64,000 bases of DNA from an uncultured Clostridia bacterium. GTDB lineage: Bacteria > Bacillota > Clostridia > Christensenellales > CALVMC01. The notes below the pieces were generated by a model. It was given only the letters and a program-made list of their open reading frames with translations. It was not told the DNA's origin and did not search any database. A program made the translations under genes and the position numbers. The DNA lies in NCBI GenBank assembly GCA_944342015.1, contig CALVMC010000004.1, forward strand, positions 1 to 64,000. The letters run 5' to 3'. This document shows, piece after piece, positions 1-64,000 of the stretch. Position 1 is the first letter of the stretch; each line of letters starts with the position of its first letter.

Positions 1-2400
1 TTGATTTTAGGCTCTTTCTCTTTTTTAACCTTTTCAGGTTTAACCTTTATCGGTTTTTCCTTTTTAATCTTTTCTTTTTTTACTTTCTCTTTCTTGTCTT
101 TTTTGCTTTCAATGTCTTCCGTTGCAGACTGTGTTTTTAAAGCTGCGGTATTAGGCATACCGAAGCCTGCGCTGCTTTGCGGAACACTTCTTACCTGCGC
201 TTGCGGCTGCCTTGCTTGCGCAGAAGACTGGCTTACTCCGTTAAATCTCGTTATCTGTTCGTTGGAAGTCGATTCGCCCGGCATGCTTCTTCTGACTAGC
301 ATTCCGTTTGCGCTTCCCACACTGCCCCTTGGCATAATCGGCGAAGATGTTGTTACATCCCTTCTTGTGTACTCTTCTCTTTGCGTGCTCTTTACTGCGG
401 TATTGTCTACTGTTGCAAGCGGCTCTTGTGCAAGTTTTCCTTTCTTAACCTTTTCAGGTTTTACCTTCTTGATTTTTTCAGGTTTAACCTTTATCGGTTT
501 TTCCTTTTTAATCTTTTCTTTCTTGACTTTTTCTTTCTTGCCCTTTTTGCTTTCCGTTGTCTCTGCAGAAGCTTGCGCTTTTAGCGCTGCAGTAGTAGGC
601 ATACCAAAGCCTGCGCCGCTTTGCGGAACACTTCTTACCTGTGCTTGCGGCTGCCTTGCCTGCGTAGAAGACTGGCTTGCTCCGTTAAATCTCGTTATCT
701 GCTCGTTGGAAGTCGATTCACCCGGCATGCTTCTTCTCACGAGCATTCCGTTTGCGCTTCCCACGCTGCCCCTTGGCATAATCGGCGAAGATGTTGTTAC
801 ATCCCTTCTTGTATACTCTTCTCTTTGCGTGCTCTTTACTGCGGTATTGTCTACTGTCGCAAGCGGCTCTTGTGCAAGTTTTCCTTTCTTAACCTTTTCG
901 GGTTTTACCTTTTTGATTTTTTCGGGCTTCTCTTTTTTAACCTTTTCAGGTTTAACCTTTATCGGTTTTTCCTTTTTAATCTTTTCTTTCTTGACTTTCT
1001 CTTTCTTGTCTTTTTTGCTTTCCGTTGTCTCTGCAGAAGCTTGCGCTTTTAAAGCTGCGGTATTAGGCATACCGAAGCCTGCGCTGCTTTGCGGAACACT
1101 TCTTACCTGCGCTTGTGGCTGCCTTGCCTGCGTAGAAGACTGAATTGCTCCGTTAAATCTCGTTATCTGCTCGTTGGAAGTCGACTCGCCCGGCATGCTT
1201 CTTCTGACTAGCATTCCGTTTGCGCTTCCCACGCTGCCCCTTGGCATAATCGGCGATGTTGTTACATCCCTTCTTGTATACTCTTCTCTTTGCGTGCTCT
1301 TTACTGCGGTATTGTCTACTGTCGCAAGCGGCTCTTGTGCAAGTTTTCCTTTCTTAACCTTTTCGGGTTTTACCTTTTTGATTTTTTCGGGCTTCTCTTT
1401 TTTAACCTTTTCAGGTTTAACCTTTATCGGTTTTTCCTTTTTAATCTTTTCTTTCTTGACTTTTTCTTTCTTGCCCTTTTTGCTTTCAATCTCTTCCGTT
1501 GCAGACTGCGCTTTTAAAGCTGCGGTATTAGGCATACCGAAGCCTGCGCCGCTCTGCGGAACACTTCTTACCTGTGCTTGTGGCTGCCTTGCCTGTGTGG
1601 AAGACTGGCTTGCTCCGTTAAATCTCGTTATCTGCTCGTTGGAAGTCGATTCACCCGGCATGCTTCTTCTGACCAGCATTCCGTTTGCACTTCCCACACT
1701 GCCCCTTGGCATAATCGGCGATGTTGTTACATCCCTTCTTGTATACTCTTCTCTTTGCGTGCTCTTTACTGCGGTATTGTCTACTGTCGCAAGCGGCTCT
1801 TGTGCAAGTTTTCCTTTCTTAACCTTTTCGGGTTTTACCTTTTTGATTTTTTCGGGCTTCTCTTTTTTAACCTTTTCAGGTTTAACCTTTATCGGTTTTT
1901 CCTTTTTAATCTTTTCTTTCTTGACTTTTTCTTTCTTGCCCTTTTTGCTTTCCGTTGTCTCTGCAGAAGCTTGCGCTTTTAGCGCTGCAGTAGTAGGCAT
2001 ACCAAAGCCTGCGCCGCTTTGCGGAACACTTCTTACCTGTGCTTGCGGCTGCCTTGCCTGCGTAGAAGACTGGCTTGCTCCGTTAAATCTCGTTATCTGC
2101 TCGTTGGAAGTCGATTCACCCGGCATGCTTCTTCTCACGAGCATTCCGTTTGCGCTTCCCACGCTGCCCCTTGGCATAATCGGCGAAGATGTTGTTACAT
2201 CCCTTCTTGTATACTCTTCTCTTTGCGTGCTCTTTACTGCGGTATTGTCTACTGTCGCAAGCGGCTCTTGTGCAAGTTTTCCTTTCTTAACCTTTTCGGG
2301 TTTTACCTTTTTGATTTTTTCGGGCTTCTCTTTTTTAACCTTTTCGGGTTTAACCTTTATCGGTTTTTCCTTTTTAATCTTTTCTTTCTTAGCCTTAATC
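1..2400 (-). repeat. Coding tandem repeat array, unit about 444-468 bp
   Basis: A conserved anchor (GGCTCTTGTGCAAG on the + strand) recurs at 421, 865, 1330, 1795 and 2263, giving periods of 444, 465, 465 and 468 bp, all multiples of three. The array continues through the left edge. Each unit encodes a Lys-rich stretch (KEKPIKVKPEKVKKEK type) followed by a conserved segment containing EYTRRDVTTSSPIMPRGS, MLVRRSMPGES and QITRFNG. Copies are almost identical at the nucleotide level, including third positions, so the expansion is recent or homogenised. Length differences come from in-frame presence or absence of short blocks: one KPEK block is missing in the 444-bp unit, and GEDV versus GDV codons vary on the + strand. 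Confidence 0.95.
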
Positions 2401-5400
2401 GGTTTTTCTTTTAAATTTTTATTGTCGTTAGCAGAAATTTTATTTTTATCGTTTTCAAGTTCCGATAATACTTCGTTGGGACTCTTAACTTTTATAGGTG
2501 TATGTTTGACAACTTCTCCGCTGTAAACAGGTTTTACAAAAGGTTTGTTATTTCCGTTTTGCGCAGATATGGGAGTATGCGCTACTTTTTCGGAAGAACC
2601 CATACCCAACTGTTTATTGGAAGAAGGCACGATTAAATTGTTCTGAGACAAATTCTGATATGACTTTTCGGGAATAACCTGCGGTTTAATATCTTTCTGT
2701 TTTTTAGATTTTTTAATCTTTTCGGCTTTGATTTTTACAGGTTTTATCTTTTTCTCTTTTATCTTTTTATCTTTGGTTTTTTCAGGTTTATTTTCGGAAG
2801 TTATAAATCTGTCGTTTGTTCTTTCCGATACACTTATAGATTTAGAAATAACAGGCACAATATCTGTGTGAATTGAAGTAAGATCTTTTTTCTTGGTCTT
2901 TTTAACTTTTTTGGATTTTACAATTTTTGCATCTATGGCATTATTTAATGTACCGTCACTAACTAAGGCGGTTTTTCTCTTTTTATCTATTTTGGCTTTG
3001 CGTTTTTTAGATTTACCGTAAACTTCATTGGGATCGGAAATCTCTCCTTCTCCGTAATACATTTTATCGACGGTAACAATAAAGTTTTTCTCATCCTTTG
3101 GCGGAGAAATCAGTCTGTTAACTCCGACAGGCATATCTTTGTTTGCTGGAACTTCACTTTTACTTACAACTAAAGCAGAACGGGCTTTTTTGTTCTTTTT
3201 ATATTTTTTTGCGTCGGTAACATGAATTTTCTGTTCGATTTTATTAGCTTTTGATTTTTTCTTATATTGAGCCCGTCTTACAAGTGCAATAAGTAAAAGG
3301 ATAAGTATTACTAAAAGAGTAGCACCTATTGCAATGGCAATAATCAAAAGATAATCGATGGTAGTTTTCTGTGTTTTTATAACAAAAGCCATAACGTCGC
3401 TTTCGATATGATTATCATCGCCTAAAATTCTTACATATATGGTATATTTTTTATTGGCTTTAAGGTCGTTGAAAATATTTTCAGTAGTCCACTCTCCGTC
3501 ATCTCCGATTTTATATTCGGCATTTTCGAGATACTCTAAAGCTATTGCGGAAGTGGTGGTTAAAATTAATATATCGGAAGGCACTTCGGCTTTAACTTTA
3601 TTAATAGTAAGCTGCGAAGTAAGATTATAACTGTAAAAATTCTTGGTCTCGGGAATTTCGGCATAAATAGTGTAAGTGCCGGCATCTTTAATCTTACCGT
3701 CTATTTTTGCAATTTTATTTCCTGCGGCGTCGACAATATAATAGTTTACATAAACATTGTAAAGTCCTGTACCGGGAACTACCTGAACCAAGTTACCCTG
3801 CTTTTCGCCGTTATAATCAAAAACGCCGCTTTCATATTGCAATAGTCCTTCCCAACTGATCTGATTGATCGTAAGTTCGGCGAAATCGCTTTCGCCTTTA
3901 TAATTATAATCATCGATTACAGCTTTCATATAATATACGCCGGCGTCAACCGGGGTATAATTAATTTCCTGATAACTGCTACCGTTTTTGACATAATACT
4001 TAATATAAGTATTGTAATCGCAATTTACATAAGGAGTTATGGGTTCTCTGTAATCTAAAACAAGATCGTCAATGCTAACAGGAGCAACAGCTTTTACTAT
4101 ATTTATTGACGAAGTAATATTCCCTTCATAATTGTCGTTATAAACATTTATAACAACATTGTAGGTTCCAACGCTTACAGGAACTACTTCACTGTCTCCG
4201 ATAAAGTATTTAACCGATCTGATTAAATTATCGCTATAATCGCTTCCGCTGCTGTCTGTTACATTATATAGAACATCTATTTTTGCATTTATGTAATCAT
4301 AATCGGTTTTTGAAATTTTGATAGTCAAAACTTGTTTTTGGACAACGATTCTGAAAGGATTTACCGTATAGTTAGAAGCTCCGTTACCGCTTAATTCACC
4401 TGTTACGAAGTAAACGCCTGCGTTAATAATATCGGAAACTTCTTGGAGAGCGAAAGTTGAAATATTTGCGTCGTTATCTTTAAATACAGTTAAATTAGTT
4501 AAAGATAAACCTGTATCACCGCTTAAATTGAAATATGATTTTAAAGAATTCCAAAAATCCGTGCCGTTATAATATAAGTTATTTAAATCTGCGGTTCCTG
4601 CATAGGCGAGATTCAAAGCTTGCGGAGTAATAGTAAATACAAAATTCTTGTAATTTTCGTTTATAATGATATTGGCGCTGTTGTAGGTTAAAATCTGATA
4701 AGAAGAAAAATTATATTGCCTTACATCTTCCCCTGTATTTCTTATCAATTTAACGGTAACTTTTTCTCCGTTATCCATATAATGATTAACAACGATATTG
4801 GGATCTTGATAGCCGTACTGCTTCGTAAATAAGGCTTTTTCTTGATCTGTAAAATCGTTATAATTCAATGTAACTGTTTTAGGATTGATAATAAATTTAC
4901 CTGTGCCGTTTACAACAACTAAATCGAAATTCACCTTGTCGTTTTCATTGAAGAATTCAGCCGAAGTAAAGGCATAGGAACCTACATTTTCTCCTGGTTG
5001 TCTTACGAGAATATATCTTAAATTATAACTATATCCGTTATCTAATACTAATTGTTTTTGACCTGTAATCTGCCCTTCCGTTTCTCCATAAATCTTATTG
5101 TAAACATTAGGTTCGATTTCGACTTTCAATTTAGTAATACTGAATTTACCTGCGCCGTTGATAATGGAAGCGGTAAAGTTATCGTTATCGATATTTTTTA
5201 CACCTATAAAATCATATACTCCTACCGTTTCTCCCGCTTGTCTTTCAAGAGTAATGGTAATGTTAAAATTGCCTCTTTTTATGTGGATAACGAATTCAGG
5301 ATCGTTGCTTCCGAAAGACTTACTGTAACTTGAAGGGGTTATATTGATATTTTGTTTTTCAATTACAACATCATTATAGCTTACGGAACCCACGGGAACA

Positions 5401-8400
5401 CCGCCATACATAAGAGTATAATTGCTGTTCGAGGAAACTCCCTCGGCAAGAGAAATTATCATAGTATAAGTACCGGCATTAAGGTCGGTGCTATAAGGAT
5501 AATTAATATCGTTAGCGTCCTGCATATATATAAGGAGAGAAACACTGTCGCTGCCGATAAGTCCTGAAATATTAAAGGTATTGATAAGACTGCTCAGACT
5601 TAAAAGTTGCCCGAAAACGAAATTTCTTTTAATCCAATTTAAAGTAATACCTGATTTTCCAACGGAAATTCTGAAATAACCGTCCTCATCGACATTTCCC
5701 GAAAGTAGCACTGCCCTATAATTGGAAGAGCGCAAGTCAATGGAAATTTTATAATCTCCCTGATTAATAAGAGAAGTTTGTTCTCCCAAAAGATTATAAA
5801 TTTTTATTCCGGGAGATATAGTGTCACTGGGATACGGAATATTGTTTTCGAAGCCTTCTCCGGTTTTTAAAGAGTATGTAATATTCCCCGATAAATCCAA
5901 ACCGGTATAGCTTAAATTACTTGCATAAACATTATAATATAAAGTATAAGGATTAATTTCAAAATTAATATCGGAATCGAAATTGTTGTAATTTGAAGAA
6001 CCTGTGATTTTTAAATGGATACTGTAAGAGCCTGCATTATACAATTCCGATACATTATTATTTGTAAGCTCTATAAATACGCCGCTTGAATTTAATTCAT
6101 TTATAACATCGCTTACACCTTTTTCCGACAAATCATTGAAAGTGAAAACAGAAGCTTTATAAACCTTTGAAATTTTTCCGTCTGCATAGTCTTCACCGAA
6201 AAGCATTTCATTAGTGAGATTGATTTTATTTATGGTGAACACTGCAACAATGTTCCCGCCGACAATTTCATATTTATCCGCACAAGAACCGACAGGAACA
6301 AATTTAATATTGTAAATTCCCGCATTTCTTACCGTATCAATTTCATTTCCGGAGTTATCAACGAACACGAATTTATAATCCAAATCGCTTATGATATCAT
6401 TAAAAACATAATTGAGTGTATAACTTACACTGCTTCTGTAATCGTAATCGCTGTAATAATTTAAGATATTGCTTTGAATATCGGTTTGACTTTCCGTTAC
6501 GGTATCATTCATTTTAAGTAATGAAATTTCAAAATTCGAAACAGCGATTTTTTTAGTCGATACGGTAAAAGAATAATTATTGTTAAGTATTCTTACAATA
6601 TAGTTATCATTAGCATATTTGAGAGTTACCGAAAGGGTTATAAGATACTCGCCTACATCGAAAAGAGTTAACTTGGACTTATCGGAAGAGCCTGAATCAC
6701 CGCTTGTTATATTTGTATATTCCCATTGGTAAGATTCTATATAATCGGTGTCGCCTGAAACGAATAAAGAGAGTCCTTCTTCGGAATATTCGGCAGAAGC
6801 CGCTCCGATATCGTTCGTGATTAAATATGTGATTTCTTTTTTTGCTACACTGAATGTAAATTCCTTTTTAGTTTTATTATAATTTGTACCCGAAAAACTG
6901 CTTACGATTATTTCTATTACATAATCACCGGCATTCTGAACCGTTGCGACATACTGATTATAATTATTTTGAGTAAACTGTAAATCAGCATTGATTTTAT
7001 TTCCGTTAACTATTTTAAATACCGAAATATCGGAAATATTTATAATGTATCTTTCTCCGTTAAAGGTTACAGAACAAGGAACGGATAATTTTTGAAGCAC
7101 TTCCTGATATACGAAGGAATTATTTTCAGTAAGAAGCGTCCCCTCATACGAAGGTACGAACAAATCGAAAACATCGCCTAAAACGGAGGTTTTCAATACC
7201 GAATATCGGAAATTAAAATAAGTACCGCTTGTGCTTCCGTTATAAAGCGTGAAATAGGAAACCTTATTTCCGCTGCCTGCTACTCTCAAAATATAATTGC
7301 CTGCGTCACTCATAACGGAGGAAGAGAAGTAATCCGGAAGTTGCGAAGAAGCGTAAGCAAACGACAATCCGAAATCGTCTTTTGCTATGCCCGAATAATT
7401 ATTGTAAGTATCGCCGTTTATTACAAAAGGCGCACCTTGCGAATCGGTAAGGGTAATATATTGTGAAAAATCAATATTTGTTCCGTATGTGAAATTAGAC
7501 GGCGCAAAATATGTAAGGTATATTTTTTTATTTGAAACATTAAGAGTAAAACCGTCTGCCGATAAATTTTCGGTATCATAGTTATTTGTAAATGCAGTTT
7601 TTTCCGTTTGCGTAATATTGGAGTTATAATTAATAGTATAAGTCAAATTTACACCTGAATAACTTGACGGAATGAAAACCGAACCGTAACTAATTTTTAT
7701 TGAATCAATATTATTTATATCTTCACTTAAAATTCCGTAAAGGAAACTTTTATCGATACTGAACTCTTTCAAACCGTCATACTCGGTATTGAATATTCCT
7801 GAAATGCTGATTTTTCTTTTTAAGGTTTTACCGATGTTTAAGGTATATTTATTTGACTCTGCGCTTTCGGTAACGGTCTGTTTTGTTCCGTTAAAATATA
7901 CTTCGAGTTCGTAGCAATTCAAAACGCTGCTAACTGCGCTCAATTCAATGGTAATAGTTTTATTTTCGCCTACCGAAGCAGTATCCAAATTCAATATAAC
8001 GGTAAAGTTATGAACGGAAAGAATACCTGTCAGCGTATAATCTGTATTTAAAATTAAAGCTGTTTTAGAATTATTTCCAGCATACTCTTTTTCTACATTC
8101 GTTAAATCGACTCTTGCAATTCTTTTATTAATTGTTGCCTGACCGGTTGTACTGCCGAGAACATCGAGAACATAATTAGAACTTCCTCTGAAATTATAAG
8201 TTACGTTGCTTCCCCCTACATTAGCACTACTAAAATAAGCGGTTATTACAAGATTTTTTTCTTCGCTTGTCAAATTATTATCATCGATAAAACCTGTAAT
8301 ATTGAAATTAAAACCTTCTGCTTTTTGACCGCCACTGAAAATCGTATTACTATAAAGTGAATCGTAAGTTTTCGATAAGTTTGAAATTACTATTTGCCTT

Positions 8401-11400
8401 GCCGTTATCTGTCCGTTTAATGTATAACTGTTTAATATGTTGACATTTTCGAAATCGGAATTCAATTCCCATACTATTTTTACCATTCCGGCATTAACTG
8501 TTTCATAATAAACTTTTAATTCAATACTGAATAGCAATGAATAATATTCATTGCTGAAATTAACGGTTAAATCGCTACCGCTCAAACTGTAAGTTATATA
8601 GCTGCTGCTTATTCCGGAAGTTGCAATTTCAATATAATCGGACAAGTTTTTATTCTGCGGAATTACAATTAAACTGTTACCGTCATATTCTTTGCTTAAA
8701 ACATCTTTAAATGTTATGCTTATATCTCTTTTAACTATTTCGACTGCGTTTAAAACGGTTACATAAAAATCGTCTCTATAAATTAAAATCTGTAAATCAT
8801 ATAAATTACTGTCGTCCCCTTTAAGTACAGACTGCGTACCGCCTTTAAGATAAATATTTAAACTCTGTAATCCTACTCCTGCCCCGCTTAAAATAAAGTT
8901 ATTTTGAAAAACAGTTGTATCTAAAATAATATTATCGTTTTCAATAACTCCGACAAGGGCTAATTTAGTTATATCTATTCCCGTTATAGTGTTTGACCCG
9001 TCATACTGCTTTACGGTATAAGGATAGGATAATGTCAAAGTTCTTTTATTTATTGTAACATTTAGATTGCTGTAATTTTGGGGTATAGTATAATATCCGG
9101 TAAATATACCGTTTTCACTTAAAGAAACCTTTATCGATTGCTGCACTCCCACCTTTTTAAAATCGAAATCGGTTAAACTATAAACCAGTTCGTCTATAAA
9201 AAGTTCGGGAAGTTTTGAGTCCGAACTTGTCTGACCGCCGATTATACCTATGAAGTAAAAGCCTGAAATCTGACTGCTGTCGTTATTAATTACGGTGTAT
9301 CCTTGACCGGACAAAAGAAATTGTTTTAGAAGTTCTTTGAGTTCTGATTCGTTTGTCGCATCCCCGTACATAAAATTCAATGAACTGAAATTAACTTCTT
9401 TCTGACTTTTAAGTATTATGAGACTGTCGGTAAAAGTAAAACTGTTTCTTCCCGATATGGAATAATTGGAATCGGAAGTGAAATTAACGGTGTAACTAAG
9501 TTCCACATAATTTGCAGAACCTAAATATAAGTCGTTGAATAATGTAATATCGTTAAGCGATTTTGATAAATTTATATAGAAACCGCTTTGCGAAAAATTT
9601 AAAGAAGGCATTGCTAAATTCCATAATTTTTCGGCAATTTGCTCTTCTGAATTGAAGTCTCCGTAATAAAAGGAGATTTTACCTACATCGATACCGTTAA
9701 ATAACGATGCAAAATCAACGTAAAAATCGTATCTGTAAATATTAACATTTATATTACCGTTATTGTTAAGTATGAAATTATATGAGCCGATTCCTTCGAT
9801 ATCGTTATTTATACTCATCGTAATATAATAGGAACCGCAATCGAGACTACCCGAAGAAGAAGGGATACCTTGGTTGTAAAAAACAAAATTTAAATACTGT
9901 TGTAAATTTGAATTTTCTAAATTGTTTTTTATCGTGTCACTTGTGAATGTAAATTGAATATTAGATTTAGCAGTATTTACAAAAGTAGCAGGAAGAAGTC
10001 TTGAATTGTATTCCTGCAAAATATCGGGAACTGTAACCAAAATATTAGCCTTGACGACTTCAAAAGTAAAGCATCTCGAAAAATAGTTTACTGAATCTTC
10101 GCTGACGGTGACTGAATAGTTTCCGTCAAAACTCACCGTTATTGTATTGTTGTCTGAAACGGGTATTAAATCGGTTAACACATAATAATCCCCGAATGAA
10201 AAATTAACCAGTTTAAAATTCGCCCTTTCAAAATCCATTAAAGCGATATTTCCCGAAACAATATCGTAAAACTCATCGGTTGAATTCATTATTGAACCGT
10301 AGGTATATTCGCCGTATTCGAAAAAGGCTTTGTTGAATTTTATAGTTAAAGGCCTTTTGGAAACTGTAAAAGTATCGCTTCCTATAAGTACCAAATCATA
10401 ATTGGAATCACTAACGGAATTTAACAATACCTGATAACTACCCGCAATGACGGCACTAGTCCCGCCGTTAAAAGAAATGGTATAATTATTATAATCGTTT
10501 TTTAAACTATAACCTGTAAGTATATTTGCAAGGTCGGAAATGTTCACGTTTGCGGTATTGACAGTAAACAGTTCGGTTGCCGAGGGGAAAGGCTCTCCGT
10601 AAGTTAAATTAACATAATTTCCGTTTAACTCAAATAAAATCTGCTTTTTAAATATTTCAAAAGCTTCTTTAAAGACAAAACTATTATTTTCAATTTCAGC
10701 CTGAATATCGCTTCCGTTAAGCGAAACGGTCTCTACGACAAAATTCTGAATTCCGCCGCCTATATAGCTAACTTTAACGGTAATATTGTATTTGCCTGCA
10801 TTTTCACCTTTACTTCTTATAATGCTGACAGCAAAACTGTTTTGAATATCGTTGGAATTTAAAATTTCGCTTGATATAGATTGAGTATCGCTATTTAAAA
10901 TGAGATATGTAAATAAAGGATCGCTTTCACTGTAAATTTTCGATAATTCTCCGTTAATAATAACTTTCAGCCCAGCTTTATTTACGGTAAATTTCGAAGA
11001 TGTTGCCCCCGATATAATAGCTCCTTCGGAATCTTTATAGTACTTATTTACAATCTTATAGTTATCGTTTAAAATACCGAGAATCGATATATCGTATTCA
11101 CCTGCGTCCGAAATCTTATCGAAAACAGTATTTCCTTTTTTTATGGTAAATGTAAGACCTTCTTTAATCTGACTTAACTGTATATCGGTTAAATTTTGAA
11201 CTACCGATGAATGAGAGCTGTTTACCGCAATTTCTGTATATTCGGAAAGAGAGATGTTTGCTCCGTCATAATTTTTACTTGATTCTTTATAAGTTACATC
11301 AATTTTTAAAGGTAAAATTTCAAAAGTAGTACTGCTTAAAATCAACTGATAATCATTAAGCCCGCTTATAGAATTATTCAATAAATTTCTGATATCGCTT

Positions 11401-14400
11401 TCACTTATAGAAAATCCTATATTGTAAACTCCGACATTTCCGCTTTCATCGTATGAATAACCTAACTCACTTTTTAAAGCATTTTCAATGCTTGACGCAA
11501 AATCTTTAAGTGCATTGCTTACATAAAATTTAATAACTAATTTATCTGTATTGAAATCCTGAGTATAAATAATCTGATTCCCGTCATTTGCGGTTATATA
11601 TTCTATCGAAATATTTATTATTTTTTTAAGTTTCGCTGCCAAAATACTTTGACTGTATGTTTTTCCTGCACTGTTTGAAAGACTAACTGTAACACTGTCA
11701 TTTTCCGAGAGATTTGTAATATTATAACGGTAATCGTAATAAGGAATATCGGAATCGGAAGATGTTAAACTTTCTTCCCCGAAAGTTACGCTGACCGTAC
11801 TTCCGCTTAAAGAAGTATCTTTTAAATATAAATAATGATTATTATTATTTATATCATAAATAACATGGTAGACAAACGAAGGTAACTCCTTATCTATTTT
11901 AATAACGATAGGCTGAGAATCGTTATAAGTTCCGTTCCCTGCCTCATTTCGTATAATAACATTATATATACCGCTTGCGGTAAAATCGATATTATAGAAA
12001 TTACCCGATTTATTGATTGCATTCCAATTAAATCCGCCGTCGGTGCTATAACTTACCGTATTTCCGCTTATATTTAAAGAACTCAAAGAAATCTGAATTC
12101 TTACCGATTTGTCCGACCAACTGTCTGCCGTATAATCGGAACTTGTTCCGTTATCGGTTTTATACAAATTATAATTTATATCCGAAGGTTCGGAAAAGTC
12201 AGTCTTGACAAAATAAGAGTATTCCGTACTTATACCGGTAAGAGTCGACCTTATATTTACCGTTAATTTATAAACTCCGTTATACTGAGCGTCTTTTTTA
12301 AATGAAAAATTGAGAGCCTCCAAAGAATCTTTTGTCACGGAAATAGAACTTCCGCTAAAACTCTCATTCAGAAAATTTAAATTTGAAACAGACTCGCCGT
12401 CTTTTTCAAAAGAAACGGAATAGGTGTAAGAGCCGTAAAAAAGCCCTGAATTTATTATGGAAACGGAAACGGATGAACTGCTCCACTGTGCGTTTTCCTC
12501 ATCGCCTATAATTTCGTATTTACCATTCTCGTTATTTGCGGTAATAAGTATTTCCGGTCCGTTATTATAATCGACTATTAAATAAAATTCCTTATCTTTC
12601 CCCGAGAAAACGCTATCGGTACTGCCGGATTTATAATTAACCGTGTAAGAAATATAATACAAACCCTCGCCTAAATTAATAGGTCTGTTATAATAGCTGT
12701 ATGTTTTTGTAACGCTTTCGGATAAAGTCTCTACTTTGTTTATGGAATATTTAATAAAATAGAAATTAAATCCGTTATTTAAAAGTTCCGGAACGAGAAG
12801 AACGTTATTATCTGAATAATAAACATCTTTGCCTCCGAATTTATTAGATAAGGCAGTTAAACTGTTATTGTCGGAAATTTTAGTAATATTATTCGATAGC
12901 GCAACTTGACCGCTGCAATCGATTTTTACTCTTACGGGAATTATTCTTTCGCCGGACACTGCAAAAAGCCTGATATATAAATAACCGTTGAAAGAAGTCG
13001 ATAAGACTATATCACTTTCTTCGCTCTGCCCTACGCCTATGGAAGAAAGAAGTTTGTCAGAACCCGGCACTAACGAAGTTTTTTGATAAAGTATATTCGA
13101 AAAATTATAATTATCTGATACCGTTACATCAAACGGTACATTTATTGAAAAATCACTTTTGTAAAGCGAAATGTTTATATTAAGGCTTTCGCCGTTTAAT
13201 ATCAAATCTCCTTCGCTTATTTTTGAAGAAGAGGTATTAACTCTGTAAAGTTCGGTTTGAAAATCCGGTAAGGATTTGAGAACCTTAGTATAAAAATACA
13301 AAACTTCTTGACTTCCGGCTTCGTTTCTGGCTCTTAAAACTACCGAGGTATTAGAGTCGTAATCAATGAACACCCCTTGCACGCTGTCGTAAGTCATCCA
13401 AACTAAATTTTCGCCTATTCCCACGGAATATTCAAAATAAATCGGACTGAGATTGGAAGAAGATACATTTGAAAGATTCATAAGTATCTGTAAACTGTCG
13501 TTTGTCCATTCCGTGGTATAATGGGAATAATCTCCGACAGTTGTTTGGGTTAAATTCAATAAGCTTTTACTGCCGTCATCTTTTACGGAATATGCGCTGA
13601 GTCCCGTAAATAACGAAGACAAATCCCTTTTATCTATTTTTACCGCAAATGTATCGGGACAAATATATTCAATGTAGTACTCATTAATATTCCCTAAACT
13701 TTTTACGGCTCTGAACTCATATACGGTATTTGCGCTATCGCTGATAGTAAGTCCGCTTTCAGGCATTAAATTCCATGTCAGCTCGCCCGAGCCCGCAGCC
13801 CTGTAATAATACTGAACAGTAATATTGCTATCGCCGAAAAGTGTTTTGTTTTCGATATTAAGAGTTACATTTTGATTTGTCCATGTTCCGTAATAATTAT
13901 TTGATGCCGAAATTGAAGAAACGGAAAAATAAGGCATTGCAAACTGAAAATTAGCCGTAAAATAACTTGTTGCACCTTTATTTCCTAGTTCGTCTTGAAG
14001 ATAGAAGGCAAGATAATATTTTCCTTCCGGAGTGTTTTCGTTAAAGCCTAAATCGGAAAGCGTAACGCTGTTTGCAGAATTGAGATTTATCTTTTTAAAA
14101 TCTCCGTCGTCTATTGTCGGGGCGCTATCTTGTGAGTATTTTGCGTATCCGAAATACAAACTGTTCAAAGAGCCGTAATTTATATTAAATGTATCCGAAG
14201 ATATTTGTTCAAAGCTAACAATATCCCCCGTTCTTAAAGTGTACATTTCGCCGTTTACGGTTTGACCGCTTAAATAAACTTCGCCCACATCGTCGGATGA
14301 AGAATCAATTTTTAAAATTTCAACTCTCCCGACCTCTGCAATTTGATAAATTCTGTCACCCGATTTAGCGCCTAACCCTAAAACGACATTTACGTTATTG

Positions 14401-16751
14401 CCGTTAATACCCGGGAAAAAGAGCTTGGATATTTCTATTGTACCTGAATTTATGGTAACCGAACCTGCACTGTTAAGTTCTGAAAACGATACGAAATTGA
14501 TTTTATCGGAATTGAAATAAGAATAATAAATACCGTATAAAGTTGAAATATTTATCGCATTTGTATTGCTTAATTTAAAACTTATATTTTCAAGTCCTCT
14601 TCTCCAACCGTTGCTGTCCGTGCTTCCTTGACTGTAAGTAAAATCGGAAGCGGTAAGAGCCGATACTGTAACTGTGGTTTTTTCTATATCGTCAGCGAAA
14701 ATAACCGTAGAATCAAAATCGACATAAGCAAAAACCGATTTGTCTATTTCCACGGATAATCCATTGAATGTATAGCTGTTTTGCGAAGACGCAACATATG
14801 CGCTGTAAGTTCCTGTGTAGGCAAGATTCTCCTGAATATATTTTCCGTCGCCGTTATCCGCCATGACGCATTTTTCAAAACCGCTTAAAAGATTTCCGTT
14901 TGCATTATAAAAATCATAATTGCACAGTAAACTGTTTTGATTAGAATTTCCCGTAAAGGCAAAACTTTTTGACGCATTCTGTCTTACGGCTTTACCTCTT
15001 TGAAGAAAACTTAATGTTAGTCCGTGTCCATTTGAGCCTGATGACGGATTTTTTAAGTAAGTTGCATTTTCGTCAACCGTGACATAGACTATTTTATCTT
15101 TAACGGCGATATTTTTTTCGGCAAGACTTTCGCCCTCTTGCTGATAAAGTGTTAAAAATAAATTTAAATTATTTCCGTTATTGACTGTTTCTGTTTCCGT
15201 TAGATTGGAAAAAGAGCCGTTTGCCGTATAAATTCTTTCAAGTACTTTTTGGGAACTTCCGAGAACGAGAACCTTGTTTCCGTTTGTATAACTGCTTTCC
15301 CCGACGGCGGTGGTTTTGAATGTTATATTAAATCCGTCGGTTTTTAATGAAACAATATCCGCTTCGCTTCCGCTACTTGTACCTAAGCCGCTTACGGTGT
15401 AATAACCGGATAAAAGTTTAATAACAGAATCTTTTACGGTTAATCCCCATTTTGCATAAGGATTGTTTTGCATATATGTAATTAAGGATTTGGAAGCTCT
15501 TGTGTAAAAAATATTCTGAACATTCTGATCGCTTATGGATATACTTGACGAACAGTTTAACGTATAACTGATCGTAGGTGCAGCACCTTTGTATCTGTAA
15601 GTAAAAAGGGTATCGTTTATAATTCCGTTTAATCTGAGAGTGTTATTCCCCCAATACCCTATAACGCCGCCTATGTATTTGCCTGATACGCTTTCGCTAC
15701 TGTCGGCGCTCATATACACAGCACCGCTAGCGTCATCTGTAAAGACCTTTATATTGTTGATATTCGAAGCGGTTGAATTTACATACCCTATCGCTCCGCC
15801 CATCCGAATGGTGCTACCGGAAGTGCATGCGGTAGAATCGATATACAAGCCGCTGCCTGCCTTATAAGTTACACTGAGACCGGATATCGTCCCTTGCGAA
15901 CTGTCGCCTACAAAACCGCCAGCGTTTACAACATTACGGTTTACAGAAGAAATAAATTTTACTTTGCCTTCCATCGTCAGCGAACAGTTAAAAATACTGC
16001 CCGAATTCTTACCTACCACCGTGCCGAAATTAGCGATATTTTTATTAGTGTTACCGTCAAATGCTCTTGTAGTAACATAAATATTATTTTTTACCACAAA
16101 ATTAACATTTGAAATCAGTCCCGCATTCTGAGAAACAAAAAACGAAAAACTGTCTGTAACACTTGGCCAGGCATAATTTAAAGGACTCGATTCGCTTCCT
16201 ACCTCTCCGCCGTTAAGTTCAATTTTATATCCGTTGCCGTAAAGAGAGCGCCCTTGTGCCAAAGAAGGATTCCCATCAAAAAAAAGATTGTTGTCTTCAT
16301 AGTAAAACCACCAGAACCCTGTTATGTCGTTTGCAAGATAAGCGTTGTTATATTTAACGAGATCGGCGGCATATTTATCTTTTTCTTCCTGAGAAGCGCT
16401 TTCGGAAGGAGCCGTAGGAGCAGTAGCGTTTATAAACTCTTTAAGCTGTGCAGCGGTTTTAATCTGAGTATAATTTTCACGATAATCGTATGCAGAATTA
16501 TTTTTGTAATCGGAATTTGCAGTAATTTTTCTTTCGGGAATATTTTCTTCGATAGTGGAAATATTTGCTCCTATTGTATTTGAAGAAGATACATTTTCCG
16601 TAACTGAATCTGAAAATGAATTATTTGTTAGAAAGGAATTATGGATCGAATTGCCGCCAAAATAAAATACAGAAGAAAATATAACCGCAATTAATATAAT
16701 AACGGTTAAAAACTTAAACGAATTAAAAACTGTACTTTTTTGCAATCTCAT
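1..16751 (-). CDS. Giant bitopic surface protein (partial, C-terminus beyond window)
   Basis: The minus frame starting at the ATG at 16751-16749, behind a strong GGGGGGAG ribosome site, shows no stop down to base 3: at least 5,583 codons. Residues about 12-33 form a signal anchor. Next comes a GLUG-like stretch, then thousands of residues of beta-rich extracytoplasmic modules. Many carry a YDG motif (KEYDGNSL at about 8670-8695; also NYDG, QYDG and EYDG variants) typical of YDG/MBG domains. A hydrophobic helix at 3278-3355 (about residue 4465-4490) is followed by RRAQYKKKSK, so the remaining 1,090 or more residues should be cytoplasmic. That tail is Lys/Glu/Pro-rich and ends in near-identical tandem repeats. 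No LPXTG or sortase signal is seen. A role as adhesin, envelope scaffold or bitopic receptor is inference. I read the frame by eye in sections; a machine translation should confirm it is uninterrupted. Confidence 0.9.
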   Translation of the reverse strand, partial: MRLQKSTVFNSFKFLTVIILIAVIFSSVFYFGGNSIHNSFLTNNSFSDSVTENVSSSNTIGANISTIEENIPERKITANSDYKNNSAYDYRENYTQIKTAAQLKEFINATAPTAPSESASQEEKDKYAADLVKYNNAYLANDITGFWWFYYEDNNLFFDGNPSLAQGRSLYGNGYKIELNGGEVGSESSPLNYAWPSVTDSFSFFVSQNAGLISNVNFVVKNNIYVTTRAFDGNTNKNIANFGTVVGKNSGSIFNCSLTMEGKVKFISSVNRNVVNAGGFVGDSSQGTISGLSVTYKAGSGLYIDSTACTSGSTIRMGGAIGYVNSTASNINNIKVFTDDASGAVYMSADSSESVSGKYIGGVIGYWGNNTLRLNGIINDTLFTYRYKGAAPTISYTLNCSSSISISDQNVQNIFYTRASKSLITYMQNNPYAKWGLTVKDSVIKLLSGYYTVSGLGTSSGSEADIVSLKTDGFNITFKTTAVGESSYTNGNKVLVLGSSQKVLERIYTANGSFSNLTETETVNNGNNLNLFLTLYQQEGESLAEKNIAVKDKIVYVTVDENATYLKNPSSGSNGHGLTLSFLQRGKAVRQNASKSFAFTGNSNQNSLLCNYDFYNANGNLLSGFEKCVMADNGDGKYIQENLAYTGTYSAYVASSQNSYTFNGLSVEIDKSVFAYVDFDSTVIFADDIEKTTVTVSALTASDFTYSQGSTDSNGWRRGLENISFKLSNTNAINISTLYGIYYSYFNSDKINFVSFSELNSAGSVTINSGTIEISKLFFPGINGNNVNVVLGLGAKSGDRIYQIAEVGRVEILKIDSSSDDVGEVYLSGQTVNGEMYTLRTGDIVSFEQISSDTFNINYGSLNSLYFGYAKYSQDSAPTIDDGDFKKINLNSANSVTLSDLGFNENTPEGKYYLAFYLQDELGNKGATSYFTANFQFAMPYFSVSSISASNNYYGTWTNQNVTLNIENKTLFGDSNITVQYYYRAAGSGELTWNLMPESGLTISDSANTVYEFRAVKSLGNINEYYIEYICPDTFAVKIDKRDLSSLFTGLSAYSVKDDGSKSLLNLTQTTVGDYSHYTTEWTNDSLQILMNLSNVSSSNLSPIYFEYSVGIGENLVWMTYDSVQGVFIDYDSNTSVVLRARNEAGSQEVLYFYTKVLKSLPDFQTELYRVNTSSSKISEGDLILNGESLNINISLYKSDFSINVPFDVTVSDNYNFSNILYQKTSLVPGSDKLLSSIGVGQSEESDIVLSTSFNGYLYIRLFAVSGERIIPVRVKIDCSGQVALSNNITKISDNNSLTALSNKFGGKDVYYSDNNVLLVPELLNNGFNFYFIKYSINKVETLSESVTKTYSYYNRPINLGEGLYYISYTVNYKSGSTDSVFSGKDKEFYLIVDYNNGPEILITANNENGKYEIIGDEENAQWSSSSVSVSIINSGLFYGSYTYSVSFEKDGESVSNLNFLNESFSGSSISVTKDSLEALNFSFKKDAQYNGVYKLTVNIRSTLTGISTEYSYFVKTDFSEPSDINYNLYKTDNGTSSDYTADSWSDKSVRIQISLSSLNISGNTVSYSTDGGFNWNAINKSGNFYNIDFTASGIYNVIIRNEAGNGTYNDSQPIVIKIDKELPSFVYHVIYDINNNNHYLYLKDTSLSGSTVSVTFGEESLTSSDSDIPYYDYRYNITNLSENDSVTVSLSNSAGKTYSQSILAAKLKKIINISIEYITANDGNQIIYTQDFNTDKLVIKFYVSNALKDFASSIENALKSELGYSYDESGNVGVYNIGFSISESDIRNLLNNSISGLNDYQLILSSTTFEILPLKIDVTYKESSKNYDGANISLSEYTEIAVNSSHSSVVQNLTDIQLSQIKEGLTFTIKKGNTVFDKISDAGEYDISILGILNDNYKIVNKYYKDSEGAIISGATSSKFTVNKAGLKVIINGELSKIYSESDPLFTYLILNSDTQSISSEILNSNDIQNSFAVSIIRSKGENAGKYNITVKVSYIGGGIQNFVVETVSLNGSDIQAEIENNSFVFKEAFEIFKKQILFELNGNYVNLTYGEPFPSATELFTVNTANVNISDLANILTGYSLKNDYNNYTISFNGGTSAVIAGSYQVLLNSVSDSNYDLVLIGSDTFTVSKRPLTIKFNKAFFEYGEYTYGSIMNSTDEFYDIVSGNIALMDFERANFKLVNFSFGDYYVLTDLIPVSDNNTITVSFDGNYSVTVSEDSVNYFSRCFTFEVVKANILVTVPDILQEYNSRLLPATFVNTAKSNIQFTFTSDTIKNNLENSNLQQYLNFVFYNQGIPSSSGSLDCGSYYITMSINNDIEGIGSYNFILNNNGNINVNIYRYDFYVDFASLFNGIDVGKISFYYGDFNSEEQIAEKLWNLAMPSLNFSQSGFYINLSKSLNDITLFNDLYLGSANYVELSYTVNFTSDSNYSISGRNSFTFTDSLIILKSQKEVNFSSLNFMYGDATNESELKELLKQFLLSGQGYTVINNDSSQISGFYFIGIIGGQTSSDSKLPELFIDELVYSLTDFDFKKVGVQQSIKVSLSENGIFTGYYTIPQNYSNLNVTINKRTLTLSYPYTVKQYDGSNTITGIDITKLALVGVIENDNIILDTTVFQNNFILSGAGVGLQSLNIYLKGGTQSVLKGDDSNLYDLQILIYRDDFYVTVLNAVEIVKRDISITFKDVLSKEYDGNSLIVIPQNKNLSDYIEIATSGISSSYITYSLSGSDLTVNFSNEYYSLLFSIELKVYYETVNAGMVKIVWELNSDFENVNILNSYTLNGQITARQIVISNLSKTYDSLYSNTIFSGGQKAEGFNFNITGFIDDNNLTSEEKNLVITAYFSSANVGGSNVTYNFRGSSNYVLDVLGSTTGQATINKRIARVDLTNVEKEYAGNNSKTALILNTDYTLTGILSVHNFTVILNLDTASVGENKTITIELSAVSSVLNCYELEVYFNGTKQTVTESAESNKYTLNIGKTLKRKISISGIFNTEYDGLKEFSIDKSFLYGILSEDINNIDSIKISYGSVFIPSSYSGVNLTYTINYNSNITQTEKTAFTNNYDTENLSADGFTLNVSNKKIYLTYFAPSNFTYGTNIDFSQYITLTDSQGAPFVINGDTYNNYSGIAKDDFGLSFAYASSQLPDYFSSSVMSDAGNYILRVAGSGNKVSYFTLYNGSTSGTYFNFRYSVLKTSVLGDVFDLFVPSYEGTLLTENNSFVYQEVLQKLSVPCSVTFNGERYIINISDISVFKIVNGNKINADLQFTQNNYNQYVATVQNAGDYVIEIIVSSFSGTNYNKTKKEFTFSVAKKEITYLITNDIGAASAEYSEEGLSLFVSGDTDYIESYQWEYTNITSGDSGSSDKSKLTLFDVGEYLITLSVTLKYANDNYIVRILNNNYSFTVSTKKIAVSNFEISLLKMNDTVTESQTDIQSNILNYYSDYDYRSSVSYTLNYVFNDIISDLDYKFVFVDNSGNEIDTVRNAGIYNIKFVPVGSCADKYEIVGGNIVAVFTINKINLTNEMLFGEDYADGKISKVYKASVFTFNDLSEKGVSDVINELNSSGVFIELTNNNVSELYNAGSYSIHLKITGSSNYNNFDSDINFEINPYTLYYNVYASNLSYTGLDLSGNITYSLKTGEGFENNIPYPSDTISPGIKIYNLLGEQTSLINQGDYKISIDLRSSNYRAVLLSGNVDEDGYFRISVGKSGITLNWIKRNFVFGQLLSLSSLINTFNISGLIGSDSVSLLIYMQDANDINYPYSTDLNAGTYTMIISLAEGVSSNSNYTLMYGGVPVGSVSYNDVVIEKQNINITPSSYSKSFGSNDPEFVIHIKRGNFNITITLERQAGETVGVYDFIGVKNIDNDNFTASIINGAGKFSITKLKVEIEPNVYNKIYGETEGQITGQKQLVLDNGYSYNLRYILVRQPGENVGSYAFTSAEFFNENDKVNFDLVVVNGTGKFIINPKTVTLNYNDFTDQEKALFTKQYGYQDPNIVVNHYMDNGEKVTVKLIRNTGEDVRQYNFSSYQILTYNSANIIINENYKNFVFTITPQALNLAYAGTADLNNLYYNGTDFWNSLKSYFNLSGDTGLSLTNLTVFKDNDANISTFALQEVSDIINAGVYFVTGELSGNGASNYTVNPFRIVVQKQVLTIKISKTDYDYINAKIDVLYNVTDSSGSDYSDNLIRSVKYFIGDSEVVPVSVGTYNVVINVYNDNYEGNITSSINIVKAVAPVSIDDLVLDYREPITPYVNCDYNTYIKYYVKNGSSYQEINYTPVDAGVYYMKAVIDDYNYKGESDFAELTINQISWEGLLQYESGVFDYNGEKQGNLVQVVPGTGLYNVYVNYYIVDAAGNKIAKIDGKIKDAGTYTIYAEIPETKNFYSYNLTSQLTINKVKAEVPSDILILTTTSAIALEYLENAEYKIGDDGEWTTENIFNDLKANKKYTIYVRILGDDNHIESDVMAFVIKTQKTTIDYLLIIAIAIGATLLVILILLLIALVRRAQYKKKSKANKIEQKIHVTDAKKYKKNKKARSALVVSKSEVPANKDMPVGVNRLISPPKDEKNFIVTVDKMYYGEGEISDPNEVYGKSKKRKAKIDKKRKTALVSDGTLNNAIDAKIVKSKKVKKTKKKDLTSIHTDIVPVISKSISVSERTNDRFITSENKPEKTKDKKIKEKKIKPVKIKAEKIKKSKKQKDIKPQVIPEKSYQNLSQNNLIVPSSNKQLGMGSSEKVAHTPISAQNGNNKPFVKPVYSGEVVKHTPIKVKSPNEVLSELENDKNKISANDNKNLKEKPIKAKKEKIKKEKPIKVKPEKVKKEKPEKIKKVKPEKVKKGKLAQEPLATVDNTAVKSTQREEYTRRDVTTSSPIMPRGSVGSANGMLVRRSMPGESTSNEQITRFNGASQSSTQARQPQAQVRSVPQSGAGFGMPTTAALKAQASAETTESKKGKKEKVKKEKIKKEKPIKVKPEKVKKEKPEKIKKVKPEKVKKGKLAQEPLATVDNTAVKSTQREEYTRRDVTTSPIMPRGSVGSANGMLVRRSMPGESTSNEQITRFNGASQSSTQARQPQAQVRSVPQSGAGFGMPNTAALKAQSATEEIESKKGKKEKVKKEKIKKEKPIKVKPEKVKKEKPEKIKKVKPEKVKKGKLAQEPLATVDNTAVKSTQREEYTRRDVTTSPIMPRGSVGSANGMLVRRSMPGESTSNEQITRFNGAIQSSTQARQPQAQVRSVPQSSAGFGMPNTAALKAQASAETTESKKDKKEKVKKEKIKKEKPIKVKPEKVKKEKPEKIKKVKPEKVKKGKLAQEPLATVDNTAVKSTQREEYTRRDVTTSSPIMPRGSVGSANGMLVRRSMPGESTSNEQITRFNGASQSSTQARQPQAQVRSVPQSGAGFGMPTTAALKAQASAETTESKKGKKEKVKKEKIKKEKPIKVKPEKIKKVKPEKVKKGKLAQEPLATVDNTAVKSTQREEYTRRDVTTSSPIMPRGSVGSANGMLVRRSMPGESTSNEQITRFNGVSQSSAQARQPQAQVRSVPQSSAGFGMPNTAALKTQSATEDIESKKDKKEKVKKEKIKKEKPIKVKPEKVKKEKEPKI

Positions 16752-16801
16752 ATCTCCCCCCGGAGCAGATGGCTATAAAGCAATATAATAAATATATATT
16801 A

Positions 16802-16830
16802 ATTATATAGCAAATTAGTTACAATGACAA
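16802..16830 (-). promoter_or_regulatory. Sigma-A-like promoter of the giant gene
   Basis: On the minus strand TTGTCA (16830-16825), a 17-base spacer and TATAAT (16807-16802) lie about 50 bases before the start codon. Seen by pattern only. Confidence 0.6.
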
Positions 16831-17031
16831 TACTTTTTATCAAAAGATTTACTTTTTTTTGCCAAATTTTTACATTTTTAACGAAAAACAACTTCATTTT
16901 GCTTAAATTATCGATATTTTAAAAAACTTTATCAATAAAAAGAAAATTTTATTTTATCGTTTTACAGAAATCATAAATACCGTTTTAATTGATTTATTTT
17001 GAAGTATTTGCTAAAATTATAATTTGTAAAT

Positions 17032-17763
17032 ATGTTAAACTTTATATTACTGGTAACTGTATTTTTGATTGGTTTTATTACCGGAGGACTTCTTAATCCG
17101 ATAATAGTTTTTGCACCCAAAAAAAATTACAGAAATGTTTCAGACCTATACTGTCCGTATTGCGGAAGAAAGTACAAGTTTTACGAACATATCTCCATTT
17201 TTTCTTATATTTTCTTGAACGGTTGTTGCGCAAGTTGTAACCAGAAAATAAATTATACCAATCAGTATGTTATTTTAATAAATATAATATTTTATTTTTT
17301 CAGTTACCTTGTTTACGGATTTTCGCCTTTTGCGATAATACTGGATATATCGCTTTCTCTTTTTCTCGCTCTTGCCGTAATACAGGTTAAATACAACTGT
17401 ATTCCGAGAAAGCTTCTTGTCCCCTGTTTTATACTTTCACTGCTTACATTCGTTCCGCAAATAGGCGGAGAGATTATGTATTATTCAAAGTTAATTGCAG
17501 CGGCAGTGGCGATCGTTTTCTATTTTATTCTTGCATTCAGCATAAAAAGCAAAAAGGAAGAGGGACTTGCCCTTATTACGATTGCGATAATTTTAGGACT
17601 TCAAAATTTTGTTTATGCCCTTTTTCTTTCGTTTATATTCGTAATATTATTTTTAATTATTTATTCAAAAAAAGGTGAAAGAACATTCAGTAGAGTTTAT
17701 ATAATTCCTTTCCTTACGGCAGGTTATTTTATATCTGCACTTACAGGCGTATTGTTCTTATAA
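17032..17763 (+). CDS. Degenerate A24-type prepilin peptidase homologue (probably inactive)
   Basis: This 243-residue polytopic membrane protein follows the prepilin peptidase plan. It has a short N-terminal helix, a cytoplasmic zinc-ribbon-like loop with two cysteine pairs (CPYC at about 41-44, CASC at about 66-69), then about six helices ending in an IPF-LTAGYF segment that matches the family's last helix. Both catalytic aspartates seem lost. The first motif, normally ID-x8-IP, reads IQVKYNCIP. The second, normally GxGD, reads KKEEGLAL. Family assignment is from overall resemblance; loss of activity is inferred. No pilin or pilus ATPase genes are in the window. A TATAAT box (17018-17023) sits 8 bases before the ATG and no Shine-Dalgarno is visible, so the mRNA may be leaderless. 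It is divergent from the giant surface gene. Confidence 0.7.
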   Translation: MLNFILLVTVFLIGFITGGLLNPIIVFAPKKNYRNVSDLYCPYCGRKYKFYEHISIFSYIFLNGCCASCNQKINYTNQYVILINIIFYFFSYLVYGFSPFAIILDISLSLFLALAVIQVKYNCIPRKLLVPCFILSLLTFVPQIGGEIMYYSKLIAAAVAIVFYFILAFSIKSKKEEGLALITIAIILGLQNFVYALFLSFIFVILFLIIYSKKGERTFSRVYIIPFLTAGYFISALTGVLFL

Positions 17764-17886
17764 AACAAAACATTCCTTGAATAAAGCTTAAATTAAATTA
17801 TAATTTTATATAGTTATATCGACAATAAAGTCTCGATAAAATAAAAATTCACATTTAACCGAATATTGAAAATTATAAATTTCAAT

Positions 17887-17925
17887 AAAAAAACCGCATT
17901 AAAATTCATTTTACTGCGGTTTTTT
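17887..17925. terminator. Bidirectional terminator
   Basis: An AAAACCGCA / TGCGGTTTT hairpin with A/T runs on both sides lies between the convergent 17032 gene and lysS, so it can serve both. Confidence 0.8.
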
Positions 17926-17947
17926 ACTGTTAATTTTATTAATTCGG

Positions 17948-19453
17948 TTAAATTCCGCCCTTAGGCTTCATTGTCGGGAACAACAGTACGTCTCTTATCG
18001 AAGCGCTGTCGGTAAGAAGCATTACAAGTCTGTCGATACCTATACCGAGTCCGCCTGTCGGAGGCATACCGTATTCGAGAGCGGTAAGAAAATCTTCATC
18101 CACATCACAGGCTTCCTCGTCGCCCTGACTTTTCAATATGGCCTGTCTTACAAATCTTTCTCTCTGGTCAATCGGGTCGTTAAGCTCCGAAAAAGCGTTT
18201 GCGTGTTCTCTTCCCACAATGAAAAGTTCGAATCTTTCAGTGAAGTTTTTATTGTCTTTTATTCTTTTTGCAAGGGGTGAAATTTCAACCGGGTACTCGG
18301 TGACGAAAGTAGGTTGGATTAAATTTTCTTCAACAAACTTTTCAAAGAAAAGATTGATTATTTCCCCTACCGTATGTTTCTCTTCGAATTCCACTCCGTG
18401 AGTTTTGCATAAATTTCTTGCTTCGTTCAGATCGGCTACCTTATCGAAGTCAACCCCCGAATATTTTTTAACTGCCTCTTTCATGCTTATTCTCGTAAAA
18501 GGCTTATCGAGCTCGATAACCGTTCCGTTATAAACCGTTTTCATATCGGGACAGACGGCTTTTGCTGCGCTTCTTATGATTTCTTCTGTCAAGTCCATTA
18601 TTTTATTGTAATCGCTGTAAGCCTCGTAAAGTTCGAGAAGAGTAAATTCGGGATTGTGTCTTATTGAAATTCCTTCGTTACGGAAAACCCTTCCTATTTC
18701 GTAAACTTTTTCGAATCCGCCTACAATAAGTCTTTTAAGATGAAGTTCCAAAGCGATACGCAGATACATATCGATATCGAGTGCGTTATGATGGGTAATA
18801 AAGGGTCTTGCCGCAGCGCCGCCCGCAATAGAATTGAGAACGGGAGTTTCTACTTCGGTAAAACCTTTGGAATCGAGAAATTTTCTTATTGCGGAAATTA
18901 TTTTGGAACGCTTAACGAAAACTTCTTTTACGGCAGGATTTACGATTAAATCGACATAACGCTGTCTGTATCTGAGATCGGTATCTTTAAGACCGTGGAA
19001 TTTTTCGGGAAGGGGTAAAAGTGATTTTGACAAAAGGACAATGTCGTTTGCGCGAATTGAAATTTCCCCTTTGTGCGTCATAAATACTTCGCCTTTGACT
19101 CCTACGATATCGCCTATATCGAACTTTTTATACTCTTCGTATTTTTCTTCGAGAACATCTTTTTTGAGATAAATCTGAATAAGTCCGTCTCCGTCGAGAA
19201 TATGGGAAAAACTTGCTTTGCCCATAATTCTTTTGGACATAAGACGACCTGCTATTTTTACCTTTTTATTTTCGTATTTTTGAAAATTTTCGATTATTTT
19301 TTTCGATTGAGCGTTTTTATCGAACTTACAAATTTCATAAGGGTTGTTTCCGCTGTCACAAAGTGCGGTTAGTTTTTCCCTTCTCTGTTTAATAATTTCG
19401 TTGACATCTATTTCTTCTGTCTGCAACTCTGACAAATTTTCCTTTTCCTGCAT
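17948..19453 (-). CDS. lysS: Lysyl-tRNA synthetase, class II
   Basis: Charges tRNA-Lys with lysine using ATP in the cytoplasm. The 501-residue length is typical of bacterial LysS. After a short N-terminal helix, an OB-fold anticodon-binding domain (about residues 65-150, with [18 protein letters not shown]) precedes the class II catalytic core. Motif 2 is visible as [15 protein letters not shown] and motif 3 as [15 protein letters not shown] near the C-terminus. It is the last gene of rex-greA-lysS, 14 bases after greA, and is followed by a strong terminator. The upstream GGGTG is only a weak ribosome site, which suggests translation depends partly on coupling to greA. Identification is secure. 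Confidence 0.97.
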
Positions 19454-19467
19454 AATAACACCCGAAA

Positions 19468-19947
19468 TTAAGAAATACTCATTATTTTGACTTTAATTGT
19501 GCCTTGGGGAGTTTCGACTTCAACCGTCGTACCTTTACGCTTGCCTAATATAGCCGCTCCGACAGGAGAACTCGTGCTTATTTTACCTTCTTTAATATTG
19601 GCTTCGGTAGCGCCCACAAGCTGATATTCGTTGGCTTCGTCAAACTCTATATCGTAAAGTTTAACTGTACAGCCCAAAGAAACGGTATTTGTATCGATAC
19701 TGTCCTCGTCTATAATCACGGCATTTGCAAGCTGAGCCTGAATGGTTTTGATTTCACCTTCGAGCATAGCCTGTTCTTCTTTTGCTGCGTCGTATTCGGC
19801 GTTTTCGCTTATATCTCCGAACTCTCTTGCGACTTTAATTTTCTCTGCGACTTCGCTTCTTTTTTTAACGACGAGTTCTTCGAGTTTTTCTTCGAGTTTT
19901 TTATAACCCGCTTTGGTAAGATAGACGCTGTTATTGTTTTCTTCCAT
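19468..19947 (-). CDS. greA: Transcription elongation factor GreA
   Basis: GreA rescues backtracked RNA polymerase by stimulating cleavage of the nascent RNA 3' end. The N-terminal coiled coil (about residues 8-75) carries acidic tip residues in [16 protein letters not shown], and the C-terminal FKBP-like domain includes [13 protein letters not shown]. The frame is open further upstream, but the ATG at 19947 follows an ACCGGAGGT ribosome site and gives 159 residues, the usual length. The upstream extension would be inside rex. The start overlaps the end of rex by 17 bases, so translational coupling is likely. Placement between rex and lysS makes it part of a translation/transcription housekeeping operon. 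Confidence 0.96.
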
Positions 19948-20578
19948 TTTGACCTCCGGTATTTTTATGCGACATTTTATAAGAAAGCACAAATAAACTG
20001 TCGCTCATAAACATATTTTCTACAATTACGCCTTTTTTGAGATTCAAATCGATGGGCGCAAAATTCCATATATTTTTAATCCCCGAAGAAATAATAAGTT
20101 CCGCAACTTCGGGCGCATCTTTTGTTTGAGTTGCTATAACAGCAATATCAACTTTTTCGTTTTCTAAAAATTTACCTAGTTCGTCGGTATTGTAAACCGG
20201 AACGGTATCTATTTTGCATTTTGACGGAAATTTATCGAAAACGGCTTTTACTATAAATCCTTCGTTTGAGAAGCCTTTATAGCCTGCAAGAGCGGAACCG
20301 ATATTTCCGCCGCCGAAGATTATCACGCTGTAATTTTTACCTAAACCTAAAATTCTGGAAATTTCCGTTTTGAGTTTTTTAACATCGTATCCGTATCCTT
20401 GCTGACCGAACTCTCCGAAATTGCAGAAATCCTGTCTTACCTGAGAGGCGGTTAGTCCCATTCTTGAAGCAAGGTCGACGGAAGAAACCTTAACTTCGCC
20501 TTTCGCTTCCAAATCCTTTAAATATCTGTAATAGCGAGGAAGTCTTTTAATAACTGCTTCCGATACGGTTTTCGTCAT
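19931..20578 (-). CDS. rex: Redox-sensing transcriptional repressor Rex
   Basis: Rex binds operator DNA when NAD+ is high and releases it when NADH rises, adjusting fermentation and hydrogen genes in anaerobes. The 215-residue protein has an N-terminal winged helix (about 1-80, with RLPRYYRYL, the family-specific start, and QVRQDF) and a Rossmann domain with the dinucleotide loop GGGNIGSAL (about 89-97). The C-terminal helix (MSDSLFVLSYKM) would swap between subunits. The ribosome site AAGGGGACG precedes the ATG. It heads a likely operon with greA and lysS. Its promoter's -35 box lies inside a perfect Rex-type palindrome, so autorepression is likely. Identification is secure. Confidence 0.96.
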   Translation of the reverse strand: MTKTVSEAVIKRLPRYYRYLKDLEAKGEVKVSSVDLASRMGLTASQVRQDFCNFGEFGQQGYGYDVKKLKTEISRILGLGKNYSVIIFGGGNIGSALAGYKGFSNEGFIVKAVFDKFPSKCKIDTVPVYNTDELGKFLENEKVDIAVIATQTKDAPEVAELIISSGIKNIWNFAPIDLNLKKGVIVENMFMSDSLFVLSYKMSHKNTGGQNGRKQ

Positions 20579-20606
20579 ACTCGTCCCCTTAATATTCTAT
20601 TTTTTT

Positions 20607-20635
20607 ATATTAATAAATCGGCGGATATTTGTCAA
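20607..20635 (-). promoter_or_regulatory. Promoter of rex-greA-lysS
   Basis: On the minus strand TTGACA (20635-20630), a 17-base spacer and TAATAT (20612-20607) form a near-consensus sigma-A promoter. The -35 hexamer is part of the Rex palindrome, so a bound repressor would block polymerase. Confidence 0.75.
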
Positions 20636-20646
20636 TTAATTGACAA
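20629..20646. promoter_or_regulatory. Rex operator
   Basis: The 18-base perfect palindrome TTGTCAATTAATTGACAA fits the known Rex consensus TTGTnAAnnnnTTnACAA at every fixed position. It sits between rex and the divergent gene at 20676 and overlaps the -35 boxes of both directions. Confidence 0.85.
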
Positions 20647-20675
20647 AAGTATTTATTTCCTATAAATTGAGTTCT

Positions 20676-20930
20676 ATGAGATTATGGGTAAAAATCCTGA
20701 AAGAAAACAAGATTATAAAAGACACCGTTTACAAAGACAAAGAAGTTATGACTCAGGATACGGTAAAAAAAGCGCTGCGGGAAATATGTTATAAACTCGA
20801 CATTCCGACTCCTATGCTTATAGGAATACAGTACAGACATCTTGTTAAATTCAATACGCTGACTCTTCTTGAAAAAGACTTTATAGAGAGTATAGATTTT
20901 GATAAATTAGTAATAGAGAATTGGATTTAA
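20676..20930 (+). CDS. Conserved small protein of unknown function
   Basis: An 84-residue soluble, charged protein beginning MRLWVKILKENKIIKD. It resembles small conserved hypothetical proteins I have seen in Clostridia with the same opening and a C-terminal DFIESIDFD-like segment, but no function is known to me. The frame is open upstream to a TTG at 20640, but that codon lies inside the Rex operator, so the ATG at 20676 is preferred. No Shine-Dalgarno is visible. TATAAA at 20661-20666, 15 bases after TTGACA (20640-20645), places the transcript start almost on the ATG, suggesting leaderless translation and control by Rex. Its end overlaps the convergent queT end by 4 bases. Confidence 0.75.
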   Translation: MRLWVKILKENKIIKDTVYKDKEVMTQDTVKKALREICYKLDIPTPMLIGIQYRHLVKFNTLTLLEKDFIESIDFDKLVIENWI

Positions 20931-21412
20931 TCCGATTCTCTTTCTTTTTTATCGAAGCCTTCAAAAAAGCGATATTTTTTTACTGCATAGTAAAGCGGAA
21001 TACCGACAGCGTAAATAACAACCGCCTGTGAAATTAAAATGGACACGAAATTTATCCAATAAGCGGTATCGCCCCCTATAAAATACCACATTAACGGAAG
21101 TCCTACCGCATTGAATATAACCGGCGGCACAGCGGCAAGGAAAGGATTTTTTATAAAGTAAGTACAAATAGCGGCAACGAAGGTAATTGCGCTTCCGATG
21201 AGTGCGTCATAAACTGCAAGGGGCGAAAAAAACAAATTTGCAAGAAAGCATCCTAAGGTAATCGCATAAACATTCCCGAAATAGAACATAGGAAGAATTG
21301 TTAAAGCTTCCGAAAGTCTGAACTGAATAGTAGTAAAAGAAAAAGGAGCAATGGAAAAAAGGAAATAAAGAGCTGCGACCAATGCAAGCGCAGTCATTTT
21401 TTTAGTTTTCAT
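20927..21412 (-). CDS. queT: QueT family queuosine-precursor transporter (ECF S-component)
   Basis: A 161-residue membrane protein with about five or six helices. The family-typical N-terminal region reads TTIQFRLSEALTILPMF, followed by GCFLANLF. QueT proteins are predicted substrate-binding S-components of energy-coupling-factor transporters importing preQ1 or preQ0 for queuosine synthesis in tRNA. The assignment is strongly supported by a preQ1-I-type riboswitch immediately upstream that would cover the ribosome site. The short polar C-terminus is KKERESD. No ECF ATPase or T-component genes are in the window, so it must use a shared module encoded elsewhere. No other queuosine genes are nearby. 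Confidence 0.85.
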   Translation of the reverse strand: MKTKKMTALALVAALYFLFSIAPFSFTTIQFRLSEALTILPMFYFGNVYAITLGCFLANLFFSPLAVYDALIGSAITFVAAICTYFIKNPFLAAVPPVIFNAVGLPLMWYFIGGDTAYWINFVSILISQAVVIYAVGIPLYYAVKKYRFFEGFDKKERESD

Positions 21413-21418
21413 ATAATA

Positions 21419-21461
21419 CCTGCTGTTTTTTTTATTGACGGGTTATCAACAAAACCGTCGG
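21419..21461 (-). promoter_or_regulatory. preQ1-I riboswitch (translational)
   Basis: The minus-strand leader has stem GACGG/CCGTC, a U-rich loop ending AUAAC before CCGUC as in class I preQ1 aptamers, and an A-rich tail AAUAAAAAAAACAGC. Loop GUUG can pair with tail CAGC to form the H-type pseudoknot. The tail also includes the AGCAGG ribosome site of queT, so ligand binding should repress translation. The fit to the family is from memory of known aptamers. Confidence 0.75.
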
Positions 21462-21794
21462 AAGTAATTGTAGAATATTAATTTTAATTTGTCAATTTAA
21501 TTAAAATATATTTAACCAAAACATATTTAATGGCTAAAAATCAATGCTATCATAAATATGTAAATCATTTTAATCATTTAATCAAACCATATTCGATGGC
21601 TAAAATCAATCAGTGTATATGCGGTAAATAAACTTTCAAACGCAGAAAATATATTAAAAACATATCAGACTAAATATACAAATACCTTTTTCAAAAACCG
21701 AAAGAGAAAAAATAATAAATAAAACCGTTTAAACCGTTACCATTTAGAGCAAAATGGAGTATAATCTATTTATCAAATAAAAAGGAGAATAAAA
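21462..21794. other. AT-rich intergenic stretch with two similar 24-base copies
   Basis: No gene is seen. CATATTTAATGGCTAAAAAT at 21522 and CATATTCGATGGCTAAAATC at 21588 are diverged direct copies about 66 bases apart. A TATAAT at about 21762 and AAGGAG at 21781 serve the following gene. Confidence 0.5.
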
Positions 21795-22274
21795 ATGTTT
21801 GAAAAGTCAGTTGAAACTTTGAATTCGCTTTGCGGCTCGGGCGCATTTTTAACCGCAGGAAAGGAAAAGCCGAACACTATGACGGTAGGCTGGGGCGCAA
21901 TAGGATATATATGGAAAAAAGAAGTGGTAATGATCCCTGTACGCTCAACAAGATTCACAAAACAGCTTCTCGACAAGTGCGGAGAATTTACTTTAAGCGT
22001 TCCTTATAATTCCCTTAAAAAAGAACTCGGTTACTGCGGAACGGCAAGCGGAAAAGACGAAGATAAATTCGAAAAAGCAGGTCTTGAAAAGATACCTGCA
22101 AAAAAAGTATCGACTTATACGGTAGGTGGCTGCGATATGTATTACGAATGTAAAATAATCGCAAAAGTCGAAATTAACGAAAAAGATATGATTCCCGAAC
22201 TTATGCAAAACTACCCCGTAAAAAACTTTCATACAGTTTATATAGGCGAAGTGCTGGACAAATACGGAAAATAA
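21795..22274 (+). CDS. Flavin reductase-like domain protein
   Basis: A 159-residue protein of the flavin reductase-like, FMN-binding split-barrel family. Visible family features are NTMTVGWGAIGYIWKKEVV, the strand and loop that cradle FMN, and PVRSTRFTKQLLD followed by FTLSVP. Such proteins bind FMN and act as flavoredoxins or NAD(P)H:flavin oxidoreductases; the partner and substrate here are unknown. The ribosome site AAGGAG lies 9 bases before the ATG. It is a single-gene unit closed by a terminator. Several cysteines are present (residue 13 and the later GYCG and GGCD), but no paired metal site is evident. Confidence 0.88.
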   Translation: MFEKSVETLNSLCGSGAFLTAGKEKPNTMTVGWGAIGYIWKKEVVMIPVRSTRFTKQLLDKCGEFTLSVPYNSLKKELGYCGTASGKDEDKFEKAGLEKIPAKKVSTYTVGGCDMYYECKIIAKVEINEKDMIPELMQNYPVKNFHTVYIGEVLDKYGK

Positions 22275-22291
22275 TTAATAAAAAGCAAAAT

Positions 22292-22321
22292 AAAAAAAGC
22301 GTCTTAAAAAGACGCTTTTTT
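22292..22321. terminator. Bidirectional terminator
   Basis: AAAGCGTC / GACGCTTTTTT hairpin with a 7-base loop, between the flavin reductase gene and convergent hpf. Confidence 0.85.
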
Positions 22322-22341
22322 GATAAGTTTTTATAAAATTT

Positions 22342-22866
22342 TTAATAGACTAAATCGATTAAACCGATATTTCCGTCCTTTCTCTTATATATTACATTAA
22401 CGAAATTGTTGGCTCGGTTAATGAAAATATAGAAAGAGTGTTCGCTCATTTCGAGAGCTTCAATTGCTTCGTCTACGGAAATTTCTTTAAGATTAAACTT
22501 TTTGTTTTTAACCACCCTAGGCATTTTGTAATCGATACTCTCGTCAAATTCGAGTTCAATCGGTTTACCTTTGTGTTTCTTATCGATAATAGTTTTGAAC
22601 CTGCGAACCTGTCTTTCGATTTTAGGCATAATGATATCGATATTCGAGAACATATTATCGGAGGTAACCTCACTTCTCAGCACCTTACCGCCGCCGAAAT
22701 TGATAGTAAGTTCCATTGTATACTTATCGGTATTCACTTCCCTGCAAACGACTCTTGCCGTAGCGTCGGCGTCGAAATAATTATCAAATTTACTTACTTT
22801 CTTTTCGATAACCTCTTTAAGTCTGTCGCTGATTGTGTAATTCTTTGCAATAAAATCAATCTGCAT
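22342..22866 (-). CDS. hpf: Ribosome hibernation promoting factor, long form
   Basis: Long HPF binds the decoding centre of 70S ribosomes and dimerises them into inactive 100S particles during starvation. The 174 residues comprise the N-terminal HPF/RaiA fold (about 1-100, beginning MQIDFIAKNYTISDRLKEVI), a linker rich in Lys and acidic residues, and the C-terminal dimerisation domain (about 120-174, with SVDEAIEALEMSEHSFYIF and IYKRKDGNIGLIDL). The strong site AAGGAGGAAG precedes the ATG. It lies 57 bases after clpC but has its own candidate promoter inside the clpC 3' end, so it can be made with or apart from the ClpC stress operon. Confidence 0.96.
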   Translation of the reverse strand: MQIDFIAKNYTISDRLKEVIEKKVSKFDNYFDADATARVVCREVNTDKYTMELTINFGGGKVLRSEVTSDNMFSNIDIIMPKIERQVRRFKTIIDKKHKGKPIELEFDESIDYKMPRVVKNKKFNLKEISVDEAIEALEMSEHSFYIFINRANNFVNVIYKRKDGNIGLIDLVY

Positions 22867-22914
22867 AATTTCTTCCTCCTTACATATTGCAATGATTGCT
22901 CTTGTATCGATTTT

Positions 22915-22943
22915 ATTATAACATTATTTAACCTTAAATTCAA
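22915..22943 (-). promoter_or_regulatory. Promoter of hpf within the clpC 3' end
   Basis: TTGAAT (22943-22938), a 17-base spacer and TATAAT (22920-22915) on the minus strand. The -35 overlaps the last codons of clpC. Confidence 0.6.
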
Positions 22944-25455
22944 GACCTTTTTTATCGGAATTTAAGGAAACTACTACCGTTTGCCCTTCTTTCACTTTGC
23001 CCGTGAGAAGTTCTTCCGAAAGCCTGTCTTCGATAAGCTTCTGAATAGTTCTTTTAAGCGGTCTTGCGCCGTACTCGGCGTCGGTACCCTGCTTTGCTAT
23101 GAAATCGCAGGCGCCTTTTGTAACTTCGAGATTAATGTTCTTTTGCGAAAGTCTTTTGGCAAGCTGAACGATAAGCATTGTAGCGATACGGGCGATGTTG
23201 TCCTTGTCGAGCTTTTTGAATATAACTATTTCGTCTATTCTGTTCAGAAACTCGGGCTTCATTACCCTTTTGAGTTCGGCAAGCTGTTTTTCTTTCATTT
23301 TCTCGTACTCGTTTTCTTCTTCTTTTGCCGAGCCGAAACCGAGCTGATTCATTTTGGAAATCTGAGAAGCGCCGATATTGGAAGTCATAATAATTATAGT
23401 ATTTTTAAAACTTACCGTTCTTCCGTGCGAGTCGGTAACCCTTCCGTCATCGAGAACCTGTAAAAGCACATTAAATACATCTATATGCGCTTTTTCTATT
23501 TCATCGAAGAGAATAACCGAATAAGGTTTTCTTCTTACCTTTTCGGTAAGCTGACCTGCTTCCTCGTAACCTACATATCCGGGCGGCGAACCTATAAGCT
23601 TTGTCACATCGTTCTTTTCCATATACTCCGACATATCGAATCTCAGCATAAGATTTTCGTCCCCGAACATGGCTTCTGCAAGGGCTTTGCAAAGTTCGGT
23701 TTTACCTACGCCCGTAGGTCCTAAGAAGATAAAGGAGCCGATAGGTCTTTTGGGATCGCCTATTCCCGAACGGGCCCTTCTTATCGCTCTTGCGACAGCC
23801 GATACCGCTTCGTCCTGACCGATAACCCTCTCGTGAAGAGTTTTTTCAAGGTTCATAAGTTTCTGACTTTCGGTTTCGGTAAGTTTGGATACCGGAACGG
23901 AAGTCGTCTGAGATACGATATCGGCAATATCTTCTGCGGTAACCGTCGTGTTGTCGTCCGTATTCTTTTCAGACCACTGTCCTTTGGCTTTTGCAAGTTT
24001 TTCGGTAAGTTCGTCTATACGGGTTTTACATTCACGGGCCCTTTCGAACTCGTCGTATTTTACGCATTCAGCCTTTTCGTTTTTAAGAGCCTCTAACCTG
24101 CTTTCCATTTTTTTGATATCTTCGGGAAGAACAAACTGCTTTGCTCTTTTTTTACTTGCAGCCTCGTCTATAAGGTCGATTGCTTTATCGGGAAGAAATC
24201 TGTCGCTTATATATCTGTCCGACATTTTAACGGCAGCTTCAACCGCTTCGTCGGAAATACGCAGTTTATGGAACTGTTCGTATTTAGGTTTAAGTCCGGT
24301 AAGAATTTTGATAGCGTCCTCAACCGACGGCGGCTCAACCATAATAGGCTGGAATCTACGCTCTAAGGCAGGGTCTTTTTCAAAGTTCTGTCTGTATTCG
24401 TTTATAGTCGTTGCGCCTATCGTTTGAAGTTCGCCCCTTGCAAGCAAAGGCTTTAATATGTTTGCTGCGGAAATCGCTCCGTCGGCGTCCCCTGCTTTTA
24501 CTATTGTGTGTATTTCGTCTATAAACAAGATTATGTTACCTTTCTGCTTAATAGTACTTATTGCGTTTTGTAGTTTTTCTTCAAATTCCCCTCTGTACTT
24601 GGTTCCCGAAAGCAGACTGCCCATATCGAGAGAGAAAATAACCTTGTTTTTAAGTATTTCCGAAACCTTTCCGTCAACGATAGCCTGAGCAAGCCCTTCT
24701 ACAACGGCGGTTTTTCCTACGCCCGGCTCGCCTATTAAAATAGGATTGTTTTTTGTTCTTCTTGAAAGAACCTGAATTATTCTTTCGATTTCCTTATCTC
24801 TTCCGATAACCGGATCGAGTTTTCCTTCTCTTGCTTTCGCCGTTAAATCGACGCCGAGTTTTTCAAGCCCCGAAATCGACGAGCCGCCTGACTTGGAACC
24901 GTTCCCGTTTCCTCCGCCCGTTTTAAAAGCGTAAAAGGAAGGCTGGCTGTCGCCGAGTCCGAACCCCGAAAGATTCCCCATATTACCGAACATAAAACTT
25001 GCTATGTCGATATCGTCATCGTCATCGTCCGTTTTATCGTAAACCGCTATCATGGATTTTACATAGGCAAGCAGACTGTCTACATCGACTCCGTTCTGCC
25101 TTAAAATCGACACTCCGAAACTGTCAGGCTGCGCTATAATTCCCGCAAGCAAATGCAAGGAACTTATATAATCCTGTCCGCCGTGTTTGCAGTATTCTTC
25201 GGCAATTTCAAGAGCCTTTTTCGCACGGGGCGAAAAACTTACGGTATTGGACGGATTAGCCCTCGTTTCGAACTGCTCCGCAACTACCGAATAGTCTACC
25301 CCTAATCTTCTCAGATAAGTAGAAGCAAGGGAATTTTGTATAGCAACAATACCGAGCAGTAAATGTTCCGTCCCCAGAACTCCCCCCGTCTTTGCGGCTA
25401 TTTTTTTAGCATAATCAATCGTAGCTTTGACATTTACAGTCATATTGGTACTCAT
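22924..25455 (-). CDS. clpC: ATP-dependent Clp protease ATPase subunit ClpC
   Basis: Hexameric AAA+ unfoldase that feeds substrates to ClpP. Domains: N-terminal double Clp repeat (about 1-145), a Gly/Ser/Asp-rich linker, the first AAA+ module (Walker A GEPGVGKT, Walker B LFIDEIHT), a middle domain with a short coiled coil (EFERARECKTRIDEL), the second AAA+ module (GPTGVGKT) and the C-terminal D2-small domain. The start chosen is the ATG at 25455 behind AGAGGTG, giving 843 residues. The alternative GTG at 25464 is part of that ribosome site. It follows ctsR directly; the mcsA and mcsB genes that sit between them in Bacillus are absent. No clpP is in the window. Confidence 0.96.
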   Translation of the reverse strand: MSTNMTVNVKATIDYAKKIAAKTGGVLGTEHLLLGIVAIQNSLASTYLRRLGVDYSVVAEQFETRANPSNTVSFSPRAKKALEIAEEYCKHGGQDYISSLHLLAGIIAQPDSFGVSILRQNGVDVDSLLAYVKSMIAVYDKTDDDDDDIDIASFMFGNMGNLSGFGLGDSQPSFYAFKTGGGNGNGSKSGGSSISGLEKLGVDLTAKAREGKLDPVIGRDKEIERIIQVLSRRTKNNPILIGEPGVGKTAVVEGLAQAIVDGKVSEILKNKVIFSLDMGSLLSGTKYRGEFEEKLQNAISTIKQKGNIILFIDEIHTIVKAGDADGAISAANILKPLLARGELQTIGATTINEYRQNFEKDPALERRFQPIMVEPPSVEDAIKILTGLKPKYEQFHKLRISDEAVEAAVKMSDRYISDRFLPDKAIDLIDEAASKKRAKQFVLPEDIKKMESRLEALKNEKAECVKYDEFERARECKTRIDELTEKLAKAKGQWSEKNTDDNTTVTAEDIADIVSQTTSVPVSKLTETESQKLMNLEKTLHERVIGQDEAVSAVARAIRRARSGIGDPKRPIGSFIFLGPTGVGKTELCKALAEAMFGDENLMLRFDMSEYMEKNDVTKLIGSPPGYVGYEEAGQLTEKVRRKPYSVILFDEIEKAHIDVFNVLLQVLDDGRVTDSHGRTVSFKNTIIIMTSNIGASQISKMNQLGFGSAKEEENEYEKMKEKQLAELKRVMKPEFLNRIDEIVIFKKLDKDNIARIATMLIVQLAKRLSQKNINLEVTKGACDFIAKQGTDAEYGARPLKRTIQKLIEDRLSEELLTGKVKEGQTVVVSLNSDKKGLEFKVK

Positions 25456-25460
25456 ATTTA

Positions 25461-25949
25461 TCACCTCTTTTTTGCGCAGTCGTCTTTTTGACGCCCTTCC
25501 GCACTCATTAAATATTTTATTATTTCAGTCATAGAATTCTTTCTTATCAAATCCTGATTCTTAAACGGAGATGAAAGGGACTTATCGGAAAGTACGCTTT
25601 TCAAAAGCCCGCTTTCGTAATCCGAAATCACTCCGTCGGAAGTCATTTTATCGATTATATGAAATGCCTTGTTTTCGTTAAGTTCCCCTTCCGAAATCAT
25701 TTGTAAAAGGTTTTTAAAGTAATCCCCTTCAAAACTTACCTTGACGAGATTTACATATCCGCCGCCCCCTCTTTTGCTTTCTATTACATATCCCCTTTCG
25801 AGAGTAAATCTCGTTTGAAGTACATAATTAATTTGCGACGGTGCGACTTTAAAATATCCCGCAAGATCGTTTCGGGAAATCTGAACGCTTCCGTTATCGG
25901 CTAAAACGCTCAGTAAAAATTTTTCGATATCGTTACTTAAATTCGCCAT
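25461..25949 (-). CDS. ctsR: Class III stress gene repressor CtsR
   Basis: CtsR represses clp genes and is inactivated by heat or protein damage. The 162-residue protein has the winged-helix domain with the diagnostic RFTLERGYVIESKRGGGGY (about 47-65), where the Gly loop contacts DNA and senses temperature, and a helical C-terminal dimer domain. An exact CtsR operator lies 20 bases before its start, so ctsR-clpC is autoregulated. In Bacillus the arginine kinase McsB with McsA controls CtsR; neither is adjacent here, so control by intrinsic thermosensing of the Gly loop is plausible. Confidence 0.96.
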   Translation of the reverse strand: MANLSNDIEKFLLSVLADNGSVQISRNDLAGYFKVAPSQINYVLQTRFTLERGYVIESKRGGGGYVNLVKVSFEGDYFKNLLQMISEGELNENKAFHIIDKMTSDGVISDYESGLLKSVLSDKSLSSPFKNQDLIRKNSMTEIIKYLMSAEGRQKDDCAKKR

Positions 25950-25969
25950 ATTTTCACCGTTTTAAAAAG

Positions 25970-25986
25970 TTTGACTTTCTTTGACC
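25970..25986 (-). promoter_or_regulatory. CtsR operator
   Basis: The minus strand reads GGTCAAAGAAAGTCAAA, a direct heptad repeat matching the CtsR consensus RGTCAAA-NAN-RGTCAAA at every fixed base, just downstream of the ctsR -10 box. Confidence 0.93.
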
Positions 25987-25995
25987 TACAAGTCT

Positions 25996-26023
25996 ATTAT
26001 ACACTATTTTTCCCTGTTGTCAA
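25996..26023 (-). promoter_or_regulatory. Promoter of ctsR-clpC
   Basis: TTGACA (26023-26018), a 16-base spacer and TATAAT (26001-25996) on the minus strand. The CtsR operator covers the initiation region. Confidence 0.8.
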
Positions 26024-26060
26024 TACTTTATTCAAAAAAATTTTAAAAATTTTTTCAATA

Positions 26061-26084
26061 AAAAAACCGCCTTTAAAAGCGGTT
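26061..26084 (-). terminator. Terminator of the TM1266-like gene
   Basis: Minus-strand hairpin AACCGC/GCGGTT followed by a run of T. Confidence 0.8.
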
Positions 26085-26107
26085 AATTGAATATTCATTT
26101 ATTATAT

Positions 26108-26359
26108 TTAAACTTCGACTCCCGTCATAGCAACGCTTACCGTAACGCTTTCTATTTCGGAAAGTTTGTTTTTCAGAGTTTCTATCTGTTGATTTGTTCC
26201 GTCGACAATTACGCTTATGGCGTTTACTCCTCTTTGCCTATCGGGTATTCCCATTCTTCCAACGATTATTTCTCCGTACTCGTGAAGTATACTCTGAACC
26301 TTATTTGCGTGACTTCTGTCCCCTTCGATAATTATACCTACAACTCCTATTCTTGCCAT
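26108..26359 (-). CDS. TM1266-type iron-only hydrogenase system regulator
   Basis: An 83-residue ACT-like protein beginning MARIGVVGIIIEGDR and containing EYGEIIVGRMGIP and RGVNAISVIVDG, the pattern of the TM1266 family. Members lie next to FeFe-hydrogenase maturation genes in many anaerobes and are named putative regulators; no mechanism is established. No hydrogenase or Hyd maturation gene lies in this window, so here it is separated from that cluster. The strong ribosome site GGAGGGAA and a private terminator make it a single-gene unit. Its occurrence agrees with an anaerobic, hydrogen-metabolising host. Confidence 0.88.
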   Translation of the reverse strand: MARIGVVGIIIEGDRSHANKVQSILHEYGEIIVGRMGIPDRQRGVNAISVIVDGTNQQIETLKNKLSEIESVTVSVAMTGVEV

Positions 26360-26533
26360 AATATTTCCCTCCTTTTTTATTGATTATAAATGTATAGAAT
26401 TATTATTGTCAAAACATTTTGCAATATGCAACATAAAATCTCTGTAATTTCCGACATTCTTTTATCCGTTTTAAATTTGCTTTTAATATTGACTTTGTTC
26501 TTATTATTTTCTACAATGAAAAAGAGGTGTATT

Positions 26534-26919
26534 ATGAAGAAAAAATACTAAGTTTTTTATCTATTATCACTTTGTTAAGTTTCTTTAATTTTGTTTTCTT
26601 TTTTATTTATTTCATTGAAGCAATTATATTTACAGTTAAAACACAAGAAATCGGTGTTTTTAGAACATACTTGATTTTTATAATAGGACTATTATTTTCA
26701 ATCGCAATTTTAGTGCTTTTATCATTATCGATTTATTATCTTATAAAATCCGACCTACCCGAGCTTAAAGAAAAATTATCCGACCTTATAAATAATTCCA
26801 AAGAAAAACGCAAACAAAACAAGCTGTTGAAAGCGCAAACCAAACTCGAAAAAATTCAAAATCAAATAAATGAAATTGAAAGCGAACAAAAAACCGATAA
26901 CACAGACGAAAGACCGTAA
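26534..26919 (+). CDS. Small two-helix membrane protein with C-terminal coiled coil; start disrupted by homopolymer indel
   Basis: The long open frame (from GTG at 26527) encodes two membrane segments (about residues 10-35 and 48-72) and a Lys/Glu-rich coiled coil to the C-terminus. Its GTG is embedded in the ribosome site AAAGAGG and is unlikely to start translation. The correctly spaced ATG at 26534 reads MKKKY and stops. Adding one A to the run of six A's at about 26540-26545 joins that ATG to the long frame (MKKKILSFLS...), a convincing natural N-terminus. So this is a sequencing error, a recent mutation or a slippage switch. I do not recognise the family. The stop codon is inside the terminator hairpin. 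Confidence 0.65.
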
Positions 26920-26930
26920 AAGGTCTTTTT
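26909..26930 (+). terminator. Terminator overlapping the stop codon
   Basis: AAAGACC-GTAAA-AGGTCTTTTT, with the TAA stop of the preceding gene in the loop. Confidence 0.75.
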
Positions 26931-27979
26931 CAGTTAAAGCTGTATATTATTCGATTGCTGTTTATATCGAAAAGAAACAATCTTCCCCTTAAACTTAAAT
27001 TTGCTTTTTTACTGCAAACGGGCGTTTTCATCATAAACGAAAAATGCTGACCGTAAATCTCGGAAAAACACTCCGTATACTCGCCTATTATTTTCATTTC
27101 CGAAATTTCACATTCAAGCCCTTCACCTGAAACAAAAATACTTGACGGATAAAATGCGGCAATTACTTCCTTGCTTTCATATACTTTAAAAGCGTTGCAA
27201 TCAGGAAATTTATAAATTTTATTGAACAGTAAAAAACTTCCGTTCTTAACTTCGATTTTTACGGTATTAATGTCGGGGGAAAACATATTGCAAGCTGCAA
27301 GCGTTTCGGGATTTAAAAATATATCCGAAGCTTTACCGCATTCGGAAATTATCCCTTCCGTTAACACTGCGGTTAAATCGCCGATATTTATTGCAGTACT
27401 TTTATCGGCGGTAGCGATAATTTTCGTTCCGCCGAGCTTATTTAAATTTGTTTTAAGAAAATCGTAAATTTCTTCCCTTTCCGAAGACGGAACATTTTCA
27501 AACGGGTCGTCGATAAGATATAAATCGGCTTTTCTCATAGCAAGGCGTGTAAACTCGGCAAAAAACTTCTGAGCAAAAGTCAAATCGGAAAATTTGAAAT
27601 TCATAATATTTTCCGTCCCTATATTTTTTGCGGCCCGGCTGACGGCACTTTCGGATTCCTTTTTATTTAATCCCCTGCCCATAAGTATTTTAACAAGACT
27701 TTGAAAAACTGTTTTTTTAGGATTAAGACAGTTTCCGATATATACGGAAAAATTGCGTTCTTTAAAAGAATAAGTTTCGATTTTTTTATCTTTAAAAACA
27801 ATTTCGCCTTTCTGATATTCTTCGAGTCCCGAAATGACTTTTATAAGAGTACTCTTTCCGCTTCCTTCTATTCCGTAAATGCAAAGAGTAGAATTTTCAG
27901 GAATACTTAAATTTATTCCTTTTAGACAGTAATCGTACCCGAAATATTTTTTATATAAGTCCTTAACAACAAGTTCCAT
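26930..27979 (-). CDS. Orphan ABC ATPase with degenerate catalytic motifs (MalK-like architecture)
   Basis: A 349-residue protein with an N-terminal ABC nucleotide-binding domain and a C-terminal OB/TOBE-like extension, as in sugar-importer ATPases. Walker A is intact (GIEGSGKST). The LSGGQ signature position reads DLTFAQKFF. Walker B LYLIDDPF has Asp in place of the catalytic Glu. The H-loop reads ATADK instead of xTHDQ, with no His. ATP binding is plausible; normal hydrolysis is doubtful. No permease or substrate-binding gene is near. The gene has a good promoter whose -10 box ends 6 bases before the ATG and no ribosome site, suggesting a leaderless mRNA. Function unknown; a regulatory pseudo-ATPase is one possibility. 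Confidence 0.75.
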   Translation of the reverse strand: MELVVKDLYKKYFGYDYCLKGINLSIPENSTLCIYGIEGSGKSTLIKVISGLEEYQKGEIVFKDKKIETYSFKERNFSVYIGNCLNPKKTVFQSLVKILMGRGLNKKESESAVSRAAKNIGTENIMNFKFSDLTFAQKFFAEFTRLAMRKADLYLIDDPFENVPSSEREEIYDFLKTNLNKLGGTKIIATADKSTAINIGDLTAVLTEGIISECGKASDIFLNPETLAACNMFSPDINTVKIEVKNGSFLLFNKIYKFPDCNAFKVYESKEVIAAFYPSSIFVSGEGLECEISEMKIIGEYTECFSEIYGQHFSFMMKTPVCSKKANLSLRGRLFLFDINSNRIIYSFN

Positions 27980-27985
27980 ATTTTT

Positions 27986-28014
27986 ATTTTACGATAAAGC
28001 AAACTGCTTTTCAA
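27986..28014 (-). promoter_or_regulatory. Promoter of the orphan ATPase, leaderless configuration
   Basis: TTGAAA (28014-28009), a 17-base spacer and TAAAAT (27991-27986) on the minus strand. Only 6 bases separate the -10 box from the ATG. Confidence 0.55.
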
Positions 28015-28089
28015 ATACTTTTACTATAATTTTAAAATTCTTTCTGCTTTTATTTATAATTTTTTTTGCGTTTTAAAAAAAGTAAAATA

Positions 28090-28117
28090 ATTAACTAACC
28101 GATATTAACTAACCGAT
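28090..28117. repeat. Two-copy 14-base tandem repeat
   Basis: ATTAACTAACCGAT occurs twice head to tail just beyond the SRP RNA terminator. Role unknown. Confidence 0.8.
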
Positions 28118-28134
28118 ATATAAATTAAATAAAA

Positions 28135-28428
28135 GGGAGAGCAAAAGCTCTCCCTAACGGTATCGTACATCTTGCGTTGACAGAATATACCGAAGCGATG
28201 CTTACGGCAGGTTACTCCTCCAAAGCTTCCTTGTGGCACATAAACAAATCTACTTAATGCTGCTGCCGTCAAGCCCTGACATGGTTCATAGCAGTCTATT
28301 GCACAAGACCTTGTTATCAACATTCCTTACCGAAGCCGGCCTTCCATATATTAAGCCGAAACAAGCATTCAGCCCTGCTGTAGCGGATTGCAGGTATAGG
28401 GCACCGCTGGCTCCCCGCCTAGTACGAC
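28135..28428 (-). ncRNA. ffs: Signal recognition particle RNA, large Alu-containing form
   Basis: Read on the minus strand, the RNA opens with GUCGUACUAGGCGGGGAGCC and GGUGCCC, the Alu-domain start typical of Clostridia. It contains the conserved domain IV hairpin as AUGUCAGGGCUUGACGGCAGCAGC (about 28256-28280), the Ffh-binding element, and ends in a GGGAGAGC/GCUCUCCC hairpin plus T run at 28154-28135. At about 290 nt it matches the large Firmicutes SRP RNA rather than the short 4.5S form. With Ffh it targets membrane proteins to the translocon. Confidence 0.92.
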
Positions 28429-28434
28429 TTAATA

Positions 28435-28463
28435 ATTATAACAGTTAAAAGGTAAAAATACAA
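28435..28463 (-). promoter_or_regulatory. Promoter of SRP RNA
   Basis: TTGTAT (28463-28458), a 17-base spacer and TATAAT (28440-28435) on the minus strand, placing the start near 28428. Confidence 0.65.
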
Positions 28464-28568
28464 CATATTATTAAAAAAATTAACGCTATAAAACAGGAAA
28501 TATGAAAATAATTACGGAAAATTTATAACTGTTTCTTTATTTTTCCAATAGAAATAATAAATTTCAAA

Positions 28569-29243
28569 TTAACTTATAAGTCTGAGTTCCCTGCAAATGT
28601 CGATTAAAGACTGTTTTTTATCGGTATTTTCCATGCTGCAACTTCTTGCGGCAAGAACATTTTTTTCGGTGTTGTCGTTGCCTTTTTCCACTGCGCTTTT
28701 AAGGCGGTTCAAAAGCCCGTCATAGGACTGCGAAGTACGGGATTCTTTTTCTTCCTTTTCAATTTTACTTATTCTTGCGCTCTCTTCCATAAACTGACTT
28801 TGAAGTTCGGAAGTATTTTTTTCGTAAGAAATATTAAGATTTTCAGAAAGTATTTCCGAAAGCTGGGCTTTTACGCTTTCGAGATATGCGTTCAAAGAAT
28901 CGGATTCCTGCTGAGGAAGAGCTTTATTTTTAAGTTTTTCCGCATACTTTGTCCACTTTGCCTGAAACAGTTTGACACGCTCCCCTTCTACGGCGAATCT
29001 TATTCTTACCGCATTTTCAACTTCCTTTGCTTTATTGATTGCAGACAACAGAGCTTCGCTTACGCAATCTTCTTTTTCTTTATAAACTGCAATTATTTTG
29101 GAAAGTTTTTCGTTTTCGGATTTCAGAAAATCTATTCTTTCCCTTTGCTCTTTAAGAGTCTTTTCGAAGTCATCTTTATAAGTTTTCAAATAACTGTCTA
29201 CTTCTTTTTTGCAATAGCCTTTTTTTTCCAAAGCAAATTCCAT
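28569..29243 (-). CDS. DivIVA-like coiled-coil protein
   Basis: 224 residues, almost entirely helical and charged. The first 20 residues, with GYCKKEVDSYL, match the DivIVA/GpsB opening (GYxxxEVDxFL), the segment that binds curved membrane. A coiled coil follows to about residue 75, then a longer helical region and a polar tail. DivIVA-family proteins mark poles or septa and recruit division or cell-wall factors. Only the N-terminal motif supports this, so it is DivIVA-like rather than a certain DivIVA orthologue, which usually lies next to cell-division genes. The ribosome site GGAGGGAA is good. It appears to be transcribed alone. Confidence 0.7.
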   Translation of the reverse strand: MEFALEKKGYCKKEVDSYLKTYKDDFEKTLKEQRERIDFLKSENEKLSKIIAVYKEKEDCVSEALLSAINKAKEVENAVRIRFAVEGERVKLFQAKWTKYAEKLKNKALPQQESDSLNAYLESVKAQLSEILSENLNISYEKNTSELQSQFMEESARISKIEKEEKESRTSQSYDGLLNRLKSAVEKGNDNTEKNVLAARSCSMENTDKKQSLIDICRELRLIS

Positions 29244-29561
29244 ATTTCCCTCCGACTTTCATTTTACATAAAATAAAGACGCATAAATTAATAAATTATG
29301 TATTTTACGGTATAATTTTAGCGAAAAATAATTATTTATTAACCCTTATTCATTTTTAAATAAAAAAATAATTACATATATCTGTAAGTTTATCGAATAT
29401 TTAAAGGGAAAAATCAATGTCAATAATAACTATTTTAAATAATTTAAAAGTAATAATTATAAGTCTTTAAAAAAAATTTAACAAAAAATTTCATTATTTA
29501 TTAAGCGCAAAAAAGACGCATAATGCGTCTTTAAATTTTTTAAAACTTCAAAATTTAATAT
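29244..29561. other. AT-rich intergenic stretch
   Basis: No gene or conserved site seen apart from the pncB terminator at its left-hand neighbour's end (29509-29532). Confidence 0.6.
29509..29532 (-). terminator. Terminator of pncB
   Basis: Minus-strand AAAGACGCA/TGCGTCTTTTTT hairpin, 30 bases past the pncB stop. Confidence 0.85.
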
Positions 29562-30980
29562 TTATTTTTTAAGCAATGAACTTTTAAGATTAAAAAGTTT
29601 TTTAGATAAATCAACCTTGTAAATCTGTGGATTTACCCTCCTTTTGTACTCGTCCCAAAATGTTTCCTTATCGGCTTTTGAAAAAGCTACTATTTCCTTT
29701 AAAGTCGGCAAATTATATACGAGTTTACCTTTTTTATAGACCTGCACCATAAGTTCTTTGACATAAAAATTGTCGATAGTAATCTGCTTCCATGTCTCTT
29801 CGGGGTGAAATATCGTAAGAGTTTTAGTTTCGTCTATTTTTTCGTCGAACAAGGTAATTAAATCGGCTATTGCCATATCGGTGTTTTTATCGTAAATTCT
29901 GTAAATCTTTTTAAGACCGGGATTTGTTATTTTTGCGGCGGTATCGGACTTTTTAAGTTTGGGAATAAGTTTTCCTTTTTCATAAATACCCGCAAGTTTA
30001 TATACTCCGCCAAGGCTGGGATTGTCGAAAGAAGTTATAAGTTTTGTTCCTATCCCCCAAGAATCTATACAAGCTTTCTGGTCTTTCAATGTGTCGATAA
30101 TGCGCTCGTCAATATCGCCCGAAGCAAAAATTTTAGCGTCCTTAAAACCTGCTTCATCGAGCATTTTTCTTGCCTTTACCGTAAGATAGGCAAGGTCTCC
30201 CGAATCTATTCTTATCCCTACCGGTTTATGTCCTTTTTCTCTGAGTTTTTTGAAAACCTTTATTGCGTTAGGCACTCCTGACTTCAAAGTGTCGTAGGTA
30301 TCGACAAGCAAAAGGCAGTTATCGGGATAAAGTTCTGCGTAGGTTTCAAAGGCTTTAAGTTCGCTTTCAAAACTCATAACCCAACTGTGAGCGTGCGTGC
30401 CGCCTACGGGAACATCGAAATTCTTTCCTGCAAGAACATTCGATGTCGAAACACAGCCTCCGACGATTGCGGCTCTTGCCCCGTATATCCCTGCGTCGGG
30501 GCCTTGTGCTCTTCGCAATCCGAATTCGAGAACGCTTGCGTTACCTGCCTCATAACATACCTTTGAAGCTTTTGTCGCTATTAAAGTCTGATGATTTATA
30601 AGATTTAAAATGGCAGTTTCCAAAAGCTGAGCCTGAAAAATCGGCGCCCTTACTATTAAAAGAGGTTCTTGGGGAAATACGACGGTTCCTTCACGAACGG
30701 CGAATATATCGCCTGTAAATTTAAAATTTTCAAGGCAATGTAAAAAGTCTTCGTCGAATACTCCCTGTTTTCTCAGAAACTCTATATCGTCTTTTTCAAA
30801 CTTTATGTTTTCGATATATTCGACTACCTGTTCAAGTCCGCAGAATATCGAATAACTTATAGAACCTGTTTGTCTGAAAAAAACATCGAAAACGGCAATA
30901 TCGTTCATTTTGCCGCTTTTGAAATAGCCGTACATCATTGTAAGTTCGTAAAAATCCGTTAATAGCGTTAAGTTTCGCAT
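29562..30980 (-). CDS. pncB: Nicotinate phosphoribosyltransferase
   Basis: Converts nicotinate and PRPP to nicotinate mononucleotide in NAD salvage. The 472-residue length suits the Gram-positive class. Visible family features: N-terminal LLTDFYELTMMYGYF, FEFGLRRAQGPDAG, GGTHAHSWVMSFE (catalytic His in THAHS), VDTYDT and RIDSGDLAYL (phosphate and PRPP contacts). Near the end a variable C-terminal domain begins. The ribosome site AAAGGAAA is moderate. The isochorismatase-fold gene at 57926 could supply nicotinate if it is a nicotinamidase, but the two are not linked. Identification is secure. Confidence 0.95.
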   Translation of the reverse strand: MRNLTLLTDFYELTMMYGYFKSGKMNDIAVFDVFFRQTGSISYSIFCGLEQVVEYIENIKFEKDDIEFLRKQGVFDEDFLHCLENFKFTGDIFAVREGTVVFPQEPLLIVRAPIFQAQLLETAILNLINHQTLIATKASKVCYEAGNASVLEFGLRRAQGPDAGIYGARAAIVGGCVSTSNVLAGKNFDVPVGGTHAHSWVMSFESELKAFETYAELYPDNCLLLVDTYDTLKSGVPNAIKVFKKLREKGHKPVGIRIDSGDLAYLTVKARKMLDEAGFKDAKIFASGDIDERIIDTLKDQKACIDSWGIGTKLITSFDNPSLGGVYKLAGIYEKGKLIPKLKKSDTAAKITNPGLKKIYRIYDKNTDMAIADLITLFDEKIDETKTLTIFHPEETWKQITIDNFYVKELMVQVYKKGKLVYNLPTLKEIVAFSKADKETFWDEYKRRVNPQIYKVDLSKKLFNLKSSLLKK

Positions 30981-31035
30981 TTGACTAATTTCCTTTGAAT
31001 GATTAATTTAATTAATTAACCACCTTATTAATCTT

Positions 31036-31593
31036 TTATTCCTTATTATTTTCTTGGTTTTCCTTTTCACTTGGAACGACATAATAATTATCGTCGGATT
31101 TTTTAATAAAATATCTTAAAAGTGCGTCGATAACAATAAGCACCGAAAGAACTATTGCTCCCGCCGAAATTGTTATTGCCCACAACTTTGTAATACCCGC
31201 AACAAGCAGAATAATTCCGCTTACCGTAAAGAATATACCGCTTCTTAGCCAGAAGTAAGTATTTCTGTTTAAATACGCATTCAGTAAAAATCCTAATCCT
31301 ATACAGATAATGACTATACCGAAAAGCCTGTCATATCCGTAGTTTAGTCTTTGTGTGATACTGATATAAAGGAACAAACCTGCCGTAATTATAGCAAAAG
31401 CATAAAATACCGGCGAATTATAACATACGGCAAAACATACCGAAATTGCGCAAAGGTAAAGTATAACCGCAAGATACCAACTCGAAACAAAATCAATATC
31501 GGCAATCCCGAGAGCGGACAACAGCCCTATAAGGGAAAACACAAACGATATTATTCCAACCGTAACAAAAAATACAAATTTATGATTTTTCAT
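31036..31593 (-). CDS. Six-helix integral membrane protein, unknown function
   Basis: 185 residues with about six membrane segments in three pairs, a layout reminiscent of HdeD/DUF308-like proteins. The short charged cytoplasmic tail is YVVPSEKENQENNKE. There is no recognisable catalytic or transport motif. It lies between lgt and pncB on the same strand, 42 bases from pncB, and could share its transcript. The ribosome site GGCGGAAAAG is present. I cannot assign a function. Confidence 0.75.
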   Translation of the reverse strand: MKNHKFVFFVTVGIISFVFSLIGLLSALGIADIDFVSSWYLAVILYLCAISVCFAVCYNSPVFYAFAIITAGLFLYISITQRLNYGYDRLFGIVIICIGLGFLLNAYLNRNTYFWLRSGIFFTVSGIILLVAGITKLWAITISAGAIVLSVLIVIDALLRYFIKKSDDNYYVVPSEKENQENNKE

Positions 31594-31618
31594 AACTTTT
31601 CCGCCGTTTCCGATAAAC

Positions 31619-31643
31619 CGAAAAACCTTTAAACGGTTTTTCG
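31619..31643 (-). terminator. Possible terminator after lgt
   Basis: CGAAAAACC/GGTTTTTCG hairpin whose T run is part of the stem, about 130 bases past the lgt stop. Confidence 0.45.
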
Positions 31644-31769
31644 AAATATCGATAAATTTCTTCCGACTGTTTTACAAATCGGCAATTTGATAATGCCGTT
31701 TTCAATTTTAAAGCCGATTAATTTGATACTCTTATTCGTTTTAAAAGTATTGCCTAAAATATTTTAGTA

Positions 31770-33485
31770 TTAATCTTTTTTTAGCGTTCCGCTTTTTGAA
31801 GAGCTTTTTGCAGTAGAACTTGCCGTTCCGCTTTTAGGTGTGCTTTTTGCAGTAGAACTACTGTTTTTTACGGTTTTTTTATTTACGGTACTTTCAGAGG
31901 AAACAGAACTCTTTTTTTCCGTATTTCCCTTTACTTTTAAACCTTTATCCGTTCCTTCGCTTTTGGAAGAAGTTTTATCCGCAGTTTTGCTTTTCTTTTG
32001 ATTATCCGTTTTTACAGAACCGATACTGCCCGCCTTTGACGAACCGCCGTTTGCCTTGCTTCCTTTACCACTATTTAAAGAACTCTTTACAGAAGATACA
32101 GTAACCTTTTTTGAAGTAGTTTTGTTTTTTTCGGAAACAGTACCCTTCTTTGAGGAAACGGAAGCCGCTTTATCGGAAGCTTTATCGTTTTCTTTATCGG
32201 AAATCGAATTAACTTCTACTACTTCTTCTAAGATTTGCTTTTTATCGGCTTCTTTAACTTCCTGAATTTCATTTTTATTTTCTTTATCGGAAATTAAATA
32301 CGATTGATTTTCAATATCCGTTAAAGTACCGTCTTTAACCGAAAGACCGTCTGCGGAATTTTTTTCATTCCCGTCGTTATTGTCGGTAACGGATTTTTCT
32401 TCTTTGTCCCCTGCAAAATCGCTTTTTTCGGATAAATCGCCTTTTACCGATTCTACCGTCTCTTCGGTTTTTTTGCTTTCTTCTTTTAAAGCGTTTTCTT
32501 CTTTTAATTTCTTTTTTTCTTCGAGTATACCGTTTACTATCTCGTTGAATCTGTCAGAATTATTTTCAACGGTATAATTGTCTTCACCTTCTACGGCTTC
32601 GGAAAGTTCTTTCTTTTTGCCTTTTTTTCTCTCTTCGAGAGGAATATCCCCCGCAGCAACGGCAGGCTCCTTTAAAAGCCAGCCTTTTTTGTCGATTTTA
32701 TCGAATACCTTGAACTGTATAAGTATTATAATCACAAAAGATATAACGGCAAAAATTATACATATAAGCTGTGTTACTCTGAGTCCGCTTTCTGTAACCA
32801 CGGCGTCGAGTCTGAATGTTTCGAGTATCGCTCTTACAACGCAATACCAGAAAATATAACCGCTTGCAATAATTCCGTTATGTTTTACCTTCCTGCTTAT
32901 AAGATAAAGGACAACAAAGCCTATGGCGTTAAGGACTATTTCATAGAAAAAAGTTGCGCAGTGCCACTGCTGAGTATGATCGATATAAACGGAAAACGGA
33001 AACCATTGTAAATCGGGATTAGTAACAACCACACCGTATGCTTCCTGATTTACATAGTTGCCCCACCTTCCGATAATCTGACCTATTAAAACCGCAGGTG
33101 CGCAATAGTCGCATACCATTAAAAAATTTCGCCTGTATCTGACGCTTGCAATGTAGGCTCCGAGTATTCCGCCGAGTATTCCGCCGAGTATGGTTATACC
33201 GCCGTTCCATATCGCAAACAAATTTACAAAATCGTCCCATGATTTTATAGGAAAATATGTGCTCGGATGAGCTACAACATAAAAGAATCTTGCAAATATA
33301 ATAGCAAGTACTATACACCATAACCAGCATTCTATGGCAAAGTCGCTTGAAAGTTTATATCTTTTACCGTCCAAAATAATGTAAATTAATCCGGCAATCA
33401 TTCCTGCCACTAAAATAATGGCGTACCATTTAACTTCGAAATTACCGATAGAAAAAGCTATCGGATTGAGTGCATTATTTAACAT
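31770..33485 (-). CDS. lgt: Prolipoprotein diacylglyceryl transferase with long cytoplasmic tail
   Basis: Transfers diacylglycerol from phosphatidylglycerol to the lipobox cysteine of prelipoproteins in the membrane. Residues 1 to about 275 are a normal Lgt with seven helices: NPIAFSIG near the start and the signature IGRWGNYVNQEAYG at about 138-151, with the essential Arg and Asn-Glu. Family length is about 260-300. Here some 290 extra residues follow, low in complexity and rich in Lys, Ser, Thr and Glu (KKGKKKELSEA, SSKKGTVSEKNK, KSTPKSGTASS). Lgt's C-terminus is cytoplasmic, so the tail should be in the cytosol. The frame and codon use continue without a break. The giant surface proteins have comparable tails. 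Confidence 0.93.
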   Translation of the reverse strand: MLNNALNPIAFSIGNFEVKWYAIILVAGMIAGLIYIILDGKRYKLSSDFAIECWLWCIVLAIIFARFFYVVAHPSTYFPIKSWDDFVNLFAIWNGGITILGGILGGILGAYIASVRYRRNFLMVCDYCAPAVLIGQIIGRWGNYVNQEAYGVVVTNPDLQWFPFSVYIDHTQQWHCATFFYEIVLNAIGFVVLYLISRKVKHNGIIASGYIFWYCVVRAILETFRLDAVVTESGLRVTQLICIIFAVISFVIIILIQFKVFDKIDKKGWLLKEPAVAAGDIPLEERKKGKKKELSEAVEGEDNYTVENNSDRFNEIVNGILEEKKKLKEENALKEESKKTEETVESVKGDLSEKSDFAGDKEEKSVTDNNDGNEKNSADGLSVKDGTLTDIENQSYLISDKENKNEIQEVKEADKKQILEEVVEVNSISDKENDKASDKAASVSSKKGTVSEKNKTTSKKVTVSSVKSSLNSGKGSKANGGSSKAGSIGSVKTDNQKKSKTADKTSSKSEGTDKGLKVKGNTEKKSSVSSESTVNKKTVKNSSSTAKSTPKSGTASSTAKSSSKSGTLKKD

Positions 33486-33737
33486 ATTTCCACCTTAATA
33501 TTAAATTTAAGTATATATTATCGTTTTCTTTTTGACAAGTTATTTTCCTAACAAGAAAAAATTTAACTCGTTGAAAATCCAATCTGTTAAATTTTATATT
33601 AGGTTTGTTTTCTGTTTTTTGTTGCAAAATTTTTTAACCGACTATATAATTTATTTTGCTTAAAAGGAATTTTGCTAAATATATCCATAATACACTTAAA
33701 CTAATATAATACTTAAACTTAATTTTCGGAGTCCGAT

Positions 33738-35273
33738 ATGCCGTTAACACAATCAACTTCTCAAATCGAAACAGCGCAAGCAATAGAAAGTTTACTCCAA
33801 TATGCGATAAGTAATCTCGATTTTAAACAGGAAAATTTAAACTGCGCAAGAAACATGATTTTCAACCGTCTGAAAATTTCCTGTTCCGTTCAAAATGCAA
33901 CGAATATTGAAAGCGTTAATTCCATTTTGAATAAACTCGCAAACTACGCCGTAAATTCGGGAATATGCCCGCCTGACGAAAAAGAGAATCTGAAAGCCGA
34001 ACTTATAGGTTATCTTATTCCGCAACCTTATGAGATAATAAAAAATTTCGATGAGATTTTTACCGATAAAGGTCCTAACTTTGCAATGGAATACTTTTAT
34101 AATATAGCCGTCAAAGGAAATTACATAAATAAGGATAAAATTTCAAAAACCGTTACACACTGTTTTAACGGTACATATTCTCCTTTATACTTATCCGTCA
34201 ACTCAATGAAAAAAGAATCTTCATTTAACGAAAAAACTTATAAAGATAAAATGCCGTCCTCCGAAAAGCCTTTTCCCTTATGCCCGCTTTGTTCGGAAAA
34301 CGAAGGCGCTTATAACGGCGCTAAAAGTAATTTGAGACTTTTACCGATAGAACTCGGCGGCAGTTTTTGGAATATACAATTTTCGCCCTTCCCCTATTTT
34401 AAAAAGCATATTATCGTATCCTACTCTCAGCATATCCCTATGAAGAACGATATAAAAAAGTTCGAAGCAATGATAGATTTCTCCACTGTGTTCGAAGACT
34501 ATTTTATCGCTTCAAATACAGAACTCGAAAATATAGGCGGAAGTCTTTTATGCCACGAACACATGCAAGGGGGATTGAAAAATCTTCCTATTTTCAATGC
34601 CGAAGAAAAAGAAAGATTTTACAGCAAAAAATATGAAAATATAAACCTTTCACTTCTTGAATGGTACCTTCCCGTATTTAAAATAACTTCTGACGACAAA
34701 ATTCAGCTTCTTTCCGCTATCGAAGACATTGTAAATGCTTTCATAAACTACAACGACGAAAGCATAAATCTCATATGCAAAACCGAAAAAAATCAGCACA
34801 GTTCGGTAAACACGGTATGCTATAACGAAAACGGAAAAACGGTATTTCTGATTATTCCGAGAAATAACAGAACTTCCGAACAGTGCCCCAAAGGTATATT
34901 CTGCCCCGATGAAAGCTGTAAGGAAATTAAAAAGGAAGGTATAGGTATTATCGAAATAATGGGATACTTCATACTCCCGTCTCGCCTTATCTGCGACAGC
35001 GTTCTTTTAATAGATTTCCTTACAGGAAAATCCAAAACCGATTTAAAAGAAAAAAACTCCGTATATTCCGAATACTCTTCCATGCTTGCTCAGTTAATTA
35101 ACGATTACGGTATCAATATGACGGTAAGCAAAGCAAAAGACATAATTACCGATTACATAAATATAAAATGTCAAACAATGCTCGAACAGTCGGCAGTATT
35201 TAAAAATAACGAAGAAGGGAAAAAAGCAATCGATAAATTTTTAAGCTCCGTTAATTTGATAAAATTAAATTAA
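33738..35273 (+). CDS. galT: UDP-glucose--hexose-1-phosphate uridylyltransferase, class II (GalT2)
   Basis: Exchanges UMP between UDP-glucose and galactose-1-phosphate in the Leloir pathway. The 511-residue size and sequence are of the Firmicutes class II type, longer than E. coli GalT. Visible: the CPLC pair within PFPLCPLCSENEGAYNG, FSPFPYFKKHIIV, and the active-site histidines in CHEHMQGG (about 275-282), which replace the HPH motif of class I. The ribosome site CGGAG precedes the ATG. No galK or galE is adjacent, so the pathway is dispersed. It is a single-gene unit ending in a shared terminator. Confidence 0.94.
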   Translation: MPLTQSTSQIETAQAIESLLQYAISNLDFKQENLNCARNMIFNRLKISCSVQNATNIESVNSILNKLANYAVNSGICPPDEKENLKAELIGYLIPQPYEIIKNFDEIFTDKGPNFAMEYFYNIAVKGNYINKDKISKTVTHCFNGTYSPLYLSVNSMKKESSFNEKTYKDKMPSSEKPFPLCPLCSENEGAYNGAKSNLRLLPIELGGSFWNIQFSPFPYFKKHIIVSYSQHIPMKNDIKKFEAMIDFSTVFEDYFIASNTELENIGGSLLCHEHMQGGLKNLPIFNAEEKERFYSKKYENINLSLLEWYLPVFKITSDDKIQLLSAIEDIVNAFINYNDESINLICKTEKNQHSSVNTVCYNENGKTVFLIIPRNNRTSEQCPKGIFCPDESCKEIKKEGIGIIEIMGYFILPSRLICDSVLLIDFLTGKSKTDLKEKNSVYSEYSSMLAQLINDYGINMTVSKAKDIITDYINIKCQTMLEQSAVFKNNEEGKKAIDKFLSSVNLIKLN

Positions 35274-35354
35274 CTTTCATTTGTTTTAATAAAATTTATT
35301 TTTAGAATAATTAAAAATTTTGAAATTCAAATTTTTTCATGAAATAAAATTAGT

Positions 35355-35380
35355 AAAAACCCGACTTACGTCGGGTTTTT
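35355..35380. terminator. Bidirectional terminator
   Basis: AAAAACCCGAC-TTAC-GTCGGGTTTTT, a perfect hairpin between galT and the convergent aquaporin gene. Confidence 0.93.
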
Positions 35381-35382
35381 AA

Positions 35383-36132
35383 TTAGTCTTTATTTTCTTC
35401 TTTTTCTTCTTTTACTTCAACCGCTTTTTGAATCGGACATTTTTTACTTTCAAGATAACGATAAACCAATGCCGCAAGAGCCGCACCGAGTAAAGGTCCT
35501 ACTATGAATATCCAAATCTGAGAAATTGCGGTAAAATCGCCGCTTGCCATCTGTAAAAGCGCAGGCCCTAACGAACGAGCAGGATTTACCGATGTTCCCG
35601 TAAGACGGATTCCGAGCAAGTGAACGAGAGTTAAAGCAAGACCGATAACTACACCGGTAACGCTCTTGTTTTCCGTTCTCGAAACAACTCCTAAAATAGC
35701 AAGAACAAATGTAAAAGTCAATACTACTTCAACTGCAAGACCGGCAGCAAGCGCAGGGCCGTAACCGTAAGCTTCCGTAAGAACAGGTTGAACGGCATTA
35801 CCCCCTAAATTTACGAAACTGCCTGCAAATAAAGCGAGTATTGCAGCGCCGACTATTGCGCCGACACACTGACTTATTACATAAAATATAAGTTCTTTAC
35901 CGCTTATTCTCCTGTCAATATACATTGCAAACGATACAGCAGGGTTTATGTGACAGCCTGAAATGTTACCTATCGAATACGCCATTGCAACTATAACAAG
36001 CCCGAACGCCAAGGCAGTAGCAACTATACCGCCGTTGTCCGAACAACCTGTCATAACGGCAACGCCGCAACCAAAAATAACAAGTACCATTGTTCCGATT
36101 GCTTCGGCAAGATACTTTTTAAATTCTTTCAT
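35383..36132 (-). CDS. MIP family aquaporin
   Basis: 249-residue channel of the major intrinsic protein family with six helices and both half-helix pore motifs: GCHINPAVSFA (about 64-74) and GTSVNPARSLGP (about 178-189). The Arg after the second NPA is the selectivity-filter Arg. The filter region and lack of the longer glycerol-facilitator insertions favour water-type AqpZ over GlpF, but substrate is not settled by sequence alone. A charged cytoplasmic C-terminus (EVKEEKEENKD) is present. It is transcribed from a good promoter, as a single gene, with no glycerol genes nearby. Confidence 0.92.
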   Translation of the reverse strand: MKEFKKYLAEAIGTMVLVIFGCGVAVMTGCSDNGGIVATALAFGLVIVAMAYSIGNISGCHINPAVSFAMYIDRRISGKELIFYVISQCVGAIVGAAILALFAGSFVNLGGNAVQPVLTEAYGYGPALAAGLAVEVVLTFTFVLAILGVVSRTENKSVTGVVIGLALTLVHLLGIRLTGTSVNPARSLGPALLQMASGDFTAISQIWIFIVGPLLGAALAALVYRYLESKKCPIQKAVEVKEEKEENKD

Positions 36133-36173
36133 TATTATTCTCCTTTTATTGTATTAGGTTAAAACCTATAATG

Positions 36174-36202
36174 ATTTTACCCCTCATTAAATAGTTTGTC
36201 AA
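36174..36202 (-). promoter_or_regulatory. Promoter of the aquaporin gene
   Basis: TTGACA (36202-36197), a 17-base spacer and TAAAAT (36179-36174) on the minus strand. Confidence 0.7.
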
Positions 36203-36384
36203 ATTAAACATATTTTTATCAAAAAATATGAATTTTATTATCGTTTATCTTTATCTGTTATGGATATTATAAATTTAATTTTAAAATATATTTTTAAATA
36301 ACTTAAAAATATTTAAACGGAATTTTAAATTAAATTCATATAAAAATACTTATTAAAAAAAATGCGATTTGCGAAATTTTTGGG

Positions 36385-36616
36385 AAAAAGGAGCCGCAGG
36401 CGTTAAAGCAAACAGGTCGGATTTTCCGACCTGTTGCATATTACGCCTTGCGGCGACTTAGTGGGTTTAATGGATAAAAATGCTACCCTCCAAACCGAGC
36501 AGAAGGGTTGCAGATTGTGCACTTTCAAATGCAAGGACGAGGGAGTTTACTAAAGCGTAAATGACCGAAGTCCGAGACATGAAGAAAGGGCGCAAGATGC
36601 GCCCTTATCCTCGGTT
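36385..36616 (-). ncRNA. Structured RNA of unidentified family, downstream of tRNA-Leu
   Basis: About 230 bases with no open frame but heavy pairing: GGGCGCA/TGCGCCC (about 36590), a C(UUCG)G tetraloop hairpin when read on the minus strand (36563-36573), a 10-base pairing CCAAACCGAG/CTCGGTTTGG between 36490-36499 and 36610-36619, and a long 3' rod GCCGC-AGGCGT...ACGCCTGCGGC (36393-36454) capped by AACAGGTCGG/CCGACCTGTT. The rod is followed on the minus strand by TCCTTTTTCCC, as in an intrinsic terminator. The tetraloop, terminator and upstream tRNA promoter favour the minus strand. I could not identify the family with certainty; raiA-type RNA is one candidate to compare. Confidence 0.65.
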
Positions 36617-36699
36617 TGGTGCGGCCAATGGGACTTGAACCCATATGATTGCTCATACGCCCCTCAAACGTACGCGTCTGCCAGTTTCGCCATGGCCGC
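36617..36699 (-). tRNA. tRNA-Leu (anticodon GAG)
   Basis: Cloverleaf with acceptor GCGGCCA/TGGCCGC, D arm GGCGAAACTGGCAGACGC, anticodon stem TACGT/GCGTA with loop TTGAGGG (anticodon GAG), the long class II variable arm ATGAGCAATCAT and T arm GGGTTCAAGTCCC. CCA is encoded. Confidence 0.95.
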
Positions 36700-36711
36700 A
36701 TAGCAGTGACT

Positions 36712-36740
36712 ATTGTATATTATTTGATTTTTTTTGTCAA
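36712..36740 (-). promoter_or_regulatory. Promoter of tRNA-Leu and downstream RNA
   Basis: TTGACA (36740-36735), a 17-base spacer and TACAAT (36717-36712) on the minus strand, 12 bases before the mature tRNA. Confidence 0.75.
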
Positions 36741-36782
36741 TAAAATTATATAAATTAATGCGAATAAAATTCAACTTCGATA

Positions 36783-37817
36783 CTACCATTTATTGAAAAC
36801 CCTTTCAGCAAACCCATTCATATCTTTGACTTCTATTACATTTCCGTCGTCGAGAACTATTTTACCGGAAAATTTTCCGAATACCTGATGCTGATCGCTT
36901 GAAATAATCAATGCGGAAGAATAATTTTTTCTGTCTAAAACAGGATTGAAAACAAGTTCTATCCTTTTATCGTTAGAGGTAATTTTCCACGGTTTCAGAT
37001 ATTGGAATTTTCCCTCTTTGTCCTTTTGTATTTCAAAGTAAACTTTATCGAGTTTATGAATTTTTCCGTCTAAAAACACGGCGTTTTCGGTAGCCGCTCT
37101 CGTGTCGCCGAAACCATAGCCGAGATTAAAAGAAAGTACTTTCCCTTCATGCCAACAGGAAGCGGAGCTCCAATACCATAAATTTTTATAAGGCCATACT
37201 CCTCTTCCCCAATCGAGAAGGGCAAATGTATCGCTGTCGTCGAAAATAATATTATCTTCGCCGAATATAACTTCTCCGAATGCTTTCATTCCCACTATTT
37301 TCTGATTGTAATAAAAAGCATTCTCGTCCTCGAAAAAAGGCGTAGCCATAACGATGCTGTCACCTTCGGGCTCGTAAATATCTATATTAACGGTAAGACT
37401 TTTATTCTTGAAAAATCTTTCGCAATTAAAGTAAAGTTTTCTTCTGCCGTTATCGTTTTTGAATTCGGTAACGAATTTTTTAGTTGATAGGATAACGTCG
37501 CCGTTTTCGGAAGAGGCAGGAAGATTGGTTCTTCCTTTCGGCATAAAAGACATATAGTTTTTAGTTATCTCCTCTCCTTTTTCCAAATCGATAACCGAAA
37601 CTCCCGAAAGCCCCATATAGCCGTTGTCTGCAATAGTTAAAGCAACTGCATACTTATCGTTGGACACAAGATAATAATCCCATTCTTTAATTTTAAGTAA
37701 CGATGACTTAATATCTTTTCTCGAATATTCCAAAATAAGAGAAGTAGCGTATCCGCAATGTTTTAATTTACCTTCTTCATCGAGAAGTTTGTCACTTTCC
37801 GTAATCTTATTTTGCAT
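36783..37817 (-). CDS. DUF2804 family protein
   Basis: 344 residues, apparently soluble and beta-rich, matching the DUF2804 family. Diagnostic segments are DWGRGVWPYKNLWYWSSAS (about 215-233) and the following NLGYGFGDTRAATENAVF. The N-terminal Q-x-KITESDKLLDEEG is also typical, as is the statement-like GLSGVSVIDL strand. No biochemical function is established for the family. It has an AGAGGT ribosome site and is monocistronic between the tRNA region and the second giant gene. The cysteine in CGYATSLIL is conserved-looking but unexplained. Confidence 0.85.
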   Translation of the reverse strand: MQNKITESDKLLDEEGKLKHCGYATSLILEYSRKDIKSSLLKIKEWDYYLVSNDKYAVALTIADNGYMGLSGVSVIDLEKGEEITKNYMSFMPKGRTNLPASSENGDVILSTKKFVTEFKNDNGRRKLYFNCERFFKNKSLTVNIDIYEPEGDSIVMATPFFEDENAFYYNQKIVGMKAFGEVIFGEDNIIFDDSDTFALLDWGRGVWPYKNLWYWSSASCWHEGKVLSFNLGYGFGDTRAATENAVFLDGKIHKLDKVYFEIQKDKEGKFQYLKPWKITSNDKRIELVFNPVLDRKNYSSALIISSDQHQVFGKFSGKIVLDDGNVIEVKDMNGFAERVFNKW

Positions 37818-38038
37818 ATATACCTCTTATTTGCAACTTATTATAATTTATTTTAACTTATTATTATTGATATGTCAATATAGGTTATTATATAAATAAC
37901 GGTTAATTATTTTAAGCATAAAACGACAAAAAAAGATTCGAGTAGTAAAATTTTACCAAAATAACCGGTTTTTTTTCATTTTTTTAAGAAATTTTAATAG
38001 TATTTAAAGCCATAGATTGCCTTTTTTCTACATTTATC

Positions 38039-38066
38039 TTGACAAAATCCTATTAAGTTGTATAAT
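38039..38066 (+). promoter_or_regulatory. Promoter of the second giant surface gene
   Basis: TTGACA (38039-38044), a 16-base spacer and TATAAT (38061-38066). The ribosome site AAGGAGAG lies before the ATG. A second TATAAT-like box follows at about 38079. Confidence 0.78.
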
Positions 38067-38111
38067 GAAAGTCTGAGTATAATATATATTTATATATACT
38101 AAGGAGAGAAT

Positions 38112-41100
38112 ATGGAAAGAATAAAAAAACTTGTAAGTATTTTTCTTGCATTAATTTTTGCACTCACATCAATAGTATGGTTATATACCAATACTGATTT
38201 TACTTCTGCTTATGCAGATAATAAAGTAACCAATATGAGTTATAGAACGACAGGCGAAGCAGGTACTGAGGACGACCCTTATATATTAAAAACCGCATCC
38301 GATCTTACAGAACTTGCCACATTAGTCAATAACGGAAACAGTTATGAAGGCGAATACTTTATAATGAATAACAATATATCCTTAGCCTCCGTGACAAATT
38401 GGACGCCTATCGGCACTGAAACAAATCCTTTTAAAGGTAATTTGGACTGTCATAATTACAAAATAACCGGACTTAATTTAAGTAACGGTTCGAGTCTTTT
38501 CGGTTTTGTCGAAAACGCAGTTATTGAAAAACTTTATATCGAATGCTCAGACTTAACCCCCGATATAAATACGGCAGTAGTAGCTAAGCAAGCAACCGGC
38601 ACAATATTCAGGTATATAGATATAAAAGTCGGAAATATCGCCAATGCAATCGACACTGTTGAAAATTTCGGTATACTTGCAGGAAAAGCCTTTAATTGCG
38701 AAATAAACGGCGTAGAAACAAGCGCAACCGTAAATCTCGGTTCATTTAATATAACCAATATCGGCGGCATTATAGGTCTTGCTGAAAACAGCATAATTAT
38801 TAACTGCACTAATAAAACAAATATTAATTCAATATCAAGCAACAGCGGCGGTATAGTAGGATATGCAACCGATACTGAAATTACATATTGCAGAAACAGC
38901 GCAAATATTATTTCAAAAGGCAACGCAGGAGGAATAGCTGGAAAAATTTCCTTAAACAATAAACTTTCTTCCGACTACAATAATCTTATAAACAGACCGG
39001 AAAGTGAAAGCGTTCCTATCCCCCCTTCCGAAAATATTGTTATCGGTAGGGACTCTTCTTCGAATGCCTTAAATGCAGGTGGTATTTTCGGTTCCGTTGT
39101 TTTTGAAAACGGCGCCGAAAATTACGATATTACACTGCGTTACAATTACAGTATTTGCATACTTTCCTATTCAAATAACGCAAGCGGTCTTTATGGAGAT
39201 TTAAGCGCAAATTCAGGCAGCGGTAACATTAATTTGATTTTAGGCAATTCCTATGTAATCAATAATTACGACAATTGTATAGCAACAAAACCGACTTACA
39301 ATATCAATTCGTCCTATTCCTCAAAATTCGGAATAAATATCATCAGTAACGATTTAAACGAATCCACTTTATACTCTACCGATTATTCAGAAAACACAAA
39401 CCATATAGATGTAAGCGTTCTGCCTTCAATGAATGCGGAAACACTTCTGAACGCAGATAAAAACAATCCCGAAAGCAAAATTGTGTTCATGAGAAATATA
39501 ATACTCGGCAACAATAATGAAGAAACCGGCGAATACGGATATCCTATGCTTTCATGGGAATTTTTTGCAGGCGGTAACGGCACGGAAAACAATCCTTACC
39601 TTATAAAAACCAACAGTCAGATGTATATTTTAAAATATGTCTGCACGACGCAGACTTCCATCGCTCAGGATTTTAATACGGCATCATATAAGGTTATCAA
39701 ATCTTATCTTAATTTCGGTAATTTTCCAAACGTTGGCTATACTAGTGTGCTTTTCAATTTTTCGGGTCACTTTGACGGCGATTTCAACATGTTTAATACA
39801 CTAGCAAATTTAGGAAAACCTATCTTTGATTCTCTGAGTGAAGGAAGCATTGTAGAAAATATAATATTTGCAAAAGGAACTATCAATATAGCTTTCGGAG
39901 ATAAAACTTCTGATCATAGTGATTCAGTATCATTAATTGTGGCTAACAATTACGGCACCATTAGAAATATAATGACCAATCTTAATATAGTATTCGCAAA
40001 AAAACAAAATATAGGCGATATAGGCGGATCGTTAATGTTCAAATCTTCCATTATATGCGTAACAAATTACGGTATTATTGAACAATGCGTAAACACAGGT
40101 AATATAACTTGCGAATTTTTTGACCATGTTCCGTTTTTCGGTTTTATTTCAAATTCCAATTACGGTACAATCAAAAATTGTTACAATACCGGAAATATTG
40201 AAAACATTAAAGTTGAATCTAGCAATACACATTCCCCTTTAATTGCGGGTATAACCGTTAATAATTATAAAGACGCTGTTTTGGAAAACTGTTACTTTGC
40301 AGGAAAAATCAGTTTTGCAGAAGGTACCAATAAAAATCAAATTATATTGGATCCTATATCCGTTTATTCCTATTCAACTATCATAAATTGTTATTATAAC
40401 GGTTATGTTGCCGATTTTGAAAAATATCCGAGTTTGAACACAGCTACATCTCTTTATGTCGACGAAATGGTGACTCTTCCCGAAAATACCAAACCTATTG
40501 GTTTTGTCGATTTTGACGAAAGCATATGGTATTTCAAAGAAGGCGATGAAAGCACAAGAACTTTTTATTATCCTCAGCTTCAAGTATTCAAAAATATAGC
40601 CGAACATTCGGTAACGTTAAACAAGGCGGATTATGTCTCTTCAACAGGAAACGAAGAAGATAATTTTTCAAGATATTTTCTTGCGGGAACGGCTCTCAGA
40701 GAACCTGCGACTTCTAATTATTCGGGTTATGATTTTGCAGGCTGGCATTTTGACGAAGAATTAACTTACAGATATTTCTTCAATACGCCCGTAGATAGCG
40801 ATATTACCCTTTATGCTAAATGGAACTTAATCGCACCTGAAGTAACTCTGACTTCCAACAAAGATGATAACACGACCTATGTAAAAGAAAATCTTATAAT
40901 GACTCTCGACGTTAAATCGGACGCCGAAAACGGAAGAGTTGTAAGTTATTTATGGCGCAGAACCGACGGTGTAATTTTCAGCGATAACACTTTAAGCACA
41001 TTTACTGTAAACGCTCTCAATGAGGCGGCAACTTATTTTTGTTTAGTAACATTTACCGATGGAAAACAAACGGTTGTTGCCAAATCAAACGAACTTACCG

Positions 41101-43802
41101 TATATGTCAATAAACTTATACCTAATGTAGAAACTCCTGTAATTAACGGAGATTACAATACCAACAATATTTTAGGAGATGTCGAACTTCCAAGCGGCTG
41201 GACGTGGAACGAAGACCTTAATACGAAACTTCCTGCCGGCGAAAATTATTATTATGCAACATATACTCCCCTTGACAGCAATTATGAAACGATAACAAGA
41301 CAAATAATCGTCAGTGTAACCGATATAGGAGCTTTGATACTTCTTTCGATTCTCGTTCCTATACTTTTGATTTTACTGATACTTGCACTTCTGTATCTTT
41401 TATGGCTTTTATGGTTCAGAAAATACACATTATATTTTGTCACATGCGGCGGGGAAGAAATAGAGCCTTTTAAAATAAGAGGAAATACAAAGTTCGATCT
41501 TCCCGTTCCCGTGAAAAAAGGTATGGCATTCGGCGGTTGGTACACTGACGGTAATTTTTATCAATTATGCGATTTTGATATAATGCCGAGAAACAATATG
41601 GTTCTCTATGCCAAATGGTATTATCCTTACGACAGTTTATATGTTGTCAAAGACTATCAAGGCGGCACAGGTCCTATTAAACTTCTTCCGCAGACAACTT
41701 CCGAAAACACCGATAACCAATTGCAGCAACCTGTAATAGCGGAAAAAGAGATTGCAGCCGCTATTGACGCAACAATAGTTAAGCGTAAAGAATCCATATT
41801 CAAACGCTTTAAAAAGAAAAAATTCAGCAATGCAGAAGTTCTGAATGAATTTTCCGACGTTACAAAACAGGATAAAAAATCCAAAAAGACTAAGGCGGTA
41901 AGAATCAGCGATGCCGAAATTGCAGGAATTAAACCCGAACAGGAACCCGATAAAACTTCTGCCGAAAGTCTTCGTCCTGCACATTTCTTTGCGCCGCACA
42001 GTATAGGAACTTCAAATAATACTGATAAGGTTCCGCACTCATCTGTCGAAAGTCCCAAAAACAGCGATAGAACTTTATCGGAAAACTTTAATTCACCTGT
42101 AAAAACAGTTGAAAACAATAAGACAGACGATAAAAAAATTGTCAGCTTTGTTTCGCCTATTAAGTCACCTATAAATTTAAATGCAAATGAAAATAAAGTT
42201 TATTTCGATAAAGACAAAAAGACCGATACTAACGCTGCTAATAAGGCAAGCGGAGATTTAGACTTTGCAAAAAAACTTACCGATTTGAAATCTGAAAACA
42301 CTCAATCAGATACAATTAATGCAGCAAATCAATCGGTAAACGATTCTTTGAATAACAAAACGGAAAACCGTAAACCCAAACTTGTAAAGGCTAAACCTAA
42401 AAAGGCGGAAACAATTTCGGCAAACAACGAAACAACGAAGCCCGTACAGAATAAAACTGCCGTTAAGGAAACTGTTTTATCGTCGCAGACAGTCAATGAA
42501 AAGTCTGTAACTTCCGCTAAAAAATCGGTTCCCGAAATTGCCAAAGCAGAAAAGACGGAAAACATTAATGAAAACATTAACAAAACCAAAAAACCTGTTA
42601 AAAGCGATTTAAAACCGATGCCTGAAAAAGAAAAATCCGATAAAGTTTTATCCGACGGTAAAAATTCCGATATAGGTTCGGCTGAAAAGAAATCGGACGA
42701 TACTAAAAAAGCAGAAGTCAAAAAAGAACCGATTCTCAAAAAGGCAAAACCGAAAACCGATTCCAAGCCTGCTGAAACAAAAGCAGAGCCGGTTAAAGAA
42801 GAAAGCAAAGATACCGTTGAGCCTAAAAAGTCCCCTGCTCCCAAAGTAAAGAAAACGGAATCGAGCGAGACAGTTTTAAAACCTGAAAAGGTTCAGAAAT
42901 CCGTTTTTGAAAATACTGCAAAAGAACCTGTAAATTCATCTTCCGAAGTAAAAAGCAAAACGGAAAAAACCGATTTTCCTGCCAAGAAAACAAAAACAGA
43001 AAAGACAACTGAAAAACCCGTCGCAACCAAGATAGCAAAGCAACCTGCTCAGAGTAAAACCGAGCAAAAAGAAATTAAGCCTAATGAAAACAAAGTTGCT
43101 CCGGCTGCAAGCGAGAAGAAAATTGCTTCGGAAAAACCGGTAAATGAACCTAAGGTTATAAAAGCCAAACCTAAAAAGACTTCTGAAAAAGCGGATTTAA
43201 AGACCGCAAAGCCGGTAGAAGCCGCAACGGCGAAAAAACCTGCCGAAAATCCGACGGCTGAAAAGAAAACCGACACAGCTAAACCTAATACAAATAAGGT
43301 AAAAACTGCGGTTAATAAATCTGCTGTAAAATCCACGCAAAACGCTGCGTCCGATAAACAGAATGAAAATAACCTTATCCCTGTATCAACCTCCCCTGCC
43401 AATAAAATTATTATACGGGATAAAAAAGGAAAGGGCTTTTTAAGACCTGTTACCGAAAGAGCGGGAAAAGATAATTATATTCCTATGGATGCTTCGATTG
43501 AAAAGGTGTCTACGAAAATCGAAGACAAACAAGTAAACAATCCTATGCTCGTTAAAAAGGATCAACCTTCAAGAACAGGTCTTTCGGTTTCTTCCAACAA
43601 AAAGTATGCGGCAGGCTCACAGACGGTCGAAACAACAAAATATGTAACGGTAGAAACAACCGAATATTACATAGATGACGATTTCCAAGGCGATATCGAA
43701 GCCGTTAAAAGAAATATCGAAAATGCCGAAAAATCATTGAACGGCGATAAGGAAAACGAAAAACAAAATATCATAATGGACAAAATCGAGTTTAAAGATT
43801 GA
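38112..43802 (+). CDS. Second giant bitopic surface protein with lysine-rich cytoplasmic tail
   Basis: 1,896 residues. A signal peptide (about 6-34, ending near SAYAD) precedes GLUG-like beta repeats (for example GIVGYATDTEITYCRNSANI). An InlB B-repeat-like module lies at about 830-905 (GYDFAGWHFDEELTY, ITLYAKWN), followed by Ig-like strands and a helix at about 1073-1100 (ALILLSILVPILLILLILAL) followed by WFRKY. Next, on the predicted cytoplasmic side, comes a second InlB-like module (about 1101-1170: GGWYTDGNF, MVLYAKWYY). About 725 further residues are Lys/Glu/Pro/Ala-rich with repeated KAKPKK motifs, ending in an acidic helix. No LPXTG is seen. The plan copies that of the 1-16751 protein. 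Function is unknown; adhesion or envelope scaffolding is inferred. Confidence 0.9.
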   Translation: MERIKKLVSIFLALIFALTSIVWLYTNTDFTSAYADNKVTNMSYRTTGEAGTEDDPYILKTASDLTELATLVNNGNSYEGEYFIMNNNISLASVTNWTPIGTETNPFKGNLDCHNYKITGLNLSNGSSLFGFVENAVIEKLYIECSDLTPDINTAVVAKQATGTIFRYIDIKVGNIANAIDTVENFGILAGKAFNCEINGVETSATVNLGSFNITNIGGIIGLAENSIIINCTNKTNINSISSNSGGIVGYATDTEITYCRNSANIISKGNAGGIAGKISLNNKLSSDYNNLINRPESESVPIPPSENIVIGRDSSSNALNAGGIFGSVVFENGAENYDITLRYNYSICILSYSNNASGLYGDLSANSGSGNINLILGNSYVINNYDNCIATKPTYNINSSYSSKFGINIISNDLNESTLYSTDYSENTNHIDVSVLPSMNAETLLNADKNNPESKIVFMRNIILGNNNEETGEYGYPMLSWEFFAGGNGTENNPYLIKTNSQMYILKYVCTTQTSIAQDFNTASYKVIKSYLNFGNFPNVGYTSVLFNFSGHFDGDFNMFNTLANLGKPIFDSLSEGSIVENIIFAKGTINIAFGDKTSDHSDSVSLIVANNYGTIRNIMTNLNIVFAKKQNIGDIGGSLMFKSSIICVTNYGIIEQCVNTGNITCEFFDHVPFFGFISNSNYGTIKNCYNTGNIENIKVESSNTHSPLIAGITVNNYKDAVLENCYFAGKISFAEGTNKNQIILDPISVYSYSTIINCYYNGYVADFEKYPSLNTATSLYVDEMVTLPENTKPIGFVDFDESIWYFKEGDESTRTFYYPQLQVFKNIAEHSVTLNKADYVSSTGNEEDNFSRYFLAGTALREPATSNYSGYDFAGWHFDEELTYRYFFNTPVDSDITLYAKWNLIAPEVTLTSNKDDNTTYVKENLIMTLDVKSDAENGRVVSYLWRRTDGVIFSDNTLSTFTVNALNEAATYFCLVTFTDGKQTVVAKSNELTVYVNKLIPNVETPVINGDYNTNNILGDVELPSGWTWNEDLNTKLPAGENYYYATYTPLDSNYETITRQIIVSVTDIGALILLSILVPILLILLILALLYLLWLLWFRKYTLYFVTCGGEEIEPFKIRGNTKFDLPVPVKKGMAFGGWYTDGNFYQLCDFDIMPRNNMVLYAKWYYPYDSLYVVKDYQGGTGPIKLLPQTTSENTDNQLQQPVIAEKEIAAAIDATIVKRKESIFKRFKKKKFSNAEVLNEFSDVTKQDKKSKKTKAVRISDAEIAGIKPEQEPDKTSAESLRPAHFFAPHSIGTSNNTDKVPHSSVESPKNSDRTLSENFNSPVKTVENNKTDDKKIVSFVSPIKSPINLNANENKVYFDKDKKTDTNAANKASGDLDFAKKLTDLKSENTQSDTINAANQSVNDSLNNKTENRKPKLVKAKPKKAETISANNETTKPVQNKTAVKETVLSSQTVNEKSVTSAKKSVPEIAKAEKTENINENINKTKKPVKSDLKPMPEKEKSDKVLSDGKNSDIGSAEKKSDDTKKAEVKKEPILKKAKPKTDSKPAETKAEPVKEESKDTVEPKKSPAPKVKKTESSETVLKPEKVQKSVFENTAKEPVNSSSEVKSKTEKTDFPAKKTKTEKTTEKPVATKIAKQPAQSKTEQKEIKPNENKVAPAASEKKIASEKPVNEPKVIKAKPKKTSEKADLKTAKPVEAATAKKPAENPTAEKKTDTAKPNTNKVKTAVNKSAVKSTQNAASDKQNENNLIPVSTSPANKIIIRDKKGKGFLRPVTERAGKDNYIPMDASIEKVSTKIEDKQVNNPMLVKKDQPSRTGLSVSSNKKYAAGSQTVETTKYVTVETTEYYIDDDFQGDIEAVKRNIENAEKSLNGDKENEKQNIIMDKIEFKD

Positions 43803-43815
43803 TAAAATCTTTATT

Positions 43816-43848
43816 GAAAAAGAACGGCTCTGCCGTTCTTTTTTTTCA
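43816..43848 (+). terminator. Terminator of the second giant gene
   Basis: AAGAACGGC-TCT-GCCGTTCTTTTTTTT. Confidence 0.9.
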
Positions 43849-43935
43849 GTTTTTTGCATTAAAATTAATTTTAAATGTCGGAAAAATCTGTTTTAAAGCT
43901 TTTTAGTTTGTATCATTAAAGCTAAAATATTAAAA

Positions 43936-43967
43936 TAAAAAACACTGTTGATACAGTGTTTTTTTTA
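43936..43967 (-). terminator. Terminator of the hydrolase gene
   Basis: AAAACACTG/CAGTGTTTT hairpin with T runs in both directions; the minus direction serves the gene ending at 44026. Confidence 0.82.
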
Positions 43968-44025
43968 TTTTCCAAGTTTAAATTTTTAAATTATGAACTT
44001 AAAATTAATTAATATCGGTAAACCC

Positions 44026-44940
44026 TTATCCGTTTATATGACTATCGAAGAATTTAAGGAAATCGGCATAAACTTCCTTCTTGTTTGTTTCGTTCAGTAT
44101 TTCGTGTCTGCCGTCTTTATAAAGTTTTAAAGTTACATCGGTAAGACCGGTATCGAGATAACTGTCATATAATTTTTTTACCGTTTTGGAAAAACTTCCG
44201 ACAGGGTCCTTATCTCCGCTTGCAATCAAAATAGGCATATCTTTTTTTATTTTAGCAAGATTTTGAGTTTTATGCATTGCCTTGAATGCTTTAAGCATAG
44301 AATTCATAAAACCTGCCGAAACATAAAAAGTACAGAATTTATCGTTGTTATACTTTTCAACTACCCCTTTATCTTTTGTAAGCCAAGCATTTTTTAAATT
44401 TTCTCTTTTAAAAGGTTTGTCGTAAGGACCGAAAGCCATATTCGCCATAAACTTACTTGGTTTCTTTTCAGCGAACAAACATAATAATCCTGTTACACAT
44501 CTTCCCGCACTGTTAAGTAAAGAGCCTTTCTGATAAGCAGAACCTACTAAAATTGCGCAAGAGGCCAAATCGTCGGTTTCCTGTAAATATCTTTGAAGAA
44601 GAAATGAACCGTAACTGTGCCCTAAAACCATTAACGGAAGATTAGGATAATCTTTTTTAATTTGTTTGGAAAGTTCTATACAATCCGATAAAGTTAAATC
44701 GAAGTTATCTTTTCCTACGCACCCTAAACTGTTTTCGTCGGTTTTTCCGTGTCCTCTGTGGTCGCTTGCAAATACCAAATAACCGTTGGTATTTAAAAAT
44801 TTAGCGAAATCGTCATATCTTCCGCCATATTCAACCATGCCGTGTAAAATCTGGACAACGCCCTTAGGGCTTTTAACATTATCCCATTTATTTATAAAAA
44901 TTTCTTTACCGTCTTTTGCTGTTAAATAAAAACTACTCAT
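44026..44940 (-). CDS. Alpha/beta hydrolase, monoacylglycerol lipase / S33-like
   Basis: A 304-residue cytoplasmic hydrolase. The nucleophile elbow is GHSYGS (about 109-114). The oxyanion region is ILHGMVEYGGRYD, typical of lysophospholipase and monoacylglycerol lipase-like proteins, followed by FASDHRGHGKT. The catalytic Asp is likely in ASGDKDPVG and the His in DGRHEILNE near the C-terminus. The start is set at the ATG at 44940 behind GGAGGGAG; the frame extends 18 codons upstream without a ribosome site. The substrate is unknown but probably a lysolipid or monoglyceride. It is monocistronic. Confidence 0.9.
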   Translation of the reverse strand: MSSFYLTAKDGKEIFINKWDNVKSPKGVVQILHGMVEYGGRYDDFAKFLNTNGYLVFASDHRGHGKTDENSLGCVGKDNFDLTLSDCIELSKQIKKDYPNLPLMVLGHSYGSFLLQRYLQETDDLASCAILVGSAYQKGSLLNSAGRCVTGLLCLFAEKKPSKFMANMAFGPYDKPFKRENLKNAWLTKDKGVVEKYNNDKFCTFYVSAGFMNSMLKAFKAMHKTQNLAKIKKDMPILIASGDKDPVGSFSKTVKKLYDSYLDTGLTDVTLKLYKDGRHEILNETNKKEVYADFLKFFDSHING

Positions 44941-45226
44941 AACTCCCTCCGTAATTAACAATATTATTTTAAAACAAACCTGAAAATTTTTCAATTAAAT
45001 TTAGATTAAATACAATATATTTATTAAAAAAGTATAAAAATATACATATTCAGCATATTTATAATATAAAAACGGATAATTATGCTTTAAAAAACGGCAA
45101 AATTTTAACGCCATGTTTTATATTTAAAAATAGCTTTGATTAAATAATAAAATATCGATTTAAAATTTAAATACAATATCTGTTTAACAAGATAATTATC
45201 TGCGATAAAATTTAAAGGGAATGAAT

Positions 45227-46255
45227 ATGAAAACGATTATTGTATGCGGAGGAGGTACGGCAGGCCATGTAATGCCTATCATCGCCCTTATCTCTGAATT
45301 AAAAAAACATTTTGATCGAATACTGTTTATAGGGAGCGAAAACGGTATGGAAAAAAATATTTGCGAAAAATACCTTTTGCCTTTCAGAAGCATATCGCCT
45401 GTAAAATTTTCAAGAAAAAAATTTTTTCAAAATCTTAAAATTCCTTTCAAATTGCATACGGCAATAAAACAAGCGGGAAAAATAATTGACGAAACAAAAC
45501 CTGTCGCCGTATTTTCAAAAGGCGGATATGTTGCTCTTCCTACCGTAATAGCCGCAAGCCGAAGAAAAATACCTGTAATAGCTCACGAATGCGATATGAG
45601 TTTAGGTCTTGCAAATAAAGTAAGTATGAGATATGTAAATAAGTTAATTACATCCTTTCAAGAAACGCAAGCCGGTAAAAAAGGAATTTTTATAGGAACT
45701 CCCATAAGAGAATCGATATTTTGCGGAAACGGCAATATAGTAAAAGAAAGATTCAATCTCGACAATAAGCCCGTGCTTTTGGTGTTAGGCGGAAGCAGCG
45801 GTGCGAAAAAAATTAACGATTGTATTTTTGAATGTGCGAAAGAACTTGTAAAAGAATACAACATAATAAATATTACCGGAAACAATAAAATGACCGAAAC
45901 CGATATAAAAGGCTACTTTCAGATACAGTTTGCCGATGATATAGAAAACTATATAGATGCTGCCGATACTGTAATATCCCGTGCAGGAGCTTCTGCCGCA
46001 CTCGAACTTCTTGCTTGTGGTAAAAAGGTACTTTTTATTCCCCTTCCGAAAGGAAATTCGAGAGGCGACCAGGAACTCAATGCAGAATATTACACTAATA
46101 AAGGATACGCTATGACTTTGAAACAGGATTTACTTAATTGCGAAAATCTTCTTGGCAGTTTAAAAAAACTTAAAGAAACAAAACCTAACAAATATGATTA
46201 TGACAAAATAATTCCGGAAAAGATTGTCGAGTGTATAATTTCCGAAATTGAATAA
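45227..46255 (+). CDS. murG: MurG-type N-acetylglucosaminyltransferase
   Basis: Adds GlcNAc from UDP-GlcNAc to lipid I to make lipid II on the cytoplasmic face of the membrane. A GT-B fold protein of 343 residues. The N-terminal GGGTAGHVMP loop contacts the acceptor; FSKGGYVALP and AHECDMSLGLANK are family marks, and the C-terminal domain has GGSSGA, RAGASAALELLACGKK and PLPKGNSRGDQELNA for nucleotide binding. The second ATG (45227) is better spaced from AAAGGGA than the one at 45221. It stands apart from any division/cell-wall cluster, so it may be the main copy moved elsewhere or a paralogue. Confidence 0.93.
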   Translation: MKTIIVCGGGTAGHVMPIIALISELKKHFDRILFIGSENGMEKNICEKYLLPFRSISPVKFSRKKFFQNLKIPFKLHTAIKQAGKIIDETKPVAVFSKGGYVALPTVIAASRRKIPVIAHECDMSLGLANKVSMRYVNKLITSFQETQAGKKGIFIGTPIRESIFCGNGNIVKERFNLDNKPVLLVLGGSSGAKKINDCIFECAKELVKEYNIINITGNNKMTETDIKGYFQIQFADDIENYIDAADTVISRAGASAALELLACGKKVLFIPLPKGNSRGDQELNAEYYTNKGYAMTLKQDLLNCENLLGSLKKLKETKPNKYDYDKIIPEKIVECIISEIE

Positions 46256-46289
46256 TTTTGTAACAATATCGGAAGTTTTGTTACCCCCG

Positions 46290-46318
46290 TTTACAACCGA
46301 TTTCTCCTCGTTTATAAT
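46290..46318 (+). promoter_or_regulatory. Promoter of the 46339 gene
   Basis: TTTACA (46290-46295), a 17-base spacer and TATAAT (46313-46318), with GAGGTGG ribosome site following. This separates the gene from murG. Confidence 0.7.
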
Positions 46319-46338
46319 ATTCGACGAGGTGGAAAATT

Positions 46339-47652
46339 ATGGAAAAAACCAAGATAAAAAAACTCCTTAAATGGGGCATTGTTTTTCTTTCGGCGGCAAT
46401 AATACTTACTTGCGCATTTTTATATAAATCTCTTCTTGTAGACGCCGAAAATTTGCGTCAGACAAGCGAATCAACCGAAAACAATCTTAACGAAACCGAT
46501 ACGCCCGTTTATACTCCCCCGCTCACAACTTTCCCGAAACAACCGCAAATACTTTCGGGCGGTTATAAATTCATTCAGAACATAGGCGGCAGCGGAAACG
46601 AAAATTTAATCGAAGTATATGAAAAGGAAAATTATTACGATTTGATATTTGAAAGCGACAGCAACAACTATGATGTGAAAAACGCAGGTATAAACCTTGC
46701 TCGGGTTTACAAAGACGGACTTATAGACTGTGCTCCCCTTCTTTTAAGCAAAGGAAAATATCTGTCAAGCTGCACTTTCAATAACGAAGTTCATATACTT
46801 ACAGATGAAAAAGGAACCCTCGTAGTCTATAAATCGGATACGAAAACCACTCAAACTGTATACACGGTCAAAGCCGATTATATAAATGCATTACTTGTAA
46901 ACTGCGACAGCTCTTTATATCTTTTCTATCAGACGGCAATATCGGTAAACGCAGTCGATTTAAGCAAAGGGCTGATATTTCAAAAAAGTGTATCGGATAT
47001 AAAATCATTTGTATTTTCAAAAGGAGAAAAACTTGCCTTTTTCTTAGGATTCGACGACGGTTCGTATATGATTGAACTTGACGCAAATTTAAATACCGTT
47101 ACCGACAAACAGATTACAAAAAACGAGATAATTTATGCTGAATACAAAAATAACGGATATTATATTTTTGAAAAAGAAAACGACAATATAAATCTTATTA
47201 AAATAAATAACGATATTGAATTTACGATAAAATTTCCCGACGCTTCCAATACGGAATTATTCATAAAGGACAACGGATTTTTTTATGTGTTTGTAAATTG
47301 CGATAAACCTTATGTAGGATATTATGCGCCCGACGGAAGCGAAGAAAGCAGAAACAATACCGATTTTTCCAATATAATAAATATTCGTAAAGCGATATTT
47401 TCAGATAATAAAACATATTTTCTTGGAAGCATAAAAGACGGAGCAGGACAAATCAAAACCGTAATGCTTACCCTTTACGGCTCTCTTTTGCTTAACACAA
47501 AGATTCTTACAAGTTACGGAAACAGCCAAGCAGGACATTTCAGTATAGAAGAAAATTACGCTACATTTATAATTACAAGCAATTCGTCCTATGCGGAATA
47601 TAAACAGAACAACGGTCAGAAGGATTTATTTATACTTTGTACTGTTTACTGA
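46339..47652 (+). CDS. Membrane-anchored extracytoplasmic protein, possible beta-propeller
   Basis: 437 residues. An N-terminal signal anchor (about 11-30, WGIVFLSAAIILTCAFLY) is followed by a short Ser/Thr/Pro-rich linker and a beta-rich domain. That domain begins GGYKFIQNIGGSGNENLIEVYE, like the repeated GGSGxE-type blades of some secreted clostridial proteins. Further blades of about 45-50 residues can be guessed from recurring hydrophobic strand pairs (YDLIFE, AFFLGFDDGSYMIEL, TYFLGSIKDGAGQIKTV), but the repeats are diverged. No catalytic motif is visible and I do not recognise the family. It has its own promoter and terminator. Confidence 0.75.
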   Translation: MEKTKIKKLLKWGIVFLSAAIILTCAFLYKSLLVDAENLRQTSESTENNLNETDTPVYTPPLTTFPKQPQILSGGYKFIQNIGGSGNENLIEVYEKENYYDLIFESDSNNYDVKNAGINLARVYKDGLIDCAPLLLSKGKYLSSCTFNNEVHILTDEKGTLVVYKSDTKTTQTVYTVKADYINALLVNCDSSLYLFYQTAISVNAVDLSKGLIFQKSVSDIKSFVFSKGEKLAFFLGFDDGSYMIELDANLNTVTDKQITKNEIIYAEYKNNGYYIFEKENDNINLIKINNDIEFTIKFPDASNTELFIKDNGFFYVFVNCDKPYVGYYAPDGSEESRNNTDFSNIINIRKAIFSDNKTYFLGSIKDGAGQIKTVMLTLYGSLLLNTKILTSYGNSQAGHFSIEENYATFIITSNSSYAEYKQNNGQKDLFILCTVY

Positions 47653-47690
47653 TTAAATACAAATCGAACTAAATAAAAAATTTCCTTAAT

Positions 47691-47718
47691 AAAAAAAGAC
47701 CTATTAAAGGTCTTTTTT
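47691..47718. terminator. Bidirectional terminator
   Basis: AAAAAGACC/GGTCTTTTTT hairpin between the 46339 gene and the cyclophilin gene that ends the long minus-strand run. Confidence 0.85.
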
Positions 47719-47753
47719 GATAGTTACTTTTAAATTTGTTTTTAATAGTAAAA

Positions 47754-48257
47754 TCAGATAATTTCGATTCTGTCAATTATAACAGGTTCTACCGGAACAT
47801 CTTCGTGCGGAAAATGAGGTTCGGTTTCAACTTTGGATATATCTACGGCTATCTTTTTGGTTTCTTCGTCAAGCGCCTTTCCGAAAGCCGCATATTCGCC
47901 GTCTAAATGTTGAGCATTGTCTACGCATATAAAAAACTGACTTCCTGCGCTGTCTTTAATCATTGTTCTTGCCATCGAAATTACGCCGGTTGTATGTTTT
48001 AAATTGTTTGTAACGCCGTTGGATCTGAACTCTCCTTTAATTGTAGACAGACACTTTCTTTCCTTCATATCCTTATCGAAACCGCCGCCCTGAATCATAA
48101 ACCCTTCTATTACACGGTGAAATATCAGATTGTTGTAAAAACCTTCTTTTGCAAGTTTAACGAAGTTTTTTACGGTAATGGGTGCAACATCGAGACATAA
48201 TTCGAAATTCATTTCTCTTCCGTCTTTTAAAATGATTTTTGCTTTGGGATTTACCAT
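47754..48257 (-). CDS. Peptidyl-prolyl cis-trans isomerase, cyclophilin type
   Basis: Catalyses prolyl bond isomerisation in the cytoplasm; there is no signal peptide. At 167 residues it is the compact bacterial size. Active-site features: FHRVIEGFMIQGG (catalytic Arg, about 55-67), GVISMARTMIKDSAGSQFFIC (Gln/Phe of the substrate pocket) and LDGEYAAFGKAL. The canonical Trp in the pocket is not evident, as in many bacterial forms. It is the last gene of a six-gene minus-strand run beginning with RNase J, and has its own AAGGAGAAAG ribosome site. Confidence 0.94.
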   Translation of the reverse strand: MVNPKAKIILKDGREMNFELCLDVAPITVKNFVKLAKEGFYNNLIFHRVIEGFMIQGGGFDKDMKERKCLSTIKGEFRSNGVTNNLKHTTGVISMARTMIKDSAGSQFFICVDNAQHLDGEYAAFGKALDEETKKIAVDISKVETEPHFPHEDVPVEPVIIDRIEII

Positions 48258-48267
48258 AACTTTCTCC

Positions 48268-48555
48268 TTAAAATATATAATCTACCGAGTGAGACTCTTG
48301 AACCGTCTTTTTGACATAATCGACTACGGGCAAATGTACTTCGTGTTTTTTATATTTTTCCATATCTTCCGCACTTTCGAATTCGCAAATCAGGACTACA
48401 TCGTAACTTCTTTCGCTGTTCAGAAAATCGGCACCCGAAGTTATGCTTTTTAAGTACGGAATTTTTCCTTTCATCGAAAGAAAAACATTAACGAGTTCTT
48501 CCTTTGCTTTTTGACTGTTTTCTTTTAGCTTGTACATTACAATATGTTTTACCAT
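48268..48555 (-). CDS. Dabb (stress-responsive alpha/beta barrel) domain protein
   Basis: 95 residues forming a single dimeric alpha/beta-barrel domain. It has the family start MVKHIVMYKLKE and the central YDVVLICEFESAEDMEKYKKHEVH, where the His/Val pattern before the last helix is typical. Such small proteins dimerise; a few act as enzymes on polyketides, but most have no known role. It lies between the GT-B-like gene (4-base gap) and the cyclophilin gene (10-base gap), so it is clearly co-transcribed. Confidence 0.88.
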   Translation of the reverse strand: MVKHIVMYKLKENSQKAKEELVNVFLSMKGKIPYLKSITSGADFLNSERSYDVVLICEFESAEDMEKYKKHEVHLPVVDYVKKTVQESHSVDYIF

Positions 48556-48559
48556 AGTT

Positions 48560-49873
48560 TTAACCTTTTCCTTTTTTCTTATTCTTTTTATGTGCTGTTA
48601 TAATTTTATCGATTTTTTCGTTTATTTCCTTTTCCATTTTATCCATTTTTTCTTCTTTTTCCTTTTCTTCGAGAATTTTTGCTTCTTCGATTTCTTTTAT
48701 GGAACGGGCTTTCTGTTCAAGATACATACGGTTATTTTCGATAATATCGTCTGTATGATAAAAACCCTTATTCTGTTCAATGTAGGCCGTGGCACCTTGC
48801 ATAAGTTTTTCGTTATTGCTTTTAAGAGTGTCTAAAATAAGTTCAATGAGTTTTGATATATCGCTGCCGTCGAGAGCAAAACCTTTTTCAACGGCATAAG
48901 CGAGATTTTTCTTCTGTAAATTACCGTAAGGCGCCGTAAGAATAATAGGTTTTTTTGCCATCATGGCTTTAATCATAATCGATGTTTCGGGCGGACAAAC
49001 TACAATATCGGAAATATTAAGCATATCGAACTCACTCATTTTACTGCAAATAACAACGCTTTCCGCACCTTTGTTTTTGGCTACCGTTTTAAAAAATATT
49101 TCAAGAGAAAGATTTTCGGAAGTTTCCGCAATAAGGTTAAATGAGTTTGTGTACTCTACGATTGCGTTGAAAACCTTTTTCATTAAAGGATTGCCGTATG
49201 CGCCGCAATTGAGATAAACCGTTTTATGTTCGTTATCGAATTTGATTTGTTCTTCTTCTCCGTCTTTGATGCCCTTTTCGCACTCGGGACTGACATAAAT
49301 CGGGACAACGAAAATCTTATCGGAAGAAATCCCTAACTCCGTAAGAGATTTTTTCACTTCCTCGTTTTCAACAAAATATATATCGTTTGCAAAATCTACA
49401 AGTTCTCCTTTAAGAGTAAATTCCGCAATGACGGTTACTATACTTATTTTATCGTCTTTTAAACGGTACTTTTCTTTTAAAGCAAGATTTCTGGTTGCCT
49501 TTGAAAAACAGATTATAATATCGGGCGCATGACGCAAAATAATATTTCTTATTCTGTTACTCGAATCCCCTTTTAATGTTTTGTCTCTGTATTTGGATAT
49601 AAGTTTTTCTTTCTTTTTTTCGCTGTTATTAAGTCTTGCTTTAAGATTTTTATCACGAAAAGCCATATAACTGCGAGCAATATAATTAAAATTTCTGATT
49701 AAAGAATTTTTAATTCTGTTTTTTAATTGCAAGGTCATCATCGGACTATAAATCTTTTCGTTGAAAATAAGAACTTCGTTTTCTTGGTTTTCAAGAAGAC
49801 GCTTATACATGGTGAGAGCGCACTCTGCATATCTATCGTTTTCGTATAGTATAACAATAGTCTTTTTAGCCAT
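48560..49873 (-). CDS. GT-B fold glycosyltransferase-like protein (MurG / MGDG-synthase-like)
   Basis: 437 residues. The layout resembles MurG and diacylglycerol glycosyltransferases: an N-terminal Rossmann half starting KKTIVILYENDRYAECALTMY, and a C-terminal half with VYLNCGAYGNP, IVVCPPETSIMIKAMMAKKPIILTAPYG (like the DxxxxxPGGxT..EAxAxGxPxI nucleotide site) and a following LAYAVEKGFAL. The acceptor-loop Gly-rich motif is missing and the site is diverged, so activity is uncertain. A 45-residue Glu/Lys coiled coil and a poly-basic end (KKNKKKGKG) follow. It overlaps trhP by 8 bases. It may make a glycolipid; the assignment is by pattern only. Confidence 0.65.
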   Translation of the reverse strand: MAKKTIVILYENDRYAECALTMYKRLLENQENEVLIFNEKIYSPMMTLQLKNRIKNSLIRNFNYIARSYMAFRDKNLKARLNNSEKKKEKLISKYRDKTLKGDSSNRIRNIILRHAPDIIICFSKATRNLALKEKYRLKDDKISIVTVIAEFTLKGELVDFANDIYFVENEEVKKSLTELGISSDKIFVVPIYVSPECEKGIKDGEEEQIKFDNEHKTVYLNCGAYGNPLMKKVFNAIVEYTNSFNLIAETSENLSLEIFFKTVAKNKGAESVVICSKMSEFDMLNISDIVVCPPETSIMIKAMMAKKPIILTAPYGNLQKKNLAYAVEKGFALDGSDISKLIELILDTLKSNNEKLMQGATAYIEQNKGFYHTDDIIENNRMYLEQKARSIKEIEEAKILEEKEKEEKMDKMEKEINEKIDKIITAHKKNKKKGKG

Positions 49874-51074
49874 TGGTTTTAACGCCTCCCGTTCTTAATA
49901 TATCCAAAGGTTCGAGTTCATACGGACAGTCAACATACAAAAGTTGCTGTACATTTTTGGCATCGTCTATTTTTTTTCCGTTTATATCCGTCATATTTTT
50001 TACTTTAAACTTAGTATTGCATTCGACATTAGGCGAAACGACCTCTAATTCGTCTCCTTCTTTAAATCTGTTCCTTTGCTCTATAAGTATTCTGTTTCCT
50101 TCTCTTTTGAGAACGGAAGCTGCGAACTTACATTCTTTTCCCTTTTCATAAGGATTTTCCGTTAAAATCTGTTTGTCGAAAAAGAGTCCTGTCGTAAAAC
50201 CTCTGTTTGAAGTTTTAAAGAGTTCTTCGTATAAAATATTGTCTTTAAAATCTATTCCGTTTTCCATAAGGTCAACGGCTTTTCTGTAAGCGTTGGTGCA
50301 GGTGGCAAGATAATATTCCGATTTCATTCTGCCTTCTATTTTAAAAGACTCTGCGCCTGCGTCTTTAAGTTTATCGAGATACATAAACATATTAAGGTCT
50401 CTTCCGTTCAGAACATAGCTTCCTCTTCTGTCTTCTTCGAGTAGGAAGGCTTGGCTTTCAGAGCAGCCGGAAGGTATAAATTCCCATCTGCAAGGCTGAG
50501 CGCAGTCGCCTTTATTGGAACTTCTTCCCGTCAAAAAATTACTTAAAAGACATCTTCCGCTGTAAGAAATACACATTGCGCCGTGTATAAATACTTCGAG
50601 CATAACCTTATCGTCCAAAAAATCTCTTATTTGTCTTATGTCTTTAAGTCTTACTTCACGGGCAAGAATTATGCGTTCTGCACCGAGCTCGGCATAAGCC
50701 TTTGCCGCATATTTATTGGTAACATTTGCCTGTGTGCTTACATGTATTTTCAAACCCGAGTTTTTCTTTATATAATCGAATATTCCCATATCGGAAACAA
50801 TAACTGCGTCCACATTGCTTTTTTCAAGTACTTTTAAATAGTCTTTAAGTTTTTCGAAATCGGAGTTTTCCGCAAAAATATTTACCGTAACATAGCACTT
50901 TTTCCCGATACCGTGAGCAAAGTCGCAGCCCTGTCTGATTTCGTCAAAAGTGAAATTATCCGCCCTTGCCCTGAGTCCGAAATTTTCTCCTGCAAAATAA
51001 ACGGCGTCGGCGCCGAAATGAAAAGCGGTTTTAAGTTTTAAAAAATTTCCCGCAGGACAGAGAAGTTCAATCAT
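49866..51074 (-). CDS. trhP: U32 family tRNA hydroxylation protein (TrhP-like)
   Basis: 402-residue peptidase-U32-family protein. Known members of this type (TrhP, YrrO of Bacillus) are not proteases: they hydroxylate uridine 34 of tRNA to ho5U using prephenate. Visible: ELLCPAGNFLKLKTAFHFGADAVYFAG at the N-terminus, EVFIHGAMCISYSGRC and the GDCAQPCRW cluster, whose cysteines fit an iron-sulphur site, then a C-terminal beta domain. Assignment to TrhP rather than another U32 protein is strengthened by the overlapping upstream gene for the TrmR methyltransferase, the next enzyme on the same nucleotide. Overlaps both neighbours by 8 bases. Confidence 0.88.
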   Translation of the reverse strand: MIELLCPAGNFLKLKTAFHFGADAVYFAGENFGLRARADNFTFDEIRQGCDFAHGIGKKCYVTVNIFAENSDFEKLKDYLKVLEKSNVDAVIVSDMGIFDYIKKNSGLKIHVSTQANVTNKYAAKAYAELGAERIILAREVRLKDIRQIRDFLDDKVMLEVFIHGAMCISYSGRCLLSNFLTGRSSNKGDCAQPCRWEFIPSGCSESQAFLLEEDRRGSYVLNGRDLNMFMYLDKLKDAGAESFKIEGRMKSEYYLATCTNAYRKAVDLMENGIDFKDNILYEELFKTSNRGFTTGLFFDKQILTENPYEKGKECKFAASVLKREGNRILIEQRNRFKEGDELEVVSPNVECNTKFKVKNMTDINGKKIDDAKNVQQLLYVDCPYELEPLDILRTGGVKTNG

Positions 51075-51675
51075 TGATATCTCCCGAAAGTTTTACAGCA
51101 ACCGCACAACCGTCGCCGCCGCCGTAAAACTCAGTTTTAAGTCTTTTGTCGGATTTCAGAATATCGATAAAATAATTTATATTTCTCGATATGCTTCTGT
51201 GTTTTGCGCCGATTTTCCCTTCCTTTACTTCCGAATACTTTACATCGTCGCAAAACAGCATTCCGCCGTCTTTAAGCAATCTCAATGCGTTTTCCAAAAG
51301 CAAAGGATAACAGCTTTTAGGTCCGTCAAGAAGTATAAAATCGTAACTTCCTTCTGCCAAAGGAAGAATGTTTTTTACATCTCCGCTGAAAAAAACCGTT
51401 CTTTTAATGAGTCCCAATTTATCAAGGTTCCTTTTAGCCTCTTTTGTTCTTTCTTCGTCTATATCGATTGTATAAACTTTTGCCCTGCTGTTAATCAAAA
51501 TATGCGCCGTGCTGTACCCTATCGCAGTTCCTATTTCGAGAACGTCTTTCGGATTATTCTCCTTAACTTTTTTTACGAGAACGGCAAGACTTTCCTTTTT
51601 CATTATAGGTATATGGTTTTTTTCGGCATACTCTTCCATTTGAAAAAGTATTGCTTTTTGACTCTCACTATACAT
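51067..51675 (-). CDS. trmR: tRNA 5-hydroxyuridine methyltransferase (TrmR-like)
   Basis: 202-residue SAM-dependent class I O-methyltransferase of the YrrM/TrmR type, which methylates ho5U34 to mo5U34 in Bacillus tRNAs. The SAM site reads VLEIGTAIGYSTAHI (about 40-54), with the acidic ribose-binding end YTIDIDEER. DFILLDGPKSCY and MLFCDDVKYSE match the family's metal and substrate loops. It sits between RNase J and trhP with 8-base overlaps at both ends, so it makes a two-step wobble-modification pair with trhP. The catechol O-methyltransferase family is the broader alternative. Confidence 0.88.
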   Translation of the reverse strand: MYSESQKAILFQMEEYAEKNHIPIMKKESLAVLVKKVKENNPKDVLEIGTAIGYSTAHILINSRAKVYTIDIDEERTKEAKRNLDKLGLIKRTVFFSGDVKNILPLAEGSYDFILLDGPKSCYPLLLENALRLLKDGGMLFCDDVKYSEVKEGKIGAKHRSISRNINYFIDILKSDKRLKTEFYGGGDGCAVAVKLSGDIND

Positions 51676-53326
51676 TTATTATTATAGGCAATATCATCGG
51701 CCTTTGAAGGGTATTGTTTAAAAGCCATTTTCTTACATCTTTTCGTATATCGGCTTTAAGTTGCTGATTGTTCTCTTCGCCCGTATAGTCGGAATTCAAA
51801 AATGTTCCGGTTACGATATCTTTTAACTGTTCGGTGTTCTTTTCGAGAGCATGAATTCCTCTTGTTATTATATCGGGCTCTCCTATCATTCTGTTGTCTT
51901 TGGAAGATACCTTTATTATCGTAATCAAAAATCCGTTTTCGCCTAAATTCAATCGGTCTTTAATAACCGAACTGTCGGCGTCTCCTATAACATATCCGTC
52001 AACGAACATATTCCCTGCTTCTACAATTTTTTCGATTGCTATTCCGTTCTTTTTGACATTGACGCAGGCTCCTATGCAAGGAATAAGGATATTCGCTTGT
52101 CTTATACCCAAACTTTCGGCAAGTTCCGCCTGTTGCTTCAAGTGGCGGTATTCACCGTGAACGGGAATAAGAAAACGGGGCTTTACAAGAGAAAGCATAA
52201 GTTTAATTTCTTCCTTGCAAGCGTGTCCCGAAACATGCACTTCTTCAAGCGCTCCGTAAACTACGCTTGCTCCTTTTTTATACAAGTTGTTTATTACATT
52301 GTAAATCATTCTTTCGTTGCCGGGAATGGGCGAAGCGGACACTATTACCGTATCCATAGGTCCTACGGTAATTTTACTGTTGGTTTCTCCCGACGCCATT
52401 CTGGCAAGAGCGCTCATAGGTTCTCCTTGCGCTCCCGTACTTATTATAACTACACGCTCGGGCGGAAGTTTCGATACTTTATCTATATCCACGATATCTT
52501 CGGCTTTATAATGCAATTCCCCGATTTTAGTCGCCATTTCGAGAGAATTCAGCATACTTCTTCCGTTAAAGGCAATCTTTCGTCCGTATTTATCCGCAAG
52601 ATCGAGTATTTGCTGCAATCTGTGGATATTGGACGAGAAAGTGGCTATTATTATTCTCTTCCCTATATTTTGGGAAAATAACTTGTCGAAAGATTTTCCC
52701 ACCGTCGTCTCGCTCATTGTGTAGCCTTCTCTTTCAACATTGGTGCTTTCGCTGAGCATTAACAAAACCCCTTTTTTGCCTATTTCCGCAATCCTTGCGA
52801 GGTTTGTCATCTTCCCGTCTATCGGGGTATAATCGATTTTATAATCGCCCGTATGAAAGATTATTCCCGAAGGGGTGTTTATCGAAAGAGCAAAAGCCCC
52901 TGAAATAGAATGGGATACCTTTATAAATTCAACATTGAAACAGCCGATATTAACTGTATCGCCGTCGTTTACGCAAACGCTTTTTACCTTTTTGATTTTA
53001 TATTCCTCGGTTTTGTGCTCTAAAAAAGCGAGAGTGAGTTTTGACCCGTAAACGGGAACCGTACCCCCTAACTCCTTTAACAAAAAAGGCATACTTCCTA
53101 TATGGTCTTCGTGCCCGTGCGTTAAAACTATTCCTTTTATTTTGTGCTTGTTTTCGATAATATAACTTATATCGGGAATAAGCAAATCTACCCCCGGCAT
53201 ATCTTCGGGCGGAAAAGAACTTCCGCAATCAACAATAATAATATGGTCGCCGTATTCGATAGCAGTCATATTCTTTCCTATCTCTCCGACGCCCCCTAAA
53301 AAATATAATCTTAATGACTTGTTCAA
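51668..53326 (-). CDS. rnj: Ribonuclease J
   Basis: Metallo-beta-lactamase/beta-CASP ribonuclease with endo- and 5'-exonuclease activity in mRNA decay and rRNA maturation. 552 residues. Metal ligands appear in THGHEDHIG (about 70-78), SHS (about 140) and the GDYKID loop. The beta-CASP region runs to about residue 400, with SGHACKEEIKLML and PVHGEYRHLKQ ending the core, and a C-terminal domain follows. The family start LYFLGGVGEIGKNM is intact. It heads a run of six minus-strand genes with tRNA modification and folding factors. Only one RNase J is visible here, so J1 versus J2 is not decided. Confidence 0.95.
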   Translation of the reverse strand: MNKSLRLYFLGGVGEIGKNMTAIEYGDHIIIVDCGSSFPPEDMPGVDLLIPDISYIIENKHKIKGIVLTHGHEDHIGSMPFLLKELGGTVPVYGSKLTLAFLEHKTEEYKIKKVKSVCVNDGDTVNIGCFNVEFIKVSHSISGAFALSINTPSGIIFHTGDYKIDYTPIDGKMTNLARIAEIGKKGVLLMLSESTNVEREGYTMSETTVGKSFDKLFSQNIGKRIIIATFSSNIHRLQQILDLADKYGRKIAFNGRSMLNSLEMATKIGELHYKAEDIVDIDKVSKLPPERVVIISTGAQGEPMSALARMASGETNSKITVGPMDTVIVSASPIPGNERMIYNVINNLYKKGASVVYGALEEVHVSGHACKEEIKLMLSLVKPRFLIPVHGEYRHLKQQAELAESLGIRQANILIPCIGACVNVKKNGIAIEKIVEAGNMFVDGYVIGDADSSVIKDRLNLGENGFLITIIKVSSKDNRMIGEPDIITRGIHALEKNTEQLKDIVTGTFLNSDYTGEENNQQLKADIRKDVRKWLLNNTLQRPMILPIIINV

Positions 53327-53565
53327 TATAACCTCCGAAAAAAATATTTATAAAAGCGTTTAAAACGCCAAACTTCACATTAAAGGCAGTTATTCTGCAT
53401 TAAATTAAACAATTTGCAATAATTATTATATAATATTAATTATTTTAAATCAAGTCAATGTATTATAAATTATTGTCATAAAACGGCATTGAAAACGGTA
53501 TTTGAAAAAAGAAGAAATTTTAAAAGCAATATAAAAAAATAAGATATTTGATTTACCTATAAAAT

Positions 53566-53592
53566 AAAAAGGCTCTTTAACGAGCCTTTTTA
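53566..53592 (-). terminator. Terminator of the nucleotidyltransferase gene
   Basis: AAAAAGGCTC/GAGCCTTTTT hairpin immediately past the stop. Confidence 0.85.
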
Positions 53593-53598
53593 ATATTT

Positions 53599-54309
53599 TT
53601 AAATTTCTACTGCAAATTTTTCGGGATTTTCTGCAACCATTCCGTTGGTTTTATAATATGACGACAAGGTTCCTATATCCGACCAGAAACTATCGGTTTC
53701 AAATGAGTATATTCCCCCTATAAGCGACGGAAGAAGCTGCTTGCCGAAATCGTAAAAACCCTGCGGTATATAATCGAGAACCTTTTTGTCGCATATATAA
53801 ATACCTGTATTTATAAGATTACTGTCGGCGTTTTCAGGCTTTTCTTTAAATTCTGTAATAAGCCCTTGACTATCGGTTTTAATTACACCGAATCCGAACG
53901 GATCGTCTACCCTTTTCGAAATTACCGTCAAAAGTCCGCCTTTCTTTTTATGATATGCGATTGCGCTTTTTAAATCTATATTGGTAAAAGCGTCCCCGCT
54001 TATAACGACAAAGGTTCCGTCAATAAATTCTTCGGCGTTTTTAATGCTTCCCGCAGTTCCCAAAGGAAGGTCTTCGATAAAATAATTTATATTTACCCCG
54101 AACTCTCTTCCGTCTTTGAAATAATTTATTATCTTCTGCGGTTTATAATTTAAGGTCATTGCAATATCTTTAATGCCTGCGTTTTTCAGTAAATTCACTA
54201 TATAATATAGTACCGGTCTGTCTATTATGGGAACCATCGGCTTTGGAATATCGTTAGTCAGAGGCCTTAATCTGCTGCCTATTCCGCCTGCCATTATAAC
54301 ACCTTTCAT
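53599..54309 (-). CDS. NDP-sugar pyrophosphorylase (single-domain nucleotidyltransferase)
   Basis: 236-residue nucleotidyltransferase that would join a nucleotide to a sugar-1-phosphate. The signature VIMAGGIGSRLRPLT and PKPM (Lys for the phosphate) occur at the N-terminus, GTAGSI in the sugar region, VISGDAFTNID for metal, FGVIK and an INTGIYI strand. It most resembles the nucleotidyltransferase half of mannose-1-phosphate guanylyltransferase-like proteins. No left-handed helix or phosphomutase domain follows, so it is a minimal form; the sugar cannot be told from sequence. The ATG at 54309 is better spaced from GAGG than the GTG at 54318. Confidence 0.88.
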   Translation of the reverse strand: MKGVIMAGGIGSRLRPLTNDIPKPMVPIIDRPVLYYIVNLLKNAGIKDIAMTLNYKPQKIINYFKDGREFGVNINYFIEDLPLGTAGSIKNAEEFIDGTFVVISGDAFTNIDLKSAIAYHKKKGGLLTVISKRVDDPFGFGVIKTDSQGLITEFKEKPENADSNLINTGIYICDKKVLDYIPQGFYDFGKQLLPSLIGGIYSFETDSFWSDIGTLSSYYKTNGMVAENPEKFAVEI

Positions 54310-54396
54310 ATTTCTCACCTCGTAAATAGAATGAGCAAAAGAAATTAAAATATGTATAAATAGTTTATATACCGTTTAATTTACCGTAGTATTTCC

Positions 54397-54425
54397 TTGC
54401 GAAAAATTAAAAAAAGTTGTATTAT
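54397..54425 (+). promoter_or_regulatory. Promoter of serC-serA
   Basis: TTGCGA (54397-54402), a 17-base spacer and TATTAT (54420-54425), leaving a leader of about 55 bases with no attenuator visible. Confidence 0.6.
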
Positions 54426-54485
54426 GTTTATATTAATAATAATAGAATTTATTTTAATTTAATTTGTTTTAAAAAGGAGATTTCT

Positions 54486-55559
54486 ATGAGAGTTTATAAT
54501 TTTTCCGCAGGTCCTTCAATGCTTCCGCTCGAAGTTTTGGAACAGGTAAAAAAAGATTTTACAGATTATAACGGTACAGGTATGAGCGTATGCGAAATGA
54601 GTCACCGCAGTAAACCCTACGAGGAAATTCATAACACATCGATTTCCCTTTTGAGAGAACTTATGGGTATTTCCGACGACTACTATGTACTGTATCTTCA
54701 AGGCGGTGCAACCTTACAGTTTGAAGCGATTCCCCTTAACCTTCTTAAAAAAGGTAAAGCCGATTATATTATTACGGGTAACTTCGCAAATAACGCTTTC
54801 AAGGTTGCAAAAAAATACGGCGATATAGTATGCGCCGCAAGTTCAGAAGATAAAACTTATACATATATTCCTAAAAATGTAAAAGTAAGAGAGGATATAG
54901 ATTATCTACATATCACTTCGAACAACACGATTTTCGGAACACAGTATAACGAACTTCCGAAAAGCAAGGCTCCTATCGTATGCGATATGAGTTCTAATAT
55001 ATTGGGTAAAAGATATAATGTAAACGATTTCGGTCTAATTTACGCCGGCGCACAGAAAAATATTTCCGCATCCGGACTTACCGTTGTAATAGTAAGAAAA
55101 GACCTTGTAGACAGCGGAGCAACGGAAGCTTGCCCGAACTTTTTAAAATATTCCACGCAAGCAAATGCTAACAGCCTTTACAACACCCCTACCACTTTCA
55201 GTATTTATGTTTCTATGCTTGTGTTCAAATGGCTTAAAAATCTCGGCGGCGTTGACGCTATGGAAAAGATAAATATCGAAAAATCAAAAATGCTTTACGA
55301 CTTTATCGATAATTCGAAACTTTATAAAAACAATGTAGCAAAAGAAGACCGTTCTATCATGAATGTACCCTTCGTCACGGGAGACGAAAATCTTGACGCT
55401 AAATTCGTAAAAGAAGCAGCCGCCGCAGGTCTTGTTTCCCTTAAAGGACACAGACTCGTTGGCGGAATGCGTGCAAGCATTTATAACGCTATGCCGGTTG
55501 AAGGAATAAAAGCTCTTATAGAATTTATGAAAAAATTCGAAAAAGAGAACAAACAATAA
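54486..55559 (+). CDS. serC: Phosphoserine aminotransferase
   Basis: PLP enzyme converting 3-phosphohydroxypyruvate and glutamate to phosphoserine. 357 residues from the ATG at 54486 behind AAGGAGA; the frame is open a further 23 codons upstream but through the promoter region. Family marks: VYNFSAGPSMLP at the N-terminus, YLQGGATLQFEAIP, DMSSNILG and the PLP lysine in YAGAQKNISASG (about 195). The C-terminal MRASIYNAMPVEGIKALI is typical. It lies 21 bases before serA, so serC-serA form a serine operon. Identification is secure. Confidence 0.97.
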   Translation: MRVYNFSAGPSMLPLEVLEQVKKDFTDYNGTGMSVCEMSHRSKPYEEIHNTSISLLRELMGISDDYYVLYLQGGATLQFEAIPLNLLKKGKADYIITGNFANNAFKVAKKYGDIVCAASSEDKTYTYIPKNVKVREDIDYLHITSNNTIFGTQYNELPKSKAPIVCDMSSNILGKRYNVNDFGLIYAGAQKNISASGLTVVIVRKDLVDSGATEACPNFLKYSTQANANSLYNTPTTFSIYVSMLVFKWLKNLGGVDAMEKINIEKSKMLYDFIDNSKLYKNNVAKEDRSIMNVPFVTGDENLDAKFVKEAAAAGLVSLKGHRLVGGMRASIYNAMPVEGIKALIEFMKKFEKENKQ

Positions 55560-55580
55560 ATCACGATTAAGGAGCAGAAA

Positions 55581-56738
55581 ATGTTTAACATACTCAAACT
55601 GAATGAAATAAGCAATAAAATCGATAAAATTTTCGATTCTGATTATAATGTTACCAAAGATACCGAAAATCCCGACGGTATACTTTTAAGAAGTTTTTCC
55701 ATGCACGAATATCCCGTAAAAGATAAACTTCTTGCAGTTGCCAGATGCGGCGCAGGCGTAAATAATATTCCTATCCCCGACTATTCCGAAAAGGCAATAG
55801 TTGTATTCAATACCCCGGGGGCAAACGCAAACGCAGTTAAAGAACTCGTTCTCTGCTCTCTTATTCTGTCTTCGAGAAATATTGTCTCGGCAGTAGAATG
55901 GGTAAATACTTTAAAAGGAACTCCCGATATCCCAAAGCAAGTCGAAAGCGGTAAAAAAGCCTTTATCGGGCCCGAAATCAAAGGCAAAACTCTGGGTATA
56001 ATAGGACTCGGAGCAATAGGTTCTTTGATTGCAAATTCGGCTGTCGCACTCGATATGAATGTACTCGGATACGATCCTTTCCTCAGCGTAGATGTCGCTT
56101 GGAAACTTTCTTCCGAAGTTCAGAACGCTAAATCAATGCAGAAGATATTAACCGAAAGCGATTACATTACCCTTCATGTTCCTTACAACAAAGATACCAA
56201 AGGAATTATAAACAAAGAAGCCGTTTCCAAAATGAAAAACGGAGTTACTATAATTAACTGCGCAAGAGGAGAACTCGTTGACAATGACGCCGTTATAGAA
56301 GGACTCAAATCGGGTAAAATTGCAAAATATGTAACAGACTTCCCGTGCGAAGAGCTTGTAGGAGTTAAAAATGTTATTACTATTCCCCACCTTGGAGCGT
56401 CCACTCCCGAAGCCGAAGATAACTGCGCTGTTATGGCTGCAAAACAGTTAAAAGACTTTTTGGAAAACGGAAATATAATTAACAGCGTTAACTTCCCTAC
56501 AACCGTATCCCCGAGAGCGGGCGTACAAAGAATGACGGTAGTTCATAAAAATGTACCTGGAATTATCGCAAAAGCAACAACCATACTTTCAAATCACAAA
56601 ATAAATATAGCAAATATCCTATGCACCAGCAGAGGCGAACTTGCCTATATGATTATAGATGTAGACAGTAAAATGCCCAAAGATATCGAAAAAGAATTTT
56701 ACTGTCAAGAAGGTATAATGAAAATCAGAATACTGTAA
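55581..56738 (+). CDS. serA: D-3-phosphoglycerate dehydrogenase
   Basis: First step of serine synthesis: oxidises 3-phosphoglycerate with NAD+. 385 residues: the split substrate domain, a Rossmann NAD domain with LGIIGLGAIGSLIA (about 135-148), catalytic Arg in NCARGELVD, Glu in FPCEEL and His in PHLGAST, then a C-terminal ACT domain (about 315-385, from TVVHKNVPGIIAKATT) that could bind serine for feedback control. It is shorter than the E. coli enzyme and of the compact clostridial type. The motif FPCEEL replaces the usual VFxxEP near the catalytic Glu, a small local divergence. Confidence 0.95.
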   Translation: MFNILKLNEISNKIDKIFDSDYNVTKDTENPDGILLRSFSMHEYPVKDKLLAVARCGAGVNNIPIPDYSEKAIVVFNTPGANANAVKELVLCSLILSSRNIVSAVEWVNTLKGTPDIPKQVESGKKAFIGPEIKGKTLGIIGLGAIGSLIANSAVALDMNVLGYDPFLSVDVAWKLSSEVQNAKSMQKILTESDYITLHVPYNKDTKGIINKEAVSKMKNGVTIINCARGELVDNDAVIEGLKSGKIAKYVTDFPCEELVGVKNVITIPHLGASTPEAEDNCAVMAAKQLKDFLENGNIINSVNFPTTVSPRAGVQRMTVVHKNVPGIIAKATTILSNHKINIANILCTSRGELAYMIIDVDSKMPKDIEKEFYCQEGIMKIRIL

Positions 56739-56767
56739 TTTTTTTAAAATAAATCGGAGGTAGAACT

Positions 56768-57043
56768 ATGGTAGATGTCAATGTAACAAACGGAACATTA
56801 GAGCAAAATGAAATCAACGCTTATGTTGATTATGTAAAAAGCAAAAATGTAGGTAAAGAACTTGTTTACCTTAACATTAAAGTGGACGGCGATTTTGTTG
56901 AACTCGAATATAAAACAGAGTCTGTCCCCTTTGAAAGAATAAGAAGAATTACCGGCTATCTTGTTGGCACTACCGACAGATGGAATAACGCAAAAAGAGC
57001 GGAAGAAAGAGACCGTGTAAAACACGATGTATCCGCTGAATAA
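56768..57043 (+). CDS. Small protein with an NrdD-like glycyl-radical motif
   Basis: 91 residues, third gene of the serC-serA run, 29 bases after serA with ribosome site CGGAGG. The C-terminal third, RRITGYLVGTTDRWNNAKRA followed by EERDRVKH, looks like the end of class III (anaerobic) ribonucleotide reductases, where the Gly in R-x-x-GY carries the radical. The rest is a small alpha/beta segment with no match known to me. There is no cysteine anywhere, so the zinc site that precedes the radical glycine in NrdD is absent. Databases tend to label such short proteins anaerobic ribonucleotide reductase; a true reductase is impossible at this size. A detachable radical subunit like GrcA, or a repurposed fold, are possibilities. 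Confidence 0.75.
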   Translation: MVDVNVTNGTLEQNEINAYVDYVKSKNVGKELVYLNIKVDGDFVELEYKTESVPFERIRRITGYLVGTTDRWNNAKRAEERDRVKHDVSAE

Positions 57044-57097
57044 ATTAAGAGTTACCATATACTTACAAAAATAAAGTATTTTAATAAATTTAATTAA

Positions 57098-57128
57098 TAA
57101 AAGCGGACAAAAGTCCGCTTTTTTTTGT
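57098..57128 (+). terminator. Terminator of the serine operon
   Basis: AAAAGCGGAC/GTCCGCTTTTTTTT hairpin. Confidence 0.9.
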
Positions 57129-57443
57129 TATATTGTAATAACTTAATAACTTTCTCTAACTTTTGTGTTTTCTCCAATTTTTCAATCAAGCTATAAACAA
57201 ATATTTTGTAATTAACGCTACCGCAATACTTAATACTATCGGAATCAAAAATGTATTTATTATATAAAGGGTTTTTTCCTTTCAGAAGATGCTTTATTCT
57301 GTCCGAACTGAAACTCTATAATATGACATTGATAAATAAATAAGATCTAAGCGATATATTTAAATTAAAAAAATTACTTGTTACCATATTTTACATATTA
57401 TGTTTAACGCCATTTCTTTCGTAGATTCATAAAATATATTATA
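57129..57443. other. AT-rich intergenic stretch with a possible hydrophobic coding remnant
   Basis: On the minus strand at about 57188-57288 a short frame without a good start reads KEKTLYIINTFLIPIVLSIA and on to a stop, a single membrane helix. It may be a decayed gene or chance. Nothing else is seen. Confidence 0.3.
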
Positions 57444-57861
57444 ATGAAAAAATTTTGGAATACCGTTAAAAATACAATCGGATTGAACGATATATGGCTG
57501 GCTGTTTTTTGTTATACTTCTTGTAAATCTCGTGTTAAGTATGGTTTTTCCTTTGCCGGAAAACGATTCAAGAACGGGGCTTGATATTGTAACAAGAACG
57601 GCAGTTGCCGTACTTTCGGGATATTTTATAAGCAAAAATTTTACAGAAAAAAAACCCGTAATGCTCGAAGATAAAGAAAAGCAAACTCGCCATTCCTTTC
57701 AAACTACAATAGTTGCATTAATAGGTCTTTTTTCACTTTCACTTATGATTGCCGTCCGTTTCACCGAAAGTATGAATTTTTCGCCCACTACACTGTCACA
57801 AGTAAGAGATTTATATCTCGTTTCCGTTGCTTTTTTAATGGGTACGGCAAAAGAACATTAA
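57444..57861 (+). pseudogene. Small membrane protein gene with a one-base frameshift in a T run
   Basis: From the ATG at 57444 the frame reads MKKFWNTVKNTIGLNDIWLAVF and leaves the hydrophobic pattern right after the six T's at 57505-57510. With one T removed it continues as VILLVNLVLSMVFPLPENDS to the stop at 57861, making a coherent protein of about 138 residues with three or four membrane segments. Without the correction only the downstream part (from GTG at 57532) is open, starting inside the first helix. No family recognised. The frameshift may be an assembly error, a mutation or slippage-dependent expression. A second such case is at 26534. Confidence 0.65.
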
Positions 57862-57925
57862 ATTAAAACTTTTTTTAATTTAATTTTATTTAAAAATTAC
57901 TTTCGTTTTTATAATAACTTAATAA

Positions 57926-58477
57926 TTACTTTATTTGAGAAAGCAATTCGTCTACGGTAAATACCTGCGCTCCGTACACACTTTTCAGATAATCGATACC
58001 GATATTATAATCCTGCTCGGTAAAACTGTCCGTTGCGTCGGACGCTACTATAACATTATATCCTAAGCAGTATGCGTCGGCAGAAGTGTGTCTTACGCAC
58101 ATATGAGTATGAAGTCCCGTCATTACAACATTTTCGATACCTAATTCTTTAAGTAATAATTCAAGGTCGGTTCTGAAAAATCCGCTGTATCTTCTCTTCG
58201 GTACGACATAGTCTTTCTCGCAAAGTTTGAGTTCGGGAATAACTTCCGCTCCCTTCGTCCCTGCAATAGCGTGGTCGCCCCAAAGTTTCAATTCATGGTC
58301 AATACCTTTAATATGCGCATCGTTACAGAAAATGACGGCTACGCCTTTTTTTCTTGCTCCGTCAAGCAGTCTTGCGACATTGGGAACAATGGCAAGTCCT
58401 CTGTCGCATTTCAATGCGCCGGTTACAAAATCGTTTAACATGTCAACAACTAAAATAGCAGTTTTTTTCGCTTCCAT
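57926..58477 (-). CDS. Isochorismatase-fold cysteine hydrolase, possible nicotinamidase
   Basis: 183 residues from the ATG at 58477 behind ACGGAGA. Catalytic triad: Asp in VVDMLNDF (about 10), Lys in VVPKRRYSGF (about 92) and Cys in GLHTHMCVRHTSADA (about 131). A metal set like that of nicotinamidases can be proposed from DAH (about 50-52) and the His of WGDHAIAGTKGAEV. The last segment is close to the nicotinamidase WPxHCVxGTxGAE pattern, which favours nicotinamide hydrolysis feeding PncB. Other family members cleave ureido or isochorismate substrates, so the substrate is not certain. It has its own promoter. Confidence 0.85.
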   Translation of the reverse strand: MEAKKTAILVVDMLNDFVTGALKCDRGLAIVPNVARLLDGARKKGVAVIFCNDAHIKGIDHELKLWGDHAIAGTKGAEVIPELKLCEKDYVVPKRRYSGFFRTDLELLLKELGIENVVMTGLHTHMCVRHTSADAYCLGYNVIVASDATDSFTEQDYNIGIDYLKSVYGAQVFTVDELLSQIK

Positions 58478-58502
58478 AATATTTCTCCGTTTAGTTTTTT
58501 TT

Positions 58503-58531
58503 AATATACTATTTTTATGGCTAAAAGTCAA
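58503..58531 (-). promoter_or_regulatory. Promoter of the isochorismatase-fold gene
   Basis: TTGACT (58531-58526), a 17-base spacer and TATATT (58508-58503) on the minus strand. Confidence 0.7.
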
Positions 58532-58643
58532 TTATTTAATCCTTATTCTCTTATAGTTATACATTTTTAAATATAAATTACAAAATAAGATTTGATTCAT
58601 ATTATTAAAAAATCGGTAATTTTAATATTTTAAATATCAGCTT

Positions 58644-58674
58644 AAAAAAATCGGTCAGTTTTGACCGATTTTTT
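58644..58674 (-). terminator. Terminator of the DUF3021/LytTR pair
   Basis: AAAATCGGTCA/TGACCGATTTTTT hairpin; T runs lie on both sides but the only gene ending toward it is on the minus strand. Confidence 0.85.
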
Positions 58675-58754
58675 ATATGCTTTTAACATGGCATTTTTAC
58701 CGAAATATATTTATTAAAACTTATAATTCTATTCAATTAAACAAAATTTTCATA

Positions 58755-59174
58755 TCAGGATTGTAAATTCTTATTTGCACTTTTTATTTTAGCTTTTATT
58801 GAAAAATAAATTATCAGCCAAACTAATAAATATCCTGCCACATACGCTGCTGTAAAAATGAGTACAGTAATCCAATTCGAAGCCAACCACCCATTCAAAA
58901 GATAAATTGCAATATAATCCAGATATAAAACTCCCGAATGAATAACTGTCGCCCATAACATAGGCAATTTTTCAATTTCATAGACAACGCTTATTCCTGC
59001 TGCAATAAAAGCAAGTATTGCGCTTGTAAAAATTCCTAAAACAATTTTTTGCCATATTTCATAATTTAAAGTTCCTATTGAACCTAATATCAGTATAATA
59101 ATGGCATAAATTATAGGCCCTAAAACCGAAAAAAGCGCACCTCTTTTAAAAAATATTTTAACATAATCGTTCAT
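58755..59174 (-). CDS. DUF3021 family membrane protein
   Basis: 139 residues with four membrane helices and a basic cytoplasmic end, matching DUF3021: FFKRGALFSVLGPIIYAII at the start and the later LPMLWATVIHSGVLYLDYIAIYLLNGW. DUF3021 proteins are commonly encoded next to a LytTR DNA-binding protein and are thought to control it at the membrane, though no mechanism is established. The gene overlaps the upstream LytTR gene by 17 bases and has an AAAGGAGG ribosome site inside it, so the two are co-translated. Likely partner: the 59158-59610 regulator. Confidence 0.9.
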   Translation of the reverse strand: MNDYVKIFFKRGALFSVLGPIIYAIIILILGSIGTLNYEIWQKIVLGIFTSAILAFIAAGISVVYEIEKLPMLWATVIHSGVLYLDYIAIYLLNGWLASNWITVLIFTAAYVAGYLLVWLIIYFSIKAKIKSANKNLQS

Positions 59175-59610
59175 TTTTAATCCTCCTTTTTATTTCCGCA
59201 AAACATCTCCTTGATACATATTCTTTATAACCGCTTTTAAATATCGCATCCACCGCCCCGCTGAAAGATAAAGTAAATTTAGAAAGTGCATTTTTATTTG
59301 CAATCGACGATTTGTTAATTGTTATAAAATTTTTCGGTAATTCTTCTTTAATTTCATAAAGTCTTTTATTAACAAAAAACCGTTTGTTTTCATTATCTAT
59401 TGCATAAAGCTTCCCGTCTATAACCGAAAAACATTCGATATCTTCTATCGGCAAATTAACAATTTCATTTTCATAATATACTTGCAATAAATCTATTCCA
59501 TTATATTGCATTACTAAATTTTCAATTTTTGATGTAAATGCTGATTCTTTTTTTGATAATAATGTAAGAGATTCTTCTTTGCTTTTATCGATTATCAGTT
59601 CAAATTTCAT
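59158..59610 (-). CDS. LytTR family DNA-binding regulator
   Basis: 150 residues. The N-terminal 40 form a short helix-rich segment; the rest is a LytTR DNA-binding domain (about 48-146), with IEDIECFSVIDGKLYAID, LYEIKEELPKNFITINKSSI, FSGAVDAIFKSGYKEYVSRR. There is no receiver domain, as usual for the DUF3021-paired type. Two identical 9-base direct repeats 12 bases apart lie just upstream of its promoter, the layout known for LytTR sites, so autoregulation is likely. The targets beyond its own operon and the signal are unknown. Confidence 0.88.
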   Translation of the reverse strand: MKFELIIDKSKEESLTLLSKKESAFTSKIENLVMQYNGIDLLQVYYENEIVNLPIEDIECFSVIDGKLYAIDNENKRFFVNKRLYEIKEELPKNFITINKSSIANKNALSKFTLSFSGAVDAIFKSGYKEYVSRRCFAEIKRRIKNERLC

Positions 59611-59633
59611 CTCGATTTTTCCTCCTTAAAATC

Positions 59634-59662
59634 ATTATAGATTACAAAAAAAGTATTTACAA
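59634..59662 (-). promoter_or_regulatory. Promoter of the LytTR-DUF3021 operon
   Basis: TTGTAA (59662-59657), a 17-base spacer and TATAAT (59639-59634) on the minus strand, with AAGGAGG following. Confidence 0.78.
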
Positions 59663-59674
59663 TATATTAAACTC

Positions 59675-59704
59675 AATCGGTATTTTTTCGACTGTAATCG
59701 GTAT
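59675..59704. promoter_or_regulatory. Candidate LytTR binding site
   Basis: AATCGGTAT at 59675-59683 and again at 59696-59704, separated by 12 bases (21 bases start to start, two helical turns). LytTR proteins are known to bind 9-base direct repeats 12-13 bases apart. It ends 13 bases before the -35 box. Confidence 0.7.
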
Positions 59705-59824
59705 AAATACCTGATTATTTTATATTTTATTAAAATACAAATATCAGTTTTTATCAGAATTTATTAATTTTGCATATTATTTTTTACAAACTTTTTAATA
59801 CAAATTTTTTATAGAGTAAAATCA

Positions 59825-59851
59825 AAAAAGCAAGAATTATCTTGCTTTTTT
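59825..59851 (-). terminator. Terminator of tRNA-Thr
   Basis: AAAAGCAAGA/TCTTGCTTTTTT hairpin immediately past the encoded CCA. Confidence 0.8.
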
Positions 59852-59927
59852 TGGAGCTACTGGCCGGACTTGAACCGGCGACCTGCTGATTACGAATCAG
59901 CTGCTCTACCGACTGAGCCACAGTAGC
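59852..59927 (-). tRNA. tRNA-Thr (anticodon CGT)
   Basis: Acceptor GCTACTG/CAGTAGC, anticodon stem GCTGA/TCAGC with loop TTCGTAA (anticodon CGT, codon ACG), T arm CCGGTTCAAGTCCGG and an encoded CCA. Standard 76-base cloverleaf. Confidence 0.95.
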
Positions 59928-60105
59928 AAATTTTCCTTTTTTAAGGAAAATATTTGAACATATTCGATTTATATTGCTGTTTAAGTTTTAATTATTTTAG
60001 TTCAAAATTAATTATATCGTAGTTATCGAATCCATTGAATTTAAAACTTAAAAGCAGCAATAAAGATATTAATATATTAGTTTACCGTTGTCAAGTTTTT
60101 TAATC

Positions 60106-61497
60106 CTAAAAGTCTGCGCTTTTGCAGGTTCTTGCAAAGGGCAATACGTCTCTTATATTGGAAATACCCGTTAAATACATAATAAGCCTTTCAAACCCTA
60201 ACCCGAAGCCTGCATGTTTTACTCCGCCGTATTTTCTGAGATCGAGATACCAATAGTAATCTTTTTCGTCGAGATTAAGTTCTTTCATTCTTTTAACGAG
60301 TTTATCGTACCTTTCCTCTCTCTGGCTTCCGCCTATAAGTTCACCTACCCCCGGAACCAATAAGTCCATAGCGGCAACTGTTTTATCATCGTCGTTCATA
60401 CGCATATAAAAGGCTTTGATTTCCTTAGGATAATCGGTAACGAAGACAGGACACTTGTAAACCTGTTCGGTTAAATATCTTTCGTGTTCGGTCTGCAAAT
60501 CACTGCCCCAATCTACTTTGTAAGTAAAGTTATCGTTATGTTTTTTTAGTATTTCGACGGCTTTGCTGTAAGTTATATGAGCAAAATCGGATGACAGTAA
60601 GTCGGTAAGCCTCTGTTTGAGTCCTTTATCGACGAAAGAGTCGAAAAATTCTATTTCTTCCCCGCATTTATCCATAACTTCTTTAATTACATATTTAAGC
60701 ATATCGCAAGCAAGGCTCATATCGTCTTTCAAATCGGCAAAAGCGATTTCCGGCTCTATCATCCAGAACTCGGCTGCGTGTCTTGGCGTGAAACTTTTTT
60801 CAGACCTGAAAGTGGGTCCGAAAGTATAGACATTTGAAAAAGCAAGCGCAAAACATTCCGCCTCCAACTGACCTGAAACGGTAAGGCTTGTTTTTTTACC
60901 GAAAAAGTCTTCGGAATAATCGACTTCCTTATTATCGTTCAATGGAATATTTTTCAAATCCAAAGTTGTTATCTGAAACATTTCCCCTGCTCCCTCGCAG
61001 TCGCTTGCGGTAATAATAGGAGTGTGAACATAAACGAAATTTCTTCCTGCAAAGAAGGAATGGATTGCCTGAGCCGCAACTGAACGGACTTTGAATACCG
61101 CAGAAAAAGTATTGGTTCTCGGTCTTAAATGAGCGATTTCCCTGAGATATTCTAAACTGTGTCTTTTCTTTTGCAAGGGATAATCGGGGTCGGACTCTGC
61201 CTCTACCGTAATTTTTTCCGCCCTTATTTCATAAGGCTGTTTATTCTCGGGAGTAAGAACGAGTTTACCGACAACGGATATACCTGCTCCGCTGTTGAGT
61301 TTTACTATATCATCGAAATTTATTAATTTATTATCGAAAAATATCTGAGTGGATTTGAAAGCCGTACCGTCGTTAAGTTCTATAAAACCGAAAACCTTGG
61401 AATCTCTTACCGTCCTTACCCAACCGCTGACCGTAACTTGTTTATCGCTGAAACTATTCACATTTTTTCTTAAATCTGCAAGAGTCAATCTGTCCAT
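60106..61497 (-). CDS. asnS: Asparaginyl-tRNA synthetase
   Basis: Class IIb synthetase charging tRNA-Asn. 463 residues: N-terminal OB-fold (about 1-110, with [24 protein letters not shown]), the class II core with motif 1 near [21 protein letters not shown], motif 2 as [22 protein letters not shown] and motif 3 as [14 protein letters not shown]. The GAGEMFQ segment and overall length mark AsnS rather than AspS. Direct charging means this organism need not rely only on the GatCAB amidation route for Asn-tRNA. The AAGGTAATT ribosome site is present; no T-box leader is visible upstream. Confidence 0.96.
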
Positions 61498-61757
61498 AAT
61501 AATTACCTTAAAAATTTAATAATGATAATTATAACACACTATTGATTTTATAACAAGTATTCACCGTAAAAGATAAATTATAATTTTAACCGATAATTAA
61601 TTTTAATGAAAAACAGGCTGAAAAAAGGTTAAAATATGAATATAAAAAATAGCAATTCTACAATTGCAAACAGACGGTAAAAAACAAAAAAGAAAACAAT
61701 TAAATCTAAAATAAATACGAGTTAAATAATAAAGCAACTAAGATTTACCGAACTCAA

Positions 61758-61786
61758 TTGACTACTTTATTAAAATATTTTATACT
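61758..61786 (+). promoter_or_regulatory. Promoter of leuA
   Basis: TTGACT (61758-61763), a 17-base spacer and TATACT (61781-61786). The start lies about 10 bases before the ribosome site, so there is no room for a T-box or leader peptide. The stretch 61498-61757 upstream shows nothing else. Confidence 0.75.
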
Positions 61787-61802
61787 TAATAAAAGGTGAC
61801 TT

Positions 61803-63299
61803 ATGAAGAAAATAATATTATTTGACACTACGCTGAGAGACGGCGAACAAGCGCCGGGATACTCGATGCAAACAGAAGAAAAAACAGAGATAGCAACAGC
61901 GCTCGAAAAACTCGGGATAGATATAATCGAAGGCGGATTTGCCGCAAGTTCCGAAGGCGATTTGAATGCAATCAAAAAGATATGCGACGCTGTTAAAGAC
62001 AGTGAAATTGCAAGTCTTGCAAGGGCTTCTGAAAGCGATATCGACGCTGCCGAAAAGGCTCTTAAAAACGCCGTTTCGTCGAGAATACACATTTTTCTTG
62101 CGACGAGCGAAATTCATATGAAATATAAACTTAAAATGAGCGAAAGCGAAGTTTTGGACAGAATAGAAAAAAGCGTCAAATATGCTTGCGGAAAGTGCGC
62201 CAATGTACAGTTTTCGGCAGAAGACGCATTCCGTTCCGACAGAAAGTTTTTGAAAAAGGCTCTTGAAACTGCCATAAAGGCGGGCGCAACGACTGTAAAT
62301 ATTGCGGATACCGTGGGTTACGCAACGCCCGAAGAGGTAAAATCTCTTATATCCTATCTTAACGGAATGAATAACAGAGAAAAGGTAAAACTCGGAATAC
62401 ACTGTCATAACGACCTTGGTATGGCGACGGCAAACAGCATATCGGCGATAGAAGCGGGAGCCGACCATATAGAGGGAACTATAAACGGTATCGGAGAGAG
62501 AAGCGGAAACGCAGCACTCGAAGAAATTATTATGGCATTAAAAATACGTGCTGATATTCTGAAAGCCGAAACCAAAGCCGACACGAAACTTATATATAAA
62601 ACCTGCAAACTTGTCAGTAACATAACAGGAAGCAGACTTCCTTTAAACAAGCCTATTGTAGGCTCAAACGCTTTCAAACACGAATCGGGAATCCATCAGC
62701 ACGGAGTACTCGCCGCCCCTATCACCTATGAGATTTTTTCACCCGAAGATATAGGAATGAAAAGGAGCGAAATAATTCTCGGAAAGCACAGCGGAAAGCA
62801 CGCATTTCAAAGTCAACTTGAAGAAATGGGATACACTGTAACTCCGGAAGAGATAAACAGTTATTTCGAAAAATTCAAAGCCCTTGCCGATAAGAAGAAA
62901 TTTGTTTCGGGAAAAGACATCGAAGCTATAATTCATAATAATACAGCCGATTTGAAACTTAACAAATATTCCCTTAAATCTTTCGTAATACAGTCGCACT
63001 CTCAGGGAGCGTACGCAAATGTAATACTTTTGAAAAACGAAGATTTTATCAACGAATACGCTTCGGGACTGGGCGGCGTAGACGCTTCTTTTACTGCGAT
63101 TAACAAAATAATAGGTAAAAACCTTAAACTTTTAAGTTACAGTCTTAATGCGGTAACGGAAGGCGAAGACGCACTCGGGGAAGCTTTGGTAAAACTTTCG
63201 GACGGCGAAAACACGGTGAACGGAAGAGGAGTATCCACCGATATACTCGAAGCTTCTATCCTTGCCTATATAGACGGAGTAAACAAGTTAGGTTTATGA
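61803..63299 (+). CDS. leuA: 2-isopropylmalate synthase
   Basis: Condenses acetyl-CoA with 2-oxoisovalerate, the committed step of leucine synthesis. 498 residues. TIM barrel with FDTTLRDGEQAPGYSM (metal Asp, catalytic Arg) at the N-terminus, IHCHNDLGMATANS (metal His pair, about 200-213) and NGIGERSGNAALEE; then linker subdomains including KHESGIHQHG; and the C-terminal LeuA regulatory domain (about 370-498) ending in VNGRGVSTDILEASILAYIDG, which binds leucine for feedback inhibition. No leuBCD gene is adjacent. AAGGTGA precedes the ATG. Identification is secure; homocitrate synthase is less likely given full regulatory domain match. Confidence 0.95.
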   Translation: MKKIILFDTTLRDGEQAPGYSMQTEEKTEIATALEKLGIDIIEGGFAASSEGDLNAIKKICDAVKDSEIASLARASESDIDAAEKALKNAVSSRIHIFLATSEIHMKYKLKMSESEVLDRIEKSVKYACGKCANVQFSAEDAFRSDRKFLKKALETAIKAGATTVNIADTVGYATPEEVKSLISYLNGMNNREKVKLGIHCHNDLGMATANSISAIEAGADHIEGTINGIGERSGNAALEEIIMALKIRADILKAETKADTKLIYKTCKLVSNITGSRLPLNKPIVGSNAFKHESGIHQHGVLAAPITYEIFSPEDIGMKRSEIILGKHSGKHAFQSQLEEMGYTVTPEEINSYFEKFKALADKKKFVSGKDIEAIIHNNTADLKLNKYSLKSFVIQSHSQGAYANVILLKNEDFINEYASGLGGVDASFTAINKIIGKNLKLLSYSLNAVTEGEDALGEALVKLSDGENTVNGRGVSTDILEASILAYIDGVNKLGL

Positions 63300-63351
63300 T
63301 AAAGTTTAAATATATAAATATTTCTTTTAAAATTTATTTAAAATAAAAAAC

Positions 63352-63382
63352 AAAAAAGCCGTTACTTATGTAACGGCTTTTA
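63352..63382. terminator. Bidirectional terminator
   Basis: AAAAGCCGTTAC/GTAACGGCTTTT hairpin between leuA and acpP. Confidence 0.88.
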
Positions 63383-63398
63383 TATAATCATAATTAAA

Positions 63399-63629
63399 TT
63401 ACTTTTGTCTTTGTTCGATATAATCGACTACATCTTTAACTTTTTTAAGTCCTAACGCAGCGTCGTCTTCAACCGTGATATTATATTTTTCCTCGATGTT
63501 CATAATCAAATCTACTAAATCGAGAGAATCGGCACCGAGTTCCTCAATTATATCGGTATCGAGAGTAATTTTATCCTTATCTGTTTTAAACTGTGTTGAG
63601 AGTAAATCTCTTATATATTCGAAGACCAT
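63399..63629 (-). CDS. acpP: Acyl carrier protein
   Basis: 76-residue four-helix carrier of growing fatty-acyl chains. The phosphopantetheine serine lies in LGADSLDLVDLIMNIEEKY (DSLD, Ser at about 37). The second ATG (63629) is correctly spaced from GGGGG; the first, two codons earlier, abuts it. It lies 62 bases after a phosphopantetheinyl transferase gene on the same strand, so the carrier and the enzyme that activates it are probably co-transcribed. No fab genes are in the window, so it may be the main fatty-acid carrier or a dedicated one. Confidence 0.95.
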   Translation of the reverse strand: MVFEYIRDLLSTQFKTDKDKITLDTDIIEELGADSLDLVDLIMNIEEKYNITVEDDAALGLKKVKDVVDYIEQRQK

Positions 63630-63691
63630 AAACATCCCCCTTTGTGATTAATAAAATTATATCATTATAAATATATTATGTCAAATATTTA

Positions 63692-64000
63692 TTAAATAAA
63701 ACAAAAAGCGCACTTTTTATCGTCGCTGTAAATTGCCATACTGTACCCTTCTATAAAAGTATAGAGTCGGGATTTATTATAATTATTTTTTTTGCCTAAC
63801 TTTTTAAGTCCCTCTCCCGTAAATTTGAGATAAGCCTCGTTTTTTACCCAAAGCCCGAAAAAATCATTCAAAGAGGAAATCCGAGTATCTTTAAAAAACC
63901 TTGAAACAATTCTTTGAAAATTAATATCCCTGTGTTTTTCGATATCGATACCCACCTTTTTCGATGAAATCGCCACGACTTTATATTCCCCGCTGTGCGA
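63692..64000 (-). CDS. 4'-phosphopantetheinyl transferase, Sfp type (partial, N-terminus beyond window)
   Basis: The frame is open to the right edge, giving 102 C-terminal residues. It reads SHSGEYKVVAISSKKVGIDIE, the usual Sfp-family core: His of the SHSG loop and the metal Asp/Glu of GIDIE. It continues to FFGLWVKNEAYLKFTGEGL, the W-x-x-KEAYLK motif in which Asn replaces Glu before Ala here. The enzyme moves phosphopantetheine from CoA to a carrier protein serine; the adjacent acpP is the probable target. A GTG at 63976 could be taken as a start but would cut off the SHSG loop, so the gene is judged partial. Confidence 0.88.
   Translation of the reverse strand, partial: SHSGEYKVVAISSKKVGIDIEKHRDINFQRIVSRFFKDTRISSLNDFFGLWVKNEAYLKFTGEGLKKLGKKNNYNKSRLYTFIEGYSMAIYSDDKKCAFCFI

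Follow-up and report, generated by a model that had tools for sequence, protein, structure and literature searches.

Bacterial giant adhesins are usually treated as proteins that lie entirely outside the cell, where they are held by the wall or by the outer membrane. Among them, the giant adhesins assembled from MBG and YDG modules (PF18676, PF18657) resemble the protein described here in their size and in the presence of modules that score above the Pfam cut-off. Unlike them, our giant has neither an LPXTG motif nor a sortase; it appears to span the membrane and continues for 1,158 residues beyond it. The Giant1-5 proteins of Apilactobacillus kunkeei provide another point of comparison, since they are repetitive surface proteins of 3,000-8,000 aa with a basic C-terminus, encoded in a genome of about 1.5 Mb (PMC12863079). 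It has been proposed that the positive charge of their C-terminal ends attaches them to the negatively charged wall, and they are predicted to have no transmembrane domain (PMC12863079), whereas the present protein contains a transmembrane helix. Expanded Lys-rich tandem repeats are also found in Plasmodium GARP-type proteins, which they direct to the erythrocyte periphery in a manner that depends on repeat number (PMC5207086), but these are unrelated eukaryotic proteins and not bacterial adhesin tails. Nearer at hand, a 5,220-aa giant from another family of the same order (L111, genome G139) has an MBG_2 match of 94 bits, a late helix and a tail of 429 aa. This tail differs in being acidic, Ala/Pro-rich and capped by an end resembling ribosomal protein uL15, and no similarity between the two tails was found. 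A literature search that reached few subscription papers returned no description of adhesin tails of this kind.

The window, by which we mean the whole stretch of 64,000 nucleotides that was analysed, starts at the first base of contig C4 in the genome of an uncultured Clostridia bacterium (1.44 Mb in 18 contigs, 86% complete). A first-pass annotation had described one uninterrupted minus-strand frame there, and its coordinates were correct: translation of the window yields 5,583 codons with no stop anywhere between positions 3 and 16751, as against 417 and 494 stops in the other two minus-strand frames over the same interval. The principal features of the gene are these.

3..16751, minus strand: open reading frame of the giant surface protein, 5,583 aa in the window and 5,649 aa with 66 aa from contig C11
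16656..16712, minus strand: N-terminal hydrophobic segment, aa 14-32, a signal peptide or an uncleaved anchor (hydropathy peak 2.48)
10773..10946, minus strand: MBG_2 module, aa 1936-1993 (PF18676, 31.4 bits against a cut-off of 25)
7944..8108, minus strand: YDG module, aa 2882-2936 (PF18657, 29.7 bits against a cut-off of 25)
5154..5348, minus strand: MBG_2 module, aa 3802-3866 (PF18676, 41.4 bits; three stretches in this 600-aa piece)
3279..3350, minus strand: transmembrane helix, aa 4468-4491 (hydropathy 3.31; identical in both species of the genus)
3..3278, minus strand: Lys-rich C-terminal tail, predicted from charge and composition to be cytosolic and disordered, and under purifying selection
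31..2390, minus strand: tail repeat array, about 5 copies of a unit of ~465 bp (TRF, 91-94% match)

Because the window begins at the edge of contig C4, the giant gene is cut at its C-terminal end. Contig C11, from the same genome, also ends in the tail repeat and has an exact 77-base overlap with C4, which takes in sequence unique to the last repeat unit. C11 contributes 66 residues, ending ...GLTNKNNDKDKK and followed by a stop codon, so that the overlap supplies the true C-terminus of the gene beyond the contig end. The full-length protein has 5,649 aa, of which 1,158 lie beyond the membrane helix, and the giant with a long repetitive post-helix tail that had been noticed initially is real. 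The number of repeat units may still be miscounted in the assembly. A search of contigs for relatives of the tail found the congener CASFOZ01 alone (contig CASFOZ010000004.1, an uncultured Eubacteriales bacterium, genome 95% complete), which has the same layout, with the giant gene on its own C4 and the C-terminus on its own C11. In this congener the frame breaks in the first repeat unit. The break falls where two unit variants seem to have been joined, and past it the coding constraint persists on C11, so that an assembly fault is more likely than a real truncation.

Inspection of the ectodomain bears out part of the earlier description, in which YDG/MBG-like modules fill about 4,400 residues. 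MBG_2 or YDG exceeds the Pfam cut-off in three regions, which lie between about aa 1936 and 3866; the first ~1,900 aa have no Pfam match above cut-off. Sequence searches with the 1,886 ectodomain residues that precede the helix found no relatives of solved structure. The net charge of the ectodomain is -173. Synonymous divergence from the congener is uneven along the protein, dS being about 0.10 in aa 2000-3000 and 0.87 between aa 4000 and the helix, and this strong variation suggests that the ectodomain has recombined or undergone mosaic exchange.

By hydropathy the giant has only two strongly hydrophobic segments, aa 14-32 and aa 4468-4491. The second of these confirms the membrane helix followed by RRAQYKKKSK that had been pointed out in the first pass, and it is the sole part of the AlphaFold2 model of the giant to reach a pLDDT of 70-90. 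The flank on its C-terminal side is strongly basic and that on its N-terminal side (KTQKTTIDY) is nearly neutral. A single late helix with a basic C-side flank is the arrangement of a single-pass protein, and the positive-inside rule predicts a cytosolic tail and an external ectodomain. No LPXTG-type motif was found in the giant, the only approximation being IPSSS at aa 2296, and sortase (PF04203) was undetected in both genomes of the genus (86% and 95% complete) in searches for which the control genomes were positive. In view of these two results a membrane anchor is to be expected. The contrast with LPXTG adhesins that had been drawn earlier therefore holds with respect to motif and sortase, but not as a peculiarity of this gene; as judged from sequence, the tail plan is common to other proteins of the genome and of the order.

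The portion of the tail that lies in the window comprises 1,092 aa, of which 19% are Lys, with a net charge of +144 and no Cys, in agreement with the original description of a Lys-rich tail that ends in tandem repeats. Between the two species, dN/dS is 0.102 in the non-repeat tail (294 codons, dS 0.62), 0.103 in the C-terminal 66 aa and 0.084 in the ectodomain adjoining the helix. Within the giant, divergence between repeat units reaches 25% at synonymous sites, and the pooled pN/pS is 0.145. From these low ratios, between species and between units, it is evident that the tail is translated and that its amino-acid sequence is maintained. Units 1 and 4 are identical across 113 codons, which implies recent copying or conversion among the units. 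On a charge-hydropathy plot, 96% of the 60-aa windows of the tail fall on the disordered side, compared with 8% of those of the ectodomain, and the tail is therefore probably intrinsically disordered. When AlphaFold2 was run on the last modules, the helix and the tail together, confidence was confined to the helix; the alignment consisted of two sequences, so that the low confidence in the tail is a weak sign of disorder. For the tail, Pfam gave no match above cut-off, and no convincing homologue beyond the genus was found in 297 genomes of the order, nor any in viral contigs.

A search for the same plan elsewhere in the genome was productive, yielding two further surface proteins with post-helix tails. 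One of them, a protein of 1,896 aa (P0001) encoded within the window, consists of a signal-like N-terminal segment, an ectodomain, a helix, a Flg_new module and a Lys-rich stretch. Its features, together with the motif that its tail has in common with that of the giant, are as follows.

38112..43802, plus strand: second tailed surface protein, 1,896 aa, with the plan of the giant
41331..41411, plus strand: its transmembrane helix (10-residue blocks average pLDDT 79-97, AlphaFold2)
41424..41615, plus strand: Flg_new module (Listeria-Bacteroides repeat), which follows the helix directly (PF09479, residues 1105-1168)
41412..43799, plus strand: its tail, 796 aa, Lys-rich past the Flg_new module
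41760..41783, plus strand: motif AIDATIVK in this tail, 116 aa past the helix
2916..2939, minus strand: motif AIDAKIVK in the tail of the giant, 113 aa past the helix

Flg_new is usually a surface module or repeat; in P0001 it has a dN/dS of 0.034 and lies on the predicted cytosolic side of the helix. The third tailed protein (L068, at 115 kb on contig C4) has about 188 aa past its helix, with Flg_new first. BLAST of the giant tail against the P0001 tail gave nothing significant, and the third tail aligned with them no better than shuffled sequences did. Local alignment of the giant and P0001 tails was equalled in 6 of 1,000 shuffles near the helix, but in 55 of 500 when the longer tails were taken. 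The AIDA motif itself, an 8-residue window, was matched by chance in 4 of 400 shuffles, which is modest evidence when taken alone. However, the pattern AIDA[KT]IVK is confined to these two genes in each of the two genomes, and with this uniqueness and the similar spacing from the helix it is unlikely that the sharing arose by chance.

In other families of the order, most proteins related to the last ectodomain module stop 4-16 residues past the helix, and a long tail is therefore not the rule for proteins with this module. A query made of the helix plus Flg_new found proteins of another genus (g6, family f6) that continue for 930 and 1,125 aa past the helix. Many of the matches of this query in the order proved to be N-terminal lipoprotein signals rather than tails and were set aside. 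The g6 tail ends match the C-terminal domain of ribosomal protein uL15 (PF00828, 39-41 bits) and score 35 bits against the NCBIfam rplO model, under its cut-off. A query taken from these ends matches 155 of the 297 genomes of the order, some of the weaker matches perhaps being ordinary L15 or reaching no further than the module's first half. The 39 sequences that were read carry the module at their C-terminal end or very close to it, and in the majority a hydrophobic helix precedes it in frame. They include four giants with a late helix and a uL15-like end, in which 327-429 residues follow the helix: L110 (5,398 aa), L111 (5,220 aa, with MBG_2), L112 (4,144 aa) and L113 (4,207 aa, with Big_2). 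A 19-member profile of the module matches ribosomal uL15 chains (E 8e-12), 18 of the 19 members match PF00828, and five or more families of the order (f3, f6, f16, f24 and f32 among them) have membrane-protein tails capped in this way. The first half of the module, of the YSELKN type, has no consistent Pfam family; one such query found nothing in roughly 277 sampled genomes from other orders of the class and was positive in 5 of 14 from its own order. The YSELKN segment and the uL15 domain thus apparently form an order-specific composite C-terminal module (L109, L110-L117, L079-L108). In one genome (G140; L114-L116 and further contigs) there are at least 8 copies of the uL15-like module, several of which end tailed membrane proteins of 1,700-2,533 aa, with near-identical ends. 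The window's own genome encodes, on contig C2, a 2,779-aa protein (L109) that ends in a uL15-like module; two N-terminal helices are followed there by about 2,570 residues that are Gln/Pro-rich and then heptad-like. The module is absent from the tail and C-terminus of the giant itself, in contrast to the related tails.

We propose, in what we regard as having about an even chance of being correct, that the giant is a sortase-free, membrane-spanning adhesin of a gut clostridial lineage, the Lys-rich tail of which would act as an internal tether and scaffold by means of many blocks and at least one specific motif. The N-terminus would direct export, about 4,400 residues including the MBG/YDG modules would come to lie outside the cell, the helix at aa 4468-4491 would stop transfer and the tail, which from its composition and charge is probably a disordered polycation, would remain in the cytosol. 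The many Lys-rich blocks of each tail might then bind an anionic or scaffold partner multivalently, and such binding could both resist pull-out of a very long adhesin and cluster it. The presence of AIDAxIVK in two tails would reflect at least one specific partner common to both. Some observations weigh against an internal anchor: the tail part of the query gave no strong match in the sampled genomes of the order, the tail belongs to no Pfam family at cut-off, and the frame break in the congener, if real, would leave the tail short in that species. It is also conceivable, although we consider it unlikely, that the tail binds RNA or ribosomes and that the order's surface giants link the membrane to the machinery of translation, either through the uL15-like domain or through Lys-rich repeats. 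The first-pass description had suggested a cytoskeletal, ribosomal, nucleic-acid or signalling partner inside the cell, and the uL15-like tail ends of other families lend indirect support to the ribosome or nucleic-acid side of that list. They cap membrane proteins of five or more families, giants of 4,144-5,398 aa among them, as well as the 2,779-aa membrane protein of the same genome. However, the tail of the present giant lacks the domain, and a uL15-like fold is no proof of ribosome binding, as it may be reused for contacts between proteins.

If the tail were instead outside the cell, its positive charge could bind anionic wall polymers, and the helix would be an export intermediate or an inverted anchor. 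The wall-binding proposal for the basic ends of A. kunkeei Giant1-5 (PMC12863079) offers a precedent, and Flg_new is present past the helix in related tails. But those giants are predicted to have no membrane helix (PMC12863079), the helix of our protein is strong and is followed by dense basic residues, and the post-helix segment of its relatives ends in a uL15-like domain, so that we hold an external tail to be quite improbable. Apicomplexan TRAP-type adhesins and mycoplasma adhesins are the natural comparison for linkage to a scaffold through a tail. By analogy with them the tail might attach the giant to a scaffold that serves the cytoskeleton, division or motility, as would suit a single-pass adhesin with a long tail, and the heptad-like, membrane-anchored 2,779-aa protein, if cytosolic, could be such a scaffold; since no gene linkage was seen and no scaffold partner was found, this possibility is distinctly doubtful. 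Finally, the repeats might be a neutral expansion of low-complexity DNA without function. The identity of units 1 and 4 over 113 codons speaks for such an expansion, but the low pN/pS between diverged units and the dN/dS of about 0.10 elsewhere in the tail already largely contradict it, and we regard it as very improbable. The internal tether is the reading that we prefer.

A broader possibility, which we put forward tentatively and regard as rather unlikely as it stands, is that giants throughout the order cross the membrane and that their cytosolic tails, which differ in sequence between Lys-rich repeats in this protein and a uL15-like module in others, dock on RNA, on ribosomes or on a shared inner scaffold, linking adhesion to the cell interior. 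The idea is based on the constrained tail of more than 1,000 residues, on the several tailed proteins of a genome in which no sortase was detected and on the order-wide uL15-like caps. If it were true, surface attachment would be coupled to the cytosol in a manner comparable to eukaryotic integrin-like adhesins. Given these caps in distant relatives, what surface giants hold inside the cell becomes a testable question.

Two features of the gene neighborhood may be recorded. Upstream of the giant gene and divergent from it, a gene at 17032-17763 of the window (plus strand) encodes a protein with a prepilin-peptidase N-terminal domain (A24_N_bact, 47 bits). At the other end, in both species, the giant gene is convergent with a gene for a 732-aa protein in which TIR and Sel1-like-repeat domains were called by eye (L017, 6885-9083, plus strand; L016, 418-2616, minus strand).
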